From assembly GCF_019134595.1 (NCBI RefSeq), contig NZ_CP077771.1, positions 682,001 to 746,000 on the forward strand: a stretch of 64,000 nucleotides of DNA, written 5' to 3'. Positions within the stretch are counted from its first letter, which is position 1. Each line of letters begins with the position of its first letter. Below, piece after piece: positions 1 to 64,000 of the stretch. The translations under genes were made by a program, and so were the position numbers. This DNA is from Pseudoalteromonas shioyasakiensis (GTDB lineage: Bacteria > Pseudomonadota > Gammaproteobacteria > Enterobacterales > Alteromonadaceae). A model generated the notes under the pieces. That model made no database searches, was not told where the DNA came from, and saw only the letters and a program-made list of their open reading frames with translations.

Positions 1-278
1 TAATCAAATTCAATCAATAAAGCAATATAGCCAAAGTTTTGCGGAATGTTACGCATTGCGACCTGCGGTGTATTTGCCATAAAAACAAAATCACCTGCAT
101 CGCAGTTAACTTCTTCTGTATCAATTAACGTTTTGCTGCCAGATAACACAACGACAAGTAATGGGTTTGCGATAGGCACATTAACAATATGCTGTTCATC
201 ATTAGCGCAGTAAATCGAAAACGGTAAAGACTGATGTTGCTTTACTGTGCTTAAACCTACCTCTATCAATTCATTCAT
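1..278 (-). CDS. AraC-type regulator, N-terminal part only (partial)
   Basis: The gene starts with ATG at 278 and runs off the left edge, so 92 residues are visible. Alternating hydrophobic strands with LLVVVLSGSKTLID and then CDAGDFVFMANTP look like the cupin-type sensor domain that precedes the DNA-binding domain in AraC-family regulators. The helix-turn-helix part would lie outside the window and cannot be checked. No ligand or target can be inferred. Any other cupin-fold protein is the main alternative. Confidence 0.6.
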   Translation of the reverse strand, partial: MNELIEVGLSTVKQHQSLPFSIYCANDEQHIVNVPIANPLLVVVLSGSKTLIDTEEVNCDAGDFVFMANTPQVAMRNIPQNFGYIALLIEFD

Positions 279-337
279 AATTTATAGTGTTTTTTCATTG
301 CTCTGAGCGGAACGGCATCATCCGTGAATTTTAGTTA

Positions 338-360
338 TTCGGCGTTGAAACACCTCCTAC
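338..360 (-). repeat. single REP-like GTAG hairpin module
   Basis: Read on the minus strand this is GTAGGAGGTGTTTCAACGCC plus GAA, a GTAG head followed by an imperfect palindrome. It is nearly identical to modules at 1394-1415 and 2454-2475. Its GTAGG head contains the TAG stop codon of the DUF4262 gene that ends at 357. Confidence 0.75.
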
Positions 361-827
361 AAACAAACTTTTTCGATTATTCCTGTCTTATTTAATATAG
401 GTTGTGCCCATTGATAATAATCAGAAGTACCTTCATCCCATGGCCATAAACCTTTTGTTGTTGGCCATACCATTTGAAGCATCTTAAAATTACTTTCATT
501 ATGTAACCACAGGCCATAACCTAAGTATTCTTTATAATGTGAACTATCTACATAGATGAAAGTCACATCGAAGCCTTCAAGAAAATCACTATAAAATTTA
601 CCTACTTCAAAAACCTCACCTTTAAGCAATCTATCTTTGTAGTTATTAATCATTGAGTGAGCCAATGAACTATCTAAACCTAGAATGATTAAGTCCGGTT
701 TCTTCTGTTTTTTATTAATACCAATCGAATAAGTAAATTCAGGCGCATCTTCCCCTTCCATAACTTTCAATACATGGCATCCAAAGTGTTCAATGTTGTT
801 TAAAGCAACCTGATCTTGTTCGTTCAT
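357..827 (-). CDS. DUF4262 family protein
   Basis: A soluble protein of 156 residues beginning MNEQDQVALNNIEHFGCHVL. That N-terminus and the following FTYSIGI segment are typical of the DUF4262 family, whose function is unknown. The start at 827 is chosen because AAAGGT lies just upstream and matches the family N-terminus. An upstream ATG at 887 would add 20 residues and would overlap the stop of the preceding gene as TAATG, so translational coupling is an alternative. The TAG stop is supplied by a REP-like repeat. Name by family resemblance only. Confidence 0.75.
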   Translation of the reverse strand: MNEQDQVALNNIEHFGCHVLKVMEGEDAPEFTYSIGINKKQKKPDLIILGLDSSLAHSMINNYKDRLLKGEVFEVGKFYSDFLEGFDVTFIYVDSSHYKEYLGYGLWLHNESNFKMLQMVWPTTKGLWPWDEGTSDYYQWAQPILNKTGIIEKVCL

Positions 828-886
828 GGTAACCTTTGATTTAAGTAATTTTTTTACGGTCGAAAATAAACTATAAAATTTAAACA

Positions 887-1252
887 TTATTTGTAAAAAG
901 CAGGCAATCTCTTTGCTCTAAAGTTTTTAGCGTATATCCACCATTTAACTCCTACATCATCAATTAATTGATAAAAGTTAAAATTTATTTCTAGGTAATT
1001 CTCATTTAGGTAGCTTGATACAAGCTCATTTGCGATAACAATTTTAATAGGCCCAACTAAACTAAATGCTAAACTTAAAGAATCAACATCTAAAAACTCT
1101 ACTTCTATTTCCCCGTTGTCTCTAGTACCAATATCACCATTAAACTTTATTTTTAAGGAACCAGAAGCTTGTTCTGTTGGTACATTAATTTTTTCAACTG
1201 TTGCCTGCCCATGCAACCTTGCGAGGTAAGCATTTAATTCATCTAAATCCAT
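887..1252 (-). CDS. hypothetical protein
   Basis: I do not recognise this 121-residue protein. It has no signal peptide or membrane segment. It alternates short acidic strands (IEVEFLDVDSLSLAFSLVG) and ends in an aromatic, basic tail (WWIYAKNFRAKRLPAFYK). It is read in the same direction as the DUF4262 gene, and the two are close enough to be one transcript. Small neighbouring pairs of this kind can be toxin-immunity leftovers, but nothing in the sequence proves that. Confidence 0.6.
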   Translation of the reverse strand: MDLDELNAYLARLHGQATVEKINVPTEQASGSLKIKFNGDIGTRDNGEIEVEFLDVDSLSLAFSLVGPIKIVIANELVSSYLNENYLEINFNFYQLIDDVGVKWWIYAKNFRAKRLPAFYK

Positions 1253-1281
1253 TTGTGCATTAACCTTTAAATTTATACCTT

Positions 1282-1416
1282 ACGCGCTAAAGCACCACCT
1301 ACAAACGCGCGAAACAAGTTTCACGCCTACGTTATAAAACATTAGGCACTGGGATTCAGGCTCATGGACGCGATGTAAAATCGCTGCTACTTGTTCGGCG
1401 TTGAAACGCCTCCTAC
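1282..1416 (-). repeat. REP-like hairpin cluster, copy A (four modules)
   Basis: Four GTAG-headed palindromic modules are read on the minus strand in this order: GTAGGAGGCGTTTCAACGCC (1394-1415), GTAGCAGCGATTTTACATCG (1367-1390), GTAGGCGTGAAACTTGTTTC (1306-1330) and GTAGGTGGTGCTTTAGCGCG (1282-1302). The same four in the same order recur at 2341-2476. A GTAG tetranucleotide at the foot of a stem-loop is the known signature of REP elements mobilised by REP-associated tyrosine transposases. No such transposase is in the window. Confidence 0.85.
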
Positions 1417-1467
1417 CAACTTGTAACTCGCAAACTTTACCCTTGTATGTCGCTAACTTTAACCCAA

Positions 1468-1830
1468 TTAAACAAGCATATTGTTTAACATTATTCCTGG
1501 CATTAAAAATACCATTGCAAAAGAGAATGATCCGGTGAATGCAACTGCAAGACAGCAAAATGCCGTTTGCATTAAAAAGACGTTGGGTTTACCAGAGGCA
1601 CTTTTTTGAAATGACACATAGGCAAGTAGCAGGTTTTCTTTAATTTTTAGAAAATAAGAACGCACTACTCTGATGATAGGCAAGCTGTACATTGCTAAAA
1701 AAGCAAATACAACTTCTATTCCACCAAAATGAAATAACAGTGCAATCTCAGGTGAGAACCAACCAACAATAGCGATCAAACACCAAAATGCAGCTTTTTG
1801 ATATTTATTCAGTTCGTGCCATTTGATCAT
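1468..1830 (-). CDS. small integral membrane protein, unknown
   Basis: A 120-residue protein with hydrophobic segments at about residues 12-32, 33-50 and 87-115, so two to four membrane passes. It starts with ATG at 1830 behind AAGGAAG. Between the two hydrophobic blocks is a basic stretch (RVVRSYFLKIKENLL) that would face the cytoplasm. It follows the small exported TPR-type gene by 26 bp in the same direction, so the two may be co-transcribed. I do not recognise a family. Confidence 0.65.
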   Translation of the reverse strand: MIKWHELNKYQKAAFWCLIAIVGWFSPEIALLFHFGGIEVVFAFLAMYSLPIIRVVRSYFLKIKENLLLAYVSFQKSASGKPNVFLMQTAFCCLAVAFTGSFSFAMVFLMPGIMLNNMLV

Positions 1831-1856
1831 CGTCTTCCTTGTATTTTCAATTATAC

Positions 1857-2249
1857 TTAAATTAAGTGAGCAGCTGATTCGTCTAATTTAGTTACATAAG
1901 CTTTGAGCGCTGCAAGCTGAAGTTTTTCGCCTTGGTGAGCATTCATCGCTTTGGCAAAATAGCTATTGGCTTGCTGCTGATCACCTGCATGCTCATGAAT
2001 GATTCCAATTCGAAGATAAGTAAAAGCAAGATTATTAGGGCCTAATTCTGTTTGCAGCGTTTTAGCGCTATCAAGCTCAAGAATTCTTGCAAGTGCATTT
2101 AACGCATAGAGCGCACTATCGTTCGAACCTTTGATGTACTGAGAATGAGCAAGTTCTAGCTCTTTTTTAAGAAACTCGGCTGTAATTTCATTTGCATTTG
2201 TAGGTACTGCTACTGAGACTAAAGCAGCTAAGGTTAAAACTTTAAACAT
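1857..2249 (-). CDS. exported TPR-like small protein
   Basis: A 130-residue protein with a signal peptide (MFKVLTLAALVSVAVPTNAN, cleavage after Ala near residue 19). The mature part is helical with a TPR-like repeat around LAFTYLRIGIIHEHAGDQQQ, then YFAKAMNAH. It probably acts as a small periplasmic scaffold, but no partner is evident. The start is secure because a perfect AAGGAGG lies upstream of the ATG at 2249. Confidence 0.7.
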   Translation of the reverse strand: MFKVLTLAALVSVAVPTNANEITAEFLKKELELAHSQYIKGSNDSALYALNALARILELDSAKTLQTELGPNNLAFTYLRIGIIHEHAGDQQQANSYFAKAMNAHQGEKLQLAALKAYVTKLDESAAHLI

Positions 2250-2340
2250 ATTAAACCTCCTTTTAAATTGAGTTTTACAGATTAATCAAATTCGATTAAC
2301 TGGTCAAATTTCACTCTCGTAGCTCGCTAAATTCTCTTTT

Positions 2341-2476
2341 AACGCGCTAAAGCACGACCTACAAACGCGCGAAACAAGTTTCACGCCTACGTCAGAAAAC
2401 ATGAGGCACTAGGATTCAGGCACTGGGACGCGATGTAAAATCGCAGCTACTTGTTCGGCGTTGAAACGCCTCCTAC
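2341..2476 (-). repeat. REP-like hairpin cluster, copy B (four modules)
   Basis: This is a second copy of the four-module array seen at 1282-1416, in the same order and orientation, with a few point differences. Modules lie at 2454-2475, 2427-2450, 2366-2390 and 2342-2362. The interval between the second and third modules (2391-2426) is also conserved between the copies, which shows the whole array was duplicated as one unit. Confidence 0.85.
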
Positions 2477-2513
2477 AAACTTGTGACTCGCTAACTTTAC
2501 TCTTTAATCAGAC

Positions 2514-2924
2514 TTAATCGCGACCAAAACCAATCAGTTTTTTGCCATTTAAACCTTTTTTATGCCATTCGGTTTGCTCTTCGCAGAATATTTGCGCGTC
2601 TAATTCTTTACTTGGCTCTTCATTTAAACTGCCTGCAGGTACAAGTAGATATTTACTGTCTTGTGATTCAAATGGCAGCGCTGAGCCACAGGTTTTACAA
2701 AACGCTCTAGACAATGCACGTCCAGGGTAATTAAACCGCGTGATGTGATGTTGACCTTTAACCCATTCGATAGCATCAGGCGAGGTAAACAAATTTGCAG
2801 CGTGAGCAGTGCCAGTCAGTTTGCGGCATTGTTCGCAATGACAGAAGAAAAAACGTCTAAAGTTATCAGCGACTTTAAAACTCACTTCGCCGCAGCAGCA
2901 TCCGCCTGTAAGTAATCTAGTCAT
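2514..2924 (-). CDS. GFA/CENP-V domain protein
   Basis: A 136-residue zinc-binding protein of the GFA (glutathione-dependent formaldehyde-activating enzyme-like) fold. The expected cysteine pattern is present: GGCCCGEV near the N-terminus, FFCHCEQCRK in the middle, and FCKTCGSALPF further on. In most members the substrate is unknown, so a formaldehyde role should not be assumed. The start at 2924 (MTRLLTGGCCCG) is preferred over an upstream one at 2945 because AAGGAG lies 8 bases in front of it. It lies downstream of the hut terminator and is probably transcribed separately. Confidence 0.85.
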   Translation of the reverse strand: MTRLLTGGCCCGEVSFKVADNFRRFFFCHCEQCRKLTGTAHAANLFTSPDAIEWVKGQHHITRFNYPGRALSRAFCKTCGSALPFESQDSKYLLVPAGSLNEEPSKELDAQIFCEEQTEWHKKGLNGKKLIGFGRD

Positions 2925-2995
2925 ATCTATCTCCTTATTCGCCAAGCTAAAAATTTATTCCCTAAACGATGCGCTATTTAATAATTTTTGGCAAT

Positions 2996-3032
2996 AAAAA
3001 AGGCCATGTTGCGCTTACAACATGGCCTTTTT
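2996..3032 (-). terminator. Rho-independent terminator of hutHU
   Basis: A 15-bp inverted repeat, AAAAAGGCCATGTTG with its complement, separated by a 6-base loop. It is followed by a T run on the minus strand and lies 14 bases after the hutU stop codon. The A and T runs are symmetrical, so it could also act on plus-strand transcripts. Confidence 0.9.
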
Positions 3033-3045
3033 GCATTAACACAAC

Positions 3046-5046
3046 TTAGAAATCTAAGTTTGATAAAACCTCATCATCAACGTTATTAGACAAGGTCACT
3101 TTAAGTTTAGGGGTACGAGCCATTTCACGTTTAATCGCAAAATTAGCTTCTTCGTTACGCGCCCAACTACGACGAGCAATACCGTTGTTTACATCAAATA
3201 ATAGCATAGATTTCAAACGACGCTCGGCAGCTTCACTACCATCTAGTAGCATACCAAAACCACCGTTGATCACTTCGCCCCAGCCTACACCGCCACCATT
3301 GTGAATAGATACCCAAGTAGCACCACGGAAACCATCACCAATTACATTGTGAATCGCCATGTCTGCTGTGAAGCGGCTACCATCATAGATGTTTGATGTT
3401 TCACGGAAAGGTGAATCTGTACCACTTACGTCATGGTGGTCACGCCCAAGTACAACCGGACCAATTTCGCCACGATTAATGGCATCATTAAACGCTTTAG
3501 CGATTTCAGCGCGGCCTTGTGCGTCTGCATAAAGGATACGAGCTTGCGAACCAACAACTAGTTTGTTCTGCTTCGCATCTTTGATCCACGTGATGTTGTC
3601 TTGCATTTGCTGTTGGATCTCTTCAGGCGAGTCCGCCATGATTTTATTTAAAACGTCTGCAGCAATCGCATCTGTTTTATCAAGATCTTCAGGTTTACCT
3701 GACGTACATACCCAGCGGAACGGGCCAAAACCGTAGTCAAAACACATTGGGCCAAGAATATCTTGTACGTACGACGGGTATTTAAAATCAATACCGTTTT
3801 CAGCCATTACATCGCCACCAGCGCGTGATGCTTCAAGCAAGAACGCATTGCCGTAATCAAAAAAGTAAGTACCTTTTGCCGTGTGCTTGTTTACAGCATC
3901 GGCGTGACGCTTAAGCGTCGCTTGTACTTTTTCTTTAAATACTTCTGGCTCTTCACGAATTAAACGATTTGACTCTTCATAGCTGATATCAACCGGGTAG
4001 TAACCGCCTGACCATGGGTTATGAAGTGAAGTTTGGTCTGAACCTAAGTGAATGAAAATATCTTCTGCTAAGAAGCTTTCCCATACATCAACCACGTTAC
4101 CAATAAAGGCAATCGAAACCACTTCTTCATTTTGCTGAGCAGAACGTACACGCTCAACAAGCTCTGGCATATTATCGATTAGCTCATCAACCCAACCTTG
4201 TTGGTGACGCTTAATAGCCGCCTTAGGGTTAACCTCGGCACATACGGTAATACAGTTAGCAATGTTACCCGCTTTAGGCTGAGCACCACTCATACCACCT
4301 AAACCAGCAGTTAAGAAGACCTTACCTTGTGGTGATTCGCCTTTTTCGAGCACTTTACGGAATGCATTCATTACCGTAATAGTTGTACCGTGCACGATAC
4401 CTTGTGGGCCAATGTACATAAATGAACCCGCAGTCATTTGACCGTATTGAGTTACACCCAACGCATTGAATTTTTCCCAGTCATCCGGCTTTGAATAGTT
4501 CGGGATCATCATACCGTTAGTCACAACCACGCGCGGTGCTTCAACTGATGATGGAAATAACCCCATAGGGTGACCTGAGTACATGTGTAGTGTTTGGTCT
4601 TCTTCCATTTCGCTTAAGTACTTCATGGTTAGTAAGTACTGCGCCCAGTTTTGGAATACCGCACCGTTACCACCGTAAGTGATTAGCTCTTCAGGGTGCT
4701 GTGCTACTGCAGGATCAAGGTTATTGTCGATCATTAACATGATAGCGGCAGCTTGTTCGCATTTAGCCGGGTAATCACTGATTGAGCGCGCTTTAAGTTC
4801 ATAGTTAGGCTTAAAGCGATACATGTAAATACGGCCAAATTGCTTAAGCTCAGCGGCAAATTCAGCGGCTAATTCTTTGTGCCATTCTTTAGGGAAATAA
4901 CGCAATGCGTTACGAATAGCTAATTGCTTTTCGTCAGCCGATAAAATGTCTTTACGTTTTGGAGCACGGTTTGCATCACTTGGATACGGTTTTGGCTCGG
5001 GTAATACACTCGGGATACCTTGCTTAATTTGTTCTTGAAAAGTCAT
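3046..5046 (-). CDS. hutU: urocanate hydratase, long (eukaryote-like) form
   Basis: This enzyme converts urocanate to 4-imidazolone-5-propionate using tightly bound NAD, the second step of histidine breakdown. Family motifs are clear: ELITYGGNGAVFQNWAQY, YGQMTAGSFMYIGPQGIVHG and TAGLGGMSGAQPKAGN, and near the end ATWVSIHNGGGVGWGEV. At 666 residues it is about 110 longer than the usual bacterial enzyme (about 555). The extra N-terminal 80 residues (for example RIYMYRFKPNYELKARSI) match the layout of animal urocanases. It starts behind AAGGGAG, 11 bp after hutH. Confidence 0.96.
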   Translation of the reverse strand: MTFQEQIKQGIPSVLPEPKPYPSDANRAPKRKDILSADEKQLAIRNALRYFPKEWHKELAAEFAAELKQFGRIYMYRFKPNYELKARSISDYPAKCEQAAAIMLMIDNNLDPAVAQHPEELITYGGNGAVFQNWAQYLLTMKYLSEMEEDQTLHMYSGHPMGLFPSSVEAPRVVVTNGMMIPNYSKPDDWEKFNALGVTQYGQMTAGSFMYIGPQGIVHGTTITVMNAFRKVLEKGESPQGKVFLTAGLGGMSGAQPKAGNIANCITVCAEVNPKAAIKRHQQGWVDELIDNMPELVERVRSAQQNEEVVSIAFIGNVVDVWESFLAEDIFIHLGSDQTSLHNPWSGGYYPVDISYEESNRLIREEPEVFKEKVQATLKRHADAVNKHTAKGTYFFDYGNAFLLEASRAGGDVMAENGIDFKYPSYVQDILGPMCFDYGFGPFRWVCTSGKPEDLDKTDAIAADVLNKIMADSPEEIQQQMQDNITWIKDAKQNKLVVGSQARILYADAQGRAEIAKAFNDAINRGEIGPVVLGRDHHDVSGTDSPFRETSNIYDGSRFTADMAIHNVIGDGFRGATWVSIHNGGGVGWGEVINGGFGMLLDGSEAAERRLKSMLLFDVNNGIARRSWARNEEANFAIKREMARTPKLKVTLSNNVDDEVLSNLDF

Positions 5047-5057
5047 TATTTGCTCCC

Positions 5058-6551
5058 TTAGTTAACTTTAAACGCTTGCGATTTAACAAGTTCTACCATA
5101 GCGTCGATGTCTGGCTTAAGTAAGCGGTCTTCTTCTAGTTTGGTAACTTTGCTACGAATTAGCGCAAAGTTTTCTTCAATGATGTCAGAACACTTGTTAG
5201 GACGTCTAAATTCGATTGCTTGCGCTGCATACATCAACTCAATAGCAAAGATTTTATCAAGGTTACCTAAAATCTGGTTTAACTTACGACCAGAAATACT
5301 ACCCATAGATACGTGATCTTCTTGGCCCATTGATGTTGGTACGCTGTCTGCTGATGGCGGGAAACACAATGATTTATTTTCTGTTACCAATGCCGCAGTC
5401 ACATATTGCGGGATCATCATGCCAGAGTTTAAGCCACCCGATGTTGTTAATAAACGTGGTAAGCCGTGTAAGCCCTCAAGCAGTAAGTAACAACGACGAT
5501 CAGCAATGTTACCTAGCTCTGCCGCTGCGATTGATGCGTAATCTAATACCATAGCAAGTGGTTGGCCGTGGAAACCACCGCCTGAAATGGCTTCTTCTTC
5601 GCTGATCACAATTGGGTTATCTGTTACAGAGTTCATTTCTGTTTCAGCAAGCTCTTTTAAATGGTTATACGCGTTACGTGATGCACCATGAACTTGTGGA
5701 ATACAACGCAGTGAGTAAGGGTCTTGAACACGGTCACAATCAGTATGTGAAGCCATGTTTTCAGAGCCTGAAAAAAAGCTACGCATGCGCGCTGCAACTT
5801 CAACGTTACCTTTAAAAGCACGAATTGCGTGTAATTCTTCACGGAACGGTGATTCGCTACCTTGCATACCTTCAATACTCATAGCACCTGCGATATCAGC
5901 AAGGTCTAATAAGTAACGCATTTTAGTAAGCGCAGTAATGGCATGCGATAAAATAAACTGAGTACCGTTAATTAATGCTAGGCCTTCTTTTGCATGTAAA
6001 TCTAAAGGCGCTAAACCGTGCTCTTTTAATACGTCTGCTGCTGGCTTGATTGTGTCGTTAACCCAAAACTCACCTTCACCTAAAAGAGGCAAGAATAAAT
6101 GTGATAACGGTGCTAAGTCGCCCGATGCGCCAACTGAGCCTTGCTCTGGTACAACAGGGATAATATCAAGTTCAATAAACTTAAGCATACGCTCAACAAC
6201 AGTTAAACGAATACCTGAAAAACCTTGGCTTAATGCATGTACTTTGGTGATTAGCATCAGCTTTGAAATAGGTTTAGCGATTGGCTCACCCACACCAACA
6301 GCGTGTGTGATCAATAAGTTCTTTTGTAATAAGTTGGTTTCTTCTGGAGAAATTTGTGTATCACACAATGGGCCAAAGCCCGTATTGATACCATAAATGG
6401 CTTTATCTGAGGCAGCCATTTTGTCTACGTTTTGGCGGCTTTTATTAATTTTATCAATTGCTTCTTGGCAAAGCTCTGCCTGTAACGTACCGGCTGCAAT
6501 AGCATTAACGCTGTCTAACGTTAATTGGTCAACACCATACTTAAATGTCAT
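5058..6551 (-). CDS. hutH: histidine ammonia-lyase
   Basis: The enzyme removes ammonia from histidine to give urocanate, the first step of the Hut pathway. The Ala-Ser-Gly triad that cyclises into the MIO cofactor is at residues 142-144 in GSVGASGDLAPLSH. Other family blocks are YGINTGFG near residue 53 and the VQDPYSLRCIPQVHG stretch. At 497 residues it has the usual length. TTAGGAG precedes the ATG. It is the promoter-proximal gene of a hutH-hutU operon. The remaining Hut enzymes (imidazolonepropionase and later steps) are not in this window. Confidence 0.97.
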   Translation of the reverse strand: MTFKYGVDQLTLDSVNAIAAGTLQAELCQEAIDKINKSRQNVDKMAASDKAIYGINTGFGPLCDTQISPEETNLLQKNLLITHAVGVGEPIAKPISKLMLITKVHALSQGFSGIRLTVVERMLKFIELDIIPVVPEQGSVGASGDLAPLSHLFLPLLGEGEFWVNDTIKPAADVLKEHGLAPLDLHAKEGLALINGTQFILSHAITALTKMRYLLDLADIAGAMSIEGMQGSESPFREELHAIRAFKGNVEVAARMRSFFSGSENMASHTDCDRVQDPYSLRCIPQVHGASRNAYNHLKELAETEMNSVTDNPIVISEEEAISGGGFHGQPLAMVLDYASIAAAELGNIADRRCYLLLEGLHGLPRLLTTSGGLNSGMMIPQYVTAALVTENKSLCFPPSADSVPTSMGQEDHVSMGSISGRKLNQILGNLDKIFAIELMYAAQAIEFRRPNKCSDIIEENFALIRSKVTKLEEDRLLKPDIDAMVELVKSQAFKVN

Positions 6552-6671
6552 TTATAACTCCTAAAGAACAGGATTAAGTTTTATTTAGATGGAGTCTAGC
6601 TTGCTCTAGTTGTTTTACAAATGCATAATTATCGTTATTCATTCCAGATTTACCGAACTAAAAGAAGAGCT
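6552..6671. promoter_or_regulatory. divergent control region hutH / LysR regulator
   Basis: This 120-bp gap separates two divergent genes and must hold both promoters. A CTAG-N6-CTAG dyad lies near 6596-6610 (tctagcttgctctag). LysR-type regulators usually bind a T-N11-A dyad in such gaps, so this is a candidate operator, but I cannot separate it from chance. Confidence 0.4.
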
Positions 6672-7568
6672 ATGCAAGTTCATGACGTAGACCTGCGCTT
6701 ATTGCGCGTTTTTGTAGCAATTGTTGAGTGTGGCGGGCTTTCAGCCGCAGAGTCACGTTTGAATATTGGCCGCTCAACCATCAGTGCGCATTTATCAGAC
6801 TTAGAAGTAAGGCTTGGTATTAAATTATGCAAACGTGGCCGCAGTGGTTTTGAAATTACAGACGCTGGCGCCATCACATATCAGGCATCGATTGAACTGC
6901 TTCAGCAATGCGAAGCCTTTGCTAATACCGTAGCAAGCTCTAAAAACGAGTTATCGGGGCGTTTAAGTATTGCCATGATAGATACCATGGTTAGTGACCC
7001 TCGTTGTGCCATTCCCCGCGCGATAGCAAGGTTAAAAGGCAAAGGTAAAAACATTCAGTTCGATATTAACGTGTGCGAGGCACGAGAGGTAGAAACATCA
7101 GTAGCCAATGGCCGCTCGTTGGTGGGGATTGGTGTTAGCCGCCATCATATTCGCGGATTAGATTACACCCCCCTACACAACGAAACTAACTTTTTGTATT
7201 GCGCAGTCGGTCACCCATTATTTGAGTGTGAAGACAAACAGATAAATGAGCTCATTAAAGAAGCCGAAGTTATTACCAGTAACTACATGCGCGATAAAGA
7301 AAGCCGAAACGACGGTTTAAACTACCAAAACAGTGCTGTTGCTTATCACGATGAAGGTATCGCACATTTAATTTTATCGGGTGAATTTATTGGTTATTTA
7401 CCCGATCACTACGCACAGTTCTGGGTTGATAAAGGTATTTTTAAAGCTATTCAACCGAGTAAATATCACTACGATATTCCAGTGGTCTTGATCACCTCAA
7501 AAACAAATGCCAGCTCGCCTTTAGCAAATGCTATGCTTGACGAAATTAAGCGCTGTTACGCGGTCTAG
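6672..7568 (+). CDS. LysR-family regulator, probable hut control
   Basis: A 298-residue LysR-type regulator. The N-terminal winged helix-turn-helix is seen as LRLLRVFVAIVECGGLSAAE, then RSTISAHLSDLEVRLGIKLC and RGRSGFEITDAG. The rest is the periplasmic-binding-protein-like effector domain. The start at 6672 follows AAAGAAGAG. An upstream start at 6621 would add 17 residues atypical of the family. Because it is transcribed divergently from hutH it probably controls histidine use (inference). Most gammaproteobacteria use the GntR-type HutC instead. Confidence 0.9.
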   Translation: MQVHDVDLRLLRVFVAIVECGGLSAAESRLNIGRSTISAHLSDLEVRLGIKLCKRGRSGFEITDAGAITYQASIELLQQCEAFANTVASSKNELSGRLSIAMIDTMVSDPRCAIPRAIARLKGKGKNIQFDINVCEAREVETSVANGRSLVGIGVSRHHIRGLDYTPLHNETNFLYCAVGHPLFECEDKQINELIKEAEVITSNYMRDKESRNDGLNYQNSAVAYHDEGIAHLILSGEFIGYLPDHYAQFWVDKGIFKAIQPSKYHYDIPVVLITSKTNASSPLANAMLDEIKRCYAV

Positions 7569-7953
7569 TGTTTTTGTTTAAAGCTTTTTGCTCATTTATA
7601 AGCACTAGACTAAACGCGATAACTGCAAGGTTTGTAGTCACAGGATTAAACGCTTCGATTAAAAGTGCGGGCTGTAAAACAGCAACAAACAGCATTAGCC
7701 CAACTAAAGCAGCTATATTGAGAATATTGATTAAGATTGAACGGTAGAAGATAAAAAACAGCACAGCAAATATAATTTCACCTATGCCAGCTGCTCGGGT
7801 AATAAGCGTTGAGATTTCAGCATTAAAACCAAAACTTGCCGTCATTTTTAGTTCAAGGGGGGCAATGTGAATAAGTTTTGGCATCAGCCCATGATAAAGC
7901 CAACTAAAGCTGATAATAAATCGAGCGATTTGAATCGTAGTTAAATGCTTCAT
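7546..7953 (-). CDS. DoxX-like membrane protein
   Basis: A 135-residue membrane protein with four predicted transmembrane helices. It begins with the pattern IARFIISFSWLYHGLMPKLI that is typical of DoxX-like proteins, followed by EIIFAVLFFIFYR and LMLFVAVLQPALL. The function of the family is poorly defined. Its 3-prime end overlaps the end of the convergent LysR gene by 23 bp, so the two transcripts are antisense there. Confidence 0.8.
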   Translation of the reverse strand: MKHLTTIQIARFIISFSWLYHGLMPKLIHIAPLELKMTASFGFNAEISTLITRAAGIGEIIFAVLFFIFYRSILINILNIAALVGLMLFVAVLQPALLIEAFNPVTTNLAVIAFSLVLINEQKALNKNTRPRNSA

Positions 7954-7967
7954 TGGTAAGTTTACTT

Positions 7968-7994
7968 TGTGTGCTCTGTTATTCAGAGCACACA
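7968..7994 (-). terminator. hairpin after DUF805 gene
   Basis: An 11-bp perfect stem TGTGTGCTCTG with a 5-base loop lies 7 bases after the DUF805 stop codon. The T run after it on the minus strand is short, so termination may be imperfect. Confidence 0.6.
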
Positions 7995-8001
7995 GTATAG
8001 C

Positions 8002-8424
8002 TTATAAGCTAGTAGGTTGACCGAAACGGTTCTCAGCTTCATCACCTGCTAAAAAGCCATTTTCGATTAACGCCCAGATAGGACCAATTAATGGCACAAA
8101 ACCAATTAATACCCACCAACCTGATTTATTACGGTCGTGCCAGCGTTTCACTTGAATCGCAAGCGAAATCCATATTAGCGGAATATAAAGAATAAGCATG
8201 ATTACAGAAATAGCTGACTCATTACCACCTGTTAATAATGCTACTAAAAACATAAGAACAAATGAGGCTAAGATCATACCTAATACTGAATACCAATAAG
8301 TCTTACGAGGAATACGACCTTTAAAAGAAAACAAAATTTCTTTGATGCTTAAAGTGGTTGTTTCTGTTGATGCTGAAGCAAGGTTTGATTCTGGGGCTTG
8401 ATATACGTTTTCTGACACTGTCAT
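8002..8424 (-). CDS. DUF805 membrane protein
   Basis: A 140-residue DUF805 protein with four membrane helices. The cytoplasmic N-terminus has the usual YQAPESNL motif. It is followed by LFSFKGRIPRKTYWYSVLG, the conserved entry to the first helix, and VKRWHDRNKSGWW before the last part, which is the family signature. The start at 8424 is an ATG behind AAAGGA, although the spacing is tight. A TTG at 8448 would add eight residues. Function is unknown. Confidence 0.88.
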   Translation of the reverse strand: MTVSENVYQAPESNLASASTETTTLSIKEILFSFKGRIPRKTYWYSVLGMILASFVLMFLVALLTGGNESAISVIMLILYIPLIWISLAIQVKRWHDRNKSGWWVLIGFVPLIGPIWALIENGFLAGDEAENRFGQPTSL

Positions 8425-8580
8425 TTCCTTTGATATGTGTTGTTGCAAACCAAATTAATCTAGTCTGCTGATTTATGTTGTTAATAGTGCTGAATTAAGC
8501 ATGAATAAGATAACACAAAATGATTGGATTTGGGTACTAAGAAATTGCTGAAAAACTACGAACAAGTAACCTTAAGACAT

Positions 8581-8606
8581 AAAAAAAGCACCCTTGGGTG
8601 CTTTTA
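8581..8606 (-). terminator. Rho-independent terminator
   Basis: The stem AGCACCC with a 2-base loop is flanked by a run of seven T on the minus strand. It sits directly after the stop of the DUF4240 gene and ends the YwbE-DUF4240 transcript. Confidence 0.85.
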
Positions 8607-8607
8607 A

Positions 8608-9135
8608 TTAACTCGGTTGTTGCCAATATTTGGCGTATAAATTTGGGTAGGTTTGTTTTAAAAACTTAGCTTTATCTTTAAAGCGTTTACCTTTTGGTTG
8701 CTCAAGCCCTGATGGCACAAAAGGTAATTCATCATCATTACGTTCTTCGTAAAGCATACCGGCAATTAAATCGTACTCATCTAAATACGGGTAAGGCTGT
8801 TCGTTTAAATGATAAACTGGCGTACACTCGGCAATTGAGTCTGGGTTTTCAAGCGCCTTTAAAAAAGCCTGTTCACCACGTGAAATAAGCCAACATAAAA
8901 ACTCAGAAAAACCATAATCATCGTTACAACCGGCCATTACATAAGCGGCACCAAATAAGTCCCAGGTATAGGCTTTGCGCATACGTAGGTTAAACTGCTT
9001 ATCAAACTCCATCAGCTGCTGGTCAGATAAATCAGTCAGCTTTGCTTTTAATGCATTACAAACAGACTCAGGCTCGGCAGTTTTATCTTCGGCGGTCACG
9101 AGTTGCCAAAAATCACTTTCGCTTAAAACACTCAT
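8608..9135 (-). CDS. DUF4240 family protein
   Basis: A 175-residue soluble protein beginning with SESDFWQLV and carrying the DLFGAAYVMAGCNDDYGFSE region in which acidic and aromatic residues are conserved in DUF4240 proteins. The family is often found among polymorphic-toxin immunity-like proteins, but its action is unknown. The ATG overlaps the end of the upstream ywbE-like gene by four bases, so the two are translationally coupled. Confidence 0.8.
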   Translation of the reverse strand: MSVLSESDFWQLVTAEDKTAEPESVCNALKAKLTDLSDQQLMEFDKQFNLRMRKAYTWDLFGAAYVMAGCNDDYGFSEFLCWLISRGEQAFLKALENPDSIAECTPVYHLNEQPYPYLDEYDLIAGMLYEERNDDELPFVPSGLEQPKGKRFKDKAKFLKQTYPNLYAKYWQQPS

Positions 9136-9326
9136 GATAAAATCTCTTTCACACGCCCTACTTGACCATCATCAAGTTGAACTTTAATACCATGTGGGTG
9201 ATTCGGTGATTTAGTTAAAATACGTGACACCACACCTTGAGTTAACTGACCTGTTCGTTGATCTTGTTTTAAAACAATGTTGACTTCGCAGCCAATTGAA
9301 ATTTGTGAACGCGTAGGCACTGCCAT
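9132..9326 (-). CDS. YwbE family protein
   Basis: A 64-residue protein with the YwbE (DUF2196) pattern: RSQISIGCEVNIVLKQDQRT, then GVVSRILTKSPNHPHGIKV and GQVGRVKEIL. The Gly and NHPHGIKV residues are the family hallmark. It is a small beta-barrel-like protein without known function. It is the first gene of a two-gene unit with the DUF4240 gene. Confidence 0.88.
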   Translation of the reverse strand: MAVPTRSQISIGCEVNIVLKQDQRTGQLTQGVVSRILTKSPNHPHGIKVQLDDGQVGRVKEILS

Positions 9327-9385
9327 TGCTATATCTCTTTCAATAATTTTTGCCGATTATAGCCATTTGCAGCTGGCTTACCAAA

Positions 9386-9832
9386 TTAAACCTGTGTGAT
9401 TGGGCTGTTTTTAAGCAGCGCCTTTGGCAATATCTCATTTAAACGTTCAATGATTGATTCAGCTTTGCCTTTTATTTGAAAGTCATAACCTTGACCGTTG
9501 CCATCTAATATGACGGCTAAATAGTTATCAGCAACTTTCAGTTGCGTAATACGGCTTAATTCAAGAGTCTCTTCTTTATCGCCATAATAAACCTGCTTAA
9601 CCGTTAAGCTCGTGCCTGTTGCCGTGAGTGTTTTACTAAGCGCTGTTTTGGCTGCAAACTTTTCTGTTGAGCGATAGGCCTGCACCATAAAAGCGATAGC
9701 AAATATAAAACCGGTAAAACTTGAAATAGGTAATGAGTCTGATTGCAAGCTGTACACACCTATACAAATAAATAACATTGCAAGGGCTAGATTTAACATA
9801 ACCATCTGTTTAGGGGTTAAATTTAAGTACAT
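9386..9832 (-). CDS. membrane-anchored hypothetical protein
   Basis: A 148-residue protein with two transmembrane helices at about residues 10-28 and 34-52. A soluble C-terminal domain rich in short strands follows (VKQVYYGDKEETLELSRITQ). The arrangement resembles small PH-like membrane proteins, but this is only an impression. The ATG is two bases after the stop of the upstream gene, and its ribosome site AAGGAA lies inside that gene's last codons. Confidence 0.6.
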   Translation of the reverse strand: MYLNLTPKQMVMLNLALAMLFICIGVYSLQSDSLPISSFTGFIFAIAFMVQAYRSTEKFAAKTALSKTLTATGTSLTVKQVYYGDKEETLELSRITQLKVADNYLAVILDGNGQGYDFQIKGKAESIIERLNEILPKALLKNSPITQV

Positions 9833-9834
9833 TA

Positions 9835-10107
9835 TTATTCCTTTAAAAACGCAATTGCTTTTGCATTGATAGCTAAATCTATAGTGCTCAATTCTTTGAT
9901 AATTAAACTTATAATTAACTGGGTTTGTTCAGCGGTTATCGGAAGCTCTTTACAATAACAACTTACTTTTAGTGATTGCGGTAGCTTTTTTAGGTCAGCA
10001 GTATGCGTTAACCATGAAAATTCGTGTACTTGTTCTTTTGCTTGTTCGCACGCTTGCGTTAATGCAACTCGAATAGCCTTATCTAGACGTTTTTCAGTTT
10101 TAGTCAT
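9835..10107 (-). CDS. conserved gammaproteobacterial small protein
   Basis: A 90-residue soluble protein with the pattern VHEFSWLTHTADLKKLPQSL followed by KVSCYC. Proteins with this layout are conserved in Vibrio and Shewanella relatives and are sometimes mislabelled as Fis-family regulators. I see no helix-turn-helix. It overlaps the preceding lipoprotein gene by eight bases, so the two and the following membrane protein gene form one operon. Confidence 0.65.
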   Translation of the reverse strand: MTKTEKRLDKAIRVALTQACEQAKEQVHEFSWLTHTADLKKLPQSLKVSCYCKELPITAEQTQLIISLIIKELSTIDLAINAKAIAFLKE

Positions 10108-10306
10108 GTTCTGCTTGTTGTTTTTTAAATTCTTCGTAGCTGTCTTGCTGGCGCTTTACACACTCATGGTACTCTTTATCTGCCATATGATTGCATTCAC
10201 TTAAACGCGCCGATTGAATTTCATGATAACGGGCATCAGAGCTACAAGCAGATAAAAGCACTGCAAGGGTCGCAATCACGGCCAATTTTAAGGCATTTAA
10301 AAACAT
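10100..10306 (-). CDS. small lipoprotein
   Basis: A 68-residue protein with a lipoprotein signal: a hydrophobic stretch LKLAVIATLAVLLSAC in which LSAC is the lipobox and Cys-21 would carry the lipid. The short mature part is charged and has two further cysteines in CNHMADKEYHECVKRQQ, which could form a disulfide. It is the first gene of a three-gene operon and starts behind AAAGGA. Function unknown. Confidence 0.75.
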   Translation of the reverse strand: MFLNALKLAVIATLAVLLSACSSDARYHEIQSARLSECNHMADKEYHECVKRQQDSYEEFKKQQAEHD

Positions 10307-10391
10307 TAAATTTCCTTTATGTAGTTATACATTGGTGCTGCGTTTTCCTGTATATTGCGTGGGTTTAAATATTATTACCAAAGGGTTCTAT

Positions 10392-11201
10392 ATGATGTTG
10401 TCGCAGTTACAACAGCTGTTTCAGCGTATCGATAAAAGTAAAATTTTTCAATCATTTGTTATTGCTGTCATTGTTATTTCAGCGCTAACAGTGGGTGCAC
10501 ACACCTACTCTTTACATCCAACTGCTGAGCTTGCCTTACATTGGATGGACTTAGGTATCACCGTTTTCTTTTTAGTTGAACTGGTGATCCGCTTTATCGC
10601 AAGCCGTGGTTTTAAAGACTTTTTCACCAAAGGCTGGAATATCTTCGATTTTATAATCGTGTTGGGTAGCCTTTACCCCGCTGCTGGCTCTACGATTTTT
10701 ATCGCTCGATTACTGCGTATTTTCCGCGTGTTACGACTTGTATCTATGATCCCAGAGCTAAGACTACTGGTTAACTCGCTTTTAAAAGCCATTCCACAAA
10801 TGGGCTATATCGCCCTGCTCATGTTCGTGATCTTCTATATTTATGCCGCCATGGGTAGCATGCTGTTTGCTGATATAAACCCTGTACTGTGGGGCGATGT
10901 GTCTATTTCTATGCTCACATTATTTAGGATTGCCACGTTTGAGGATTGGACCGATGTTATGTATGAAACTATGGCTGTGTATGAACTCAGCTGGATTTTC
11001 TACCTAACGTTCATCTTCTTAACAGCCTTTGTATTTTTAAACATGATGGTTGGTGCAATTTTAGAAGTTATGTCTGAGGAGCACCGTAACGCCCGTGAAG
11101 AGCAAACATCTGATGCCGACATGCCAGCAACCAAAGGGCAAATTGCTCAGCTGCAAGCTGAAATGGCTGAACTCAAACAACTATTGAAAGAAAAGCAGTA
11201 A
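10392..11201 (+). CDS. one-domain voltage-gated cation channel with Cav-like filter
   Basis: A 269-residue bacterial voltage-gated channel of the NaChBac/NavAb type that would work as a tetramer in the inner membrane. Segments S1-S6 are visible. S4 has arginines at 106, 109, 112 and 115 (ARLLRIFRVLRL). S5 is about 137-158, the pore filter T182-F-E-D-W-T-D188 follows, and S6 is about 200-226. The C-terminal 22 residues (QIAQLQAEMAELKQLLKEK) form the coiled coil seen in NaChBac. The filter has Asp where sodium channels have Ser and Met (TLESWSM). The start at 10392 follows AAGGG. Confidence 0.9.
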   Translation: MMLSQLQQLFQRIDKSKIFQSFVIAVIVISALTVGAHTYSLHPTAELALHWMDLGITVFFLVELVIRFIASRGFKDFFTKGWNIFDFIIVLGSLYPAAGSTIFIARLLRIFRVLRLVSMIPELRLLVNSLLKAIPQMGYIALLMFVIFYIYAAMGSMLFADINPVLWGDVSISMLTLFRIATFEDWTDVMYETMAVYELSWIFYLTFIFLTAFVFLNMMVGAILEVMSEEHRNAREEQTSDADMPATKGQIAQLQAEMAELKQLLKEKQ

Positions 11202-11215
11202 GGTTTTTAGCGATT

Positions 11216-11252
11216 AGGCGCTAGGACCTAGCGCCTAGCGCCTAGCGCCTAC
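11216..11252. repeat. CTAG-heptad array 1
   Basis: CTAG occurs at 11221, 11228, 11235 and 11242, and CTAC at 11249, exactly every 7 bp. The first part is also a perfect palindrome, GGCGCTAGGACCTAGCGCC (11217-11235). It lies just after the channel gene and may act as its transcription stop, though there is no T run. Confidence 0.75.
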
Positions 11253-11295
11253 ATTTTAAAACTTACAAATATCAAGCAGCTTTTTGCAATCTAAC

Positions 11296-11754
11296 TCAAC
11301 CTGAATATTTACGATCCAACTCGATAATCTCTTCTTTTATTGCTTTCACTTTCTCTTGAGCAGCTGGATGCTCTAGCAAACCCAATTCAATAATGCCTGT
11401 GCATTTATTTATAAATGTTTCAGTAGAATTATTTTTCGGTATAAAAATTACATATGCAAACCCAGGCATCAAACTTGGTGTACAACCACCTGGTTTAAGC
11501 AATATATTTTTAGGTATAGATTTATTAGCCGATAGAGTGTCAGTTAAATCAAAATCAACTTTAACGTTATTAGTCTCAGAGGCTTTTATTAGTTTTAAAT
11601 TTGTGACCTTGATTAAGTGAACTGACTTAGATTTTTCGTAAAAATGTTCTAATGAATACCCACAATTACAAGCAATAGCTGAAAATGATTCAAAGCTGAG
11701 TAATAAAAAAAGCACCCGCCAAACAATTCTTTTAAATGTTATTAAGCCCACCAT
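11296..11754 (-). CDS. secreted cysteine-containing protein, possibly netrin-like fold
   Basis: A 152-residue exported protein with a signal peptide ending near SFSAIA-C. The mature part begins Cys-Asn-Cys-Gly. Later cysteines occur at PGGCTPS and INKCTG. An N-terminal C-x-C followed by alternating strands and two more cysteines is the layout of netrin/TIMP-like (NTR) domains, seen also in some bacterial secreted proteins. This is a tentative reading. The C-terminus is a charged helix (KVKAIKEEIIELDRK). Partners unknown. Confidence 0.6.
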   Translation of the reverse strand: MVGLITFKRIVWRVLFLLLSFESFSAIACNCGYSLEHFYEKSKSVHLIKVTNLKLIKASETNNVKVDFDLTDTLSANKSIPKNILLKPGGCTPSLMPGFAYVIFIPKNNSTETFINKCTGIIELGLLEHPAAQEKVKAIKEEIIELDRKYSG

Positions 11755-11792
11755 TTAACCTCAAAGCACTTGTTTAAATTCATGGATTACTC

Positions 11793-12080
11793 TCAAAATA
11801 AGCTTGATATCTGGCCTTCTGCTATTTTTGTATGACATATAAACAATTCAATAGGCATACCAATATACATACCTTGATGAGCAGATGAATCCAACACTTC
11901 TATAAATATATCAGCAGTTCCTCCATCAAAGAACTCTTTACTCTCTTCAAAAATAAGTCTACAGCTGGTATCAACACGGTTCAAATATGAAATTCGAGGG
12001 TAACAACCACTTCCAGTATATCTAAATGCATGAGGCGGGCGCTCTAAGAATAAGAATGTAACTTTTGCTGTAATATTCAT
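11793..12080 (-). CDS. EF-Tu C-terminal-domain-like small protein
   Basis: A 95-residue soluble protein. Its order of motifs resembles domain 3 of elongation factor Tu: RPPHAFRYTGSGCYPRISY, then DTSCRLIF, ADIFIEVL, a Gly-Met-Pro-Ile turn and IAEGQI close to the end. It lacks the GTPase domain completely, so it cannot be a working EF-Tu. Free-standing copies of this fold exist as conserved proteins of unknown role. It follows the VOC gene by 6 bp and is probably in its operon. Confidence 0.6.
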   Translation of the reverse strand: MNITAKVTFLFLERPPHAFRYTGSGCYPRISYLNRVDTSCRLIFEESKEFFDGGTADIFIEVLDSSAHQGMYIGMPIELFICHTKIAEGQISSLF

Positions 12081-12086
12081 TACACA

Positions 12087-12467
12087 TTACCCTCTTTTTT
12101 CTACCTTCCATGGCGGGTTTAAGCGGTTTTCTCCGGCCCAATATAATTTAATTTTATTTCCTGATGGATCTTTTAGAATTGCTTCCGTCCATAAATAACG
12201 TTGGGGGGTAGGCGGCTGTTCAAAGCTAATACCTTTTTCAACAAGGCTTGCGTAGAGCTCATCGAGCTGCTCATGTTCAAAGTAAATTACCGCATGATTA
12301 TTATAATTATCGGTTTCTAATGACAGCGAAAATGTGGCATCACCATCTGGGCATTGAAAGCGTGCGTAATGCGGGGTATCCACAATCTGAATCATTCCCA
12401 GCTTTAAGTAAAAAGCCACCGCTTCATTCATATCCTTTACAGGTAACGTCACCTGATTGAGATTCAT
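12087..12467 (-). CDS. VOC-superfamily (glyoxalase/bleomycin resistance) protein
   Basis: A 126-residue protein of the vicinal-oxygen-chelate fold. It starts MNLNQVTLPVKDMNEAVAFY, the usual first strand and helix. The second half has FEHEQLDELYASLVEKGI and ends with ILKDPSGNKIKLYW, the classical final motif. Catalytic metal ligands are not all obvious, so enzymatic activity and substrate are open. The start is preceded by GGGAG. Confidence 0.87.
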   Translation of the reverse strand: MNLNQVTLPVKDMNEAVAFYLKLGMIQIVDTPHYARFQCPDGDATFSLSLETDNYNNHAVIYFEHEQLDELYASLVEKGISFEQPPTPQRYLWTEAILKDPSGNKIKLYWAGENRLNPPWKVEKRG

Positions 12468-12600
12468 TTGCTACTCCCATGTAATGCTTTATTCGTTACA
12501 TCAGCATATCGCGTTCATTAAATTAAGCAAAAGATATGTTATGAGTTAGCGAGTTGCGAGAGTAAAGTTAGCAAGTTAGAAAGCTACAAGGTGAAAGTTT

Positions 12601-12685
12601 CTAGGATACGTTTCAACGCCGTACATTCATCTTTCCGGTTATTGTTGCCATAAATGATGACCTATACGGCTGCAGCCGTTCCTAC
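12601..12685. repeat. two degenerate REP-like modules
   Basis: The plus-strand module at 12601-12622 (CTAGGATACGTTTCAACGCC) is a decayed copy of the GGCGTTTCAACGCC type. On the minus strand, 12662-12685 is GTAGGAACGGCTGCAGCCGT, a GTAG head with a strong palindrome. Its GTAGG provides the TAG stop of the acetyltransferase gene that ends at 12682. Confidence 0.7.
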
Positions 12686-13116
12686 ACGAACTCCATATGC
12701 AATATTGGAAATGGTTTACCCATATCATCTAATGGCGAGCGTGAGGCAACTTTAAAGCCCAAATGCTGATAAAACCCAACTGCAAGTGGGTTTTGCTCAT
12801 TAACATCCACTTTGTTGGCTGCTAATTGCTCAACCGCATAGTTCAAGAGTGTTTTACCTATCCCCATCCCCATTGCGGCATTTAAAATAAACAACATTTC
12901 TATTTTGCACTCATGTACGCCAATAAAGCCTAAAATTACCTGATGCTCATCCTTAATGCACTTTAAAGTAACACTAGGAAACGCTTGCTCAATGATGATT
13001 GGCTTAAAAAAGGCTATGTCGTCTTCAGTTATAAAATCATGGGTTGCTCGAACTGAGTTTTCCCATACAGCGAGTAGCTCTGGGTAATCTTCAGCGTTCA
13101 CACTATGTATTTCCAT
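12682..13116 (-). CDS. GNAT-family N-acetyltransferase
   Basis: A 144-residue GNAT enzyme that would transfer an acetyl group from acetyl-CoA. The acetyl-CoA loop is seen as AAMGMGIGKTLLNYAVEQL (the Q/R-x-x-G-x-G/A pattern is degenerate to MGMGIG). It is followed by NPLAVGFYQHLGFKVASRSP, the typical last helix and strand. It resembles the YjaB-type subgroup, but the substrate is unknown. The stop codon is donated by a REP-like module. Confidence 0.85.
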   Translation of the reverse strand: MEIHSVNAEDYPELLAVWENSVRATHDFITEDDIAFFKPIIIEQAFPSVTLKCIKDEHQVILGFIGVHECKIEMLFILNAAMGMGIGKTLLNYAVEQLAANKVDVNEQNPLAVGFYQHLGFKVASRSPLDDMGKPFPILHMEFV

Positions 13117-13179
13117 TGTTTTCCATTTTGTTCTACAGCGATTGCCGGTTAAATACTAATGTGAAACAGCAAAATAAAT

Positions 13180-14718
13180 CTAGAGCGTTTGAGCATTGTC
13201 ATTACCAACCAAAGCATTTTGTAACTCTTGCAAAGACAATGATTTATAAAAATACCAACCTTGTATTTGGTAATCCTCGTTATGACTCTCGATAAAATTG
13301 TACTCGTCCTCAGTTTCAACCCCTTCAAATATAACAGCTCGGTTCAGCTCTGAGACTAATGACATTATCGCCAAAACCATTTTTTGCTTTACACCATCTG
13401 TAATTGATTGGGTAAATACCTTATCTATCTTGATTACATCAAAGTTGATTTCTGTAAGCCACACAAGATTAGATACTCCGGTACCAAAATCATCGAGCGC
13501 TATTTTAAAGCCATATTTTTTCGCCTTTAAAGCGAAGCAAGCTAATAACGTTAATGGCAAGCCAATGCGCTCTGTTATTTCTATCTTTACTTGCTCATTC
13601 CTTAGCTCATACTTACCGCAAAGCTGATGCAAGTAATCTAGAAATTCGGGGTTTTCAATTTCATATGCATTAACATTAATTGCGACAGAAAAACCATGAT
13701 CGGTTTTCATAATCGGTGCTAATTCTTGAAGGGCCTTAGTCGCGCATTCATAGGCCAATACTGGATACAAAGATAACTGCTCAGCAATACCTAAAAATAG
13801 TTCCGGTGAAACCTGGCCATGTATTTCGTCTTTCCAGCGGACTAAACTCTCAACACCAATTATTTTGTTAGTTTTAACATCAATGATTGGTTGATACTCA
13901 AGATACAACTGTGCATTTTTGATTGCACTTCGAAGTCTGAATTCCATTGAGTTTCGCTTATCTAAATATGAGCTCACAGAATAGGCTATTAAAAAGCTAA
14001 TTAAACCAAGCATACATATGATCAATACAGATATGTACAGCGGGAAATACAAAATACCTGGTCGATTATTCTCAGTGATAACACAATAAGAAAATTGTGT
14101 ACTACACATTTCTACCTGTTGAGTTGGCAATAATGTTTTGCTGTTAAATTGATATTGGGTTTCATAGTGATGAAAAACATACTCTTTATTTTTAGAAATA
14201 ATTTTAAATGCAAAGTGCTTATTTAATTCATCAATATGTTTAAAAGGTTTGTTTACAGTGAATGCGATGACATCGTCACGTTTAGTGACGTCATACTTTG
14301 TTTTTACCGGAAAAACACCAGCAACCTCTGATGCAAAATCATACCCTGAAGATGAATTATATAATTGCTGAGTAAGTAAAGCTGTTTTGTCTAACTTCCC
14401 CCAATTTGCAGAGCACTTAACCTTACCTTTTTTAATTAAACCTAGATCATGAACGTATTCATAATTGGCCAAGATTACCCGTAATTTATTAATAGTTTGA
14501 GTGTCACATTGACGAGATGATATCTGTGAAGCGGTATTTATTGCTGATGAGATATCTGCAGAGATATGCTCAGCCTTATTTAATAAAACGTTCGAAAATT
14601 GCTCTTGGTGTCTTACCTGAAAATAACTTACCGATACATGAAAAATGCAGGTTAGAAAGAACATTAGTAAACAGACAATAAATGGCAATTTGTTAAAGTT
14701 GAATGTTCTTCCCTGCAT
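13180..14718 (-). CDS. CSS-domain EAL c-di-GMP phosphodiesterase
   Basis: An inner-membrane enzyme that should hydrolyse cyclic di-GMP. It has a first membrane helix (about 12-32), a periplasmic domain with cysteines at 71, 102, 205 and 212, and a second helix (about 222-248). The EAL domain runs from about 262 to 505. The periplasmic part has the CSS-type layout, although the motif reads Cys-Ser-Ala. EAL motifs are ESLVRW (the EAL itself is Glu-Ser-Leu), NVNAYEI, IEITER, DDFGTG, KIDKVF and EGVETE. The metal and catalytic acids look complete, so activity is likely. Redox state of the cysteines may control it, as in E. coli relatives (inference). Confidence 0.92.
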   Translation of the reverse strand: MQGRTFNFNKLPFIVCLLMFFLTCIFHVSVSYFQVRHQEQFSNVLLNKAEHISADISSAINTASQISSRQCDTQTINKLRVILANYEYVHDLGLIKKGKVKCSANWGKLDKTALLTQQLYNSSSGYDFASEVAGVFPVKTKYDVTKRDDVIAFTVNKPFKHIDELNKHFAFKIISKNKEYVFHHYETQYQFNSKTLLPTQQVEMCSTQFSYCVITENNRPGILYFPLYISVLIICMLGLISFLIAYSVSSYLDKRNSMEFRLRSAIKNAQLYLEYQPIIDVKTNKIIGVESLVRWKDEIHGQVSPELFLGIAEQLSLYPVLAYECATKALQELAPIMKTDHGFSVAINVNAYEIENPEFLDYLHQLCGKYELRNEQVKIEITERIGLPLTLLACFALKAKKYGFKIALDDFGTGVSNLVWLTEINFDVIKIDKVFTQSITDGVKQKMVLAIMSLVSELNRAVIFEGVETEDEYNFIESHNEDYQIQGWYFYKSLSLQELQNALVGNDNAQTL

Positions 14719-14875
14719 AACTCATTACTGTGTTGTTGGTTGCTGTTAAAAACTTAATCATATTGTATTATTAAATCAAGTCCCAGAACCTAAAACGGGT
14801 AATTTTTTGATAAATTGATCCTGCTCGTAAGTCTGCTTAACAACAAATAACAACGAGGTTTCAATAAAGCCTTAC

Positions 14876-16834
14876 TTACACCTTAAACTTACCCACTAAA
14901 TCAGTCAGATTATTCGATAACAGGTTTAGTTTTTCTCCATTGCCTCTTGCACTATCGGCAATTTCGCTTACATCATCAGCCGCATTTTTTATTTCAACAA
15001 CATTGCGGTTAATATCTTCAGCTACGTGCTGTTGCTCTTCGGCTGCAGTGGCAATTTGTGTATTTAAATCGCTAATATTGACGATAGACGCGGTTATTTC
15101 GCTAAATTGTTGCTGTGCTGAATGAGCTAACTCAACAGTTTTGTTTGTACGGTTTAAGCTGGTTGTCATCTCTTTTGACACTTGATCAGACATTTTACGC
15201 AACGTATCTAACTGACTTGCTATTTCTTCTGTTGATTCTGAGGTTCTTTGTGATAACGCACGCACCTCATCTGCAACAACCGCAAAACCTCGACCATGAT
15301 CGCCTGCCCTCGCCGCTTCAATTGCTGCATTTAAGGCTAACAAATTGGTTTGCTCTGCAATACCTCTTATCACGCTTAATATCGACATGATATTTTCACT
15401 TTCAGCGTCGAGTTGGTTTATATCTTGGGTTGCTTTGGTTATCACCTCAGACAAAGATACAACGCTATCAACCGTTTCAGATATAACACTTTGCCCAAGC
15501 TCAGAGGCCTGCTGTGTTTGCGATGCAAGTTCGGCTGCATTGGCACAATTAGCAGAAACTTCATTAGCAGTCGCTGCCATTTCATTAATCGCTGTTGCCG
15601 CCATTTCAAGGGCTTGTTGTTGCTGTGATGTTGAGCCAGATAATTGCGCCGCCTGTGATGATGTTTGCGCTGAGGTATCACTAACATTTTGCGCACAATC
15701 ATTAATTTGCGTGACTAAATCCGATATTAGATTCAAAAATAAGTTAAAGCTGTTAGCCAGTTTGGCCGTTTCATCGCGTGTTTTAATCACTAAACGTTTA
15801 GTTAAATCACCACCACCTTGCGATATCTCGGTAAGGCCATCACTTACTTCAACAATAGGTGCAGAAATTAATTTAGAAATATAGCTAGCAACTAAAATGA
15901 ACACAGCAATCAAGATTGCACTGATGACTAAAATGGTAATCGTCATTGCGTTTGCAGCACTCATCACTTCAGATTTTTCAACTAAACCTATAAATTTCCA
16001 GCCTAGTTTTTGCGAGGTGTAAATATTCGCTAAGTAATCTTTGCCATTAATGTCAATTTCAAATTGCCCGTGATTATTATCAGCGAGCTGTTTGTATTTT
16101 CCGTTATTGACTTGTGCTAGCTGCTTAAACCTGTAATCAGCATTTTTAACGTCAACCAGTACATTGCCACTGTCTTCAATCAACATTAAATAGCCAGTTT
16201 CACCAAGTTTAATGTTCGCAATAATATCGGTAAGGCCCTGTAAGGATACATCCATGCCCTGAACACCAATAAACTCACCCGCTTGTTTAATCGCTTTAAC
16301 AGTAGAAACAATCACCATGTCATCTGCTGCCCAATAATAGGCATTGGTTCTTACCGTTTTACCATTTGCTGCTTTGCCTGTTTCGTACCAAGGCCTCACT
16401 CTTGGGTCATAATTCGCTGTGACTTCACCCTCTGGCCATTGAATATAACCGCCTTGCTCATTACCCATGTAGATATAAGCAAGTCCCGGATGGGTGGCGC
16501 CAAAGTGATCAAATAAATTAAAGGCGGTTTTTTCGTTGCTGCTACCACTTAAATGATCAAGCATCGCTGCACTAGTTGACTGCATATGAGTTTTAACGCC
16601 TTGCTTGGCGTCTAATATAGCGGCATGGGATGCAAGGTAATCGACGTTTTTCTCAATTTCAGCAAAAAACATACTGATACCGTTATCAACTTGTCTCGCT
16701 TCTCTTTCACTAAGTTCGGCAAAATTATCGAGGGCTTGCTGTCTTGTTTGTGTAATCACAAGCACTGCAATGATGATGAGCGGCAGAGCAATGGCTGACG
16801 CAAAGGCGAGTTTTAATTTTTTTGAAATGTTCAT
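14876..16834 (-). CDS. methyl-accepting chemotaxis protein, dCache sensor
   Basis: A 652-residue chemoreceptor with a first membrane helix near residue 10-30, a periplasmic double-Cache domain, a second helix ([20 protein letters not shown]), HAMP and a long signalling domain. The signalling hairpin tip reads [20 protein letters not shown] and is well conserved. The sensor has [11 protein letters not shown] but then [12 protein letters not shown], so it only half fits the amino-acid-binding dCache motif. The start at 16834 follows GGAAG. A GTG at 16855 is the alternative. Confidence 0.93.
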
Positions 16835-17097
16835 AGCCAACTTCCAACTAAGCACTTAAGAAAATATAGTGAGGCCTTGGAGGTTCGGCAAATAATTAAG
16901 TGTTTATTTTTACGGAGCAAAGTAGATTAGGATAAATAAGAACAATGAGTTTTTCATACCTTCTTAGATTGCCTTAACTCGAAACTTACCTTCTATAAAT
17001 ATGACATTTAGTTGACAGACACATGGAATGTACTAACTTTAGCTTTAGTAGTTAACATGCTTTTAACAAAGCAGTGCTTGATACTTTCCAACCAATT

Positions 17098-17128
17098 GGC
17101 AGCATTTGCGGGATGCAAATTAGCTGCC
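17098..17128 (-). terminator. hairpin overlapping the paiB stop codon
   Basis: The arms GGCAGC-ATTTGC and GCAAAT-TA-GCTGCC form a 12-bp stem with a 2-base bulge. The bulge region contains the TAA stop of the PaiB gene. There is no clear T run, so it may stabilise the mRNA end instead of stopping transcription. Confidence 0.45.
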
Positions 17129-17731
17129 TATTCCTACTTCATGTTTAAGCATATAGCTAAGTAAAGCTTGGGCGTCTGGGTGTTTATCTGATTTTAACCC
17201 TGTTACAACACCTTGTTGATCCGCTGCCGATTTATGCTGGCCTAACTTCTCTTTTGCCTGAATTGAATCAAGTTCGATTTTAATACCAACAATGCCACGG
17301 AGTAACTTGGCTTGATAATCAACTGGCAACAAACTGCTGTCGTTTAAAATACTAGGCTCGTATTGGCTAATTAACTCATCTAGGCAAGCTAAGGTGTTGT
17401 CATCATCGAGGTATTCTACTGTGCCCTTGGCATGCACCGCAGCGTAGTTCCAAGTCGATACAGCTGGCTTCTCGCTATACCAATTGGGAGATATATAACT
17501 ATGAGGGCCATTAAAAACCACTAAAACACAGGTATCTTGCAAGCTTTTGCCATGACGATTTGCCCGTGACACATGACCATATAAGGTACCAAACTCACCC
17601 TCATCGGGTTTATAAACTAAAGGTAAATGAGTTGCCTCAAACTCACTATCAACCATCAGAGCAAAGCTGTAGGTTTTGATAAACTGCGACACTCGCTCTG
17701 GTGTCATTTTCCATTTATTGGGGGTATGCAT
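17120..17731 (-). CDS. PaiB-like FMN-binding protein
   Basis: A 203-residue FMN-binding split-barrel protein of the PaiB family, first known as a negative regulator of sporulation and protease genes in Bacillus. Family motifs are FALMVDSEFEATHLPLVY, LYGHVSRANRH, FNGPHSYISPNWY and VSTWNYAAVHAKG. The last two are highly specific. Length is normal for the family. Its role in a marine gammaproteobacterium is unknown. It follows asd in the same direction with a 61-bp gap. Confidence 0.92.
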   Translation of the reverse strand: MHTPNKWKMTPERVSQFIKTYSFALMVDSEFEATHLPLVYKPDEGEFGTLYGHVSRANRHGKSLQDTCVLVVFNGPHSYISPNWYSEKPAVSTWNYAAVHAKGTVEYLDDDNTLACLDELISQYEPSILNDSSLLPVDYQAKLLRGIVGIKIELDSIQAKEKLGQHKSAADQQGVVTGLKSDKHPDAQALLSYMLKHEVGIGS

Positions 17732-17792
17732 TACTTTCCTTTAGTGCTAAAAAAGGCCAGCAAACTGCTAGCCTTAGTATTGAGATGTGTGA

Positions 17793-18911
17793 TTAATGTT
17801 GGCCATCAACAATAATGCGTAACATGCGACGAAGTGGCTCAGCAGCCCCCCATAACAGTTGGTCACCAACCGTAAACGCACTGATATACTCTGGGCCCAT
17901 CGCTAATTTACGAATACGACCTACCGGAATAGACAGTGTGCCAGTCACTTTTACAGGTGTTAAATCTGTAGCTGAAATGTCACGATCATTCGGGATCACT
18001 TTGACCCACTCATTGTGAGAAGCAAGAATTTCTTCAATTTGCTCAACGCTAATGTCTTTGCGCAGCTTAATTGTCATCGCTTGTGAGTGACAACGCATTG
18101 CGCCAATGCGAACACATAAGCCATCAACGGGTACAGGCTGTTCGCTGCTTCCTAAAATTTTGTTTGCTTCAACTTGCGCTTTCCACTCTTCTTTACTTTG
18201 ACCGCTTGGCATTGGTACATCAATCCAAGGAATAATGCTACCAGCTAAAGGCACACCAAACTGGTCTTGTGGTAAATCGCTTGAGGCAATTTTTTCGGTG
18301 ACTAACTTATCAATCTCAAGAATCGCAGCATTTGGATCTGCAAGCTTGTCTGCCACTGTTTCGTGAATTGCACCCATTTGCGCAATTAACTCTTTCATGT
18401 TGCGTGCGCCTGCACCAGAAGCCGCTTGATATGTCATTGGGCTTACCCATTCAATCAAGTCTTGTTCAAATAAACCGCCTAGGGCTAATAGCATAAGTGA
18501 TACAGTACAGTTACCGCCCACATAGGTTTTAACACCTTGCTCTAAGCCTGCACTGATAACGTCTTTGTTTACTGGGTCTAGCACAATAATACTGTCGTCA
18601 CTCATACGCAGTGCCGATGCCGCATCAATCCAGTAACCTTGCCAACCTGATTCGCGTAATTGCGGGTAAACGGCTTTGGTATAGTCACCGCCTTGGCAAG
18701 TAACAATAATATCCATCTTCGCAAGCTCAGCGATATCATTGGCATCTAAAAGCGGTTTAGCAGGACCCGCAAGATCAGGACCTAATTGACCGGTTTGTGA
18801 GGTGGTGAAAAAAGTCGTGTCGATATTAGAAAAATCATTTTCTTGCTGCATACGTTCTAATAACACAGAGCCAACCATGCCCCGCCAACCGACTAATCCT
18901 ACTTTTTTCAT
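17793..18911 (-). CDS. asd: aspartate-semialdehyde dehydrogenase
   Basis: The enzyme makes aspartate-semialdehyde from aspartyl phosphate, a branch point for lysine/diaminopimelate, threonine and methionine. The NADP-binding start is [20 protein letters not shown]. The catalytic Cys is in [10 protein letters not shown], and [14 protein letters not shown] is the conserved active-site loop. At 372 residues it fits the gammaproteobacterial type. The MKKVG start at 18911 is preferred for similarity to relatives. An upstream ATG at 18935 adds eight residues and also has a weak ribosome site, so either is possible. Confidence 0.96.
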
Positions 18912-19054
18912 TGTTTGTTCCACTGTTTGATTCATTCAAATTACCTAAACTGTTAAAAATTAAAGTCCATTGCGTGAGAATTTAATTTTTACAGGAGTAA
19001 TCTAGCATTGCGGCCTTAGCAAAACCAGCGCAAACCGAGTAACATCAAAATTTT

Positions 19055-19951
19055 TCATCTTAGCATCGGACAAGCTTCTGGCAGCACTAAGTTAAGCGCG
19101 CCAGCATGCACTTCAAAACGCTGTTGTTTTGAGGTGATTGGCTCGCCATCTAAGTTTATTGGCATTTCTGTTTGTGTTTGCCATTCAAGCCAAGGCACTT
19201 GAAAGCGTTTTACCCACTGTTGAGATGAATTAGGGTAATTGCTGAGCTCTTCGATAACCGCTGGTACATCTGAAATTGCAAATGATGTAAACGCCACTAA
19301 ATCAACCAAGCCATCATTTATGTACGCATGTGGCGCAAGTGGCTGGCCACCGCCCGCTTTGCGGCCATTACATACGGCAGCGGCAATAATATCGCCCGAA
19401 GTACGTTCACCATCAGGCAGCGTTAACTCGCCACTGTAAGGAACAAAACTTAGCGCTTGTACAAGACCAGCCAAGGTATACGCCCCACCACCGAGTAAGT
19501 TTTTCAGTGCAGGCGGTGTGGTTGCGGTAATTTTTGCCCCAAAGCCAGCACTGGCAACGTTCACAAAATAACGCTTATCAACCTCTACCGTATCAATTGC
19601 ATGCGGCTGACCATTTGCGGCAAGTTTCAGCGCAGGCAAGTACCCGTGAGGAATATTAGCGGCTGTAGCAAAATCATTCGCTGTGCCCATAGGTAAAATA
19701 GCAAGCTCTAAACGTTGTGACTTTTCCAGTTTCATTAATGCATTAACGGCTTCATTAACGGTGCCATCACCACCAGCTACTACAACACGTTTTACACCCT
19801 CTGCGACGGCTTCATTAATAAAACGCTCAATGTCACCGCCTTCATAGGTAACTCGCACTGCAAGTTGCTGACTAGTTCGAAATTTATCAATGGCGTCACG
19901 AAGCTGCTCATCTGCCGCTTTTTTGCCATTTATAATTAACCGTAAGTCCAT
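19055..19951 (-). CDS. yegS: YegS-like lipid kinase
   Basis: A 298-residue diacylglycerol-kinase-catalytic-domain protein. The nucleotide-binding motif GGDGTVNEAVNAL and the LPMGTANDFATAANIPHG block are exact family features. RKAGGGQPLAPHAYINDGL and the closing NLDGEPI also match YegS. In E. coli YegS phosphorylates phosphatidylglycerol in vitro. The true substrate here is not known. The start at 19951 (MDLRLIINGK) has AGGGA in front. It is convergent with nothing and stands alone. Confidence 0.92.
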   Translation of the reverse strand: MDLRLIINGKKAADEQLRDAIDKFRTSQQLAVRVTYEGGDIERFINEAVAEGVKRVVVAGGDGTVNEAVNALMKLEKSQRLELAILPMGTANDFATAANIPHGYLPALKLAANGQPHAIDTVEVDKRYFVNVASAGFGAKITATTPPALKNLLGGGAYTLAGLVQALSFVPYSGELTLPDGERTSGDIIAAAVCNGRKAGGGQPLAPHAYINDGLVDLVAFTSFAISDVPAVIEELSNYPNSSQQWVKRFQVPWLEWQTQTEMPINLDGEPITSKQQRFEVHAGALNLVLPEACPMLR

Positions 19952-20001
19952 TTTTAATCCCTGTTTTAACACTTAGAACTACCATAACACGCAATGATTT
20001 A

Positions 20002-20266
20002 TATACCCAAACCACCTCAAGATGCAGAATTCAGCGTTTCACAGGTGCTTAATATCAAGGCGTTACTTTGCAAGAATGGCAGTCCCTTTTAAGAAGTAAC
20101 AACGATGAGAGTAAGTGCCTGTGAAGCGCCCAAAGGGTTGGTTTAAAAACGATTTATACTGCGTTATTGATTTTAACAATAGAACCACTATTACTTGCAA
20201 TCAATGCCTTGCCTAAATCGCTTTTAATTCCAACTGAAACTCGCATCTTGAGGTGGTTTGGGTATA
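20002..20266. mobile_element. MITE-like element with 24-bp perfect terminal inverted repeats
   Basis: The 24-bp ends are perfect inverted repeats (20002-20025 begins TATACCCAAACCACCTCAAG; 20243-20266 is its complement). The 217-bp inside has no open frame but holds a second, imperfect dyad (about 20033-20051 with 20113-20130, around the word CACAGG). No target-site duplication is clear beyond a few bases. This makes it a non-coding, possibly mobile or structured-RNA element in the gap between yegS and the receptor terminator, and it explains most of that 390-bp gap. Confidence 0.75.
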
Positions 20267-20272
20267 CGAAAC

Positions 20273-20296
20273 AAAAAAGCCCTGCTAATGCAGGGC
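20273..20296 (-). terminator. Rho-independent terminator of the receptor gene
   Basis: The stem GCCCTGC, loop taat, then GCAGGGC is followed by a run of six T on the minus strand. It lies 48 bases after the receptor stop codon and closes the lipoprotein-receptor transcript. Confidence 0.85.
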
Positions 20297-20344
20297 TAAA
20301 TCAACGTTAGGATTTATTATTGTATCCTTCCTTGGGGAGTTTAA

Positions 20345-23035
20345 TTAAAACTCGTAGCTGAAGCCTAAGCTAAACTTAGTGCCTTCTTCTTTCTTCCAAA
20401 GCGATAAACCTTCTTGTTCAATTTCTTTATCTTGACCAAGGATGTTTTCAATTTTGAACTTAACTTTTGTGTTGAAGTTCGGGAAGTAAGAATAAACTAA
20501 ATCAAGCGAATGGAATGGCTTCTCTTCAGCATCTTCGTTACCGCGAGTACCCGGTACAATAATACGTGGACCAAACACGTTATAGACAAGTGATGTCGAA
20601 TGGAAACCATCAGCAGAGTCATAACCCATTTGTAAGTTTGCTACCCACTCAGAGTGCCCCACTAAACGGCGCTCATCGTTAGTAACAATGTTAGACACTG
20701 TATCTGCATCAAGTGCATCTTTTAATTGCTGCTCAAACAACGAATCAACGCCGTCAGAATCATCGATACCTAGTTTCACAGTTGAATCAGATAGCGTAAC
20801 GTTACCCGACAAGAACACACTCGACCAATCTGCACTGATAAAGCTAAAGTCAGTCAAGAAATCAACTTCAATACCCGTTAACTCACCTGATTCAGCGTTT
20901 GCAGTTAATAACTGTGGCGCAGCACCACCTACACCCGCAAGCTCTACCATTTCAATAGGGTTTGTAATGTCTTTGTAGAACAATGCAACTGATAGATTAT
21001 TACCCGATGCCATATACCATTCAAAACGGAAGTCAGCATTTTTCAGTTTTGAACTTTGTAGTGTCGGTGAACCACGAACTAGAAACTCTGTTAACGGGTC
21101 AACGAAGAACGTAGAACTTACATCACGCATATCTGGACGAATCGTTGTTTCGCTTAAATTTAAACGAAATTGCATCTCTTCATCCATGATATAAGTCACA
21201 GCTAAAGAAGGATAAAAATCATCTTCTTTAATTGCTACTTCAGCGAGTTCATCCGTAGTGGCATCAAATAAGTTACTATGCGCCTTAAATGGTACTGATA
21301 CTTGAGCGAAATCTTCCCAACGCACACCACCGGTAATACGCCACGTGTTGTCTAGGAAGTAATCAGCCATAAAGTAATATGCATCTAACTTATGTGCTGC
21401 ACTGTATTTATCGCCGTCTGTTGTTCTGTCATCAAAAATGCCTGAACCCGTTGAGCTTGCATAGAAAGCATCATTATTGATGTTATCGTAAGCAAAAATC
21501 TCATCTAAACGTGAACCAAATGAATAATCATCTGAAATACCGCGGTGTGTAATCCCAAATGTGGTGTTGTTTGCTGTACGGGTTTTATCTGAGAAGTCGC
21601 CACCCACTTTTAGCTCAAGCTCATAGCCTTCACCATAAAATGGCATACCCATGTTCCAACCCCAAGTATCAACTTCGTCATGAAGCACTTGGAATTCACG
21701 TGTTACGTTAGTTGCTGAAACGTCTTGTAATTGCTCAGAAACAAACGAACCATTGTCGTAGTTACGTTGGAAAACAGCGTCTACACCACCTGGTGCATCA
21801 CGGTTTGCACGGCTTGTACCTGCGTACCAATCAACAAACAAGTTGTTAAAGTCGATAAAGTTGTGTGTGCCTTTTAACTGGCTAGAGAACATTTCACGCT
21901 CTTCATACACAACATCAACACGGCGAAGATCACGTACACCTTCTTCCGTTTCGTTGGCATCATAAAAATTACGATTACGAACACGGTCACGCATGTCATG
22001 CAGGGCAATATTAGTCAGTTCAATTTTATGGTTTGAATTAAACTCATAACCAATATTAAATGTACCGCTCCAACGCACATTTTGTTCAGTCGATGTACCA
22101 TCGTAATACTGAGCAAAACACTTGTCTTCACACCCTAAGCTACCGAGGTTTGTGCCACTTTTCTCTTGTGCTACTTCCCACTCATTTTCGTAAGAAACCG
22201 CAGCTAACACACCAAATGTGCCCATTTCACTTTCAAAGCGATCGCCTAGTGAAACTGAAAAGCTCATTTCAGGATCAACGTCTTTTTCAGTTGCTGAAAT
22301 GTTCCAATCAAGAGCCGACATCAATGCTTGGCGCTCAGCCAATGTTGTATTGATATCACCTTCAAGGCCCGCACCATAAAAGGCATCGATGAACTCACTA
22401 GGTAACGCACGAGTACCATCATCACGCCCCATCCAGTCATCATCACCACCTTCATAGAAGTAGCCTGTATCACTGTTATTGGTGTTATAAGAAGTACCAA
22501 TATCGACTTTAAATAAAAAATCAGTCGGAATTGATTTAGTTCTAATATTTACGTTACCACCACCAAAATGCGCAGGCATATCGGGTGAAAACGATTTTTG
22601 AACACTTAAACTTTCAATAATATCTGATGGAAATAAGTCAAGCGGTACAACTGAGCGAGTTGGATCAGGACTTGGTACATACATGCTATTAAGCTGAGTA
22701 CTCGAATATCGCTCACCTAAACCACGAACATAAATGAACTTGCCATCAACAAGTGTCAAACCTGTTACACGACGAAGTGCCGATGCAGCATCGCCATCAC
22801 CAGTACGAGAGATTTGCTCTGCACCCATGATATCGGCAACAAACGCTTGATTTTGACGCTCTTGAAGAACCGCGCCAGCACTCCCTTTTAAACGCTGTCC
22901 TACAGCAACCACTTCTTCAATTTCTTGTGCTTCATCCGCTGCATAGGCAGTATTCACTGATAAGCCAACTAATGCTGCAAGCACTGCGTGGTTTATCTTT
23001 GAACGCACAAGTTTAGAGGGGGTAAAAGATTTCAT
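20345..23035 (-). CDS. TonB-dependent outer-membrane receptor (partner of lipoprotein)
   Basis: An 896-residue outer-membrane receptor with a signal peptide (ending VNTAYAA), a TonB-box-like EIEEVVAVGQ at about 38-47 and a plug domain with LTLVDGKFIYVRGLGERYSS. A 22-strand barrel ends in the aromatic tail FSLGFSYEF. The plug segment PAHFGGGNVNIRTKSIP is typical of the Oar/Caulobacter-like receptors. There is no iron-siderophore signature. It follows the triple-repeat lipoprotein by 65 bp. It may be an import or export gate for that protein's ligand or for the protein itself (inference). Confidence 0.9.
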   Translation of the reverse strand: MKSFTPSKLVRSKINHAVLAALVGLSVNTAYAADEAQEIEEVVAVGQRLKGSAGAVLQERQNQAFVADIMGAEQISRTGDGDAASALRRVTGLTLVDGKFIYVRGLGERYSSTQLNSMYVPSPDPTRSVVPLDLFPSDIIESLSVQKSFSPDMPAHFGGGNVNIRTKSIPTDFLFKVDIGTSYNTNNSDTGYFYEGGDDDWMGRDDGTRALPSEFIDAFYGAGLEGDINTTLAERQALMSALDWNISATEKDVDPEMSFSVSLGDRFESEMGTFGVLAAVSYENEWEVAQEKSGTNLGSLGCEDKCFAQYYDGTSTEQNVRWSGTFNIGYEFNSNHKIELTNIALHDMRDRVRNRNFYDANETEEGVRDLRRVDVVYEEREMFSSQLKGTHNFIDFNNLFVDWYAGTSRANRDAPGGVDAVFQRNYDNGSFVSEQLQDVSATNVTREFQVLHDEVDTWGWNMGMPFYGEGYELELKVGGDFSDKTRTANNTTFGITHRGISDDYSFGSRLDEIFAYDNINNDAFYASSTGSGIFDDRTTDGDKYSAAHKLDAYYFMADYFLDNTWRITGGVRWEDFAQVSVPFKAHSNLFDATTDELAEVAIKEDDFYPSLAVTYIMDEEMQFRLNLSETTIRPDMRDVSSTFFVDPLTEFLVRGSPTLQSSKLKNADFRFEWYMASGNNLSVALFYKDITNPIEMVELAGVGGAAPQLLTANAESGELTGIEVDFLTDFSFISADWSSVFLSGNVTLSDSTVKLGIDDSDGVDSLFEQQLKDALDADTVSNIVTNDERRLVGHSEWVANLQMGYDSADGFHSTSLVYNVFGPRIIVPGTRGNEDAEEKPFHSLDLVYSYFPNFNTKVKFKIENILGQDKEIEQEGLSLWKKEEGTKFSLGFSYEF

Positions 23036-23065
23036 TATTATACTCCGAAAACAAAACTAGAAGCT

Positions 23066-23085
23066 GGCCGGGGTTGCCCCCGACC
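23066..23085 (-). promoter_or_regulatory. intercistronic GCAA-loop hairpin
   Basis: On the minus strand GGTCGGGG pairs with CCCCGGCC around a GCAA tetraloop (a GNRA loop), giving an 8-bp GC-rich stem. It is between the lipoprotein stop and the receptor start and lacks a T run, so it is not an ordinary terminator. It could protect the upstream mRNA and so make the lipoprotein more abundant than the receptor. Confidence 0.6.
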
Positions 23086-23100
23086 ATGGATTAGAAGGGC

Positions 23101-26100
23101 TTAGTTAAGACCTACTTTTACCCAACCTGCTGTCCAGTCTGTTTGCGCATCCATTGCACCGATGTAATCTACTTGGTCGAAGAAGCTATTTAGGCTTGAA
23201 GCATCGAAACCGCTACCAAGTAGTGCTGATTCAGCACTTGGTTGATAACCGTTGTCGCTAAGACCTAACATTGCTGCGTCCATGATAGAGTTACCTTCTT
23301 GGCCTTCGAACCAAGATTGAACATTACCTGTACCAATTGCTTGGCTTGAGAAGTTATTATCTGCTGCACATGCAACTACTGAGTGACTGATAGTAAGTGA
23401 ACCATCTTCAGCACGAGGTGCTGAATCTGCTCCAACTCGTAAGCAGTTTTTATAACCTTCACCACCTGTTACTACCACGTTTTTCAACATGCCCGCAGTA
23501 CCTGCACGTAAACGGATACCGTTTACACCATCTGCACCGATGATAGTTACGTTAGAGATAGTAGGTGTAGTTAAAGGTGATGCATCTGAATCAAACTCTG
23601 AGTTATCAGCTTCAATTGCATTGTCACCTTCAGATGAAGACTGCTTGATTAATACGTATTGTGCATTACCAGTCCAACCGAATGACCAATCTAGCGAGTC
23701 ATCACCAATGTTTGTTAGTACTAAGTGGCTGATGCTTGCAGTACCACCGAAGAACTCAACACCGTCATCAAGGTTTTCGTGAACGTGGATATAATCAAGT
23801 TCAGTTTGGCTACCAACACCTGCAAGTGAAATACCGTTAAGCTCATCACCGTTACCAAGTGTTTTACCTGCTTGTTTTACAACAACATACTTAAGAGTAC
23901 CTGAGTTATCTTCAGGTTGGTTACCACCGAATTGACCAGCATCACCTTCTGCAGCAACACCACAGTTTGCTAGTTCATCAGCCGTTGTTTCGCCCACTTG
24001 GTCGCCACAAGAGTTCGCTGGTGCGTTACCAAGAAGTACCACACCGCCCCATTGACCAATGCCTGTTTCAGCACCTGTCATATCTTGGATTGATGTCATA
24101 ACGATTGGTTGAGTTGCAGTACCTACCGCTTCAATCTTCGAGTCACGACGAACAACTAAGAAGTCATCACCGCTTTCACCGATTAGTGTTGTACCAAATT
24201 GAACATAAAGCGTTGCACTATCAGTACGGTCACCACCCACTGCCGTGCGGCCTTTAAGGATCCAGTGAGCATCGTTAGTTAATGTCACGTCAGAAGTAAA
24301 AACAACATCTTGTGCTAACTGATAAACTGGCTTATCGGTAATTTGTGGGAAGCTTGCAGAAACATCAGTCGCTAAACCTTGCTCCATTGCGTTTGTAATA
24401 TCAGCAGGGAAACTAGGGTTAACAGCAACTGTCCAACCGTCCATCCAGTTGTTGTCACCGTCAAATGCACCAATGTAGCTTGTTTTAGTGAAGAATGGGT
24501 CAAGGTCTGACGCATCAACACCAGCACCTAATAGCGGTGAGCTTGATTTAGGCGTGAAACCATCTGTAGCAAGGTTTAATGTCGCTGCAGTAAGTGTTTG
24601 GTTACCAGTTTGACCTTCGAACCAAGACTGAACATTACCAGAACCGATTGCTTCAGAACCGAAGTTATTGTCTGCACTACATGCTACCACTGAGTTCTCA
24701 ATAGAAAGCTCACCAGACTCAGCATTTGCTACAGAGTCAGAACCTACACGTAAACAGTTTTTGTAACCTTCAGGGCCTGTCACAACCATGTTACGGATAA
24801 CACCCGCTGTACCTGCACGAAGACGAACACCGTTTTTACCGTCAGCACCAACAATCGTTACGTTTGAAAGTAATGGCTTAGTTAATGGTGTTGCGTTTGA
24901 ATCGAACTCAGAGTTATCTGCTTCGATTGCATTGTCACCTTCAACAGATGATTGTTGGATATAAACGTTTTGTGCGCGACCTGTCCAACCAAATGACCAG
25001 TCAAACGCGTCATCACCAATATCAGTTAGTACAACGTTACGAACGTTGACAGTACCACCGAAGAACTCGATACCATCGTCAAGGTTTTGGTGAACTTGGA
25101 TGTATTCAACTTTTGTTTTAGAACCAACACCCGCGAATGAAATACCATTTAGCTCATCGCCATTACCCAGTGTTTTACCTGCGTGTTTAACAACAACATA
25201 ACGAACAACACCCGAGTTGTCTTCTGCATCATCACCACCGAATTGACCTGCATCACCTTCAGCTGCAACACCACAGTTTGCTAGCTCTTCAGGTGTTGTT
25301 TCACCTTGTTGGTCACCACATGAGTTAGCCGGTGCATTACCAAGTAATACTAAACCACCCCATTGACCGATGCCTGTCTCTGCACCTGTCATATCTTGGA
25401 TAGATGTCATAGTGATTGGTGCTGTTGCATTACCATTAGCGTTAATTTGTGAACCACGACGAACAACTAAGAAGTCATCACCTGTTTCACCAATTAATGT
25501 AGTACCCGCTTGAACATATAATGTTGCGCTATCAGTACGGTCACCACCCACAGCTGTACGACCGTTTAAGATCCAGTGAGCGTCATTTGTTAATGTTACA
25601 TCTGAAGTGAAGGTTGTATCTTCAGCTAAACGATAAACCGGCTTGTCAGTGATTTGTGGGAATTCAGATGAAACGTCTGTCGCAAGGCCTTGCGCCATTG
25701 CATTTTCAATATCCGTTGGGAAACCGCCATTGATAGCAACAGTCCAACCTTCCATCCAGTTATTTGTTGCGCTAAATGCACCGATTTGACCATTCGCTAA
25801 TAATGGTGAACCCGCTAAAGGCATATAACCATTATCATCTAGCATTAGATCTGCTGGAGTAAGTGTTTGGTTACCGTCTTGGCCTTCAAACCATGCTTGT
25901 ACAGTACCACCATTAATTGTTTCGCTACCAAAGTTATTCGCAGCTGTTTGACAAGCAACAACTGAGTTAGTGATAGTTAGAGAGCCGTCTTCTGCTCGAG
26001 GCACTGAATCAGAACCAACACGTAAACAGTTTTCATACGTTGCAGGGCCTGTAACGAAAACGTTTTTTAGCATACCTGCAGTACCTGCACGTAGACGAAT

Positions 26101-27201
26101 ACCATTGTTACCTTCTGCACCTACGATTGTTACGTTTTCAATGGTAGGGTTAGTTAGTGGTGTAGCGTCTGAATCAAACTCAGAGTTATCCGCTTCAATC
26201 GCGTTGTCACCTAAGTTCGCAGCTTGTTGAATGTATACGTTTTTCGCCGTACCAGTCCAACCAAATGACCAATCTAGTGAGTCATCACCAATGCTTGTAA
26301 GTACCACGTTACTTACGTTTACTGTACCACCAAAGAACTCGATACCATCATCTAAGTTTTCGTGTACTTGAATGTAATCAACTGTAGTTGCAGAACCAAC
26401 ACCGGCAAATGAAATACCGTTTAATTCGTCACCATTACCCAGTGTTTTACCTGCATGTTTAACAACTAAGTATTTCAATGTACCAGAGTTATCATCTGCA
26501 ACGTTACCACCGAATTGACCTGCATCACCTTCTGCAGCAACACCACAGTTTGCAAGTTCGTCTGCAGTTGCTTCGCCTTCTTGGTCACCACATGAGTTTG
26601 CAGGTGCATTACCAAGAAGTACTAAACCGCCCCACTGACCGATAGACGTCTCAACATTAGTCACATCTTGAATCGAAGTCATTGTGATTGGCTGACTTAC
26701 AGTACCTACTGATTCGATTTGTGAGCCACGACGTACAACTAAGAAGTCATCACCCGATTCACCGATTAATGTAGTACCTTGTTGGATATATAAAACAGCG
26801 TTATCAGCTCGGTCATTACCTACAGCTGTACGACCATTTAAAATCCAGTGAGCATCATTTGTTAGTGTCGCATCAGCTGTGAATGTAGTGTCTGCTGATA
26901 AGCGGTAAACTGGTTTATCTGTAATCGTAGGGAATTCTGAAGAAACATCTGTTGCTAAACCTTGTGTTAAGGCATTTTCGATGTCAGTTGGGAAACCAGT
27001 AGTCGCATTTTGAGAATCATCACGACCAGATTGGTCGCCGCCGTTATCACCATTGTCACCACCATTATCGATGATGTTAGTGACGTTATCGCCTTCGTTG
27101 ACAGTGGTGTCGCCTTCTTTAACGACTAAATCACCACCACAACCAGCTAAAGAAACTGCTGCAGCTACCAAACTAACTTTGAATAAGTCAGATAATTTCA
27201 T
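23101..27201 (-). CDS. giant lipoprotein with three tandem beta-helix-like repeats
   Basis: A 1366-residue lipoprotein. The lipobox is SLAGC with Cys-21 modified, followed by a low-complexity Asp/Gly/Asn linker to about residue 67. Three homologous units follow at about 69-492, 493-930 and 931-1366. Each starts with FPTDIENA-type words, has GQWGG-VLLGNAPANSCGD with a later ELANCG that could form a disulfide, then DDGIEFFGGT, SFGWTG, GDNAIEADNSEFDS and GIRLRAGTAG. These short turns repeated every 20-30 residues suggest a right-handed parallel beta-helix. Acidic Asp/Asn turns could bind calcium or glycans. Function unknown. Confidence 0.92.
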   Translation of the reverse strand: MKLSDLFKVSLVAAAVSLAGCGGDLVVKEGDTTVNEGDNVTNIIDNGGDNGDNGGDQSGRDDSQNATTGFPTDIENALTQGLATDVSSEFPTITDKPVYRLSADTTFTADATLTNDAHWILNGRTAVGNDRADNAVLYIQQGTTLIGESGDDFLVVRRGSQIESVGTVSQPITMTSIQDVTNVETSIGQWGGLVLLGNAPANSCGDQEGEATADELANCGVAAEGDAGQFGGNVADDNSGTLKYLVVKHAGKTLGNGDELNGISFAGVGSATTVDYIQVHENLDDGIEFFGGTVNVSNVVLTSIGDDSLDWSFGWTGTAKNVYIQQAANLGDNAIEADNSEFDSDATPLTNPTIENVTIVGAEGNNGIRLRAGTAGMLKNVFVTGPATYENCLRVGSDSVPRAEDGSLTITNSVVACQTAANNFGSETINGGTVQAWFEGQDGNQTLTPADLMLDDNGYMPLAGSPLLANGQIGAFSATNNWMEGWTVAINGGFPTDIENAMAQGLATDVSSEFPQITDKPVYRLAEDTTFTSDVTLTNDAHWILNGRTAVGGDRTDSATLYVQAGTTLIGETGDDFLVVRRGSQINANGNATAPITMTSIQDMTGAETGIGQWGGLVLLGNAPANSCGDQQGETTPEELANCGVAAEGDAGQFGGDDAEDNSGVVRYVVVKHAGKTLGNGDELNGISFAGVGSKTKVEYIQVHQNLDDGIEFFGGTVNVRNVVLTDIGDDAFDWSFGWTGRAQNVYIQQSSVEGDNAIEADNSEFDSNATPLTKPLLSNVTIVGADGKNGVRLRAGTAGVIRNMVVTGPEGYKNCLRVGSDSVANAESGELSIENSVVACSADNNFGSEAIGSGNVQSWFEGQTGNQTLTAATLNLATDGFTPKSSSPLLGAGVDASDLDPFFTKTSYIGAFDGDNNWMDGWTVAVNPSFPADITNAMEQGLATDVSASFPQITDKPVYQLAQDVVFTSDVTLTNDAHWILKGRTAVGGDRTDSATLYVQFGTTLIGESGDDFLVVRRDSKIEAVGTATQPIVMTSIQDMTGAETGIGQWGGVVLLGNAPANSCGDQVGETTADELANCGVAAEGDAGQFGGNQPEDNSGTLKYVVVKQAGKTLGNGDELNGISLAGVGSQTELDYIHVHENLDDGVEFFGGTASISHLVLTNIGDDSLDWSFGWTGNAQYVLIKQSSSEGDNAIEADNSEFDSDASPLTTPTISNVTIIGADGVNGIRLRAGTAGMLKNVVVTGGEGYKNCLRVGADSAPRAEDGSLTISHSVVACAADNNFSSQAIGTGNVQSWFEGQEGNSIMDAAMLGLSDNGYQPSAESALLGSGFDASSLNSFFDQVDYIGAMDAQTDWTAGWVKVGLN
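23104..26997 (-). repeat. three tandem ~1.3-kb coding repeats
   Basis: The lipoprotein gene contains three direct repeats: 25726-26997, 24412-25725 and 23104-24411. Protein words such as GLATDVSSEF and RTAVGGDRTDSATLYVQ recur at the same places. At DNA level many third positions differ, so the copies are old. They still hold long enough matches to allow unequal crossing-over. Confidence 0.9.
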
Positions 27202-27246
27202 TGTTCACTCCGTTAAGATAGATATTTAATTATTGTGTTAGCGCAT

Positions 27247-27301
27247 AAACTCAAGTCACCCAAAAGCACTGAAATTTAATGCTTTTGGGTCACTTGAGTT
27301 T
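27247..27301. promoter_or_regulatory. 22-bp inverted repeat in front of the lipoprotein gene
   Basis: The left arm 27247-27268 (AAACTCAAGTCACCCAAAAG...) pairs with the right arm 27280-27301 with only one mismatch zone. It ends about 45 bp before the lipoprotein ATG and lies between the motor-operon terminator and that gene. It may be an mRNA leader hairpin or a binding site for a dimeric regulator. Confidence 0.6.
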
Positions 27302-27413
27302 TAAACTGCGACTACCTTACGGGAGCTGTATGACAAACTAGTTACACTTTAATAAACATAAAATGACAATATTAATTATTTAAAAAAGAGTTAGTTAGTT
27401 AATTTTAGGAACG

Positions 27414-27440
27414 GAAAAAAGCCGCCCGAAGGCAGCTTTG
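27414..27440 (-). terminator. Rho-independent terminator with UUCG loop
   Basis: On the minus strand GCTGCC, the tetraloop TTCG and GGCGGC are followed by TTTTTT. It lies about 50 bases after the TPR gene and separates the DUF3450-to-TPR operon from the lipoprotein gene. Confidence 0.9.
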
Positions 27441-27491
27441 GTGTTGCGATTATAAATTAGTTCTTTTGTACGCTTACCTGTTGAATACGAT

Positions 27492-28799
27492 TTAGAGTAA
27501 AGCGGTACGTAATGTTTCGGCGTGCACTTTTTCACGCTTCACATACTTGATCCATTGCTCAGCTAAACGCTGCGACTTTTTATGTTTTTCCGCTTGTTCA
27601 AACGCTAAAATCGAGGCATCAAAGTTTTGTAAATTGTACTGCGCCATACCTAAGGCAACATACACATTCGATTCAAACTCTAAGCCGCCTTTATCGAGGG
27701 CTTTACGTGCTGCATCCGCTGCTTCTTCGTATTTTTCAAGGTTAATGCTTACCTCTGCAATACGTTGTTCGTACTGACCATGCGTTACTAAATCAGCAGC
27801 TTTTGCAAAGTAAGCAAGTGACTTTTCACCCTCTTTTGCTTGTACCATTGCTTCTGCAACAAAGGCATAATTTTTCGCTGATTTTTCAGCGACACCGTCT
27901 TGCATAGCTTTACTCATCACGTTCGCCGCTTTAAAAGCCAGGCCGTTGTATAAATACACTTGTGATAATTGACGTAAATCTGATTTAGATTTCATGAAAC
28001 CTTGTTGATATGCCGCTTCTAAAATCGCTAATTGCTTTTTCTCTGCGCCCGTTTCACCGTACATGCCACCTAACTGAACCCAGTACTCTGGCTTGTTGTA
28101 AAGCTTAACTAAACGCTCAAGTACCTCGACCACTTTGTCAGACTGATTAAGTGAGTAGTACATAGCACGCTGTAAGATTAACCAGTTTTCTTTTGGCATC
28201 TCACCTTTACTGTCAGCTTCTGCGATAGCTAGGTTAATGTTTTCAATGCCTTTTTGGTAATCTTTAAGCTGATAATACGCTTGAGATTTCAATACATAAT
28301 AAGCATCTGTTTTAGGCTTGTCGTTAATCACATCCCACTGTGCTAAATATTTGATTACCTTTTCGTAATCGCTATTAGCCATTGCAAGTTGCGCTAAGCT
28401 AAAGGTGGTGCTTACTCGTAATGTTTCTGGAATCGCATCTTCGTTTACTACTTTTTCAAACGACGCAATTGCTTTATCTAGGTCGTTTTCGTTGTAGTAA
28501 ATAAAACCGTAGAAATTATGCATCATGGCAATTTCATACGAGTTCATGCTCGAAGAGCGCTCTTGAATACTATCAAGTGCTTCTAGCCCTGCTTTTGCAT
28601 CACCATCATCAGCCAGCTTTTGTGCTCGTGCTAATTGGCTATACACTTTTTCGCGCAGTGCAGGTACTCGTTTAGTTTTTTGCTCTTGAGCGTAAGCTGT
28701 TGCCAGAGTGACACCTGGTAACATACTAACAACGCTTGGTACTACAAGGCTGCTTGTGAAAGCAGCCGCGCAAATCACGGCAACTTTTAAAGGTTTCAT
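27492..28799 (-). CDS. exported TPR protein of the TonB2 operon
   Basis: A 435-residue periplasmic protein with a long signal peptide (cleavage near TLATAYAQ). The mature part is made of TPR helices from about residue 50 to 420, for example MMHNFYGFIYYNENDLDKAI and YVALGMAQYNLQNFDASILA, with the usual Gly/Ala/Tyr pattern. A TPR protein is regularly found after tonB2 in marine gammaproteobacteria and probably helps link motor and envelope. It is 17 bp from tonB2 and is the last gene before the terminator. Confidence 0.87.
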   Translation of the reverse strand: MKPLKVAVICAAAFTSSLVVPSVVSMLPGVTLATAYAQEQKTKRVPALREKVYSQLARAQKLADDGDAKAGLEALDSIQERSSSMNSYEIAMMHNFYGFIYYNENDLDKAIASFEKVVNEDAIPETLRVSTTFSLAQLAMANSDYEKVIKYLAQWDVINDKPKTDAYYVLKSQAYYQLKDYQKGIENINLAIAEADSKGEMPKENWLILQRAMYYSLNQSDKVVEVLERLVKLYNKPEYWVQLGGMYGETGAEKKQLAILEAAYQQGFMKSKSDLRQLSQVYLYNGLAFKAANVMSKAMQDGVAEKSAKNYAFVAEAMVQAKEGEKSLAYFAKAADLVTHGQYEQRIAEVSINLEKYEEAADAARKALDKGGLEFESNVYVALGMAQYNLQNFDASILAFEQAEKHKKSQRLAEQWIKYVKREKVHAETLRTALL

Positions 28800-28816
28800 A
28801 ATCGCATTCCTCTTTT

Positions 28817-29422
28817 CTAACCGTTAATTTGGAAAGAAATTTTGTTCTGTACGCCCGCTACTTCAACAGCTTCACCGTTAACAACGCGCGGTTTATATTT
28901 AAATTTAAGTGCTGCATCCATCGCAGCGCGGTCAAACAATGACTCTGGTTCAGCTTTAATAACTTTCGGGTCACGTACTGTGCCTTGCTTGGTTACTGTA
29001 AACTCAACAATCACATAGCCTTCAATTCCACGCGATAAAGCTCGGCGCGGGTAAACAGGCGCTACTTTTACAATCGGCAGGTATTCACCATCGCTTGATT
29101 CAAGGGCTAAGCCGCCAGCTAAGTTAACGTCGGCTTCCACACTGGCACCAAAGTCAAAATTGGCATTGCTCGCGTTAGGATCACTGTTTTGCATTTGCGG
29201 TGATTCCATTGGCGGAGGTGGCTCTTTTGGCGTTGGTGGCTTTTGCGGTTTACGTTCTTTCTTTTGCACTGTCTCTTCTTTTTTCAGACGAACAAAATCA
29301 AGTACGTTTCCTTTTACGGGCTCAGACATGGCCCCTTCACCACCGCTGATCAGTGCCTGCATGCCTAAAAACAGCATGACAGTCACGATACCAGCGATGA
29401 TTAATGCAACTATATAACGCAT
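28817..29422 (-). CDS. tonB2: TonB2-type energy transducer
   Basis: TonB spans the periplasm and carries proton-motive energy from ExbBD to outer-membrane receptors. It has one N-terminal anchor (YIVALIIAGIVTVMLFLGM), a Pro-Lys-rich spacer (KPQKPPTPKEPPPP) and a C-terminal domain with YPRRALSRGIEGYVIVEFTV and DRAAMDAALKFKYKPRV, which contains the conserved receptor-binding face. At 201 residues it is short, as in Vibrio TonB2, whose spacer is also short. It is cotranscribed with exbD2 (12-bp gap). Confidence 0.93.
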   Translation of the reverse strand: MRYIVALIIAGIVTVMLFLGMQALISGGEGAMSEPVKGNVLDFVRLKKEETVQKKERKPQKPPTPKEPPPPMESPQMQNSDPNASNANFDFGASVEADVNLAGGLALESSDGEYLPIVKVAPVYPRRALSRGIEGYVIVEFTVTKQGTVRDPKVIKAEPESLFDRAAMDAALKFKYKPRVVNGEAVEVAGVQNKISFQING

Positions 29423-29434
29423 CGCTCACATTCC

Positions 29435-29848
29435 TTATGATGCTTCTTGCGCAGCAATCGACACATCAAATGCGCCTGCAGCTCGCGATGCATCCATTAC
29501 TTTAATAAGTACATCAGTTGTGGCTTTCTTATCAGCTTGAATAACCACGCTACCTTGTGGGTTTTCAGCTTTTAAGCGCTCGATATTTGCTTGTACTGCA
29601 CGAACATCTACTTGGCGTTTGTTGATCCAAATTTCACCTTTGTCAGAAATAGCAACTAAGATGTTGGCACGCTCTTTTTTCACTGCCGTTGCAGCTTCAG
29701 GACGGTTTACATCAATACCGGCTTCTTTTACGAATGATGCTGTTACGATAAAGAAGATAAGCATGATGAAAACAACGTCTAGCATTGGCGTCATGTTGAT
29801 TTCTTCAGCGTCGTCTTCTTGAAATAAGTTACCTAGTGGCGCTCTCAT
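29435..29848 (-). CDS. exbD2: ExbD2-type proton-channel protein
   Basis: A 137-residue ExbD/TolR protein with one membrane helix (MLDVVFIMLIFFIVTASFV) in which the Asp near residue 23 is the essential proton-carrying residue. A periplasmic domain with ANILVAISDKGEIWINKRQ and ADKKATTDVLIKVMDA follows, as expected for the family. It pairs with ExbB2 and TtpC to power TonB2. Confidence 0.93.
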   Translation of the reverse strand: MRAPLGNLFQEDDAEEINMTPMLDVVFIMLIFFIVTASFVKEAGIDVNRPEAATAVKKERANILVAISDKGEIWINKRQVDVRAVQANIERLKAENPQGSVVIQADKKATTDVLIKVMDASRAAGAFDVSIAAQEAS

Positions 29849-29893
29849 TGTTAGTCTCCTAGTGGGTGATGCTCACATCACCCTAAAATTCGT

Positions 29894-30421
29894 TTAGTGG
29901 TCTAAGACCATTTTGTCTTCAAGTAATTGCACTTCGCGTTTTGCACGACGTTGTAAGAACGTTGACGCGAAAACCCCTGAAAGTGCACCCACCATACCGG
30001 CCATCGTTGGGATAGTGGCTTTAGACACCCCTGATGCCATCGAACGTGCACTGCCTGTGCCTGTAATTGCCATTACATCAAATACTTCGATCATGCCGGT
30101 TACGGTACCTAACAGACCTAAAAGTGGACATAACGCAACCATTACGTTGATTAGCGCAAGGTTATTATTTAGTTGCATGCCAGCGCGTGAAATCATCGCT
30201 TGGCGAATTTGCTCTGCGTTCCAGCTGTTACGCTCTGCTCTATTGCTCCAAGTGCTTTTTACGTCTTTCTTGTAGCGTTTAAAGCCACCAAAGAAATACA
30301 TAAAACGCTCAAGTATCAATAACCACATCGCGAAGATGAGGACCCCGATGACCAAGAGAACTTGGCCACCTGTGTCGAGGAAATCACGTAGAGCATTGAT
30401 TGCATCAATCAATAGCACCAT
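29894..30421 (-). CDS. exbB2: ExbB2-type proton-channel protein
   Basis: A 175-residue MotA/TolQ/ExbB protein with three membrane helices. The family motif is seen as LALINVMVALCPLLGLLGTV with TGMIEVFDVMA and MASGVSKATIPTMAGMVGA. The short form and the gene order are those of the Vibrio TonB2 system. Its stop is 3 bp from the ttpC-like gene's end, so the two genes are tightly linked. Confidence 0.93.
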   Translation of the reverse strand: MVLLIDAINALRDFLDTGGQVLLVIGVLIFAMWLLILERFMYFFGGFKRYKKDVKSTWSNRAERNSWNAEQIRQAMISRAGMQLNNNLALINVMVALCPLLGLLGTVTGMIEVFDVMAITGTGSARSMASGVSKATIPTMAGMVGALSGVFASTFLQRRAKREVQLLEDKMVLDH

Positions 30422-30424
30422 GAT

Positions 30425-31792
30425 TTATGCTCCTTTCTCGCTTCGCTCTGCGATGATACCTGCGCTTTGCTCTTGTAAAATCAACAGCATGTTTTTAGAA
30501 CGCGTGTTAAGAAGTGTGTATAAGAATACTGTTGGGATAGCCACAACCAGACCAAGTACCGTTGTTACAAGTGCCTGAGAAATACCACCCGCCATTAGTT
30601 TAGGGTCACCTGTACCGAACAAGGTAATTGCTTGGAAGGTGTTAATCATACCGGTTACCGTACCTAGTAGACCAAGTAGTGGTGCTACCACAGAGATAAT
30701 CTTAATTAACGTCAGGTTACGAGTTATTTTTGGCATTTCACGAATGATTGCTTCGCTTAATTTAAGCTCAAGCGTGTCGTACGCTACATCTGGGTACTGA
30801 TCTTTCACTTTCATTACGCGACCAAGTGGATTGTCATCACGTGCTACTGTGTCTTTAAGCTGACGACGGATTTTGCTACCCATAATCATTAGAGATACAA
30901 AACGCTCAAGTGCGATTAGTAAAGCGATTAAGCCAACTCCTAAGATGATGTAACCAACCGTACCACCTTGGTGAACTTGCTCTTCAGTATCAGGTGCTTG
31001 TACTAAAAGACCTAAGATTGAACCACCTGTAGGGTCAAGTGCGAACGGTACGACACCTGAGTTTGCTTGCTGTAAATCAGCTGCAGTTGCTGTGTAACGG
31101 CTGCTAGGCTGACGTGTAAGCTGGCTGATTGTGTTCGTAGCCGGTGTGTACTCAAGGTATTTACCGTCTGCGATTAAGTTAAATGCACCAACACGCACCA
31201 CTTCTTTTTGTGCTTTGCTGCCACCTTCAACGATAACATCTGTTGTAAAGCGAGATACTTTACCTTGCTCAGTCATTTCGCGTTGTAATTCAAACCATAC
31301 TTTTTCGATATCATCGATAGAAGCAAGCTTTGACGTTGAACCCATTTTTTGTGCTAGTTCATCCATGAAGTTACTACGACCAGGAAGCTCTGCAGAAACA
31401 ACTGACGTCATGAATTTATTGCTTGAATCACCCGCTACTTGTTGTAACACACCGAATAGCTCTTTAAGTGAACCCATGCGGTTTGAAAGTGTGTCTGTTA
31501 AGTTAGCTAGCTTTACTTCGTTTTCTTCAAATTGAGTTTCTAAACGCTCTGATTCGTTAAGCATTGCAGTACGTTTTGCTTGTGTATCTTTAAGCATTTG
31601 TACTTGTTCATTCTGACGCGCCATGAACTCTTGTTCACGTTGTTTATTTTCGGCGCTTTGCTGTGCTTTACCTTGCTCTAATGTTTTTAGTAATGAGTCT
31701 AAATCCATTGGCTCAGCTGCTAGGCTGCTACCAGCAAAACCAAGGCCAGCTGCAAACACGGCCATTTTTGTCATTTTCGTTAATAATTTCAT
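30425..31792 (-). CDS. ttpC: TtpC-like large ExbB homologue
   Basis: A 455-residue protein with a signal-like helix, a long periplasmic coiled-coil part to about residue 270 (for example NEQVQMLKDTQAKRTAMLN) and a C-terminal MotA/TolQ/ExbB domain (VAPLLGLLGTVTGMINTFQA, then MAGGISQALVTTVLG). This is the layout of TtpC, the extra component that is essential for TonB2-dependent iron uptake in Vibrio. Its presence marks this as a TonB2-type system instead of a simple TonB1. Confidence 0.93.
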   Translation of the reverse strand: MKLLTKMTKMAVFAAGLGFAGSSLAAEPMDLDSLLKTLEQGKAQQSAENKQREQEFMARQNEQVQMLKDTQAKRTAMLNESERLETQFEENEVKLANLTDTLSNRMGSLKELFGVLQQVAGDSSNKFMTSVVSAELPGRSNFMDELAQKMGSTSKLASIDDIEKVWFELQREMTEQGKVSRFTTDVIVEGGSKAQKEVVRVGAFNLIADGKYLEYTPATNTISQLTRQPSSRYTATAADLQQANSGVVPFALDPTGGSILGLLVQAPDTEEQVHQGGTVGYIILGVGLIALLIALERFVSLMIMGSKIRRQLKDTVARDDNPLGRVMKVKDQYPDVAYDTLELKLSEAIIREMPKITRNLTLIKIISVVAPLLGLLGTVTGMINTFQAITLFGTGDPKLMAGGISQALVTTVLGLVVAIPTVFLYTLLNTRSKNMLLILQEQSAGIIAERSEKGA

Positions 31793-31802
31793 CTCAAACC
31801 TC

Positions 31803-32555
31803 TTATTCAGCAGCGTGGACTGGCAGTGTTAACATATCTGGGGCAAGTTGCTTACGAGCAATGCGTAAACCTTTATTGATTTGGCTGATTGCAGAATCTG
31901 GTAATTCAACAAACGATTTTGTTTCTTTATCCCAGCTACCTGCTTTTTTGCCGTCGCGTGTTAAATAAATAAGTTCTAAACGACCAATGCGTAAGAAATC
32001 CACTTCGCGCTCTTGGCCATCTACATTCAATAATGCTGTGTACGCTTCGATAGTGCGACCGTAATCAACTTCTACTTGGTAAGCTTCAAGTAAGCGGCGG
32101 AATTTTTCACTTGAAGTGATGTCTGCGCGGTCCATCATTTCTTTTAATGATGCAATACGCTTACTACGTTCTTCAGTTAAGAAAGGCACGTCTAGTGCAA
32201 CGAATTGCTCAAGACCTGTGATCATACGCATCATTAACGGCGTAATTTGACGCTCAATAACTGACACCTGATCCATTGACTCGTTTAACGCGTCCATTTC
32301 TGCAATTTGGTTATTTAATTGCTTAGTAAGTTGCGCGTTATAAACAGTTAAGCCGTCAATTTCTTTATTAAGGGCTTTAAATTGTTGTAAACGACCTTGC
32401 ATTGAATCTGCAATCTTGTCGATTTTAGTTTGTGATTGCGCTGCAGATTTGTTTATCTCGCTGCTTTTATCAATTACTTTATCTAGATCGTTTGCATGTA
32501 CTGCTGCAGATGCCGCTACAATACCTGCTAAAATCAGTGGTTTAACGCCTTTCAT
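31803..32555 (-). CDS. DUF3450 periplasmic coiled-coil protein
   Basis: A 250-residue exported protein (signal MKGVKPLILAGIVAASAAVHA) with a long coiled coil (KIDKIADSMQGRLQQFKALN and onward) and then RLLEAYQVEVDYGRTIEAYTA, VDFLRIGRLELIYLT and WDKETKSF. This is DUF3450, almost always the gene before ttpC in TonB2 clusters. Its action is unknown. The start at 32555 is chosen because AAAGG precedes it. The upstream GTG at 32564 overlaps that ribosome site. It is the first gene of the operon. Confidence 0.9.
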   Translation of the reverse strand: MKGVKPLILAGIVAASAAVHANDLDKVIDKSSEINKSAAQSQTKIDKIADSMQGRLQQFKALNKEIDGLTVYNAQLTKQLNNQIAEMDALNESMDQVSVIERQITPLMMRMITGLEQFVALDVPFLTEERSKRIASLKEMMDRADITSSEKFRRLLEAYQVEVDYGRTIEAYTALLNVDGQEREVDFLRIGRLELIYLTRDGKKAGSWDKETKSFVELPDSAISQINKGLRIARKQLAPDMLTLPVHAAE

Positions 32556-32645
32556 CGCATACACCTTTACTCGTTAAGTTAGCTTAATTTGCTAGTTGGG
32601 TTGTTTTATTGTGCGAAAGGATAACGATGAAAAATGACAAGCATG

Positions 32646-32700
32646 TTGCGCAAAAAATACAAAAATATGACAGCTGTAACAATTAGTTTATATTGCGCAA
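32646..32700. promoter_or_regulatory. pair of TTGCGCAA palindromes upstream of the TonB2 operon
   Basis: Two perfect 8-bp palindromes TTGCGCAA at 32646-32653 and 32693-32700, 47 bp apart, occupy the AT-rich gap before DUF3450. They could be a paired operator, but eight bases are short and the distance to the neighbouring dsbA-like gene allows other roles. Confidence 0.35.
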
Positions 32701-32731
32701 AGATAAGGCAAAAGTTGCAGGGTTTCGGGAA

Positions 32732-33337
32732 CTAAATATGGGATAGGATTTGCTGGTATGTGCTTTGCCAGTCTTGATAATTAACAGGAATAGCAGCGAA
32801 GAGCCCTTTATCATCAAGGACTAAAGACGGAAAACCTTGAATAGGTAAGCTTCTGGCTTGGTTTATTTCGGCCATAAGTAACGAATTTATTTTTTCACTT
32901 TCAATTTCTTTAATGAATGCGTTTTTTTCTAACCCTATTTGCTCAGCAAGGCTTGCAAGAGTGCTGATGTCAGATGGATTTTGTGCATCTAAGTAGTAGG
33001 CTTTTTGAATGGCGTAGAGCATCTCGTGCTCTTTATTGTGCTGCCTTACAACAAGCACAGCACGGCATGCTGGGTAAGTAGAGCGGCGTGGTTGCGCGGT
33101 ATGCCAAAACTCATGATTAAATGGCGTGCCAAGCTGCTGTTCTATACGTTGCCATGTTTGCTGTAAAAACTGCTGCATCTCTTTTGGCATTGGCTCATCT
33201 GAATCAGGCGCGAGGCCACCTACTTTGTATTCAATAGCAAGTTTATCGCCAAGGGCTGCTTTTAGTTTTAACCAGGTTTCTCTGTAGCCCCAGCACCAAC
33301 TACACATTGGGTCGTATACATAAATTAGCTTTGCCAT
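32732..33337 (-). CDS. DsbA-family cytoplasmic thioredoxin-fold protein
   Basis: A 201-residue DsbA-like protein with the redox centre Cys12-Ser-Trp-Cys15 near the N-terminus (YDPMCSWCWGY) and a cis-proline in QGFPSLV. It has no signal peptide, so it acts in the cytoplasm, unlike true DsbA. It fits the COG3531-type predicted protein-disulfide isomerases. Its ATG directly follows the stop of the diguanylate-cyclase gene, indicating a shared transcript. Confidence 0.88.
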   Translation of the reverse strand: MAKLIYVYDPMCSWCWGYRETWLKLKAALGDKLAIEYKVGGLAPDSDEPMPKEMQQFLQQTWQRIEQQLGTPFNHEFWHTAQPRRSTYPACRAVLVVRQHNKEHEMLYAIQKAYYLDAQNPSDISTLASLAEQIGLEKNAFIKEIESEKINSLLMAEINQARSLPIQGFPSLVLDDKGLFAAIPVNYQDWQSTYQQILSHI

Positions 33338-34417
33338 TTAGCTTATCTCAGTTAAATCAGAGACTACTACATTACGCCCTTTTGCTTTGGCTTTATAGAG
33401 GTTGTCGTCTGCTTGTTTAATCGCTTTACTAAATTGGCTGCCACGCTCAAGGCTGGCAATACCAATACTGCACGTAATAGTCACAGACTGCCCAACATCA
33501 TAAGGGATCTGTTTTTCGGCGACATAACTACGCAGTTTTTCAGCCACAGCATGGGCAATGCTAAGCCCCGCTTTTGGTAGCAAAATAATAAACTCTTCGC
33601 CGCCATAACGTGCTTTTATATCTGTACCACGTAATTTATCGTGCAGCATAGAGGTAAAGGCTATTAATGCCTGATCGCCAAAGTCATGACCATAAGTATC
33701 ATTTAGTGATTTAAAGTTATCTAAATCAATTAATAATACCGACATAGGTAAGTAATTAGCCGCTTCAGCTTCAAGGCGCGGCTGAATATGTTCATAAATA
33801 TAACGACGATTAGCAAGACCTGTGAGTGGGTCTGTTAATGCATCGCGTTTTTCTATTAAGGTAATATCAGCAATTTTTTGATGGCTTTTTTGCCTAAAGT
33901 ATTCACTGATCCCAGAGAATAAAATCACCATAGTGAAAGAGGCTAAAAAGCGTGAGGTTTCAACTTGCCCGTAATGTGCTTGCCCAAAGTTGGGGCTAAA
34001 GAGCAGTGCAACTGCACTAGCATACATAATTCCAACCAACACACTGCCTACTTTTAACCCTAAAGTGACATAAGCCACAATAGGGTAAAACATGAGCCAA
34101 TATAAAGCGGTGTTTTCTTTGCCGCCGGTGTATACCAGTGCCACACAGAGCAGCAAAATAATCGATAAAATAATGCAGCTTACAGAGACTAAAGCACCAG
34201 TGCGAAAGTAATAGAGCATGCACAGCACAATAGTTATATCGCTCACCACTAACATAATAGTGAGCGGTAAGGCGTAAATTTGATAGTTAGATAACACTAA
34301 CGAAGTGATTAATACGATGGCAAAAAAAGCCATAGTAAATAGCGTGAAGGCACGGCGCTGTTTATCCGCCGTGTCGACACTGTTTAAAGTAATGGCATTA
34401 AGCCAATTTTGATCCAA
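33338..34417 (-). CDS. membrane diguanylate cyclase (GGDEF)
   Basis: A 359-residue enzyme that should make cyclic di-GMP from GTP. Six hydrophobic helices between about residues 22 and 180 form a membrane sensor of unknown signal. The catalytic domain has LTDPLTGLANRRYIYEHI, LLIDLDNFKSLNDTYGHDFG and RYGGEEFIILLP. RGTD five residues before GGEEF is an intact inhibitory I-site, so product feedback is expected. It sits downstream of the chemoreceptor gene (20 bp) and upstream of the DsbA-like gene. Confidence 0.93.
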   Translation of the reverse strand: MDQNWLNAITLNSVDTADKQRRAFTLFTMAFFAIVLITSLVLSNYQIYALPLTIMLVVSDITIVLCMLYYFRTGALVSVSCIILSIILLLCVALVYTGGKENTALYWLMFYPIVAYVTLGLKVGSVLVGIMYASAVALLFSPNFGQAHYGQVETSRFLASFTMVILFSGISEYFRQKSHQKIADITLIEKRDALTDPLTGLANRRYIYEHIQPRLEAEAANYLPMSVLLIDLDNFKSLNDTYGHDFGDQALIAFTSMLHDKLRGTDIKARYGGEEFIILLPKAGLSIAHAVAEKLRSYVAEKQIPYDVGQSVTITCSIGIASLERGSQFSKAIKQADDNLYKAKAKGRNVVVSDLTEIS

Positions 34418-34436
34418 AATTGCAGTCTCTTAACAA

Positions 34437-36326
34437 CTAAACTTTAAATTTAAGTACCAATTGTTCTAGCTCATAGAACTGGGCTTTTAATTTAGTGCAC
34501 TCATTCAAGGTGTTATTAAGATTGCTTTGACCTTGATTTGATAGCTCACTAATTGAGTGTATGTCACTGTCTAAGCTTTGAATCACTTGGTTTTGCTCAG
34601 TTGTGGCATTGGCAACACTGTGGTTCACCTCATCAATTGACTCAATGGCACGGGTAACCTCAGCCATTTTATCGCCTGCTACATGAGCTTGCTCAACACT
34701 CTTTTCACTGTCGCGAATACTGGCCGTCATAACTTCAACTGCAGACGCAGAGCCTTGTTGTAATTGCGAAATGGTGTCTTCGATTTCTTGAGTTGATTGT
34801 TGTGTACGGTGCGCAAGTTGACGTACCTCGTCGGCTACAACCGCAAAACCACGACCCGCTTCTCCAGCACGTGCTGCCTCTATCGCTGCATTAAGTGCTA
34901 GCAAGTTAGTTTGCTCACTCACACCTTTGATCACTTCAAGCACTTGGCCAATGCTTACAGTGTGTGCATCTAAACTATTAATGGTTTTTTGCGCCTGCTC
35001 CATATTGCGAGACAAGGCATTAATAGCTGATAAGTTATCAGCTAATGCAGATTGGCTTTGTAATGATTGGCTGTTAGCACTGGTTGCTAACGTTGACGCA
35101 TTACTTGCACTATTTGAGATTTCTACCGCACTCGATGTCAGCTCATTGATTGCAGTTGCAACGTTATCAGTACGTTTTGTTTGGTCAGCATACATGTCGA
35201 GCGTGCCTTGAGTTTGATTAACTAAACTCTCAACTAAGCGTTCAAGCTCAACGGTGGTATTTTTAACTTGCTCGATTGATGTATGAATTTTCTCGATGAA
35301 TGCATTAAAGTAATGACTTAGCTCGCCAAACTCGTCATTATTTTCAACCTCAAGACGACGGGTTAAATCACCCTCACCTTGGGCAATATCTTTAATTGCA
35401 TCGTTTAAGCGCTGCATTGGGCGCATTAAATAGCGAAGTAAAAACTGCATCATTAATACAATCGCGACAATACCCATTAGCATGTAGATAGCCGCCATAT
35501 TTCTAAATGAGGCCACCGATGAGTAAGCAATTTCTTCGTTGATCACCACACCCAAATACCAATCAACATTTTGAATTCCTTTGATTTTGGTAAACGACAC
35601 TAATTTGTCTAAGCCACCTACTTGTACTTCTACAAACTCAGATTGTAACGACAAACTTTTACCAAATAAGTCACTCATGTTTTTGTCGTTAAATTTAGTC
35701 TCTGGGTGGCTTAAAATGCGCCCTTCACTATCGAGTAAAAAGCCATAACCAAACCCTAAAAAGTCAATTTCGTTGACGATTTTAGTGATGGTTTTCATGT
35801 CGATGTCGGCACCTGCAACACCGCTAAACACACCGTTAGCTTGCATAGGCGCTACAGCTGAAATAGTCAGTTCATTGGTGGTTACGTCAATATACGGGGC
35901 CGTAAAAGCCGTGTTTGTTTTGTTTTCAACAAGTTTGTACCAAGGGCGTGTTGTTGCATCGTAGTCTGGCGGTAAGACAACAGATTGATCATTCAATACA
36001 AAGGTGCCATCAGTGATACCAATATAGGTATTCTTAAAACTCCCCGCTTTGTCGGCTGTGTTCAGCTGAGTAAGTGTAAGCTCTTTGCTATCACCAAGTT
36101 GATAGGTATCAGCAACTGACGAAACAATCGCTAATTTAGCATTTAACCAGTTAGCTATGTTTTGCGACACAGACTGAGAAATCTCTTGAAGAACGAGCGA
36201 AAGCTGCTCCTGCGTTTGGCTGCGCATAGAGATGAAGTTATTAATGGTGAATAAACCGAGCACTATCACTAAAACCAGTGATGCAGCCACAGTTACCTTG
36301 GTGGTAAATTTAAGAGTGCTTTGCAT
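34437..36326 (-). CDS. methyl-accepting chemotaxis protein, amino-acid-type dCache
   Basis: A 629-residue chemoreceptor with a membrane helix, periplasmic dCache domain, second helix, HAMP and signalling domain (tip [20 protein letters not shown]). The sensor has [11 protein letters not shown] and then [16 protein letters not shown], a good match to the amino-acid-binding dCache motif (R-x-W-Y followed by Y-x-D-x-T). The start at 36326 follows CAGGT. A 5-prime extension to 36377 is unlikely. Two GGAACGTTCC-like palindromes lie in its upstream region. Confidence 0.93.
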
Positions 36327-36420
36327 GACAAACCTGTTTGTTATTTTTTTCGTTGTTAGCCTCTTTATATTTAACAAATTTAAAGCTCTTTGTCTTATAA
36401 AATTAAGCTAAAACTAGAAA

Positions 36421-36539
36421 AACGTTCCTTTTATTAAAGTACGCTTTCTTTGAAAATCAATTACTTTGTTAACGGCAGCCAATTTCACTTCTTAAGTCGT
36501 ATTAATAAAAAAGCAGCAAAAAATTTTTTGGAACGTTCC
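36421..36539. promoter_or_regulatory. GGAACGTTCC operators upstream of the chemoreceptor gene
   Basis: A perfect 10-bp palindrome GGAACGTTCC is at 36530-36539. A partial copy, AAAACGTTCC, ends at 36428. Both are in the 300-bp gap between the permease terminator and the chemoreceptor start, on the chemoreceptor side. The same palindrome is in the sugar-gene promoter at 38017. LacI-type regulators use such symmetrical sites. Confidence 0.65.
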
Positions 36540-36626
36540 TATAGATTATTACTTAAACCGCCCCTGAATACGTATTCATTAAATCATTTTGTCATCTAGT
36601 TTTTTCGGTATAGCAAAAAAATGGCA

Positions 36627-36659
36627 CAAAAAAACCCCGCAACTCTGTGCGGGGTTTTT
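36627..36659 (-). terminator. Rho-independent terminator of the permease gene
   Basis: The stem ACCCCGC with its complement GCGGGGT is flanked by A and T runs. It lies 13 bases after the permease stop codon. The symmetry allows use in both directions. Confidence 0.9.
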
Positions 36660-36672
36660 ATTGATAGTAATT

Positions 36673-37944
36673 TTAGCCGATGCGTTTTTTCCAGCTATCA
36701 GCTAAACGTACAACATTTAAGCCATACCAAGCGATAAATGCATAACAAATCACTGGTACAAAGAAGCTTTGTTGGATGTTTACTGTATCAGCGACTACAC
36801 CTTGTACTAATGGTACTAAGGCACCACCGACGATTGCTAAACATAACCAACCCGAACCTTTACTGGTTAGTGAGCCTAAACCTTCAATAGCAACAGAGAA
36901 AATAGTCGGGAACATAATTGAATTGAATAAACCAATTGCAAGTACTGAGTAAAGCGCCACATCACCTTCAGTGAATATAGTCACTAACAGCAATACAATA
37001 ACCATCATGGCATTAAAGAATAACGCTTTTGAAGGCGCAATTTTTTGAAGTGCTGCAGAGCCAATGAAACGACCCACCATTGCACCGCCCCAGTAATAAG
37101 CAATTAGGCTTGCAGCCGCATGCTCTTCAAGGCCAGCGATGTGTTCTTCGCCAAAATAGTTAACTAAGAAGCTACCAATTGAAACCTCTGCACCTACGTA
37201 ACAGAAGATACCTACAACACCCATCATTAAATGAGGTGCTTCAGCTAGGCTGTGGCCTTTCGCTTTACAGTCTTGCTCTTCTGTATGCTCTGCAATCACT
37301 GGTAATTTAAAGAAGGCAAATACTACAGCAATAGTCAGTAGTGCTGCTGCAAGCATTAGGTAAGGTACTTTTACAGATTCTGCAGTTGCTGCGTTTGCAG
37401 CTAGTGTGCCTGCTGTACCAAAGAATAAAATACCACCCACATATGGACCAACTGTGGTACCTAGTGAGTTAAGTGCTTGTGCTAAATTTAAACGTGACGA
37501 CGCCGTTTTTTCAGGGCCTAACGCCACAACATACGGGTTAGCAGATACCTGTAATACGGTAATACCTGCTGCTAGAACAAATAACGCACCTAAGAATAAC
37601 CAATATTCATGCACTACAACCGCTGGGTAGAACAACATACAGCCAATTGATGCCACGACTAAGCCGGTTAGTACGCCATTTTTGTAGCCCATTTTTTTAA
37701 CCAACATACCCGCAGGTAGCGAAACAATAAAGTAAGCACCAAAAAAACAAAACTGAACCAGCATTGCCTCTGTGTAGGTTAAATCGAACACCCCTTTTAA
37801 GCGCGGGATCAACACGTCATTTAAAACTGTAATGAAACCCCATAAAAAGAACAGGGTTGTCATTGCTGTCAGTGGTAGCAGGTAGTTTTTATTTTGCTGC
37901 GAACCATCGGCGACAAACGATTGGTTTGTATTTATTTCACTCAC
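36673..37944 (-). CDS. FucP-type sugar MFS transporter, probable mannose permease
   Basis: A 423-residue major-facilitator permease with twelve membrane helices. The start FFLWGFITVLNDVLIPRLKG and the word VSANPYVVALGP are typical of the fucose/glucose-galactose (FucP/GluP) subfamily. It imports a monosaccharide with protons or sodium. Since the divergent operon encodes an AGE-type isomerase and a fructokinase, the substrate is likely mannose (inference, matching the manP role known from Shewanella reconstructions). A terminator follows. Confidence 0.88.
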   Translation of the reverse strand: MSEINTNQSFVADGSQQNKNYLLPLTAMTTLFFLWGFITVLNDVLIPRLKGVFDLTYTEAMLVQFCFFGAYFIVSLPAGMLVKKMGYKNGVLTGLVVASIGCMLFYPAVVVHEYWLFLGALFVLAAGITVLQVSANPYVVALGPEKTASSRLNLAQALNSLGTTVGPYVGGILFFGTAGTLAANAATAESVKVPYLMLAAALLTIAVVFAFFKLPVIAEHTEEQDCKAKGHSLAEAPHLMMGVVGIFCYVGAEVSIGSFLVNYFGEEHIAGLEEHAAASLIAYYWGGAMVGRFIGSAALQKIAPSKALFFNAMMVIVLLLVTIFTEGDVALYSVLAIGLFNSIMFPTIFSVAIEGLGSLTSKGSGWLCLAIVGGALVPLVQGVVADTVNIQQSFFVPVICYAFIAWYGLNVVRLADSWKKRIG

Positions 37945-38016
37945 GTGGTTTTCACTCCGTTAACAAGTTACCTTTGATTCTACACATTGAAGTAAAAATA
38001 GCACAAAGATTTACTA

Positions 38017-38026
38017 GGAACGTTCC
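38017..38026. promoter_or_regulatory. GGAACGTTCC operator in the divergent sugar promoter
   Basis: The perfect palindrome GGAACGTTCC lies in the 137-bp gap between permease and isomerase genes, about 55 bp before the isomerase ATG. Its core and flanks resemble the site at 36530. It is the likely operator of a LacI-type sugar repressor that is not in this window. Confidence 0.7.
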
Positions 38027-38081
38027 AATATTTTTATTTCCTGCTATAGTTGCAAGATGAACACAGATTTATTAATAACCC

Positions 38082-39299
38082 ATGGCCAAAGTTGACTTTA
38101 AAAGCCCTGATTTTCTTAAGCAGCATATCCAAGATACTCTTGCTTTTTATCACCCCCATTGTGTTGATCATTCAGCCCATGGCTTAGCGGGCTTTTATCA
38201 ATTCTTTAAAAATAATGGCGCGGTTTACGAAAAACACACTCGTCATTTAGTCTCGAGCACCCGCTTTGTTTTTAATTACGCGATGGCGTATATCGAGTTT
38301 AAAGACCCAGAATATTTAAGCCTCACTAAACATGGTTTAGCTCACCTTGAACATGCGCATAAACAAGCATCTGGTGGTTATGCTTGGCTTATTGAGCAAG
38401 ATGATAACGGCAAAGTAACCGTGTTAGACGACACCAACCATTGTTATGGGCTCGCTTTTGTAATGCTTGCAAACGCGGTTGCTTTAAAAGCAGGGGTGAA
38501 CGACTGCAAAAATACCATTTCGCAGGTATGGGATTTATTAGAGCAGCACTACTTTGAACCACAGCATAATGCCTATTTAGATGAGCAAAATGCCAATTTT
38601 AGCTGTGCAGATGACTATCGTGGCCAAAATGCCAATATGCATTTATGCGAAGCCTTACTCATGTGTTTTGAAGCGACCAACGAGACCCGTTATTTAAAAC
38701 GTGCTACAGAGCTTGCCGAAACCTTTACCGTAAAACTGGCAGCTCAGAGCCAGCAGTTGGTGTGGGAGCACTACTCTAAAAATTGGCAAATCGATTTAGA
38801 TTACAACAAAGATGACCCGCAGCATTTATTTAGGCCTTGGGGATTTCAACCAGGTCATCAAACTGAGTGGGCAAAACTATTACTTATTTTAAACCGCCAT
38901 ATTGATGAACCTTGGCTGGTAACGCGCGCTAAAAGCCTGTTTGATGAAACCCTGAGCATCGCGTGGGATCAGCAACATGGGGGCATTTTCTATGGCTTTG
39001 CACCAGATAAACAAATTTGTGATAGCGATAAATACTTTTGGGTGCAGGCCGAATCATTGGCCGCAGCAGCCCTACTCGCTGATGCCACAAATGACGAAAG
39101 CTATTGGCAATGGTACGAAAAAATTTGGCAGTACAGTTGGCAACATATGGTAGATCACCAATATGGTGCGTGGTATCGCATTTTATCAGCACAAAACCAA
39201 CCATACAGTGACGAAAAATCGCCAGCAGGCAAAACCGACTACCATACTATGGGTGCCTGCTACGAAGTATTAAGAACCTTAACCTTGAGGAATGCATAA
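38082..39299 (+). CDS. AGE-family isomerase, probable mannose isomerase
   Basis: A 405-residue alpha6/alpha6-barrel protein of the N-acylglucosamine-2-epimerase family. Key words are YRGQNANMHLCEALL, RPWGFQPGHQTEWAKLL at 251-267 and KTDYHTMGACYE near the end, which carry the catalytic histidines. With the fructokinase gene next to it, the reaction is probably mannose to fructose. A GlcNAc or cellobiose epimerase is less likely because of the context. The stop overlaps the next start as TAATG, so the two genes are translationally coupled. Confidence 0.86.
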   Translation: MAKVDFKSPDFLKQHIQDTLAFYHPHCVDHSAHGLAGFYQFFKNNGAVYEKHTRHLVSSTRFVFNYAMAYIEFKDPEYLSLTKHGLAHLEHAHKQASGGYAWLIEQDDNGKVTVLDDTNHCYGLAFVMLANAVALKAGVNDCKNTISQVWDLLEQHYFEPQHNAYLDEQNANFSCADDYRGQNANMHLCEALLMCFEATNETRYLKRATELAETFTVKLAAQSQQLVWEHYSKNWQIDLDYNKDDPQHLFRPWGFQPGHQTEWAKLLLILNRHIDEPWLVTRAKSLFDETLSIAWDQQHGGIFYGFAPDKQICDSDKYFWVQAESLAAAALLADATNDESYWQWYEKIWQYSWQHMVDHQYGAWYRILSAQNQPYSDEKSPAGKTDYHTMGACYEVLRTLTLRNA

Positions 39300-40252
39300 T
39301 GAGTTTAGTGTGTTTTGGCGAAGCATTAATCGACTTTTTATCAGATGGTAAACAACCAGAGTCATTTACCAAATACGCAGGTGGCGCACCTGCTAATGTG
39401 GCTGTTGCAGCAGCAAAACTAGGCCTAAACACCAGCTTTTGCGGCATGTTAGGCGATGATATGTTTGGTCACTTTATTAAACAAGAGCTTGACCAGCATG
39501 CAGTAAACACCCAGTACTGTACATTCACCGATGCGGCTAAAACAGCCTTGGCGTTTGTATCACTTGATGACAGTGGCGAACGCTCGTTTAGCTTTTATCG
39601 CCCACCAGCCGCCGATTTACTGTATCGCGTAGACGACTTTGACCATGCAATGTTTGCAAATCACGCCATCATGCATGTATGCAGCAACAGTTTGACTGAG
39701 CACAATATCTATCAAACCACTATTTATGGTTTAACTCAGGCGAAAAAAGCCGGTGCAATCTGTAGTTTTGATATGAATCTGCGCGAAAACCTATGGCCAA
39801 GTATGCGTCATACTCTAGATAGAATGTGGCATGTTATATCTCTTGCAGATATCGTAAAACTCTCATTTGAAGAGCTTGAATTTTTAAATCAAAAAAGCCA
39901 TCAAGAAATGCCACTTGAGCATACTATTGATGCCATTTTAAAGGCCGGTGTAACCTGTTTGCTAGTTACTAATGGCGGCGAAGCAATCAGCTTTTATCAC
40001 GCAGACTTTAAAGGCCAAGTTAACCCACCAGCTACAAAAGTGGTTGATACCACAGCTGCAGGTGATGCGTTTATTGGCGGCATGCTGTCAAAGATTGGTC
40101 AGCACTGTGAAAACAAACAAAGCTTTAAAGCGTTTTGCCAAACGCCAGAGAATATCGAACAAACCATTGCATACGCAGCTAAAGCTGGCGCTTTTGCAGT
40201 AAGCCGTTATGGTGCATTTGCGTCTTTACCAAGCGCAGCCGATTTAGCCTAG
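39299..40252 (+). CDS. PfkB-family fructokinase
   Basis: A 317-residue sugar kinase of the ribokinase/PfkB family. The substrate-side motif is GGAPANVAVAAAKLGLNTSF and the catalytic motif is DTTAAGDAFIGGML with Asp as base. It would phosphorylate fructose to fructose-6-phosphate, completing use of mannose taken in by the divergent permease. Its ATG is in the last bases of the isomerase gene. A strong terminator follows. Confidence 0.93.
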   Translation: MSLVCFGEALIDFLSDGKQPESFTKYAGGAPANVAVAAAKLGLNTSFCGMLGDDMFGHFIKQELDQHAVNTQYCTFTDAAKTALAFVSLDDSGERSFSFYRPPAADLLYRVDDFDHAMFANHAIMHVCSNSLTEHNIYQTTIYGLTQAKKAGAICSFDMNLRENLWPSMRHTLDRMWHVISLADIVKLSFEELEFLNQKSHQEMPLEHTIDAILKAGVTCLLVTNGGEAISFYHADFKGQVNPPATKVVDTTAAGDAFIGGMLSKIGQHCENKQSFKAFCQTPENIEQTIAYAAKAGAFAVSRYGAFASLPSAADLA

Positions 40253-40271
40253 AACTTTGTTTAGCTTGAGT

Positions 40272-40308
40272 AAAAAGCCCGGCATTAGTAATTAATGCCG
40301 GGCTTTTT
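40272..40308 (+). terminator. strong bidirectional terminator
   Basis: A 16-bp inverted repeat (AAAAAGCCCGGCATTA and complement) with a 5-base loop. It ends the isomerase-kinase transcript. It also lies just beyond the stop of a minus-strand remnant (40311-40421) and could have served it. Confidence 0.92.
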
Positions 40309-40310
40309 CG

Positions 40311-40421
40311 CTATTGCTCAGTTTTACATTTATCGATAATTGGTAAATACCTAAACACCTTCATGCTTGGATCGAACACCACAAGATTCCCTGCTTTTAA
40401 TGCAATGTTAATCTCGCCAAT
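40311..40421 (-). pseudogene. possible C-terminal remnant of a lost gene
   Basis: A minus-strand frame of 36 sense codons without a start reads IGEINIALKAGNLVVFDPSM then KVFRYLPIIDKCKTEQ and a TAG stop. The composition is protein-like, and the bidirectional terminator lies directly after it. There is no start codon, and an upstream TGA closes the frame. I do not recognise the family. It may be chance, but the placement next to a terminator suggests a truncated gene. Confidence 0.35.
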
Positions 40422-40540
40422 TCAATGTTAAGTCGTTTACTAGTTGAATAACAAAACGAAAATATTTCATCATCAAATCAAAGCAAAAAACCCCAGCGTT
40501 TCTATAATTAATACTGTGATTTACTTAAAAGGATTTGATT

Positions 40541-41308
40541 ATGCTCAATTTAAAACAACCTCGTGTGTTAACGCTTTTATCTTTAGGTTTAGTATTCGCC
40601 TCACCAACTGTTTATGCCGACCAATGGCAATTTTCTGTAGAGCCTTATTTAATGGCCACTGCGATTGATGGCAGTTCGGCAATCGGCACTATAGAAGCTC
40701 CCCTTGAAGTCGAATTTGATACCATTTTAAACAACCTCGACAGCGCATTTATGCTCCATCTTGAGGGATATCATCAATCAAACTGGGGCTTTATTGCTGA
40801 CTGGGGCTATATGGATTTAAGTAAATCTCATAGCGCCCCAAAACTTGGCGTGCTCAGTGCCCGGGTGCGTCAAGCCGTGCTCGAATTAAGCGTTGCCTAC
40901 CGTTTTTCTAGCCCTTCAATGGGTGATTGGGTTAACTATGTGGGTATTCGTCGTTGGGATAACACCTACGAATTCGATCTCGACCCTAACTTTATGTCAC
41001 AAGTGTCCGTGGTCGACAGAGATGAAGATTGGATTGACCTAATTTTTGGCTTTCACTTTAACAAACAATTAAGCGAACATTGGCAGTTAACAACTGCTGG
41101 GGATCTCGGTGGTTTTAACTTAAATGCTAAATTGACCGGCAGCTTAAAATTAGGTGCGGTGTATCAAATAAACCCGCATTGGGATCTGGGTATGAGCTAT
41201 AAAACCACTTATGTAGATTACCAAACCGGCCAACGCGGAAATAAAAACTTCTTTAGTTATGATACATTTACCCACGGCCCGCAAATAAGCGTGAGCTATC
41301 AGTTTTAG
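40541..41308 (+). CDS. outer-membrane beta-barrel-like protein
   Basis: A 255-residue exported protein with a signal peptide (cleavage near VYA-DQW) and alternating aromatic strands, for example WQFSVEPYLMATAIDG, WVNYVGIRRWDNTYEF and HWDLGMSYKTTYVDY. It ends with the typical outer-membrane terminus ISVSYQF. It looks like a 10-12-stranded barrel of unknown function. The start at 40541 follows AAAGGA. A TTG two codons earlier is less likely. Confidence 0.8.
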   Translation: MLNLKQPRVLTLLSLGLVFASPTVYADQWQFSVEPYLMATAIDGSSAIGTIEAPLEVEFDTILNNLDSAFMLHLEGYHQSNWGFIADWGYMDLSKSHSAPKLGVLSARVRQAVLELSVAYRFSSPSMGDWVNYVGIRRWDNTYEFDLDPNFMSQVSVVDRDEDWIDLIFGFHFNKQLSEHWQLTTAGDLGGFNLNAKLTGSLKLGAVYQINPHWDLGMSYKTTYVDYQTGQRGNKNFFSYDTFTHGPQISVSYQF

Positions 41309-41383
41309 TCGTTAGCCTGCTAGTAATTTGTTTCTATTTCATGGTATGTTTTTTAACTAATTAAAGAAAAAGGAATTCATCCT

Positions 41384-43120
41384 ATGAATAATAAGCTTCT
41401 TGCTGGGGGCGCGATTGCGATTGTTGCAGGTGCGTTGTTGTACTCACAAAATAAAGCCAGTGTTGATGTAGATTTACCTGAGCTTGCATACGTACCTGCC
41501 GACACGGCGGTTTTTTATGGTCAACTTAAACCGTTTCCGTACAGCAAATACTTTGCGCTTATGCCAGATGCAATGAAAGGCACGAGCGATTTAACGCCCA
41601 TCATTGCTGAGCTTAAAACTGTTGATGATAAGAATGCCCTATTCCTTGCATCACTGATGGAAAAATACCAACAATCACTTAGCTCTTACGATGCCTTCAA
41701 ATCGATTTGGGGCTTTGGTGATGACTACAAAGGCATGATGTATGCGCAAGGTTTAATGCCGATTGTGCGTTTTCAGGTCGCTGATCAAAGCAGCATTATC
41801 AATAGCATTAAGCAATCTGCTGATGAAGCAGGTATTGCTTATACAACTGAAAGCCTTGAAGGCGTAAGCTACACACGCTTTGCCATTGAGCTTGAAGGCT
41901 TAGATAACTTCAACCTAATTGCATCAACTCACAACAATTGGGCTACCATCACGCTAACGACTGCGCTTTCTAACGAACAAGACTTACGTATTGCCCTTGG
42001 CGTAGAAAAACCGGCTCAATCACTGGCTGAGACTAAAAAACTACCTGAGCTTATTAAAACTTTCTCGCTGGATGGCAATTCAGTTGGCTTTGTTGATCAT
42101 CAACGTATCGCCAATGCTGTAACAGGCAAAGAAGACTCTCGCTTACACCAGATGCTCAAAGAGCTACTTGATAAAGCCCAGCAATCAAATGCATTAGCAA
42201 TGATTTCAACTCCTGAGTGTCAAGATGATATTGCAGCCATTGCCGCTAAATGGCCTGCAACAGTATCAGGCACAACAAAAACCCGTATCACCGCCGACTA
42301 CGCCGACTTTGACGTAAAAGCAGTATTGCAAAGCACAGATCAAGACTTACTTAATACGCTACAAGCCGTGCGTGGTTTTGTACCAAAACATACCACTGAG
42401 CTTGACGGGCAAATGATGAGTGTTGCCTATGGTATTGATGTAGCAAAAGTACTGCCGCTTGCCAACACATTAACGGGTGCAATTAAGTCAGCTGAGTTTA
42501 ACTGTGGCCCAATTGTCGCACTACAAAATGAAATGCAAGAGGTTAGCACAGCTGGCCTTGCAATGATGTCGGGTTTTGCAAATGGCGTACAAGGCATGAG
42601 TGTCAGCGTTCAAGATGCTGCATTGACCATTGATGACTACAACGGCCCACAAATAGATAAGCTTGATGCCATCGTTACTCTATCGGCGACCGACGCCCAT
42701 GGCTTGTATTCAATTGCGCAAGGTTTTGTACCGCCGCTTGCGAACATAAAACTACCAGCCAATGGTGATGCAGTACTGATCAATGAATACATTCCATCGC
42801 CTGTGCCACTTAACTTTGATATAAAAATGGCCCTTAAAGGCAATCATATTGTGATTTTCACCGGTGATAAGTCAGCGCAAATCGCCGAAACCTTAGAGTC
42901 GCAAAGTGTTACTAAAAATGGCTTTGTGAATATGGCATTCGACGTACAAAAAATCTTATTACCTTTACTTGATACGATTGCATCAACGGGTCAATTAACT
43001 GATGAAGAAATGGCTGAGCTTGATTCCCTACGCGACCAACCTGTCGGTGTTTATTTTGCCACAGACATTACCGACAACGGCATTGGCCTTGAAAGTAACG
43101 TACAAATTACTAAAAAGTAG
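41384..43120 (+). CDS. conserved exported/anchored protein, unknown
   Basis: A 578-residue protein with an N-terminal hydrophobic signal/anchor (LLAGGAIAIVAGALLYSQ). A large mixed alpha/beta periplasmic part begins with LAYVPADTAVFYGQLKPFPY, which is like DUF3352-type proteins, and contains two single cysteines. There is no catalytic motif I recognise. The gene is alone, with a terminator after it. I would call it conserved hypothetical. Confidence 0.8.
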   Translation: MNNKLLAGGAIAIVAGALLYSQNKASVDVDLPELAYVPADTAVFYGQLKPFPYSKYFALMPDAMKGTSDLTPIIAELKTVDDKNALFLASLMEKYQQSLSSYDAFKSIWGFGDDYKGMMYAQGLMPIVRFQVADQSSIINSIKQSADEAGIAYTTESLEGVSYTRFAIELEGLDNFNLIASTHNNWATITLTTALSNEQDLRIALGVEKPAQSLAETKKLPELIKTFSLDGNSVGFVDHQRIANAVTGKEDSRLHQMLKELLDKAQQSNALAMISTPECQDDIAAIAAKWPATVSGTTKTRITADYADFDVKAVLQSTDQDLLNTLQAVRGFVPKHTTELDGQMMSVAYGIDVAKVLPLANTLTGAIKSAEFNCGPIVALQNEMQEVSTAGLAMMSGFANGVQGMSVSVQDAALTIDDYNGPQIDKLDAIVTLSATDAHGLYSIAQGFVPPLANIKLPANGDAVLINEYIPSPVPLNFDIKMALKGNHIVIFTGDKSAQIAETLESQSVTKNGFVNMAFDVQKILLPLLDTIASTGQLTDEEMAELDSLRDQPVGVYFATDITDNGIGLESNVQITKK

Positions 43121-43136
43121 TTTTGAGTTTGAATCT

Positions 43137-43166
43137 AAAAAGAGCGCTATTTAGCGCTCTTTTTTT
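43137..43166. terminator. bidirectional terminator between convergent genes
   Basis: The stem AAAAAGAGCGCT and complement with loop ATTT serves the plus-strand gene ending at 43120. It also overlaps the end of the minus-strand methyltransferase gene: its TAG stop is at 43147-43149, at the edge of the loop. Confidence 0.88.
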
Positions 43167-43671
43167 GTTGCCATTTAAGTGAGTTGTTAGTGTCTCGACT
43201 ATTACAAATAGTGTCGTTTGAACTCTCAATACCACCGAGTTTGGCAAGTCTGTCGTACAGCACAACATTACAGGTTGCGGCTAGATTCATACAGCCTATG
43301 GTTGGCACATACACTACTTCATCACACCATTTCAGCACGTCTTTGCTAACCGAGCCATCTTCAGGGCCAAATACATAAAATGCGTTTTCAGGGTGCTTAA
43401 ATTCAGGCAGTGGCGTTGCACCTTCAACAAGCTCAATCACCACCGTTGTGGCACCTTCAGGCTTTGCTTGCTCTAGGCTTTCAACTTGCGTTAGGGGAAT
43501 ATGCTCAAGCACATTTTTGGTATCGGTGTGATACTTATTTGCGCGTAAATAGCGGCTACCAGTAAAAAACACCTGCTTAGCGTTGTAACAACCCGCGGCA
43601 CGTAATACCCCACCCACATTAGTTGGGCTTTTTGGGTTTAACAGGCCAATGCTTGCTTTAAGGGCGCTCAT
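43147..43671 (-). CDS. TrmH-like (SpoU) RNA methyltransferase
   Basis: A 174-residue SPOUT-fold methyltransferase for 2-prime-O methylation of RNA. It starts ASIGLLNPKSPTNVGGVLRAAG, the first family motif. The second (NAFYVFGPEDGSVSKDVL) and third (VYVPTIGCMNLAATCNVVLYD) form the knotted SAM site. The RNA target is not known. The C-terminal residues KKSAK are encoded within the terminator hairpin, which shows the gene end and terminator have co-evolved. It overlaps ycgN by one base. Confidence 0.9.
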   Translation of the reverse strand: MSALKASIGLLNPKSPTNVGGVLRAAGCYNAKQVFFTGSRYLRANKYHTDTKNVLEHIPLTQVESLEQAKPEGATTVVIELVEGATPLPEFKHPENAFYVFGPEDGSVSKDVLKWCDEVVYVPTIGCMNLAATCNVVLYDRLAKLGGIESSNDTICNSRDTNNSLKWQQKKSAK

Positions 43672-44168
43672 TAATCAATGTCTCTGGTTGGCCACTCGGC
43701 CACGTATAGATCAAAGTCATCAAGGTCTACGTCGCAGTCTTTCACTGTTTTGTCACGCACAGAAATACCCAGCTCATGCATCATGTCTTTACTGCCACCG
43801 TTCAGTAACGGGTGCCAAGACGCAAGGCCACGGCCTTCGTAAAGGCGGCGGTAGCTACAGCTTTGCGGCATAAAAAAGATATCTTTGAGGTTTTCTTTAG
43901 TGAGCTTTACACATGAAGGCACCAAGGTTTGGCGGTTCGCATATTCGCTACACCCACAGGTGTCGTTGTCTAGGTATTGGCAAACGATATTAGTGAAAAT
44001 GAGCTCTTCACCCTCGCGAAGTTGATCCGTTGCGGTAAATTCATCTTCGTCTTCACTGTCGATAAATGTGTTTAAACAACATTTACCACAGCCGTCACAA
44101 ATAGCTTCCCATTCGGGTTGTGACATTTGCTCAAGCGAGCGCTTAAGCCAAAATTGATCTTCTAACAT
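43671..44168 (-). CDS. ycgN: YcgN-family cysteine cluster protein
   Basis: A 165-residue member of the UPF0260/YcgN family with the motif CDGCGKCCLNTF, then CQYLDNDTCGCSEYANR and LVPSCVKLT. The pattern of eight or more cysteines points to a metal or Fe-S site. Molecular function is unknown. The ATG at 44168 is preferred over a TTG at 44180. Coupled by TAATG to the methyltransferase gene. Confidence 0.9.
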   Translation of the reverse strand: MLEDQFWLKRSLEQMSQPEWEAICDGCGKCCLNTFIDSEDEDEFTATDQLREGEELIFTNIVCQYLDNDTCGCSEYANRQTLVPSCVKLTKENLKDIFFMPQSCSYRRLYEGRGLASWHPLLNGGSKDMMHELGISVRDKTVKDCDVDLDDFDLYVAEWPTRDID

Positions 44169-44244
44169 GGTATTACTCAAAGCCCCTAAACAGCGCGCAT
44201 TCTAGCGTAAAGCCAGCATGCGCGCAAAGTTTAGCGAGTTTGAG

Positions 44245-46068
44245 CTACTTTTGCTCGTTAACCCAACGCTTAATTTTCTCTTCAAGAATTGGCATAGGTA
44301 ATGCGCCATCAATCAGAACTTGCGTATGGAAAGCTTTAATATCGAACTTATCGCCTAGCTCTTTGCTCGCGTAGTCACGTAGTTCTTGAATTTTGAACTG
44401 ACCTAACTTGTACGACAGCGCTTGGCCCGGCCATGCAATATAACGCTCAACTTCGGCGATAATGTCGCTTTCGGCCATTGATGAGTTAGCCAACATGTAA
44501 TCAATACCTTGTTGACGTGTCCAGCCTTTTGCGTGGAAACCAGTATCAAGCACTAAGCGCATTGCACGTAATTGCTCATCTGATAAACGGCCGTACCACA
44601 TGTAAGGGTCGGTAAATAAGCCAAGCTCTTTACCTAAGCTTTCTGCATACAATGCCCAACCTTCTGCAAATACCGTGTAGCCACCAAATTTACGGAATAA
44701 CGGTAAACCTTCAATTTCTTGTTGCAAGGCAATTTGAAAGTGGTGACCCGGCGCTGCTTCGTGAATAGACAAGGTTTCAAGCAAAAACTTAGGCTGTGCT
44801 TTTAGGTTAAAGGTATTAATATAGAAAATACCCGGACGTGAGCCATCTGGCGCTGGCGACTGATAAGATGCACCCGCAGCTGATTCTGCGCGAAAATCTT
44901 CAACTGCTTTTACAACGTACGGCGCTTTTGGCGCAATATCGAACATTTGCGGCAGCTTAGCATCAATCTTTTCTTTTACTGCTTCGTACGCGGCAATTAA
45001 CTCTTCTGGCGTATCGTAGTAAAACTCATCTGAGGTTCTTAGGTGTTCAAAAAACGCTTTTAAATCGCCTTCAAAACCGACAGTCTCTTTGACTTTTTTC
45101 ATCTCAGATAAAATACGCGATACTTCGCTTAAGCCAATGTCATGAATTTCATCGGCGTTTAAGCTCAGCGTTGTATGCTGCTTAATTTGATACTCATACC
45201 ATGCTTTACCATTTGGCAGGTCGCTGTAACCAATGCTTTCACGGGCATTTGGAATGTATTCATTCGCTAAAAAGTCAGCCATTTTTTGATACGCAGGCAC
45301 TAAACGCTTGTTGATCATTGCCGTGTACGCGCTTGTTAGCTGTGCTTTTTGCTCGTCGCTGAAAGACTCAGGTAACTGAGCAATTGCCCCCCAGAATAAT
45401 GACTCTTCTGGTTTTTCTACAATATGAGTTTGAAATTGCGGTAACAGTTTTTCAGCAAGCGGTTTAGGAAGAACCACTTTGTCTTTCATGCCTTGGCGCA
45501 TTGACTGCTCAACACTGTCTAACCAAGCGATGAAACCATCAGCACGTTTTTCAAATGCTTGATAATCTTCAACCGTGTTAAAAGGTTGTGCACTTTGCCC
45601 AGAGCCTAACGCAGCAAAAGTATTATGCGCCCCGCCCATTTGGTTAATTGGCATTAAGTAACTTGGAAACTGAGCGCCTTCAATCGCAAGGTCTAAATCG
45701 CGGGCTAGAATTTCGTAGCTCAATAATGACTGACCTGTTAATTGCGCTTTGTCGATATTTGCTAGTTTGTTTTTGTATTCTTTAACAAAGTTAAGCTGCT
45801 CGTCGCGGTTTGCTTTACTGATAGGTGCAATAAATTGGTCGTTATATTCGCTACGACCAATATAAGTACCACCAATTGGATTAAATTTTAAGCCTGCTTC
45901 AAAGTAGTCTGCTAGTAATGTATCAAGTTGCTCTGTGGCTGACGTTGCGCTTGGTGCTTGTTTGCTTACTTCTTGAGTTGGTTTTTCGTTGCTTGGCGTT
46001 GATTCATTACAACCAAGTAATGCAAACATCACCGCTGAACTAAGTAGTGCTAGTTTTACGTTTTTCAT
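44245..46068 (-). CDS. DUF885 family lipoprotein peptidase
   Basis: A 607-residue lipoprotein (lipobox FALLGC, Cys-20) of the DUF885 family of zinc-dependent metallopeptidase-like proteins. The zinc motif is HEAAPGHHFQ with His436, and Glu in FAEGWALYAESLG provides the third ligand. It likely cleaves peptides in the periplasm or at the surface; substrates are unknown. It starts with ATG at 46068 and stands next to a divergent amidohydrolase gene. Confidence 0.9.
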   Translation of the reverse strand: MKNVKLALLSSAVMFALLGCNESTPSNEKPTQEVSKQAPSATSATEQLDTLLADYFEAGLKFNPIGGTYIGRSEYNDQFIAPISKANRDEQLNFVKEYKNKLANIDKAQLTGQSLLSYEILARDLDLAIEGAQFPSYLMPINQMGGAHNTFAALGSGQSAQPFNTVEDYQAFEKRADGFIAWLDSVEQSMRQGMKDKVVLPKPLAEKLLPQFQTHIVEKPEESLFWGAIAQLPESFSDEQKAQLTSAYTAMINKRLVPAYQKMADFLANEYIPNARESIGYSDLPNGKAWYEYQIKQHTTLSLNADEIHDIGLSEVSRILSEMKKVKETVGFEGDLKAFFEHLRTSDEFYYDTPEELIAAYEAVKEKIDAKLPQMFDIAPKAPYVVKAVEDFRAESAAGASYQSPAPDGSRPGIFYINTFNLKAQPKFLLETLSIHEAAPGHHFQIALQQEIEGLPLFRKFGGYTVFAEGWALYAESLGKELGLFTDPYMWYGRLSDEQLRAMRLVLDTGFHAKGWTRQQGIDYMLANSSMAESDIIAEVERYIAWPGQALSYKLGQFKIQELRDYASKELGDKFDIKAFHTQVLIDGALPMPILEEKIKRWVNEQK

Positions 46069-46215
46069 TCTTTCCCTGCCCTTATATTAAGTACGCGTAA
46101 ATTATGAGGGTTTAGTTCCCTATTTAGCAAGTATCGCTGCAACTTATCGCAGTTTATTTACACTTTGCAAGCTGATTGCTAGAGTGGCGGCTCGACTTAC
46201 CAATTTTGAATAAAA

Positions 46216-47484
46216 ATGAAAAAGACAGCTCTTGCTATTAGCCTAGGCCTAGCCTGCCTAACCTCTTTAAATACCTACGCAACCACCTACTTATCGGCAA
46301 AAGCCATGGTAGATGTAAATTCAGGTAAACTGATTAAATCACCACTTATTAGTATAGATAACGGTCAAATCACAGCTGTACAAAGTAATAAACAGCCTAG
46401 CTTAAAAGACGGCGATAAGCATATTCAATTACTAGAACTGACTTTGGTGCCGGGTTTAATGGATATGCATGTGCATTTAACAAGCGATCCTACCGTGCCG
46501 CGCAGTGAGCGAATTGGTCAATCGATTCCGCGTAAAGCAATTAAAGCGGCGCACTTTGCCGAAAAAACACTGTATGCAGGTTTTACAACGCTGCGTAACT
46601 TAGGCGCAGAAGGCTACAGCGTGATTGCAGTTCGCGATGGCATTAACGCAGGCGATATTGTTGGCCCACGTATTTGGGCGGCAGGCCCATCTTTAGGTGT
46701 TACTGGCGGTCACTGCGATAACAACCGTTTACCACCAGAAATGAAATACACCGCCGAAGGGGTTGCTGATGGCCCATGGGCTGTGCGCGCTAAAGTGCGT
46801 GAAAACATTAAGTACGGTGCCAATGCCATTAAGTTTTGCGCTACAGGCGGGGTATTTTCTAAAGGCACAAAAGTGGGTATTCAACAATATAGCCAAGACG
46901 AAATGAATGCCATTGTTGACGAAGCTCATTTACGTGGCCTCACCGTTGCAGCCCATGCGCACGGTACCAGTGGTATTAAAGCAGCCATTGTTGCTGGTGT
47001 AGACAGTGTTGAGCACGTTAGTTTTGTCGATGACGAAGCTATTAAACTTGCGAAAAAACACGGCACTTGGTTCTCAATGGATATTTACAACACTGAGTAC
47101 ACCCTTGCCTTTGGTGAACAAAATGGGGTTGCAGAAGAAAACCTTAATAAAGAGCGCCAAGTATCTAAAAAGCAACGCGATAGCTTTAGCCGCGCAGTAA
47201 AAGCAGGCGTAAACATGGTATTTGGTACCGATGCAGCGATTTACCCGCATGGCGATAACGCAAAGCAGTTTTCGCGTATGGTTGAATTTGGTATGACACC
47301 ACTGCAAGCATTGCAGTCTGCCACTATCAATAGCGCTAAACTACTTAAAGCTGATGATCAACTGGGGCAAATCAAAAGCGGTTTCTTAGCCGATATTATC
47401 GCCGTAAAAGGCAACCCGCTTGAAAACATTGCAGTACTTGAAGATGTACAATTTGTTATGAAAGACGGTAAAGTTTTTAAATAA
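46216..47484 (+). CDS. exported amidohydrolase (imidazolonepropionase-like)
   Basis: A 422-residue exported amidohydrolase with signal peptide (ending LNTYAT). Metal ligands are MDMHVHL, NAIKFCATGG (with a Lys that is usually carbamylated), VAAHAHG, SVEHVSF and FGTDAAIYPHGDN, so a binuclear metal centre is complete. Such enzymes act on dipeptides (Xaa-Pro type), cyclic amides or esters, and the substrate cannot be told. It follows a divergent DUF885 peptidase, and the two may act together in peptide use (inference). Confidence 0.9.
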   Translation: MKKTALAISLGLACLTSLNTYATTYLSAKAMVDVNSGKLIKSPLISIDNGQITAVQSNKQPSLKDGDKHIQLLELTLVPGLMDMHVHLTSDPTVPRSERIGQSIPRKAIKAAHFAEKTLYAGFTTLRNLGAEGYSVIAVRDGINAGDIVGPRIWAAGPSLGVTGGHCDNNRLPPEMKYTAEGVADGPWAVRAKVRENIKYGANAIKFCATGGVFSKGTKVGIQQYSQDEMNAIVDEAHLRGLTVAAHAHGTSGIKAAIVAGVDSVEHVSFVDDEAIKLAKKHGTWFSMDIYNTEYTLAFGEQNGVAEENLNKERQVSKKQRDSFSRAVKAGVNMVFGTDAAIYPHGDNAKQFSRMVEFGMTPLQALQSATINSAKLLKADDQLGQIKSGFLADIIAVKGNPLENIAVLEDVQFVMKDGKVFK

Positions 47485-47628
47485 GCTATTATGCTGGCTT
47501 TGCATTAGTGAAGTCAGCAACTCCTTTGTATCTATATCGTAAACAAAATTACCAACTATAAAACCAGTTGTTAGCAACTTGTATCTAAATAAAGAAATTA
47601 CCCAAAACAGATAAATAAAACTTGAAAT

Positions 47629-47647
47629 GAAAATAGCTCGCATTATC
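47629..47647 (+). promoter_or_regulatory. Fur-box-like sequence before the siderophore receptor
   Basis: The 19-bp stretch GAAAATAGCTCGCATTATC matches the Fur consensus (GATAATGATAATCATTATC) at 12 of 19 places, with a perfect right half. It lies about 30 bp before the receptor ATG, as expected for iron repression. The left half is weak. Confidence 0.45.
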
Positions 47648-47678
47648 ATTGCCGAAAAATTTCGACAATTTACCTATA

Positions 47679-50090
47679 ATGACGACACATAAATACTCAA
47701 TTTTAGCCCTAGCCTGCTTAAGCGCATTTAATGCAACCGCCAACGATTTAGACTCAGTTGAACGTATTACCGTTTACGACAAACAAAACCGTGTAGTACT
47801 TGAATCTGGCCTTGCCACTAAATCAAATATGACCCTAATGGAAACGCCGGCCCCGGTTGTCGTTGTTGATCAAGAGCTTATCAACTCGCAAGGCGCAACA
47901 AACTTACAAGACTTAGTACGTAACATCAGTGGTGTAACCCAAGCCGGTAACAACTATGGTATTGGCGATAACTTAGTGATCCGCGGTTTAGGTGCAAACT
48001 ATACTTACGATGGCATGTACGGCGGTGCAGGCTTAGGTAACACCTTTAACCCAACCCGCTCAATGACCAACGTTGAATCTGTAGAAGTTCTTAAAGGCCC
48101 AGCAACGGGCTTATATGGTATGGGTAGCGCAGGTGGTGTTATCAACCTTATTGAAAAGAAACCACAATTCACTGAAAAACACACGGTAAATGCAGAACTT
48201 GGTCAATGGGATAGCTACTCATTAGGCTTTGATAGCACAGCAGCATTAACCGATGACCTTGCTTATCGCGTTAACGCAAAAACCGCTCGCAGCGATGGCT
48301 ACCGCGACTTAAAAGACGACCGTGATGAAATTTATGGCGCGTTAAAATACGTATTAAGCGACAAACAAGATATCATGATTTCTGCCGCTTATATTAAAGA
48401 TGCCATTGCCGTTGACTCAATTGGCCACCCTATTCGTATTTTTAACAGCGACTCAGTGAATGGCAAAACCGCAGGTGAAGTAACCGCCGCCGATTTAATT
48501 AACGACGCAACTGCACAAGGCCTGCAACTAACCGAACAGCAACGCAAGCAACTAGCTGACTCACTGGCAGCAAATGATGGCCTAACACCTTACACCTTTG
48601 GTCATAACGGTATCATCTCGCCAATGGCGAATGACAACGAAGGCGAAGAGCTGCGCTTTAAGTTAACCCATAACTACTTTATTACTGATAATTTATTTTT
48701 AAATCAGCAACTTCAATACCGTAATTACGAATCGAGCTTTGCCCGCCAAACGGGTGCTTATAACTATGTTTATTGGAACCGTAATGGCGTGATCAATGCC
48801 GACCCGCGCGCTCCTTTAGTGGTTGATGACGTACTTTACCCATTTGCAGCGCGTCGCCAAGAATACCGCCAAGTAGAGGCTGACGAAAAATCATGGCAAT
48901 ACTTTGCTGATCTGCGTTATGACTTTAGCTTTGCCGGAATCGATAACGAGCTACTTGTAAACGCCAACTACGAAGACCGCGATATTCGTTTTAAACAATA
49001 CTCAATTTACGATGCCGACAAGGTCATTAAAAACAAAGATGGAGAGGTAATTTACCAAGGTCAATTACCTTACATTTTTGATATTCGTAACCCGAACTGG
49101 GGCGAAGGCAGCTTTTACGACTACGATCCGCTAAAAACCAGCGATTACAACAAAAAGGTTCAAGCTTGGGGTGTGGGTATTCAACATGTTGCCTATATTC
49201 ACGACACTTTCACAACCCGTGTAGGTGTTGCGTTTAACCGTATTAAACAAAGCTACGAACACTTTGGTGTTGATGCGCGCTACCGTGCTAGTGCCGCCGA
49301 GCCAACGCCAGAAGCAGATACATCAGACAGCGGTATGACCTACAACCTAGGTGCAACCTACAAACTTAGCGATGATATCTCGTTCTTTGTAAACCACTCT
49401 AAAGGCCGTACTGCCTACAGCGTACTTGGTAGTGTATCGGGTAACGAAGCAGACCGCGATGACGCCGAGTCAGTCAGTAACGACATTGGTATGCGTGTAA
49501 AAGCCTTTGACGATCAACTACTGGCATCACTTGTGGTATTTGATAGTGCCCGTACCAACCTTGAGTATGCCAACCCAGATTACGAAGCCGGTGTATCTGA
49601 TGCTTCAGTACCAAAAAGCTTTTACGATGGTGAAGAGCAAACCAAAGGTGTTGAGCTTGATTTAAATGCCGATTTAAACGAGCAGTGGAAACTTAACGTA
49701 AACGCGGTGTATCAAGACGCCCGCGATAAGAAAAACCCTAACTCATCATCTTTCGATACTCGTCAAAAAGGTGTGCCTTACATAACAGCAAGCAGCTGGT
49801 TAAGCTATGACGCTAAATGGTTTGATTTAGCCGAGCCACTTACAATCAGCGCAGGCGTGCAATATGTTGATGACCGCAGCACAAACTCAACCTCGTTTGG
49901 TATTCCTGATGGCTACGTACCAAGCTACACGGTTTACGACGCCGCAATTCAATATCAAACAGATGATTGGAAACTACAGTTAAACTTAAATAACTTGTTT
50001 AACAAAACCTATTACTCAAAAGCAATGTTCTTAGGCGGTATGCCAGGAGAAGAGCGTAATGCTAAATTAAGCTTTAGCTACACACTTTAA
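47679..50090 (+). CDS. TonB-dependent siderophore-type receptor
   Basis: An 803-residue outer-membrane receptor with a signal peptide (SILALACLSAFNATA) and TonB box region SVERITVYDK. The plug has TPAPVVVVDQELINSQGATN, VTQAGNNYGIGDNLVIRGLG and VEVLKGPATGLYGMGSAGGV, and barrel strands end in KLSFSYTL. This layout is the ferric-siderophore receptor type (FpvA/FhuE-like). The start at 47679 is the first ATG before the signal peptide, and no ribosome site is clear. A Fur-like site precedes it. A terminator follows. Confidence 0.9.
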   Translation: MTTHKYSILALACLSAFNATANDLDSVERITVYDKQNRVVLESGLATKSNMTLMETPAPVVVVDQELINSQGATNLQDLVRNISGVTQAGNNYGIGDNLVIRGLGANYTYDGMYGGAGLGNTFNPTRSMTNVESVEVLKGPATGLYGMGSAGGVINLIEKKPQFTEKHTVNAELGQWDSYSLGFDSTAALTDDLAYRVNAKTARSDGYRDLKDDRDEIYGALKYVLSDKQDIMISAAYIKDAIAVDSIGHPIRIFNSDSVNGKTAGEVTAADLINDATAQGLQLTEQQRKQLADSLAANDGLTPYTFGHNGIISPMANDNEGEELRFKLTHNYFITDNLFLNQQLQYRNYESSFARQTGAYNYVYWNRNGVINADPRAPLVVDDVLYPFAARRQEYRQVEADEKSWQYFADLRYDFSFAGIDNELLVNANYEDRDIRFKQYSIYDADKVIKNKDGEVIYQGQLPYIFDIRNPNWGEGSFYDYDPLKTSDYNKKVQAWGVGIQHVAYIHDTFTTRVGVAFNRIKQSYEHFGVDARYRASAAEPTPEADTSDSGMTYNLGATYKLSDDISFFVNHSKGRTAYSVLGSVSGNEADRDDAESVSNDIGMRVKAFDDQLLASLVVFDSARTNLEYANPDYEAGVSDASVPKSFYDGEEQTKGVELDLNADLNEQWKLNVNAVYQDARDKKNPNSSSFDTRQKGVPYITASSWLSYDAKWFDLAEPLTISAGVQYVDDRSTNSTSFGIPDGYVPSYTVYDAAIQYQTDDWKLQLNLNNLFNKTYYSKAMFLGGMPGEERNAKLSFSYTL

Positions 50091-50105
50091 TTGTAAAATA
50101 AGAGC

Positions 50106-50138
50106 AAAAAGCGCGGCTTAGTTAGGCCGCGTTTTTTT
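50106..50138 (+). terminator. Rho-independent terminator
   Basis: The stem CGCGGC with complement GCCGCG is followed by a run of seven T. It ends the siderophore receptor transcript 16 bp after the stop codon. Confidence 0.85.
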
Positions 50139-50215
50139 GTTTTGTTTAGTGAGAGCGAGTTTGAGTAGTAGCTTGTTATTGCCCCAGGGAGCTTGAGACC
50201 GACTACAGCAGTTTG

Positions 50216-50923
50216 TTATATGCCAACCACATTAACCTCAAAAAGTTTTACGTTTTCAGATAGTTGTTTTGGCTTCCAAGCTGGCGCATTTACTACAATA
50301 TTTTGAACACCAAGCTTATTGAGGCTTTCCTTGGGATAATACCAACCTCCAAAATTCTGTTGTTCTAAGTCAGCGTACTTATGATCTTGACCATAAGTTG
50401 TAATTCTTTGATTAACACCTATTTTTTTAAAGAAGGTTTGTTCTCGAATGGCTGCTTGTGCTAAATAGTTATTAAATTGCTCTTTTGCTTTTTCTCTTGC
50501 CGAATCTGACAGCGCATCTAATTCAGACATATCAAATTCCATACTACTGGCACCACCATGGAAGCCGATTACAGCATCACCTTCGACATATTTAATACGC
50601 CCTGCAGTAAAAACGTAGTTGGCGCAAGAAGAAAGGCAGTATGAGGTAACTTCGACATTTAAATTTTTATCAAAAATGAAATTACCTAAATCTAAGCCTA
50701 AATTTATTTCGCCACCTTTACTTTTAATGGATATTTTATCCACTACTTTGTTATTTTCTACATAAAGTTTAAATAGAGCATCATTGCTTTCTTTGCTCAA
50801 ACTGCTCTCATAGTAAATAGTGTCACCTTCCAGCCAGACTGTTTGCTGTTCATTTCCGTAAGACGGAATGCTTATGAGTAAAGTGAGATATATATAATTA
50901 GAAATGTGTCGTTTGAGTTTCAA
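50216..50923 (-). CDS. secreted ClpP/crotonase-fold protease-like protein (COG3904-like)
   Basis: A 235-residue exported protein with the ClpP-type layout: KISIKSKGGEINLGLDLGNF, then the nucleophile region SYCLSSCANYVFTAG in which Ser sits between two cysteines (C-x-S-x-C), and GDAVIGFHGG, the active-site histidine region. These match the COG3904 periplasmic proteins, where a similar C-A-S-A-C motif occurs. Start: a TTG at 50923 with a perfect AAGGAGG 5 bases before it begins a normal signal peptide (LKLKRHISNYIYLTLLISI). The longer frame to 51019 has no such site. Activity is unproved. Confidence 0.8.
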   Translation of the reverse strand: MKLKRHISNYIYLTLLISIPSYGNEQQTVWLEGDTIYYESSLSKESNDALFKLYVENNKVVDKISIKSKGGEINLGLDLGNFIFDKNLNVEVTSYCLSSCANYVFTAGRIKYVEGDAVIGFHGGASSMEFDMSELDALSDSAREKAKEQFNNYLAQAAIREQTFFKKIGVNQRITTYGQDHKYADLEQQNFGGWYYPKESLNKLGVQNIVVNAPAWKPKQLSENVKLFEVNVVGI

Positions 50924-51324
50924 ATGTGCCTCCTTGGCATATAACAATTTTATTGTGCGCGCGTCGCGCATCTTTCTGCCGATGTAATGCTCATATATTA
51001 GCAAATTTATTTTTAACAAATAACGTAATGTATTGCCAACTATAATTTTTTATTGACGCTAAAGAGGTTCAGTAAAAAGAAAGTTCGATCGTCGCTCATT
51101 TTCATGAATATATGCATGAAATACACACTTTGAAAGTCAATTAACTACTACTATTTTAAGTCAAACTCAATATCTAGTTATCATTCAAAACAGGCTTTTA
51201 GAGTATTTGCGTTAACTCATAATGGGGCAATAACGAGTTACGGCTCTCGATTTTCTAGCATATGAAAAACTGCCAGATTCTATTGAGTCACTCAAACAAA
51301 CCTGACAGCGTTAACTGACTCAGC
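50924..51324. other. 400-bp AT-rich gap without a gene
   Basis: No convincing reading frame or RNA gene is seen. There is a small inverted repeat TTTCATG-N8-CATGAAA at 51100-51121, and a TTGAGTCACTCAA dyad near 51280. The gap separates the secreted protease-like gene from the convergently placed end of adhP. Confidence 0.4.
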
Positions 51325-52335
51325 TTAGAGCGTCATCACGATTCGGCCTGTGATATCGCCTTTTAGCATGTCGTCGAAAATATCGTTGATATCTTCTAGT
51401 CGTTTTTCTTCAATAATGGCTTTAACTTTCCCTTTTGCTGCAAAGTCGAGGCATTCTTGTAAGTCTTTACGCGTGCCAACTATAGAGCCTACAACAGACA
51501 CACCATTTAACACGGTATCGAAAATTGGCAATGGCATATCTTCGGGTGGTAAACCTACAAGCACACATTTACCGCCACGGCGTACGCTTTTATAAGCTTG
51601 CTCAAAACCGGGTTTTGAAACAGCAGTACACACAACACCATGTGCGCCGCCTACTTGTTCAAAAATGGTTTCTGAAGGTACTTGCTTCATAAAGTCTATG
51701 GTGATGTCTGCGCCAAGCTCTTTGGCTAGGGCCAATTTGCTCTCGCCGGTATCAACGGCAATTACATTAAAGCCCATTGCTTTTGCGTATTGCACCGCCA
51801 AGTGACCAAGGCCGCCAACACCAACAATTGCCACCCAGTCACCCGCTTTGGCATCAGTCACTTTAAGCGCTTTATAGGTAGTAACCCCCGCACAAAATAG
51901 TGGTGCGGCTTCTGAAAAACCTAATCCTTCAGGAATTTTCACCACGTAATCGCCATGGGCAACACAGTATTCCGCATAACCACCATCGACTGAATATCCT
52001 GTGTTGTGCTGCTCAAGGCATAAAGTTTCTTTACCTTCTAAACAAAACTCACAATGACCACAGGCGCTATACAACCAAGGAACACCGACACGGTCGCCTA
52101 CTGATAAGTGTTTAATGTTTGCGCCTACTTTTTCGATAGTACCTACCCCTTCATGGCCAGGTACTAATGGCATTTTAGGTTTGACTGGCCAATCTCCATG
52201 ACAAGCATGTAAATCTGTGTGACACACGCCACATGCGGCAATTTTAACTAGCACATCGTTAATTCCCACCTCTGGGCATGGGATATCTTCGATAGTTAAT
52301 TTACCTTTGTACTCTTTATTTACTGCAGCTTTCAT
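51325..52335 (-). CDS. adhP: zinc-dependent alcohol dehydrogenase
   Basis: A 336-residue medium-chain NAD-dependent alcohol dehydrogenase of the AdhP type. Catalytic zinc ligands are in [15 protein letters not shown] and [13 protein letters not shown]. The structural zinc loop is [17 protein letters not shown]. The NAD fold has [20 protein letters not shown]. It interconverts primary alcohols and aldehydes. It is preceded, in divergent direction, by a GbsR-type regulator gene that could control it (250-bp gap; inference). Confidence 0.95.
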
Positions 52336-52585
52336 AACCTTCCTCCATGGTATTATTGGATTTCAGCCTATACGATAAACTTATTAACTGTCACTATTAT
52401 TGATCCACATCAAAGAGCCTTTCACTGCGGCATTTAATTAAACTATTATTTAAAATCAATAATTTAAATTTAAAATGTGGCGTATCTACACTTTAGTAGT
52501 AGCAGATTGCATAGTGGCTATTTCTTTTAGTTATACCCCGAGCGTGCTAGCATTTAATTTCTGAAATTTTTGAATACTAAAAATT

Positions 52586-53143
52586 ATGAGCCTATCTGAA
52601 AAAAACTTAGCTTTTGTTATGCACTGCGGTGAAATGGGTAGCCGTTGGGGCTTTAACCGCACCATTGGTCAAATGTGTGGATTATTAACCATTACTAAAG
52701 AGCCAATGACCGCCAATGAAATTGCCGATACTTTAAGTATCTCACGCGGAAACGTCAGCATGGGCATTAAAGAGCTACAGTCTTGGCGCTTAATTAAAGT
52801 GCATCATATTCCCGGTGACCGTAAAGAATACTACGGCCCTGCTGGCAGCATTTGGGATATGGCCAACCGCGTATTCGAAGAGCGTAAAAAGCGCGAGATA
52901 GACCCAACCCTTAGCCTTCTTCGCGATAACATTTTAGAAGAAGCCCACACTGATGATGAGCGCTTTGCTCAGCAACAAATGCAAGAAATTCACGACCTGC
53001 TCGAAACCGTTACTAAGTGGTCAGCAGAGCTACAACGCTTAAGCCCTGAACAGCTCCAAAGCCTAATGAAACTAGGCTCTGGCATTGGCAAGGTACTTGA
53101 TTTTAAAGACAAGATTTTGAAAAAGCCGGGGAAAGGGGAATAA
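52586..53143 (+). CDS. GbsR/MarR-family transcription regulator
   Basis: A 185-residue winged-helix regulator of the GbsR subfamily. The N-terminus EMGSRWGFNRTIGQMCGLL is specific to this group. The DNA-binding part is MTANEIADTLSISRGNVSMGIKELQSWRLI with a wing at HHIPGDRKEYY. The rest is a helical dimer arm. Relatives repress osmoprotectant choline/betaine genes, but others control alcohol or aldehyde genes. It is divergent from adhP, which is a possible target. Confidence 0.9.
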   Translation: MSLSEKNLAFVMHCGEMGSRWGFNRTIGQMCGLLTITKEPMTANEIADTLSISRGNVSMGIKELQSWRLIKVHHIPGDRKEYYGPAGSIWDMANRVFEERKKREIDPTLSLLRDNILEEAHTDDERFAQQQMQEIHDLLETVTKWSAELQRLSPEQLQSLMKLGSGIGKVLDFKDKILKKPGKGE

Positions 53144-53161
53144 GTTAACGAGTTTAACCTT

Positions 53162-53214
53162 GTAGGCGTGAAACTTGTTTCGCGCGTTGTCTTGTAGGTC
53201 GTGCTTTAGCGCGT
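53162..53214 (+). repeat. REP-like pair of GTAG modules
   Basis: On the plus strand GTAGGCGTGAAACTTGTTTC (53162 onward) is followed by GTAGGTCGTGCTTTAGCGCG (53194-53213). These are the third and fourth modules of the arrays at 1282 and 2341, in the same order, so the array has been split or copied in part. It begins 18 bases after the gbsR stop. Confidence 0.85.
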
Positions 53215-53302
53215 TTTGAATGGATAATCATAACTATACTTGCCTTTGCTATACTAATAACTAAGCGTTTATTTACATTCTGACTAAAAAGGATCTTAGG
53301 CT

Positions 53303-53716
53303 ATGTATAAACAGACAGAAATAAATTACTCGTTAATTATTATTTTATTAGTAATTAGTGCCTTTATAATTTTCTCGCCTGAACTGGCTGGCCTCAAAAT
53401 AATTATATTATCGATAAATCTGCTTGTTACTTTGTTGTTCTTTTCGCTCACAATAGTCATCGATGAGCAAACGCTTCGTTGGTATTTTGGGTTTGGGATT
53501 ATTAGCAAGGATGTTGAATTATCTCAGATTGCAGAAACCTCAGCTTACAAAACAAAGTGGTATCAAGGGATTGGCATTCGTATGCTAAACGATGGCTGGT
53601 TATATAATGCGTCAGTTGGACAAGCCGTTAAAATAACTTTAACTGACGGAAAAAACATATACCTCGGCTGTAAAGACGTTGATGCACTGCAAAAAGCACT
53701 CAAAGTAAAGGTTTAA
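53303..53716 (+). CDS. small membrane protein with PH-like domain, unknown
   Basis: A 137-residue protein with two membrane helices at about 9-25 and 30-50. A cytoplasmic beta-rich part follows with TLRWYFGFGIISKDVELSQI and VKITLTDGKNIYLGCKDVDA. The order of strands resembles short PH-type (bPH) domains. I do not assign a function. A ribosome site AAAGGAT is 9 bases before the ATG. The gene stands alone. Confidence 0.65.
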   Translation: MYKQTEINYSLIIILLVISAFIIFSPELAGLKIIILSINLLVTLLFFSLTIVIDEQTLRWYFGFGIISKDVELSQIAETSAYKTKWYQGIGIRMLNDGWLYNASVGQAVKITLTDGKNIYLGCKDVDALQKALKVKV

Positions 53717-53859
53717 AAATTGTATCGAGGGAAAGTTACAAGGGGAAAGTTAGCAAGTATAGTTTAATAAATTTGTATTTTTCCTCTTAAGCGCAGCGCC
53801 TCTTGGCCTCTTTGTGAGTAATTCACTTAGAGATCTTTTGCAGTAGTAATATTTAACAT

Positions 53860-53887
53860 AAAAAGCGCGAGATAAACTCGCGCTTTC
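53860..53887 (-). terminator. Rho-independent terminator of the transglycosylase gene
   Basis: The 10-bp stem AAAGCGCGAG, a 5-base loop, then its complement is followed by T on the minus strand. It lies about 45 bases after the stop codon of the transglycosylase gene. Confidence 0.85.
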
Positions 53888-53895
53888 TGCAAATC

Positions 53896-53932
53896 CCCTA
53901 GCACCTAGTTACCTAGGCTCTAGTATCTAATC
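53896..53932. repeat. CTAG-heptad array 2
   Basis: CTAG occurs at 53898, 53905, 53913 and 53920 and decays to CTAA and CTTA at 53927 and 53934, with steps of 7, 8, 7 and 7. It lies between the transglycosylase stop codon and its terminator. It has the same period as the array at 11216. Confidence 0.6.
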
Positions 53933-54962
53933 ACTTAATCGCTGGGTAACCGATGCGATCTGATAAGTAACCAACACTGGTTGCAAAGTAATACGAGCGA
54001 TTCCAGTGCATAAGTGCTTTGTAGTTATCGTAGGCTAGATACATACGGCCGTTTACGTCATCTGGCATTACCATTGCGGCTGTAACATCAACGTTTGGTA
54101 AGTCGCTACCATCCATTTTACGAACACCGATTGCTTGCCAATCAGCAAGGCTGCGTTCTGAATCTTTCCAATACTCTAACCATTGGCTGCGTGTTCTAGT
54201 GCCACGCTTAAGAATATTTGAGTTATCAAAGCCTTCAGGTAGTTTAACTTGGCGACCCCAAGTTAAATCATCGTTCCAACCTGCTTGCTTAAGGTAGTTA
54301 GCAATTGACGCAAAGGCGTCTTCTTCTGTGGTCCAAATGTCTTTGCGGCCATCACCGTTGTAATCAACAGCGTAAGCGTTAAATGAGGTTGGCATAAACT
54401 GCGTTTGCCCCATTGCACCAGCCCATGAGCCTTTGAACTTATCTAGGGTAATGTGACCCTCTTTTAAGATATCAAGTGCTGCCCAAAGTTGGTTTTTGTA
54501 CATGGTTTCGCGGCGACCATCAAAAGCAAGTGTAACTAATGATGCAATGACACTGTGACCACCTTGGATTTTACCAAAGTTACTTTCAAGGCCCCAAAGT
54601 GCCACAATAAAACGTGCTTGAACGCCGTATTCTTTAGCGACTTTTTCAAGAACGTCTTGGTTTTCTTTGTATAACTTACGCGCGCGGTCAATTTTCCATT
54701 GCGGCACACGTTTTGGTAAATAAGTTTCGAGGGTTTCTTTTACTTCTGGCTGATTTTTATCAGCTGAGATCACTTTCTTTTTGAATTTAGCTGTTGCAAG
54801 TGCTTGATCAACTAAGGCTTCATCATAGCCTTTTTCAAGTGCTTCTTTTTTTAATGCTGCAACGTAAACGTCAAAATCAGCTTGTGTCTTTTGTTCTGCC
54901 AATACTGAAGTACTTAGTGAAGCACTGAGTAAAATGACGGCAAGTTTTTTAATCACTCTCAA
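53931..54962 (-). CDS. MltB-type lytic murein transglycosylase
   Basis: A 343-residue exported enzyme (signal ending STSVLAE) that cleaves peptidoglycan glycan strands to 1,6-anhydro products. The catalytic acid is Glu in ALWGLESNFGKIQGG. The family context GSWAGAMGQTQFMPTSFNAY and VDYNGDGRKDIW follows. Its length and lack of lipobox suggest a soluble periplasmic form. It overlaps the end of ycgL by 14 bp and is read from the same transcript. Confidence 0.93.
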   Translation of the reverse strand: MRVIKKLAVILLSASLSTSVLAEQKTQADFDVYVAALKKEALEKGYDEALVDQALATAKFKKKVISADKNQPEVKETLETYLPKRVPQWKIDRARKLYKENQDVLEKVAKEYGVQARFIVALWGLESNFGKIQGGHSVIASLVTLAFDGRRETMYKNQLWAALDILKEGHITLDKFKGSWAGAMGQTQFMPTSFNAYAVDYNGDGRKDIWTTEEDAFASIANYLKQAGWNDDLTWGRQVKLPEGFDNSNILKRGTRTRSQWLEYWKDSERSLADWQAIGVRKMDGSDLPNVDVTAAMVMPDDVNGRMYLAYDNYKALMHWNRSYYFATSVGYLSDRIGYPAIK

Positions 54963-55230
54963 CTCCCTTGTCTTTTTTAAATTGGGTTAACAGATTTTCT
55001 TCCGGCGGAGGTAATTGCAAGTAGAACCCTTGGTCAATTAACGCTTGCTTAACCGCGTCTAAGTCTGCCACACCTAACTTTTCGCGGCTTGCTAGATTAA
55101 TCATCATCACGTACTTAGGTTGACCAAACGTTTCTAGTAATGGTTCAGGTACGCGTGAGAAATCATCTCTTTTTTCTACAAAAAGGTATGTATCCGCTTT
55201 TTTAATACTTTTATACACCGCAGTTAGCAT
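54949..55230 (-). CDS. ycgL: YcgL-domain protein
   Basis: A 93-residue soluble protein of the YcgL (UPF0745) family: YKSIKKADTYLFVEKRDDFS, then VPEPLLETFGQPKYVMMINL and YLQLPPPEENLL. The fold is a small alpha/beta sandwich with unknown function. It is a regular neighbour of minCDE in gammaproteobacteria, and here it is divergent from minC. Confidence 0.92.
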   Translation of the reverse strand: MLTAVYKSIKKADTYLFVEKRDDFSRVPEPLLETFGQPKYVMMINLASREKLGVADLDAVKQALIDQGFYLQLPPPEENLLTQFKKDKGVESD

Positions 55231-55386
55231 TATGGCCCTATAATATCTTGCTTAACGAAGGCGCACACTATAACATGAGTGATATAATAAGTTAGAAAAA
55301 ATAGATTAGATTTTTACTGTATATGCCTTGTTCAGCCTGTGTTTATACTTAAATAATGCTAATCCAGACAATTCAATTGAGCGTGT

Positions 55387-56091
55387 ATGTCGGAACAAAT
55401 TTTTGAATTAAAAGGGAACCTTTTTACGTTATCTGTTTTACATTTATTTTCAGCAGATACAGCCCTTTTAAGTAAGCAGTTAGATGAGAAAATCGCCCAA
55501 GCACCTAAGTTTTTTGCCGGTGCGCCTATCGTAATCAACTTAAGCGACGTACAAGATGAAGCGCTTGATTTCTCTTTCTTAAAATCAATGTTAAGCGGCC
55601 TTTCGTTAAACCCTGTTGGGGTTTGTAATGGCTCTCAAGAGCAAAATGAAAGCGCAAAAGCTGCAGGCCTGTCGGTGTTAAATTATTCACAAGACGTTAA
55701 GGGTGCAACCGCTAAACAACAAACGAATACATCTATCGTTGAAAAAACCGTTCACCTGCCTGCGCAAGTTATTCATGGCACTGTACGTTCGGGCCAGCAA
55801 GTGTATGCAAAAGATCGCGACCTAATCGTAATTGGTGCTGTAAGTCATGGCGCCGAAGTGATTAGCGACGGTAACGTGCACATTTATGGCACCCTTCGCG
55901 GCCGTGCAATTGCAGGGGCTAAAGGTTACAACGAAGCAAATATATTTTGCCAAAAATTAGAAGCAGAACTTGTTTCGATTAATGGTAGTTATTGGATCAG
56001 CGACTCTCTACAAGGTGAACACTGGGGCAGCGCAGTACAAATCCAACAAAAAAATGATTCATTAGAAATTTCAGCTTTGGTTAAAGGATAA
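55387..56091 (+). CDS. minC: septum-site inhibitor MinC
   Basis: MinC inhibits FtsZ assembly near the poles so division occurs at mid-cell. The N-terminal domain is residues 1-105. The C-terminal domain has GTVRSGQQVYAKDRDLIVIG and GRAIAGAKGYNEANIFCQ, the MinD-binding face with the usual right-handed beta-helix. At 234 residues it is normal. It starts the minCDE operon; minD follows after 5 bases. Confidence 0.97.
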   Translation: MSEQIFELKGNLFTLSVLHLFSADTALLSKQLDEKIAQAPKFFAGAPIVINLSDVQDEALDFSFLKSMLSGLSLNPVGVCNGSQEQNESAKAAGLSVLNYSQDVKGATAKQQTNTSIVEKTVHLPAQVIHGTVRSGQQVYAKDRDLIVIGAVSHGAEVISDGNVHIYGTLRGRAIAGAKGYNEANIFCQKLEAELVSINGSYWISDSLQGEHWGSAVQIQQKNDSLEISALVKG

Positions 56092-56096
56092 ATCTC

Positions 56097-56906
56097 ATGG
56101 CAAAAGTGATTGTCGTTACTTCTGGTAAAGGTGGTGTTGGTAAAACCACATCGAGTGCTGCGATTGGCACAGGTTTAGCGCTTAAAGGCTTTAAAACCGT
56201 TATTATCGACTTTGATATTGGTCTACGTAATCTTGACCTTATCATGGGTTGTGAACGCCGTGTTGTTTATGATTTCGTAAACGTAATCAATGGCGAAGCA
56301 AACCTAAATCAAGCACTTATTAAGGATAAGCGCGTTGATAAGCTACATATTTTACCTGCCTCACAAACCCGTGATAAAGACGCCCTAACCCGTGACGGTG
56401 TTGAGCGCGTACTAAACGAGCTGAAAAAAGATTTTGATTACATTGTGTGTGATTCACCAGCGGGTATCGAAGCTGGTGCAATGATGGCAATGTACTTCGC
56501 TGATGAAGCGATTGTAACAACGAACCCAGAAGTATCATCAGTACGTGACTCTGACCGTATTCTTGGCATTTTACACAGCAAATCAAAACGTGCTGAAGAA
56601 GGCCTTGAAAGCGTAAAAGAACATCTACTATTAACTCGCTATAATCCTGAGCGTGTTGAAAAAGGCGAAATGCTTTCGGTAGAAGACGTACAAGAAATCT
56701 TAGCGATTAAACTACTGGGCGTTATTCCTGAATCACAAGCTGTACTTAGTGCATCGAACTCTGGTCAACCGGTAATCCTTGATGGTGAATCGGATGCAGG
56801 CCAAGCATACACAGATGCAATCAATCGTTTATTAGGCGAAACTGTTGATTTTCGTTTCTTAGACGTAGAGAAAAAAGGCTTATTTAAACGGATTTTTGGA
56901 GGTTAA
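56097..56906 (+). CDS. minD: cell-division ATPase MinD
   Basis: MinD is a membrane-bound oscillating ATPase that places MinC. The deviant Walker A motif is [17 protein letters not shown] at residues 8-24, and [14 protein letters not shown] and [11 protein letters not shown] follow. The amphipathic membrane-targeting helix at the C-terminus is seen in [11 protein letters not shown]. It has 269 residues, the usual size. Confidence 0.98.
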
Positions 56907-56907
56907 T

Positions 56908-57171
56908 GTGTCTTTACTTGACTACTTCCGCTCAGAAAAGAAAAGCAGTGCGTCATTAGCAAAAGAGCGATTGCAGATCATTGTCGCGCACGAACGTTCA
57001 CAGCGTGGTACACCAGATTACTTACCACAGCTAAAACAAGATATCCTTGATGTTATTCGTAAATACGTGAATGTAAACACTGATGCAGTTCAGGTGCAGT
57101 TTGACCAAAACGAAGATGACTTAGCCGTACTTGAGCTAAACGTCACGTTGCCTGACGAAGAAAAGAAATAG
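56908..57171 (+). CDS. minE: topological specificity factor MinE
   Basis: MinE drives MinD off the membrane at mid-cell. The anti-MinCD part [20 protein letters not shown] and the C-terminal dimer domain ([20 protein letters not shown]) are complete in 87 residues. The start is GTG at 56908 behind GGAGGT. The longer TTG frame from 56896 would begin within the minD tail and is rejected. Confidence 0.96.
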
Positions 57172-57179
57172 TCAAAATT

Positions 57180-57211
57180 GGGCGCTTAGTTTTTTAACAG
57201 CGCCCTTTTTT
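57180..57211 (+). terminator. Rho-independent terminator of minCDE
   Basis: The stem GGGCGCT pairs with AGCGCCC around a 12-base loop and is followed by six T and then an AT-rich tail. The tail overlaps the stop codon of the convergent acetyltransferase gene. Confidence 0.85.
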
Positions 57212-57626
57212 ATTTTTGCCACTGCATATGAAACTCATAGTCGTCTTCGCCTAGAGTTTTAAACCCTGCCCGTTGATATAGCCCATACGCTGGATTCGCT
57301 TTTAGCACCGTTAAATTGATCTCTGCTTTTTGTGCTTTGAGTGCATCTAACACCTTAGTGCCTAACCCTTTGCCCTGCTCTTTAGGTGTAATTTGTAGCT
57401 GTAATAAACTGATTGCTTGCTCACTAACGATGAACTTGGCAGCGCCTACACATTGCCCATCATTTAGCACTAAATGACTGTGTTCAAAGTGCTCTGCCAC
57501 TCTTGCTTGATGCTGCTCAAGTGATAAAAATAATCCCTGATTTTCTAAATGCTCAACCATGGTATTTAATCTTAAGTCGAGTAAATAGGCTTTGTCTTGC
57601 TCTGTAGCTGCTACAAATTTAATCAT
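57210..57626 (-). CDS. GNAT-family N-acetyltransferase
   Basis: A 138-residue acetyltransferase. The acetyl-CoA loop is TPKEQGKGLGTKVLDALKAQ, the classic Q-G-x-G-x-G/A motif. AYGLYQRAGFKTLGEDDYEF is the last strand and helix. The N-terminus FVAATEQDKAYLLDLRLNTM is YdfB/RimI-like. The substrate is unknown. It is convergent with minE. Confidence 0.9.
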   Translation of the reverse strand: MIKFVAATEQDKAYLLDLRLNTMVEHLENQGLFLSLEQHQARVAEHFEHSHLVLNDGQCVGAAKFIVSEQAISLLQLQITPKEQGKGLGTKVLDALKAQKAEINLTVLKANPAYGLYQRAGFKTLGEDDYEFHMQWQK

Positions 57627-57642
57627 TATTGTCTTTAAAAAG

Positions 57643-57672
57643 AAAAAGGTACTTTAATAAAAGTACCTTTTT
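57643..57672 (-). terminator. Rho-independent terminator of the glycan-type receptor
   Basis: A perfect 13-bp stem AAAAAGGTACTTT with a 4-base loop is flanked by A and T runs. It lies 28 bases after the receptor stop codon. The symmetry allows both directions. Confidence 0.88.
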
Positions 57673-57699
57673 AGGTTGCAACAAACAACATCTCTTGGG

Positions 57700-60489
57700 T
57701 TAGAAATTATAATTTGCGCCTAGGTAAAAACGACGGCCTGAATATTGGTTATAGGTAAAGCGATTGCTTTGTTTCCAATAACCTTCTTCTATTTCTTCAG
57801 TTAGGTTCACCACTGACGCGGTAAACGAAAGATCCTCTGTTAGGTTATACGATGCATTCACATCTAGCTGACCATAGTCTTTGGTATACAAGTTGTAGCC
57901 TTGGTGAATACCGTTGGCACGGTCATCTTTCCAGTTGTAAGACGCACGAACACTAAAGTCGTCATTCTCAAAGTACACCGACACATTATATTGGTGCTTA
58001 GCGGTGCCTGGTATTTCGGCCTCTGTTTTTTGCCCGTCTGTCGAGACTTCGCTGGTGCTGGTATCTGTGTAGGTATAGTTAGTTAAAATACCAAAACCAT
58101 TATCAAATGAGTGCTGGAAGAACAGCTCTAAACCTTCTGATTTTGCATCACCCCCACCCACTTTGGTGTTCATTTCGACTTCAATTGGGCCGTTACAACA
58201 ATCGTGTTCACGCTCAACAATTTCTACGGTCGAGATTGGTAAGTTAGAAATATCTTTAGAGAATAACGTCGCACCCAGTGCAGAACCATCGCCGTAATAC
58301 CATTCAATACCTAAATCAAATTGGTCAGATAACATAGGTTCAAGGCCTGTGTTTACCGAGGTACCATTACCACGGCCTGTCCATGAATCTGGTGAGTTAA
58401 TGTTCACTGGAGGACCGTAAGACTCGGCTTGGCTTAAGTCTGAATAGCTCACTCTTGCCATGGTGCGTGCTGCTGCAAAGCGCACCACAAGATCTTCGGT
58501 TGCATCCCATGCAAGGTTAAAGCTTGGTAGTACTTCACTGCCATCGCTACTGCGCTCGTTTGGATCGGTGTCGTCATCGTCTTGACCAATGACATCATCG
58601 TAGGTCAAGGTGCTTAGCTCTGTATTTACATAACGCACACCGACATTACCGCGGAAATCTTGCCATTCAAAATCAGCTTGTGTGTAAACAGACCAAATTT
58701 TTTCTTCTAGGGCGTACGTGCCCGAAAGTGTTGGCACCACAGTCTGGTTAAAGTTTTCTTTTAAGTAGCTATCAAGGGCTCCAAAATCGAACGCTAAGAA
58801 GTTAAATGCACCTGTATCACCTGCACTGTTATCAACTACATGGTCGCTTACCAATGTTGGTGCATCTGGGTGAAAATCTGGATTATGGAACCACTCAGTC
58901 CCTGGTAAGTAGCCGCGGTAGCCACCGTTATCCGCTATACCGTCATCCCAACGAAAGTCGTTACGAATGCCTTTAATTTCGTGGTCGCGGTATTTAGCAC
59001 CTACATAGACACGGCTGAAAAAGTTGCCATCAAGGTCAAATTTTACATCTGTTTGAATGTAATCTTCTGAGTCTTCATTTTCTGATGAGTAAGAGTCAAA
59101 CCAATCATAATACTGGTATGCTTCTTTATCGGTGGCTAAATCAGTCGACACTTCGTAGCTTGGTTTACCGTTTTCAATTGACCATAACCAGCTGTTTACT
59201 GAGCCTAAACGCGCATCAATATTGGCGTAGGTTTCTTTTGAAGTCCCGCCTTCAGCTTCGGTATGACCCAGTTTTAATGTAACACTGTAAGTATCGCCAT
59301 AATAAGTGCCTTCAAAATCATAGGTATTTGATTTTGACTCGCCAAAACGCTCACGCCCTGTTAACTGCGGCGATAACAAACCACGACGAACAGCCACACC
59401 GCCATTTACATCGGCATCACCCCAGTTATTATCATTGAGTAGACCATTATCGCCATTACCGTACGCAACCACGGTATCGCCATCAAGCACAATGCCGTAA
59501 TACGGGTTGTGGTTATCGTTCCACTCTGCAAAGGTAATACTTTGTCCTGTTTGGTCGTAGCCTAACTTGGCACCAAAATAGTTAAAGTTTAAATCAAGTC
59601 TGTCACTCGGTGCCCACTGAACAGCCACTTGATAACCATCGCGTGTACGGTCTTGGTTTGAGTTATTAACACTCATCGCACGAGGCGCCCACACATTGTT
59701 GAACACTTCGCCAGTGGCTTGGTCTACCAGCGCTGGACGCTCTGCGCCTTCAACGGTATCTGAGTGAAAACGCCAGTGTGATGCGTTGTTAGTGATGGTG
59801 GTTACAGTGCGATCTTGACGAGTAAAACCGGCCAGTACACCAAAGTTTTCGTCGTCATTTTTCCATGAATACAGCACGTTAACTTGTGGCTTAGTGTCTT
59901 CAGACACATCATCGTAAGTTACCTCTGCACTTAATGCCCCTGAGTTTGCTTCCATCTCAAGAGGTTTACGGGTGTGTAAAATAACCGTACCACCAATACC
60001 GCCTTCATCAATACGAGCTTCTGCACTTTTGTACACTTCTACACTTTTGATCATGCTTGAAGGCAATAACGTGTAATTAAAACTACGGGTAGGAGTACCT
60101 GAACCTGATGAAGCAATATAGTTACCGTTTAATTGGGTGAGAGTCCAATCTGGTGACGTACCACGAATACTCACGCGGCTACCTTCACCACCGTCTCGGT
60201 CTATCAAAACGCCCGATACACGTTGCAATGAGTCAGCGACGTTTTTATCGGGAAACTTACCAATATCCTCTGCGGTGATTGCATCAACTGTTGCCGTTGA
60301 AAGTCGTTTTATTGCTAAGTTTTCTGCAGTTGAAGAACGAATACCTCGTACTTCAATCACTTCTACATCATCATTTGCTTGCTCTGCTGCATAGCTTGTA
60401 TTGATTGCAGCCAGTAGCGAAATCAAAATTGCATTACGCTTAAAATGCCTTCCTTGCCCTTTTGTTTTTATTACAGTTTGCTTGCCCAT
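57700..60489 (-). CDS. TonB-dependent receptor, glycan-uptake (TonB-Xanth-Caul) type
   Basis: A 929-residue outer-membrane receptor with a signal peptide ending NTSYA and a TonB box near VEVIEVRGI. The plug has ITAEDIGKFPDKNVADSLQR and VSGVLIDRDGGEGSRVSIRG, the signature of the receptors linked with sugar use in Xanthomonas and Caulobacter. The C-terminus is FYLGANYNF. Together with the divergent CutC-kinase genes it suggests import of an oligosaccharide (inference). The upstream gap of about 390 bp holds its promoter. Confidence 0.9.
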   Translation of the reverse strand: MGKQTVIKTKGQGRHFKRNAILISLLAAINTSYAAEQANDDVEVIEVRGIRSSTAENLAIKRLSTATVDAITAEDIGKFPDKNVADSLQRVSGVLIDRDGGEGSRVSIRGTSPDWTLTQLNGNYIASSGSGTPTRSFNYTLLPSSMIKSVEVYKSAEARIDEGGIGGTVILHTRKPLEMEANSGALSAEVTYDDVSEDTKPQVNVLYSWKNDDENFGVLAGFTRQDRTVTTITNNASHWRFHSDTVEGAERPALVDQATGEVFNNVWAPRAMSVNNSNQDRTRDGYQVAVQWAPSDRLDLNFNYFGAKLGYDQTGQSITFAEWNDNHNPYYGIVLDGDTVVAYGNGDNGLLNDNNWGDADVNGGVAVRRGLLSPQLTGRERFGESKSNTYDFEGTYYGDTYSVTLKLGHTEAEGGTSKETYANIDARLGSVNSWLWSIENGKPSYEVSTDLATDKEAYQYYDWFDSYSSENEDSEDYIQTDVKFDLDGNFFSRVYVGAKYRDHEIKGIRNDFRWDDGIADNGGYRGYLPGTEWFHNPDFHPDAPTLVSDHVVDNSAGDTGAFNFLAFDFGALDSYLKENFNQTVVPTLSGTYALEEKIWSVYTQADFEWQDFRGNVGVRYVNTELSTLTYDDVIGQDDDDTDPNERSSDGSEVLPSFNLAWDATEDLVVRFAAARTMARVSYSDLSQAESYGPPVNINSPDSWTGRGNGTSVNTGLEPMLSDQFDLGIEWYYGDGSALGATLFSKDISNLPISTVEIVEREHDCCNGPIEVEMNTKVGGGDAKSEGLELFFQHSFDNGFGILTNYTYTDTSTSEVSTDGQKTEAEIPGTAKHQYNVSVYFENDDFSVRASYNWKDDRANGIHQGYNLYTKDYGQLDVNASYNLTEDLSFTASVVNLTEEIEEGYWKQSNRFTYNQYSGRRFYLGANYNF

Positions 60490-60878
60490 GCCTATCTCCA
60501 GTTGTGTGTTCTGTTTTTGTATAAGAGGCTTTAATTCTCAAAAAACGATTTATTGTTGTCGGTTTTTAAACTGATTATTGGTAGTTAACAGCTTGTTAAA
60601 CTCAAATTCAGAATAGGGTGAGTGGTCAAAAAGTGATAATAAAAATTCGGTGAGAGATATGACAAAATCGGCGTTTGGAATATTTTATATTCATTTTTAT
60701 ATTTTCTGAATTATAGTTAAGCTCAGCGATTTGGAGTTAATTGGCGCAGAGAAATAAACTCAAATATACATTTAAAGCATTGATAATAAATAACAATTAT
60801 TACTCCGGTATATTTATTAATAAATCTCAAATTGAGTAACTAAAAAATAGGTGTAATAGATATGGTAAAAACACGCCC
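60490..60878. promoter_or_regulatory. divergent AT-rich promoter region, receptor / cutC
   Basis: This 389-bp AT-rich gap is the divergent promoter region of the receptor and the cutC-kinase operon. I see no gene and no clear palindromic operator. Weak AT dyads such as TTGATAATAAATAACAAT near 60780 are not distinctive. Confidence 0.4.
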
Positions 60879-61607
60879 ATGAATAATGGTAAATATCTTG
60901 AAGTATGCCTAAACGAAGGGTGCTTAAAGCAGCTTACTAACAACATTTCGGTGGCTAGTAACTTAGGCGCAAAACGCTTTGAATTGTGCAGCAATTTACA
61001 CCTAGGTGGCCTAACACCAAGTGTTAAAGCGATTGATTGCGCTGTAAAAAGCCTGACTAATAGCGCAGAGTTAGTGGTGATGATCCGCCCCGAAGCAGGC
61101 AACTTTATTGTTAGTACTGAGTGTCACCAAGTTATGCAAAAACAAATAACAATGGTAGCGAATGCGGGGGCACATGGCGTGGTATTTGGTGCAGTAAAAC
61201 ACGGCGAACTTGATTTAGAGATGACCCGCTCTTTAGTTGCCACAGCCAAACAGCATGGCCTGATGGTGACCTTTCACCGTGCATTCGATACCCTTACAAA
61301 CCCGTTAAGCACACTTGATAAACTGATTAGCTTAGGAGTTGACCGCATCTTAACAGCAGGCACGCCATGGCAAAGCGGTCAAAGTGCTGTAGATGGTCTA
61401 AATCAGCTCAATACATACTTAGTGCACAGCACTAATCAAATAGAAATTGTTATGGGAGGTGGTGTGACCTTAGAAAACGCTGAAGCTCTTTGGCAATTAA
61501 TAAAAAACCATTCAGCCAATGCAGCTGTGCATGTACACTCATGTGTGCACAACGAAAACGGTGCAATTAACGCTGAGGCTATCAATAAGCTACTTTCAAA
61601 GGATTAA
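60879..61607 (+). CDS. cutC: CutC-family protein
   Basis: A 242-residue TIM-barrel protein of the PF03932 CutC family, with GAKRFELCSNLHLGGLTPSV, VVMIRPEAGNF, LMVTFHRAFDTL, DRILTAGTPWQSG and IEIVMGGGVT. The name CutC comes from an old link to copper tolerance that is doubtful. In sugar clusters it probably has an enzymatic role in carbohydrate breakdown (inference). The gene begins the operon with the kinase gene two bases after its stop. No clear ribosome site is seen before the ATG. Confidence 0.92.
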   Translation: MNNGKYLEVCLNEGCLKQLTNNISVASNLGAKRFELCSNLHLGGLTPSVKAIDCAVKSLTNSAELVVMIRPEAGNFIVSTECHQVMQKQITMVANAGAHGVVFGAVKHGELDLEMTRSLVATAKQHGLMVTFHRAFDTLTNPLSTLDKLISLGVDRILTAGTPWQSGQSAVDGLNQLNTYLVHSTNQIEIVMGGGVTLENAEALWQLIKNHSANAAVHVHSCVHNENGAINAEAINKLLSKD

Positions 61608-61609
61608 AC

Positions 61610-62470
61610 ATGGCAACGTATTTTTTAGGTATTGATGGCGGCGGCAGTAAGTGTAAAGTTCGTTTAGAAAACGAAAAAGGCTCACTAATTAGCGAAGCCA
61701 TAAGTGGCTCAGCAAACGTGGCTACAAGCTGCCAACAAAGCCAAGAGTCAATACTTCACGCTACTGAACTTGCTTTTCTTGAGGCTGGGCTTGCCTTAAG
61801 CGAGCTGAAAAACACCTATGCGCATGCCGGACTTGCCGGTGCTAATATCGACTCAGCTTACCAAGCCATGACCAAATGGCAGCACCCTTTTGCTAAATTT
61901 ACCCTATCAACAGATATGCTGATTGCCTGTAAAGGCGCACATCAACACCATGATGGCGCGGTGATTATTCTTGGTACGGGCTTTTGCGCAGGCTACCAGC
62001 AGCAAAACCAATTTAGCGAATTAGGTGGCTACGGATTATTACTGAGCGATGGTGCCAGTGGTGGTTGGTTAGGCTTACAACTTTGCCGTAAAGCATTTGA
62101 AGTACTTGATGGCGTTGCGCAAAGTTCTGCTGCAATAGATACCCTACTCACCCAGCTTAACTGTGACTCAAGCCAAGCGTTAAGCCAGCGTTTAATATCA
62201 GCGCGCCCTGCTGAACTTGCCAAATTTGCGCCGCTTGTTTTTAGCCATTCTGACGATGCTTTTTGTCAGCAATTAATCAATGAAGCATGCGCATACATTA
62301 CCCGCTATATCACTTACTTTGAAAAACAAGCTATTGAAAACGTTACTTTGATGGGCGGTATTGCTAGTGCTATCACGCCTTACTTAACTGATGCCAGTAA
62401 AGCGCGTTTAACCCCCGCCCTTGCCAGTGCAGAGCAAGGGGCTATTTTAATGGCAAGAGCTGCAATTTAA
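61610..62470 (+). CDS. BadF/BadG-family sugar kinase (glucosamine/GlcNAc-kinase-like)
   Basis: A 286-residue ASKHA-fold kinase. The phosphate-1 loop is FLGIDGGGSKCKVRLEN. ILGTGFCAGYQ and LGGYGLLLSDGASGGWLGLQ give the phosphate-2 and sugar region, and VTLMGGIASAI the adenosine motif. Its size and motifs are closest to glucosamine/GlcNAc kinases of the BadF group (GspK-like). The stop overlaps the end of the convergent AraC gene by four bases. Confidence 0.88.
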   Translation: MATYFLGIDGGGSKCKVRLENEKGSLISEAISGSANVATSCQQSQESILHATELAFLEAGLALSELKNTYAHAGLAGANIDSAYQAMTKWQHPFAKFTLSTDMLIACKGAHQHHDGAVIILGTGFCAGYQQQNQFSELGGYGLLLSDGASGGWLGLQLCRKAFEVLDGVAQSSAAIDTLLTQLNCDSSQALSQRLISARPAELAKFAPLVFSHSDDAFCQQLINEACAYITRYITYFEKQAIENVTLMGGIASAITPYLTDASKARLTPALASAEQGAILMARAAI

Positions 62471-63192
62471 TCGCCTAATTGCGAGCGCATTTGTGAAGGG
62501 ATTTCACCAAACAAACGCCGAAATTGTTTGCTGAAGTAACTTGGTTCAGAAAACCCACACTGATAAGCCACTTGTGAAATAGGCAGTTGCGTTTCAATTA
62601 GCAGCTTGCGAGCATTTTCGAGGCGTACTTCGTTAATAAATTGATTGGGTGTTTTTGCTAAGTGCTTTTTAAAGCGGCGCTCTAAAGCACTCACTGACAA
62701 GTGTGCAAGCTCTGCCAATTCATCAATGCTGATCTGACGATGATAATGCTCGCGAATAAATTTTACCGGCTCTTCAATTGCCCTTACATGAGAAAGCGCT
62801 TTTGAGGTTTTTTGTAGATGTCGGGTCACCCCGTAGGTGCCAATCACATTACCATCGTGATCTTTTAAAGCATGCTTTGAGGTTGAAAACCAACCAAGCT
62901 CACCTTGTTGGGTTTGGTTAAGCTCTAAACGGTCGGTTACTATGTAGCCTTCCATCACCCGTTTATCGTCATTGACGTACTGAAACGCGAGGTGCTTTGG
63001 CGAAAAATCGAAGTCTGTTTTTAGCAATATTTGCTCCAGTGTTTTATAACCCTGATGCTCAATAAAATGCTGATTACAATGCAAGATTCTACTATCTGTG
63101 TCTTTTACCCAAAAGAGGATATCTGGCAGTAAATCAAATGCAGCAATTAGCTGATTTACGCCAGCTTTTTTTATTATTTCTTGAATATCCAT
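62467..63192 (-). CDS. PAS-AraC transcription regulator
   Basis: A 241-residue regulator. The N-terminal part (about residues 15-125) is a PAS domain (FDLLPDILFWVKDTDSRILH, VIGTYGVTRHLQ). The C-terminal AraC helix-turn-helix pair is seen in ISIDELAELAHLSVSALERR and PISQVAYQCGFSEPSYFSKQ. It is divergent from the Gfo/Idh/MocA gene and convergent with the kinase gene. It probably controls the locus in response to a sugar intermediate (inference). Confidence 0.9.
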   Translation of the reverse strand: MDIQEIIKKAGVNQLIAAFDLLPDILFWVKDTDSRILHCNQHFIEHQGYKTLEQILLKTDFDFSPKHLAFQYVNDDKRVMEGYIVTDRLELNQTQQGELGWFSTSKHALKDHDGNVIGTYGVTRHLQKTSKALSHVRAIEEPVKFIREHYHRQISIDELAELAHLSVSALERRFKKHLAKTPNQFINEVRLENARKLLIETQLPISQVAYQCGFSEPSYFSKQFRRLFGEIPSQMRSQLGD

Positions 63193-63355
63193 CGCTTAAT
63201 TTTGTCTCTATAAAGAACAACCCTATATATTTTAAACGCCGATTTTGTTGCATTGTCAACCGAATTTTTATTAGCGCTTATTGGCTAAGCTTTCCTATTA
63301 TCAATAACATGACATTAACAGTAGCAGACGCTATTTAAATTTAGGAGCGCTTAAG

Positions 63356-64000
63356 ATGAGCAAAGCTAAGATCCGCATGGCAATGGTAGGCGGTGGCGAT
63401 GGTGCCTTCATTGGCGCTATTCATCGAATTGCAGCGCGATTAGACGGAATGATTGAGCTTGTTGCAGGTGCATTCAGTTCAGACGCAAACAAATGTAAAG
63501 CAACTGGCGAACTACTTGGGCTTGATAGCAGCCGTTGCTACGAAAGTTACCAAACGCTATTTACCGAAGAGGCAAAATTACCCGCTGATCAGCGTATTGA
63601 TTTTGTGGCTATTGTCACGCCAAACCATTTACATTTTCCGGTCGCGAAAATGGCGCTTGAGTATGGCTTTCATGTGCTCTCAGATAAACCTGCAACGCTC
63701 ACTCTCGCAGAAGCAGAGCAATTACAAAGCATCATTGCAAAGCAGCAGGTTTTATATGGGTTAACCCACACTTACACCGGTTACCCAATGGTCAAAGAAG
63801 CCAAGCATCGCGTAAAAGCAGGCGAGCTCGGCACCATACGTAAAGTGATTGTTGAGTACACCCAAGGCTGGTTATCTCAAAGTGAAGACGAGGGCTCAAA
63901 GCAAGCGAGCTGGCGTTTAGACACCAGTAAGGCTGGCATTAGTTGTTGTATGGGCGACATTGGCGTGCATGCAGCTAACTTAGCCGAGTATGTCTCTGAT
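63356..64000 (+). CDS. Gfo/Idh/MocA oxidoreductase (partial, cut by right edge)
   Basis: The start ATG at 63356 follows AGGAG by 8 bases. 215 residues are visible. The NAD(P)-binding motif is [38 protein letters not shown] and the catalytic Lys region [13 protein letters not shown] follow, and [10 protein letters not shown] is where the active-site His is expected. These enzymes oxidise sugars and inositols, often at C3. With CutC and the kinase it suggests breakdown of a modified sugar (inference). The rest of the gene is outside. Confidence 0.9.

Follow-up and report, generated by a model that had tools for sequence, protein, structure and literature searches.

The main result of this study is that a lipoprotein–receptor pair of Pseudoalteromonas shioyasakiensis, together with the TonB motor encoded beside it, belongs in the context of phosphate rather than iron, a context absent from the first-pass annotation of the same DNA. 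The window, i.e., the whole stretch of 64,000 nucleotides analyzed, covers positions 682,001–746,000 of the forward strand of contig NZ_CP077771.1 (assembly GCF_019134595.1). Read from the sequence, the linkage of the genes, their Pho-box sites, the separate clade of the motor, and the conserved repeats point to a PhoB-controlled phosphorus-scavenging system at the outer membrane, to which we assign a probability of about 70%. Most likely, the lipoprotein (LIPO) would capture a phosphorus compound, the TonB-dependent receptor (TBDR) would import it, and a Pho-linked TonB motor would power the import; the nature of the ligand, its capture and import, the binding of PhoB, and the driving of this receptor by this motor are inferred.

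Gene content of the window and features of LIPO

The locus consists of eight genes, all on the minus strand. A TtpB-like DUF3450 protein comes first in the motor operon (31803..32564; PF11932, E = 1.3e-94), followed by a TtpC-like MotA/TolQ/ExbB protein (30425..31792; PF01618), ExbB2 (29894..30421; PF01618), ExbD2 (29435..29848; PF02472), TonB2 (28817..29422; PF03544), and a TtpD-like TPR protein (27492..28799; TPR families). All six TonB2/TtpC components (ttpB, ttpC, exbB2, exbD2, tonB2, and ttpD, as listed in PMC6957404) are present in this one operon. Next come LIPO (23101..27201), a 1366-aa lipoprotein that is ElpS-like by layout, and TBDR (20345..23035), which has a Plug domain and a barrel (PF07715 and PF00593). 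Gene set, sizes, and strand are as first described, and the family matches agree. In TBDR, a TonB-box-like IEEVVAVG was seen by eye after the signal peptide; its match to TIGR01782 is below the family cut-off, and a search of PDB sequences with this receptor found nothing.

LIPO and TBDR are probably a transcription unit of their own, rather than the tail of the motor operon, because a terminator-like hairpin (27418..27439, minus strand) separates the TPR gene from LIPO, and a Pho box precedes LIPO itself. A similar hairpin follows TBDR (20278..20297, minus strand). The assignment of both rests on position and T tail, since the number of terminator-like hairpins in the region (13) is no higher than in shuffled sequences (mean 12.7). 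A further hairpin in the LIPO leader (27247–27301) is unique in the genome and is not kept in the related locus L063, and was dropped as an argument.

LIPO begins with an LAGC lipobox, as judged by eye, and its three units (25723..26994, 24412..25722, and 23104..24411) comprise 424, 437, and 436 aa; unit 2 shares 76% identity with unit 1 and 74% with unit 3, which bears out the three-unit lipoprotein proposed earlier. Three units are one end of the family range: the ORFs of relatives, fragments included, comprise 30 with one unit, 70 with two, and 12 with three. The lipobox pattern fits 92 of 112 LIPO-family ORFs, the others being truncated ORFs or having an ordinary signal peptide. Across 196 units, aligned without L102, L104, L126, L137, L140, and short units, the residues D215, D216, E219, D237, D238, D241, E267, and N192 (unit-2 numbering) are invariant, and R89 and R302 nearly so; the cysteine pairs are kept in fewer than 90% of 32 distant units.

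The family is widespread and has no Pfam model; of 398 genomes sampled from the phylum, 54 had a match, three of them weak (E > 1e-10). A beta-helix-like fold, as first suggested, draws weak support from PF13229 matches in 8 of 32 units (best E = 0.017), and the LIPO profile matched no PDB sequence. No enzyme family matched LIPO at a credible score; matches to CofH_C and Bla1, both below curated cut-offs, were taken as chance.

Pairing and neighborhoods in relatives

Two sets of relatives were compared: set 1 (L031–L061, 31 loci) and set 2 (L062–L141), the latter being the 80 best-ranked among at least 532 confirmed stretches; five set-1 loci have a near-identical LIPO in set 2. The LIPO–TBDR pair is present in all 31 set-1 relatives. 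Over both sets, the two genes lie on the same strand at most 700 bp apart in 95 of 111 loci, with LIPO before TBDR in 91 of these 95, and nine more loci have motor genes in between. Seven of the 111 are without the pairing, and six of these seven end at contig ends, as judged by reading. The motor adjoins the pair in 8/31 set-1 and about 29/80 set-2 relatives, and is not beside it in 23/31 and about 51/80 (by reading; some loci stop at contig ends). The first-pass annotation had regarded motor, lipoprotein, and receptor as one surface system, an idea that calls for conserved neighbors in relatives. The near-constant pairing and the Pho-tied clade of the adjoining motor support such a system; conservation as neighbors holds for the pair, but extends to the motor only in the minority of loci just given.

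LIPO, TBDR, and TtpC/ExbD/TonB-like genes also cluster in records whose titles name Deltaproteobacteria, Myxococcota, Planctomycetota, and Methylothermaceae. The DUF3450 match of the distant modules is weak (24–39 bits) or absent. The distance correlation between LIPO and TBDR was 0.77 (96 loci); on 34 motor-bearing loci it was 0.58 for LIPO–TBDR, 0.43 for LIPO–TtpC, and 0.84 for TBDR–TtpC. These correlations do not serve as support, and the value of 0.43 counts against the preferred explanation.

Phosphate signals at the pair and the motor

A tandem Pho-box-like island of four 11-bp-spaced half sites, recognized by eye, lies upstream of LIPO (27330..27369, minus strand) and includes an exact box at 27346–27330. 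The island is kept in L063 although the flanks diverge. When upstream regions were scored with the Pho-box consensus (30/31 and 69/80 loci; ORFs of ≥150 aa with ≥150 bases upstream), a strict box was found before LIPO in 30 of 99 loci versus 30 of 1070 other ORFs, the latter including motor, porin, phoB, pstS, and phoD-like genes; 69 of the 99 LIPO promoters are without one. The difference held in each set (9/30 versus 10/343, p = 2e-6; 21/69 versus 20/727, p = 2e-13). The window genome has four exact boxes, three of them at the promoters of the pst operon, a porin, and LIPO. This total shows no enrichment, being below that of the reversed control (7), and the evidence is therefore limited to the places where the boxes lie.

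Pho genes recur next to the pair. Among the proteins tested, phoB, phoR, and pstS in Alteromonas-type loci and phoB, phoR, phoU, and pstB in L073 exceeded NCBIfam cut-offs, and PhoX and PhoD are neighbors in L091 and L101, respectively. By self-chosen identity thresholds, and with a seed called PhoX that is PhoD by Pfam, core Pho genes occur in 6/31 set-1 and 22/80 set-2 loci; 83 of the 111 have none within the fetched stretch, and the control motor loci were mostly shorter (8 kb versus 20 kb). In L138, a Flavobacteriales MAG, TBDR–LIPO lies by a response regulator; among NCBIfam models PhoB fits this regulator best, although below the cut-off. In the window genome, the pair occupies the smaller contig and is distant from phoBR and pst.

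A DUF3450 tree, restricted to close-type motors (profile score >250, >230 aa), placed 25 LIPO-associated motors and four others in one clade and 15 housekeeping copies in another; the window motor falls in the former, phosphate-linked clade. Association here means the same fetched locus, the gap to TBDR reaching 2.7 kb in L036. The tree does not include L211 (score too low) or the 13 set-2 loci whose motors are of the distant type, and L214 is unplaced. Three of the four clade members outside LIPO loci adjoin Pho genes (L205, L210, and L213). A Pho-box-like site precedes 22 of the 29 motors of this clade versus none of the 15 housekeeping copies (p = 1.5e-6). The window motor is without a strict box: its best site, CTGTCATATTTTTGTATT (32656..32673, minus strand, at -109), is borderline, scoring 20.6 against a 99% level of 20.8 from mononucleotide shuffles of the scored rows. 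The apparent dedication of the system to phosphorus suggests a role for such motors in phosphate starvation as well, and the earlier remark that this is not a standard siderophore cluster gains support from the ties of its clade to Pho genes and Pho boxes.

The best match to a Fur-like site before the window motor was 12/19, short of the 13 that mark the 95% shuffle level, and none exceeded shuffle level before any scored motor copy of either group. The housekeeping copies, too, are without such a site, so the Fur test fails to mark them as iron systems. A second motor of the window genome lies at C1:1523331.

Proposed mechanism, known systems, and alternatives

In the proposed mechanism, phosphate starvation would lead PhoB to turn on LIPO–TBDR and, in many relatives, also a dedicated TonB2/TtpC-type motor paralogue. 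LIPO, with its one to three repeats and invariant acidic residues, may bind a phosphorus-containing ligand at the surface and hand it to TBDR, which TonB2, driven by ExbB2–ExbD2–TtpC, would open; the imported product would then reach PstS or periplasmic phosphatases. A more specific version, for which we consider the chances about even, is that a duplicated TonB2/TtpC motor, once on general duty, was brought under the Pho regulon and now powers active import of phosphate or a phosphate compound by LIPO–TBDR across the outer membrane to PstS. It would thus be a dedicated energized outer-membrane arm of phosphate uptake, wherein the acidic residues of LIPO hold phosphate-bridging metal ions and the repeat number was changed by repeated duplication.

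The gene order of the Vibrio vulnificus TonB2 operon after its leading DUF3450 gene presumably matches that of the window motor. That system (TtpB2, TtpC2, ExbB2, ExbD2, TonB2, and TtpD2) has the same six components with the DUF3450 gene first, but its operon is described as iron-induced with a Fur site (PMC6957404), whereas the window clade has Pho-like boxes and sits with LIPO–TBDR.

A surface lipoprotein and a TBDR acting as a pair, as proposed here, resemble the SusCD importers of nutrients. SusD proteins vary with ligand, whereas the acidic core of LIPO is invariant across phyla. The first-pass annotation had considered a SusD-like partner; a capture role is plausible, but LIPO matched no SusD Pfam domain at E = 0.001. 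PusD of the Flavobacterium PusCD system does have SusD domains, and the PusCD publication makes no mention of ExbB.

The closest studied case by layout is ElpS (CC_0170), a phosphate-starvation lipoprotein of Caulobacter crescentus with the receptor partner CC_0171 (PMC2996285). Both loci have the LAGC lipobox and a TBDR gene directly after that of the lipoprotein. ElpS is reported to be under phosphate-starvation control and exposed at the surface; LIPO, with its upstream Pho box, may share these traits. ElpS is about 50 kDa, which fits one unit, versus the three units of LIPO. T2SS genes lie next to elpS, whereas none were recognized by eye among the ORFs of 17793–36377; and the parts of the ElpS report used here name no TonB motor as a neighbor, whereas the window pair adjoins one. 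The Caulobacter-like layout, LIPO–TBDR followed by T2SS genes, is found in the alpha-proteobacterial members L122, L127, L128, and L134 (GspD and T2SSC confirmed in L128), and a T2SS layout also in 4 of 12 further regions (L217, L222, L223, and L227). The putative kinship of LIPO with ElpS rests on layout and on published identities of 31–36% between the Flavobacterium lipoproteins FI–FIII and the Caulobacter lipoprotein (PMC8115612). FI and FII are Pi-inducible, and FI occurs with a TBDT (PMC8115612); these proteins and PUSIII (Fjoh_3856/3857) offer a parallel to LIPO–TBDR, in that a TBDT accompanies a lipoprotein inducible by Pi. Colony expansion is reported to be unaffected when Fjoh_3856 is deleted or Fjoh_0546 is absent (PMC7807042). 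It is also reported that cc0171 is constitutive and that elpS deletion left phosphatase activity unchanged (PMC2996285); both observations count against the preferred explanation.

An unlikely alternative that shares the same regulation and motor is that LIPO is a surface enzyme or activator (a phosphodiesterase, a phosphatase helper, or a glycan-phosphate binder) and that TBDR imports the released product. The invariant acidic set with N192 and the near-invariant R89 and R302 would suit fixed chemistry, ElpS overexpression was published to raise extracellular phosphatase activity, and the Flavobacterium relatives were modelled on polygalacturonase (PMC8115612). However, refolded or immunoprecipitated ElpS was published as being without phosphatase activity, and neither the family searches nor the incompletely kept cysteine pairs of LIPO favor an enzyme.

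Oar-type receptors have an N-terminal carboxypeptidase-regulatory-like domain, and the first-pass annotation had considered that LIPO might be exported through TBDR by the TonB motor in the manner proposed for some of them. The constant gene pairing would agree with export, as would the published arrival of ElpS at the surface independently of T2SS. In the window TBDR, however, Pfam finds Plug and barrel and not this domain, the phosphate-regulon context suits uptake, and ElpS was still produced in a cc0171 deletion (PMC2996285, concerning production rather than surface location); we find export improbable. Less credible still is an iron uptake system with incidental phosphate links: six-component TonB2 systems do serve siderophore uptake in Vibrio vulnificus (PMC6957404), but the scored motor copies gave no Fur-like site above shuffle level, Pho boxes and Pho genes recur at these loci, and the motor at C1:1523331 could fill the iron role.

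TonB motors have been studied mostly via iron and vitamin B12, and phosphorus can limit marine bacteria. Among the matches listed for open-licence PMC papers, no title or abstract opening described a Pho-regulon TonB motor. Under the phosphorus-scavenging reading, a separate Pho-linked motor paralogue would make active outer-membrane pumping of phosphorus testable by gene deletion, and the LIPO family, whose studied members include Caulobacter ElpS and probably Flavobacterium FI–FIII, would gain a setting. As a minor observation, the distant receptors of L091, L107, and L138 have longer N-terminal parts, as judged by eye.

Gene organization and the repeat lipoprotein

ORF reading identified a run of eight reverse-strand genes (32564-20345) in the window, encoding DUF3450, TtpC, ExbB2, ExbD2, TonB2 and TPR proteins (the motor), a 1366-residue lipoprotein (LIPO) and a TonB-dependent receptor (TBDR). 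All except LIPO have Pfam support; the gene set and order in the first-pass annotation are real. Terminator-like hairpins lie between the TPR gene and LIPO and 3' of TBDR, suggesting that the motor and the LIPO-TBDR pair are probably two transcription units. A near-perfect large hairpin with arms of ~22 bases is also located in the LIPO leader (27247-27301, reverse strand); it is the sole copy in the genome and is not conserved in the Pseudoalteromonas locus L063. A DsbA-like protein is encoded immediately upstream of the motor operon (32732-34417, reverse strand), preceded by a gene that by eye resembles a GGDEF protein. The window holds two more TonB-dependent receptors, at 47649-50090 (forward strand) and 57700-60489 (reverse strand); the former adjoins an amidohydrolase gene (46216-47484), with a DUF885 protein (44245-46068) nearby.

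LIPO matched nothing above the curated cut-offs of Pfam or NCBIfam, and a PDB profile search found no relative. As the first-pass annotation described, it is a triple repeat, with units of 424-437 aa; the best named match to unit 2, from Pseudoalteromonas sp. 0303, has 99% identity. Of 197 genomes sampled from the order, 32 carry LIPO (single-sequence query, own genome counted); a profile query of 398 genomes across the phylum found it in 54, three of the matches being weak. Counting fragments, 30 ORFs contain one unit, 70 contain two and 12 contain three. In the unit tree, units of the same lineage (Pseudoalteromonas, Alteromonas, Kordiimonadaceae) cluster together and are frequently sorted by position within these clusters, which suggests repeated rounds of unit duplication or conversion. 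Eight residues (N192, D215, D216, E219, D237, D238, D241 and E267) show no variation to two decimals across 196 units, and E190, H211, D269, R89, R302 and four cysteines are conserved at ≥95%; the cysteines and H211 fall below 90% in 32 distant units. If the fold is a beta-helix, the acidic residues, spaced 22-28 residues apart, would lie on one face of successive coils. One relative carries a second, diverged LIPO-like ORF (L058:12675-15779, 1034 aa, 29% identity) adjoining the pair on the same strand. Another genome, G292, has two similar LIPO genes far apart (L224:12481-14088 and L225:3242-4849), each preceded by an exact Pho box and each with an N terminus that shows no obvious lipobox.

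Constancy of the pair and distribution of the motor

The pairing of LIPO and TBDR is near-constant. We compared 111 loci, 31 in set 1 and 80 in set 2 (the best 80 of at least 532 confirmed stretches), with five set 1 loci recurring in set 2. All 31 set 1 relatives have TBDR downstream of LIPO in the same orientation. Across the 111 loci, TBDR lies within 700 bp on the same strand in 95 (LIPO first in 91), lies farther away with motor genes intervening in nine, and is missing in seven, six of which are by reading cut at contig ends, leaving L139 as the true exception. The conserved neighborhood holds for the pair, but the motor shares the locus in only 8 of 31 set 1 relatives, each time downstream of TBDR. 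The Pseudoalteromonas loci L062 and L063 share the window's arrangement, with the motor upstream. By reading, motor genes are present at 29 of the 80 set 2 loci (16 close-type, 13 distant-type). At the distant-type loci, whose record titles include Pseudobacteriovorax, Deltaproteobacteria, Myxococcota, Planctomycetota and Methylothermaceae, among others, LIPO is a one-unit version, TtpC-, ExbD- and TonB-like genes are mostly located between LIPO and TBDR, and the DUF3450 match is weak or missing.

Every one of the 32 LIPO genomes in the order sample has a DUF3450 gene above the Pfam cut-off, versus 119 of the 197 genomes sampled (p = 1.6e-8), indicating that this motor type is wider than LIPO. 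The tree of 45 close-type DUF3450 proteins, rooted for drawing only, has two clades, with L214 unsure: one contains 25 copies found with LIPO and four others, and the second ("housekeeping") contains 15 copies from other places. The window's genome (two contigs, 4.72 Mb) has one copy in each. We read the LIPO-associated clade as a putative dedicated paralogue. At L039, both motor types occur side by side, a housekeeping operon (L039:466-5427) lying ~3 kb upstream of the cluster of LIPO, TBDR and dedicated motor.

Evidence for phosphate control

The pair is very probably under Pho control (probability about 0.9), as judged from upstream motifs and neighboring genes. Regions within 300 bases upstream of ORFs were scanned with a strict pattern, TGTMAYNNNNNTGTCAY, based on the Pho-box consensus. 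The pattern preceded LIPO in 9/30 cases in set 1 versus 10/343 other ORFs (p = 2e-6), and in 21/69 cases in set 2 versus 20/727 (p = 2e-13). This control is conservative, since 9 of the 30 box-bearing other ORFs are DUF3450 motor genes and about 12 more are porin, phoB, pstS or phoD-like genes. The window's genome has four exact matches, versus seven with a reversed-pattern control; three precede the pst operon, a porin gene and LIPO, and the fourth lies between convergent genes; that of LIPO is the only one within the window. By eye, the LIPO box falls within four half sites at 11-bp spacing (27369-27330), retained in L063 although the flanks have diverged. A near-consensus box precedes 22/29 dedicated-clade motors versus 0/15 housekeeping ones (p = 1.5e-6). 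The strict box precedes 9/24 motor copies sharing a LIPO locus versus 1/20 others, and that one (L205) belongs to the dedicated clade. No strict box was found before the window's motor; its best Pho-like site scores 20.6, just below 20.8, the 99% level of mononucleotide shuffles of the scored rows.

Some loci also have phosphate genes nearby. The Alteromonas-type loci L064, L065 and L069 read phoB-phoR-pstS-oxygenase-LIPO-TBDR-motor; in L073, phoR-phoB is divergent from the pair, and porin, phoU, pstB and permease genes come next, an arrangement partly shared by L075-L077. NCBIfam cut-offs were exceeded by PhoB (L064, L073, L136), PhoR (L064, L073), PstS (L064), and PhoU and PstB (L073). At self-chosen thresholds, a core Pho gene is present in 6/31 set 1 and 22/80 set 2 loci, and phoB in 5/31 and 16/80. 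Among control motor loci away from LIPO, mostly shorter stretches (8 kb), 3/20 have Pho genes; these three (L205, L210, L213) are all of the dedicated clade. Phosphatase neighbors are PhoX in L091 and PhoD in L101. In the window's genome, phoB (C1:781153) is on the other contig from the pair, which is on the 899-kb C2, where the window spans positions 682001-746000; porin-like, phoR-like and pstS-like genes (similarity and eye) lie beside phoB. The oxygenase gene between pstS and LIPO (L064:6557-7357) belongs to the 2OG-Fe(II) family (Pfam), and a relative has the same position in L065 and L069; L078 and L079 also carry one within the locus.

Proposed function and related systems

In the proposed mechanism, PhoB would activate the pair and, in many cases, the motor; LIPO would bind a phosphorus ligand, perhaps via metal ions held by its acidic residues; TBDR would import the ligand with TonB2 energy; and PstS or phosphatases would then take over. 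Uptake through this receptor, powered by this motor, is likely. The proposal that motor, LIPO and TBDR form one surface system was largely right and the finding real, with phosphate in place of iron. Of three less probable rival readings, the first in rank is that LIPO is a surface enzyme or enzyme helper. Export of LIPO, as raised in the first-pass annotation, is less probable still. Iron uptake is the least probable. The six-component TonB2 operon of Vibrio is described as iron-induced (PMC6957404). Among the motor copies scored, neither the dedicated nor the housekeeping ones had a Fur-like site above shuffles.

Similar systems are described in other bacteria. ElpS (CC_0170) of Caulobacter, which has a LAGC lipobox, is reported as a surface lipoprotein produced during phosphate starvation; its gene adjoins the TBDR CC_0171 and T2SS genes, and the same paper notes that it is conserved in Shewanella and Bacteroides (PMC2996285). 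The Caulobacter PhoB regulon is described as including TBDRs and T2SS (PMC11208175). The Flavobacterium lipoproteins FI-FIII, reportedly low-Pi induced, share 31-36% identity with the Caulobacter lipoprotein, and FI adjoins a TBDT (PMC8115612). Among the matches listed in open-licence PMC (titles and abstract starts), none described a TonB motor under PhoB; the dedicated Pho-linked motor is the new part. By layout, the LIPO-TBDR pair is of the known ElpS type: the pair is likewise followed by T2SS genes in L122, L127, L128 (GspD and T2SSC identified) and L134, as it is in 4 of 12 additional regions (L217, L222, L223 and L227, the last from the same genome as L122).
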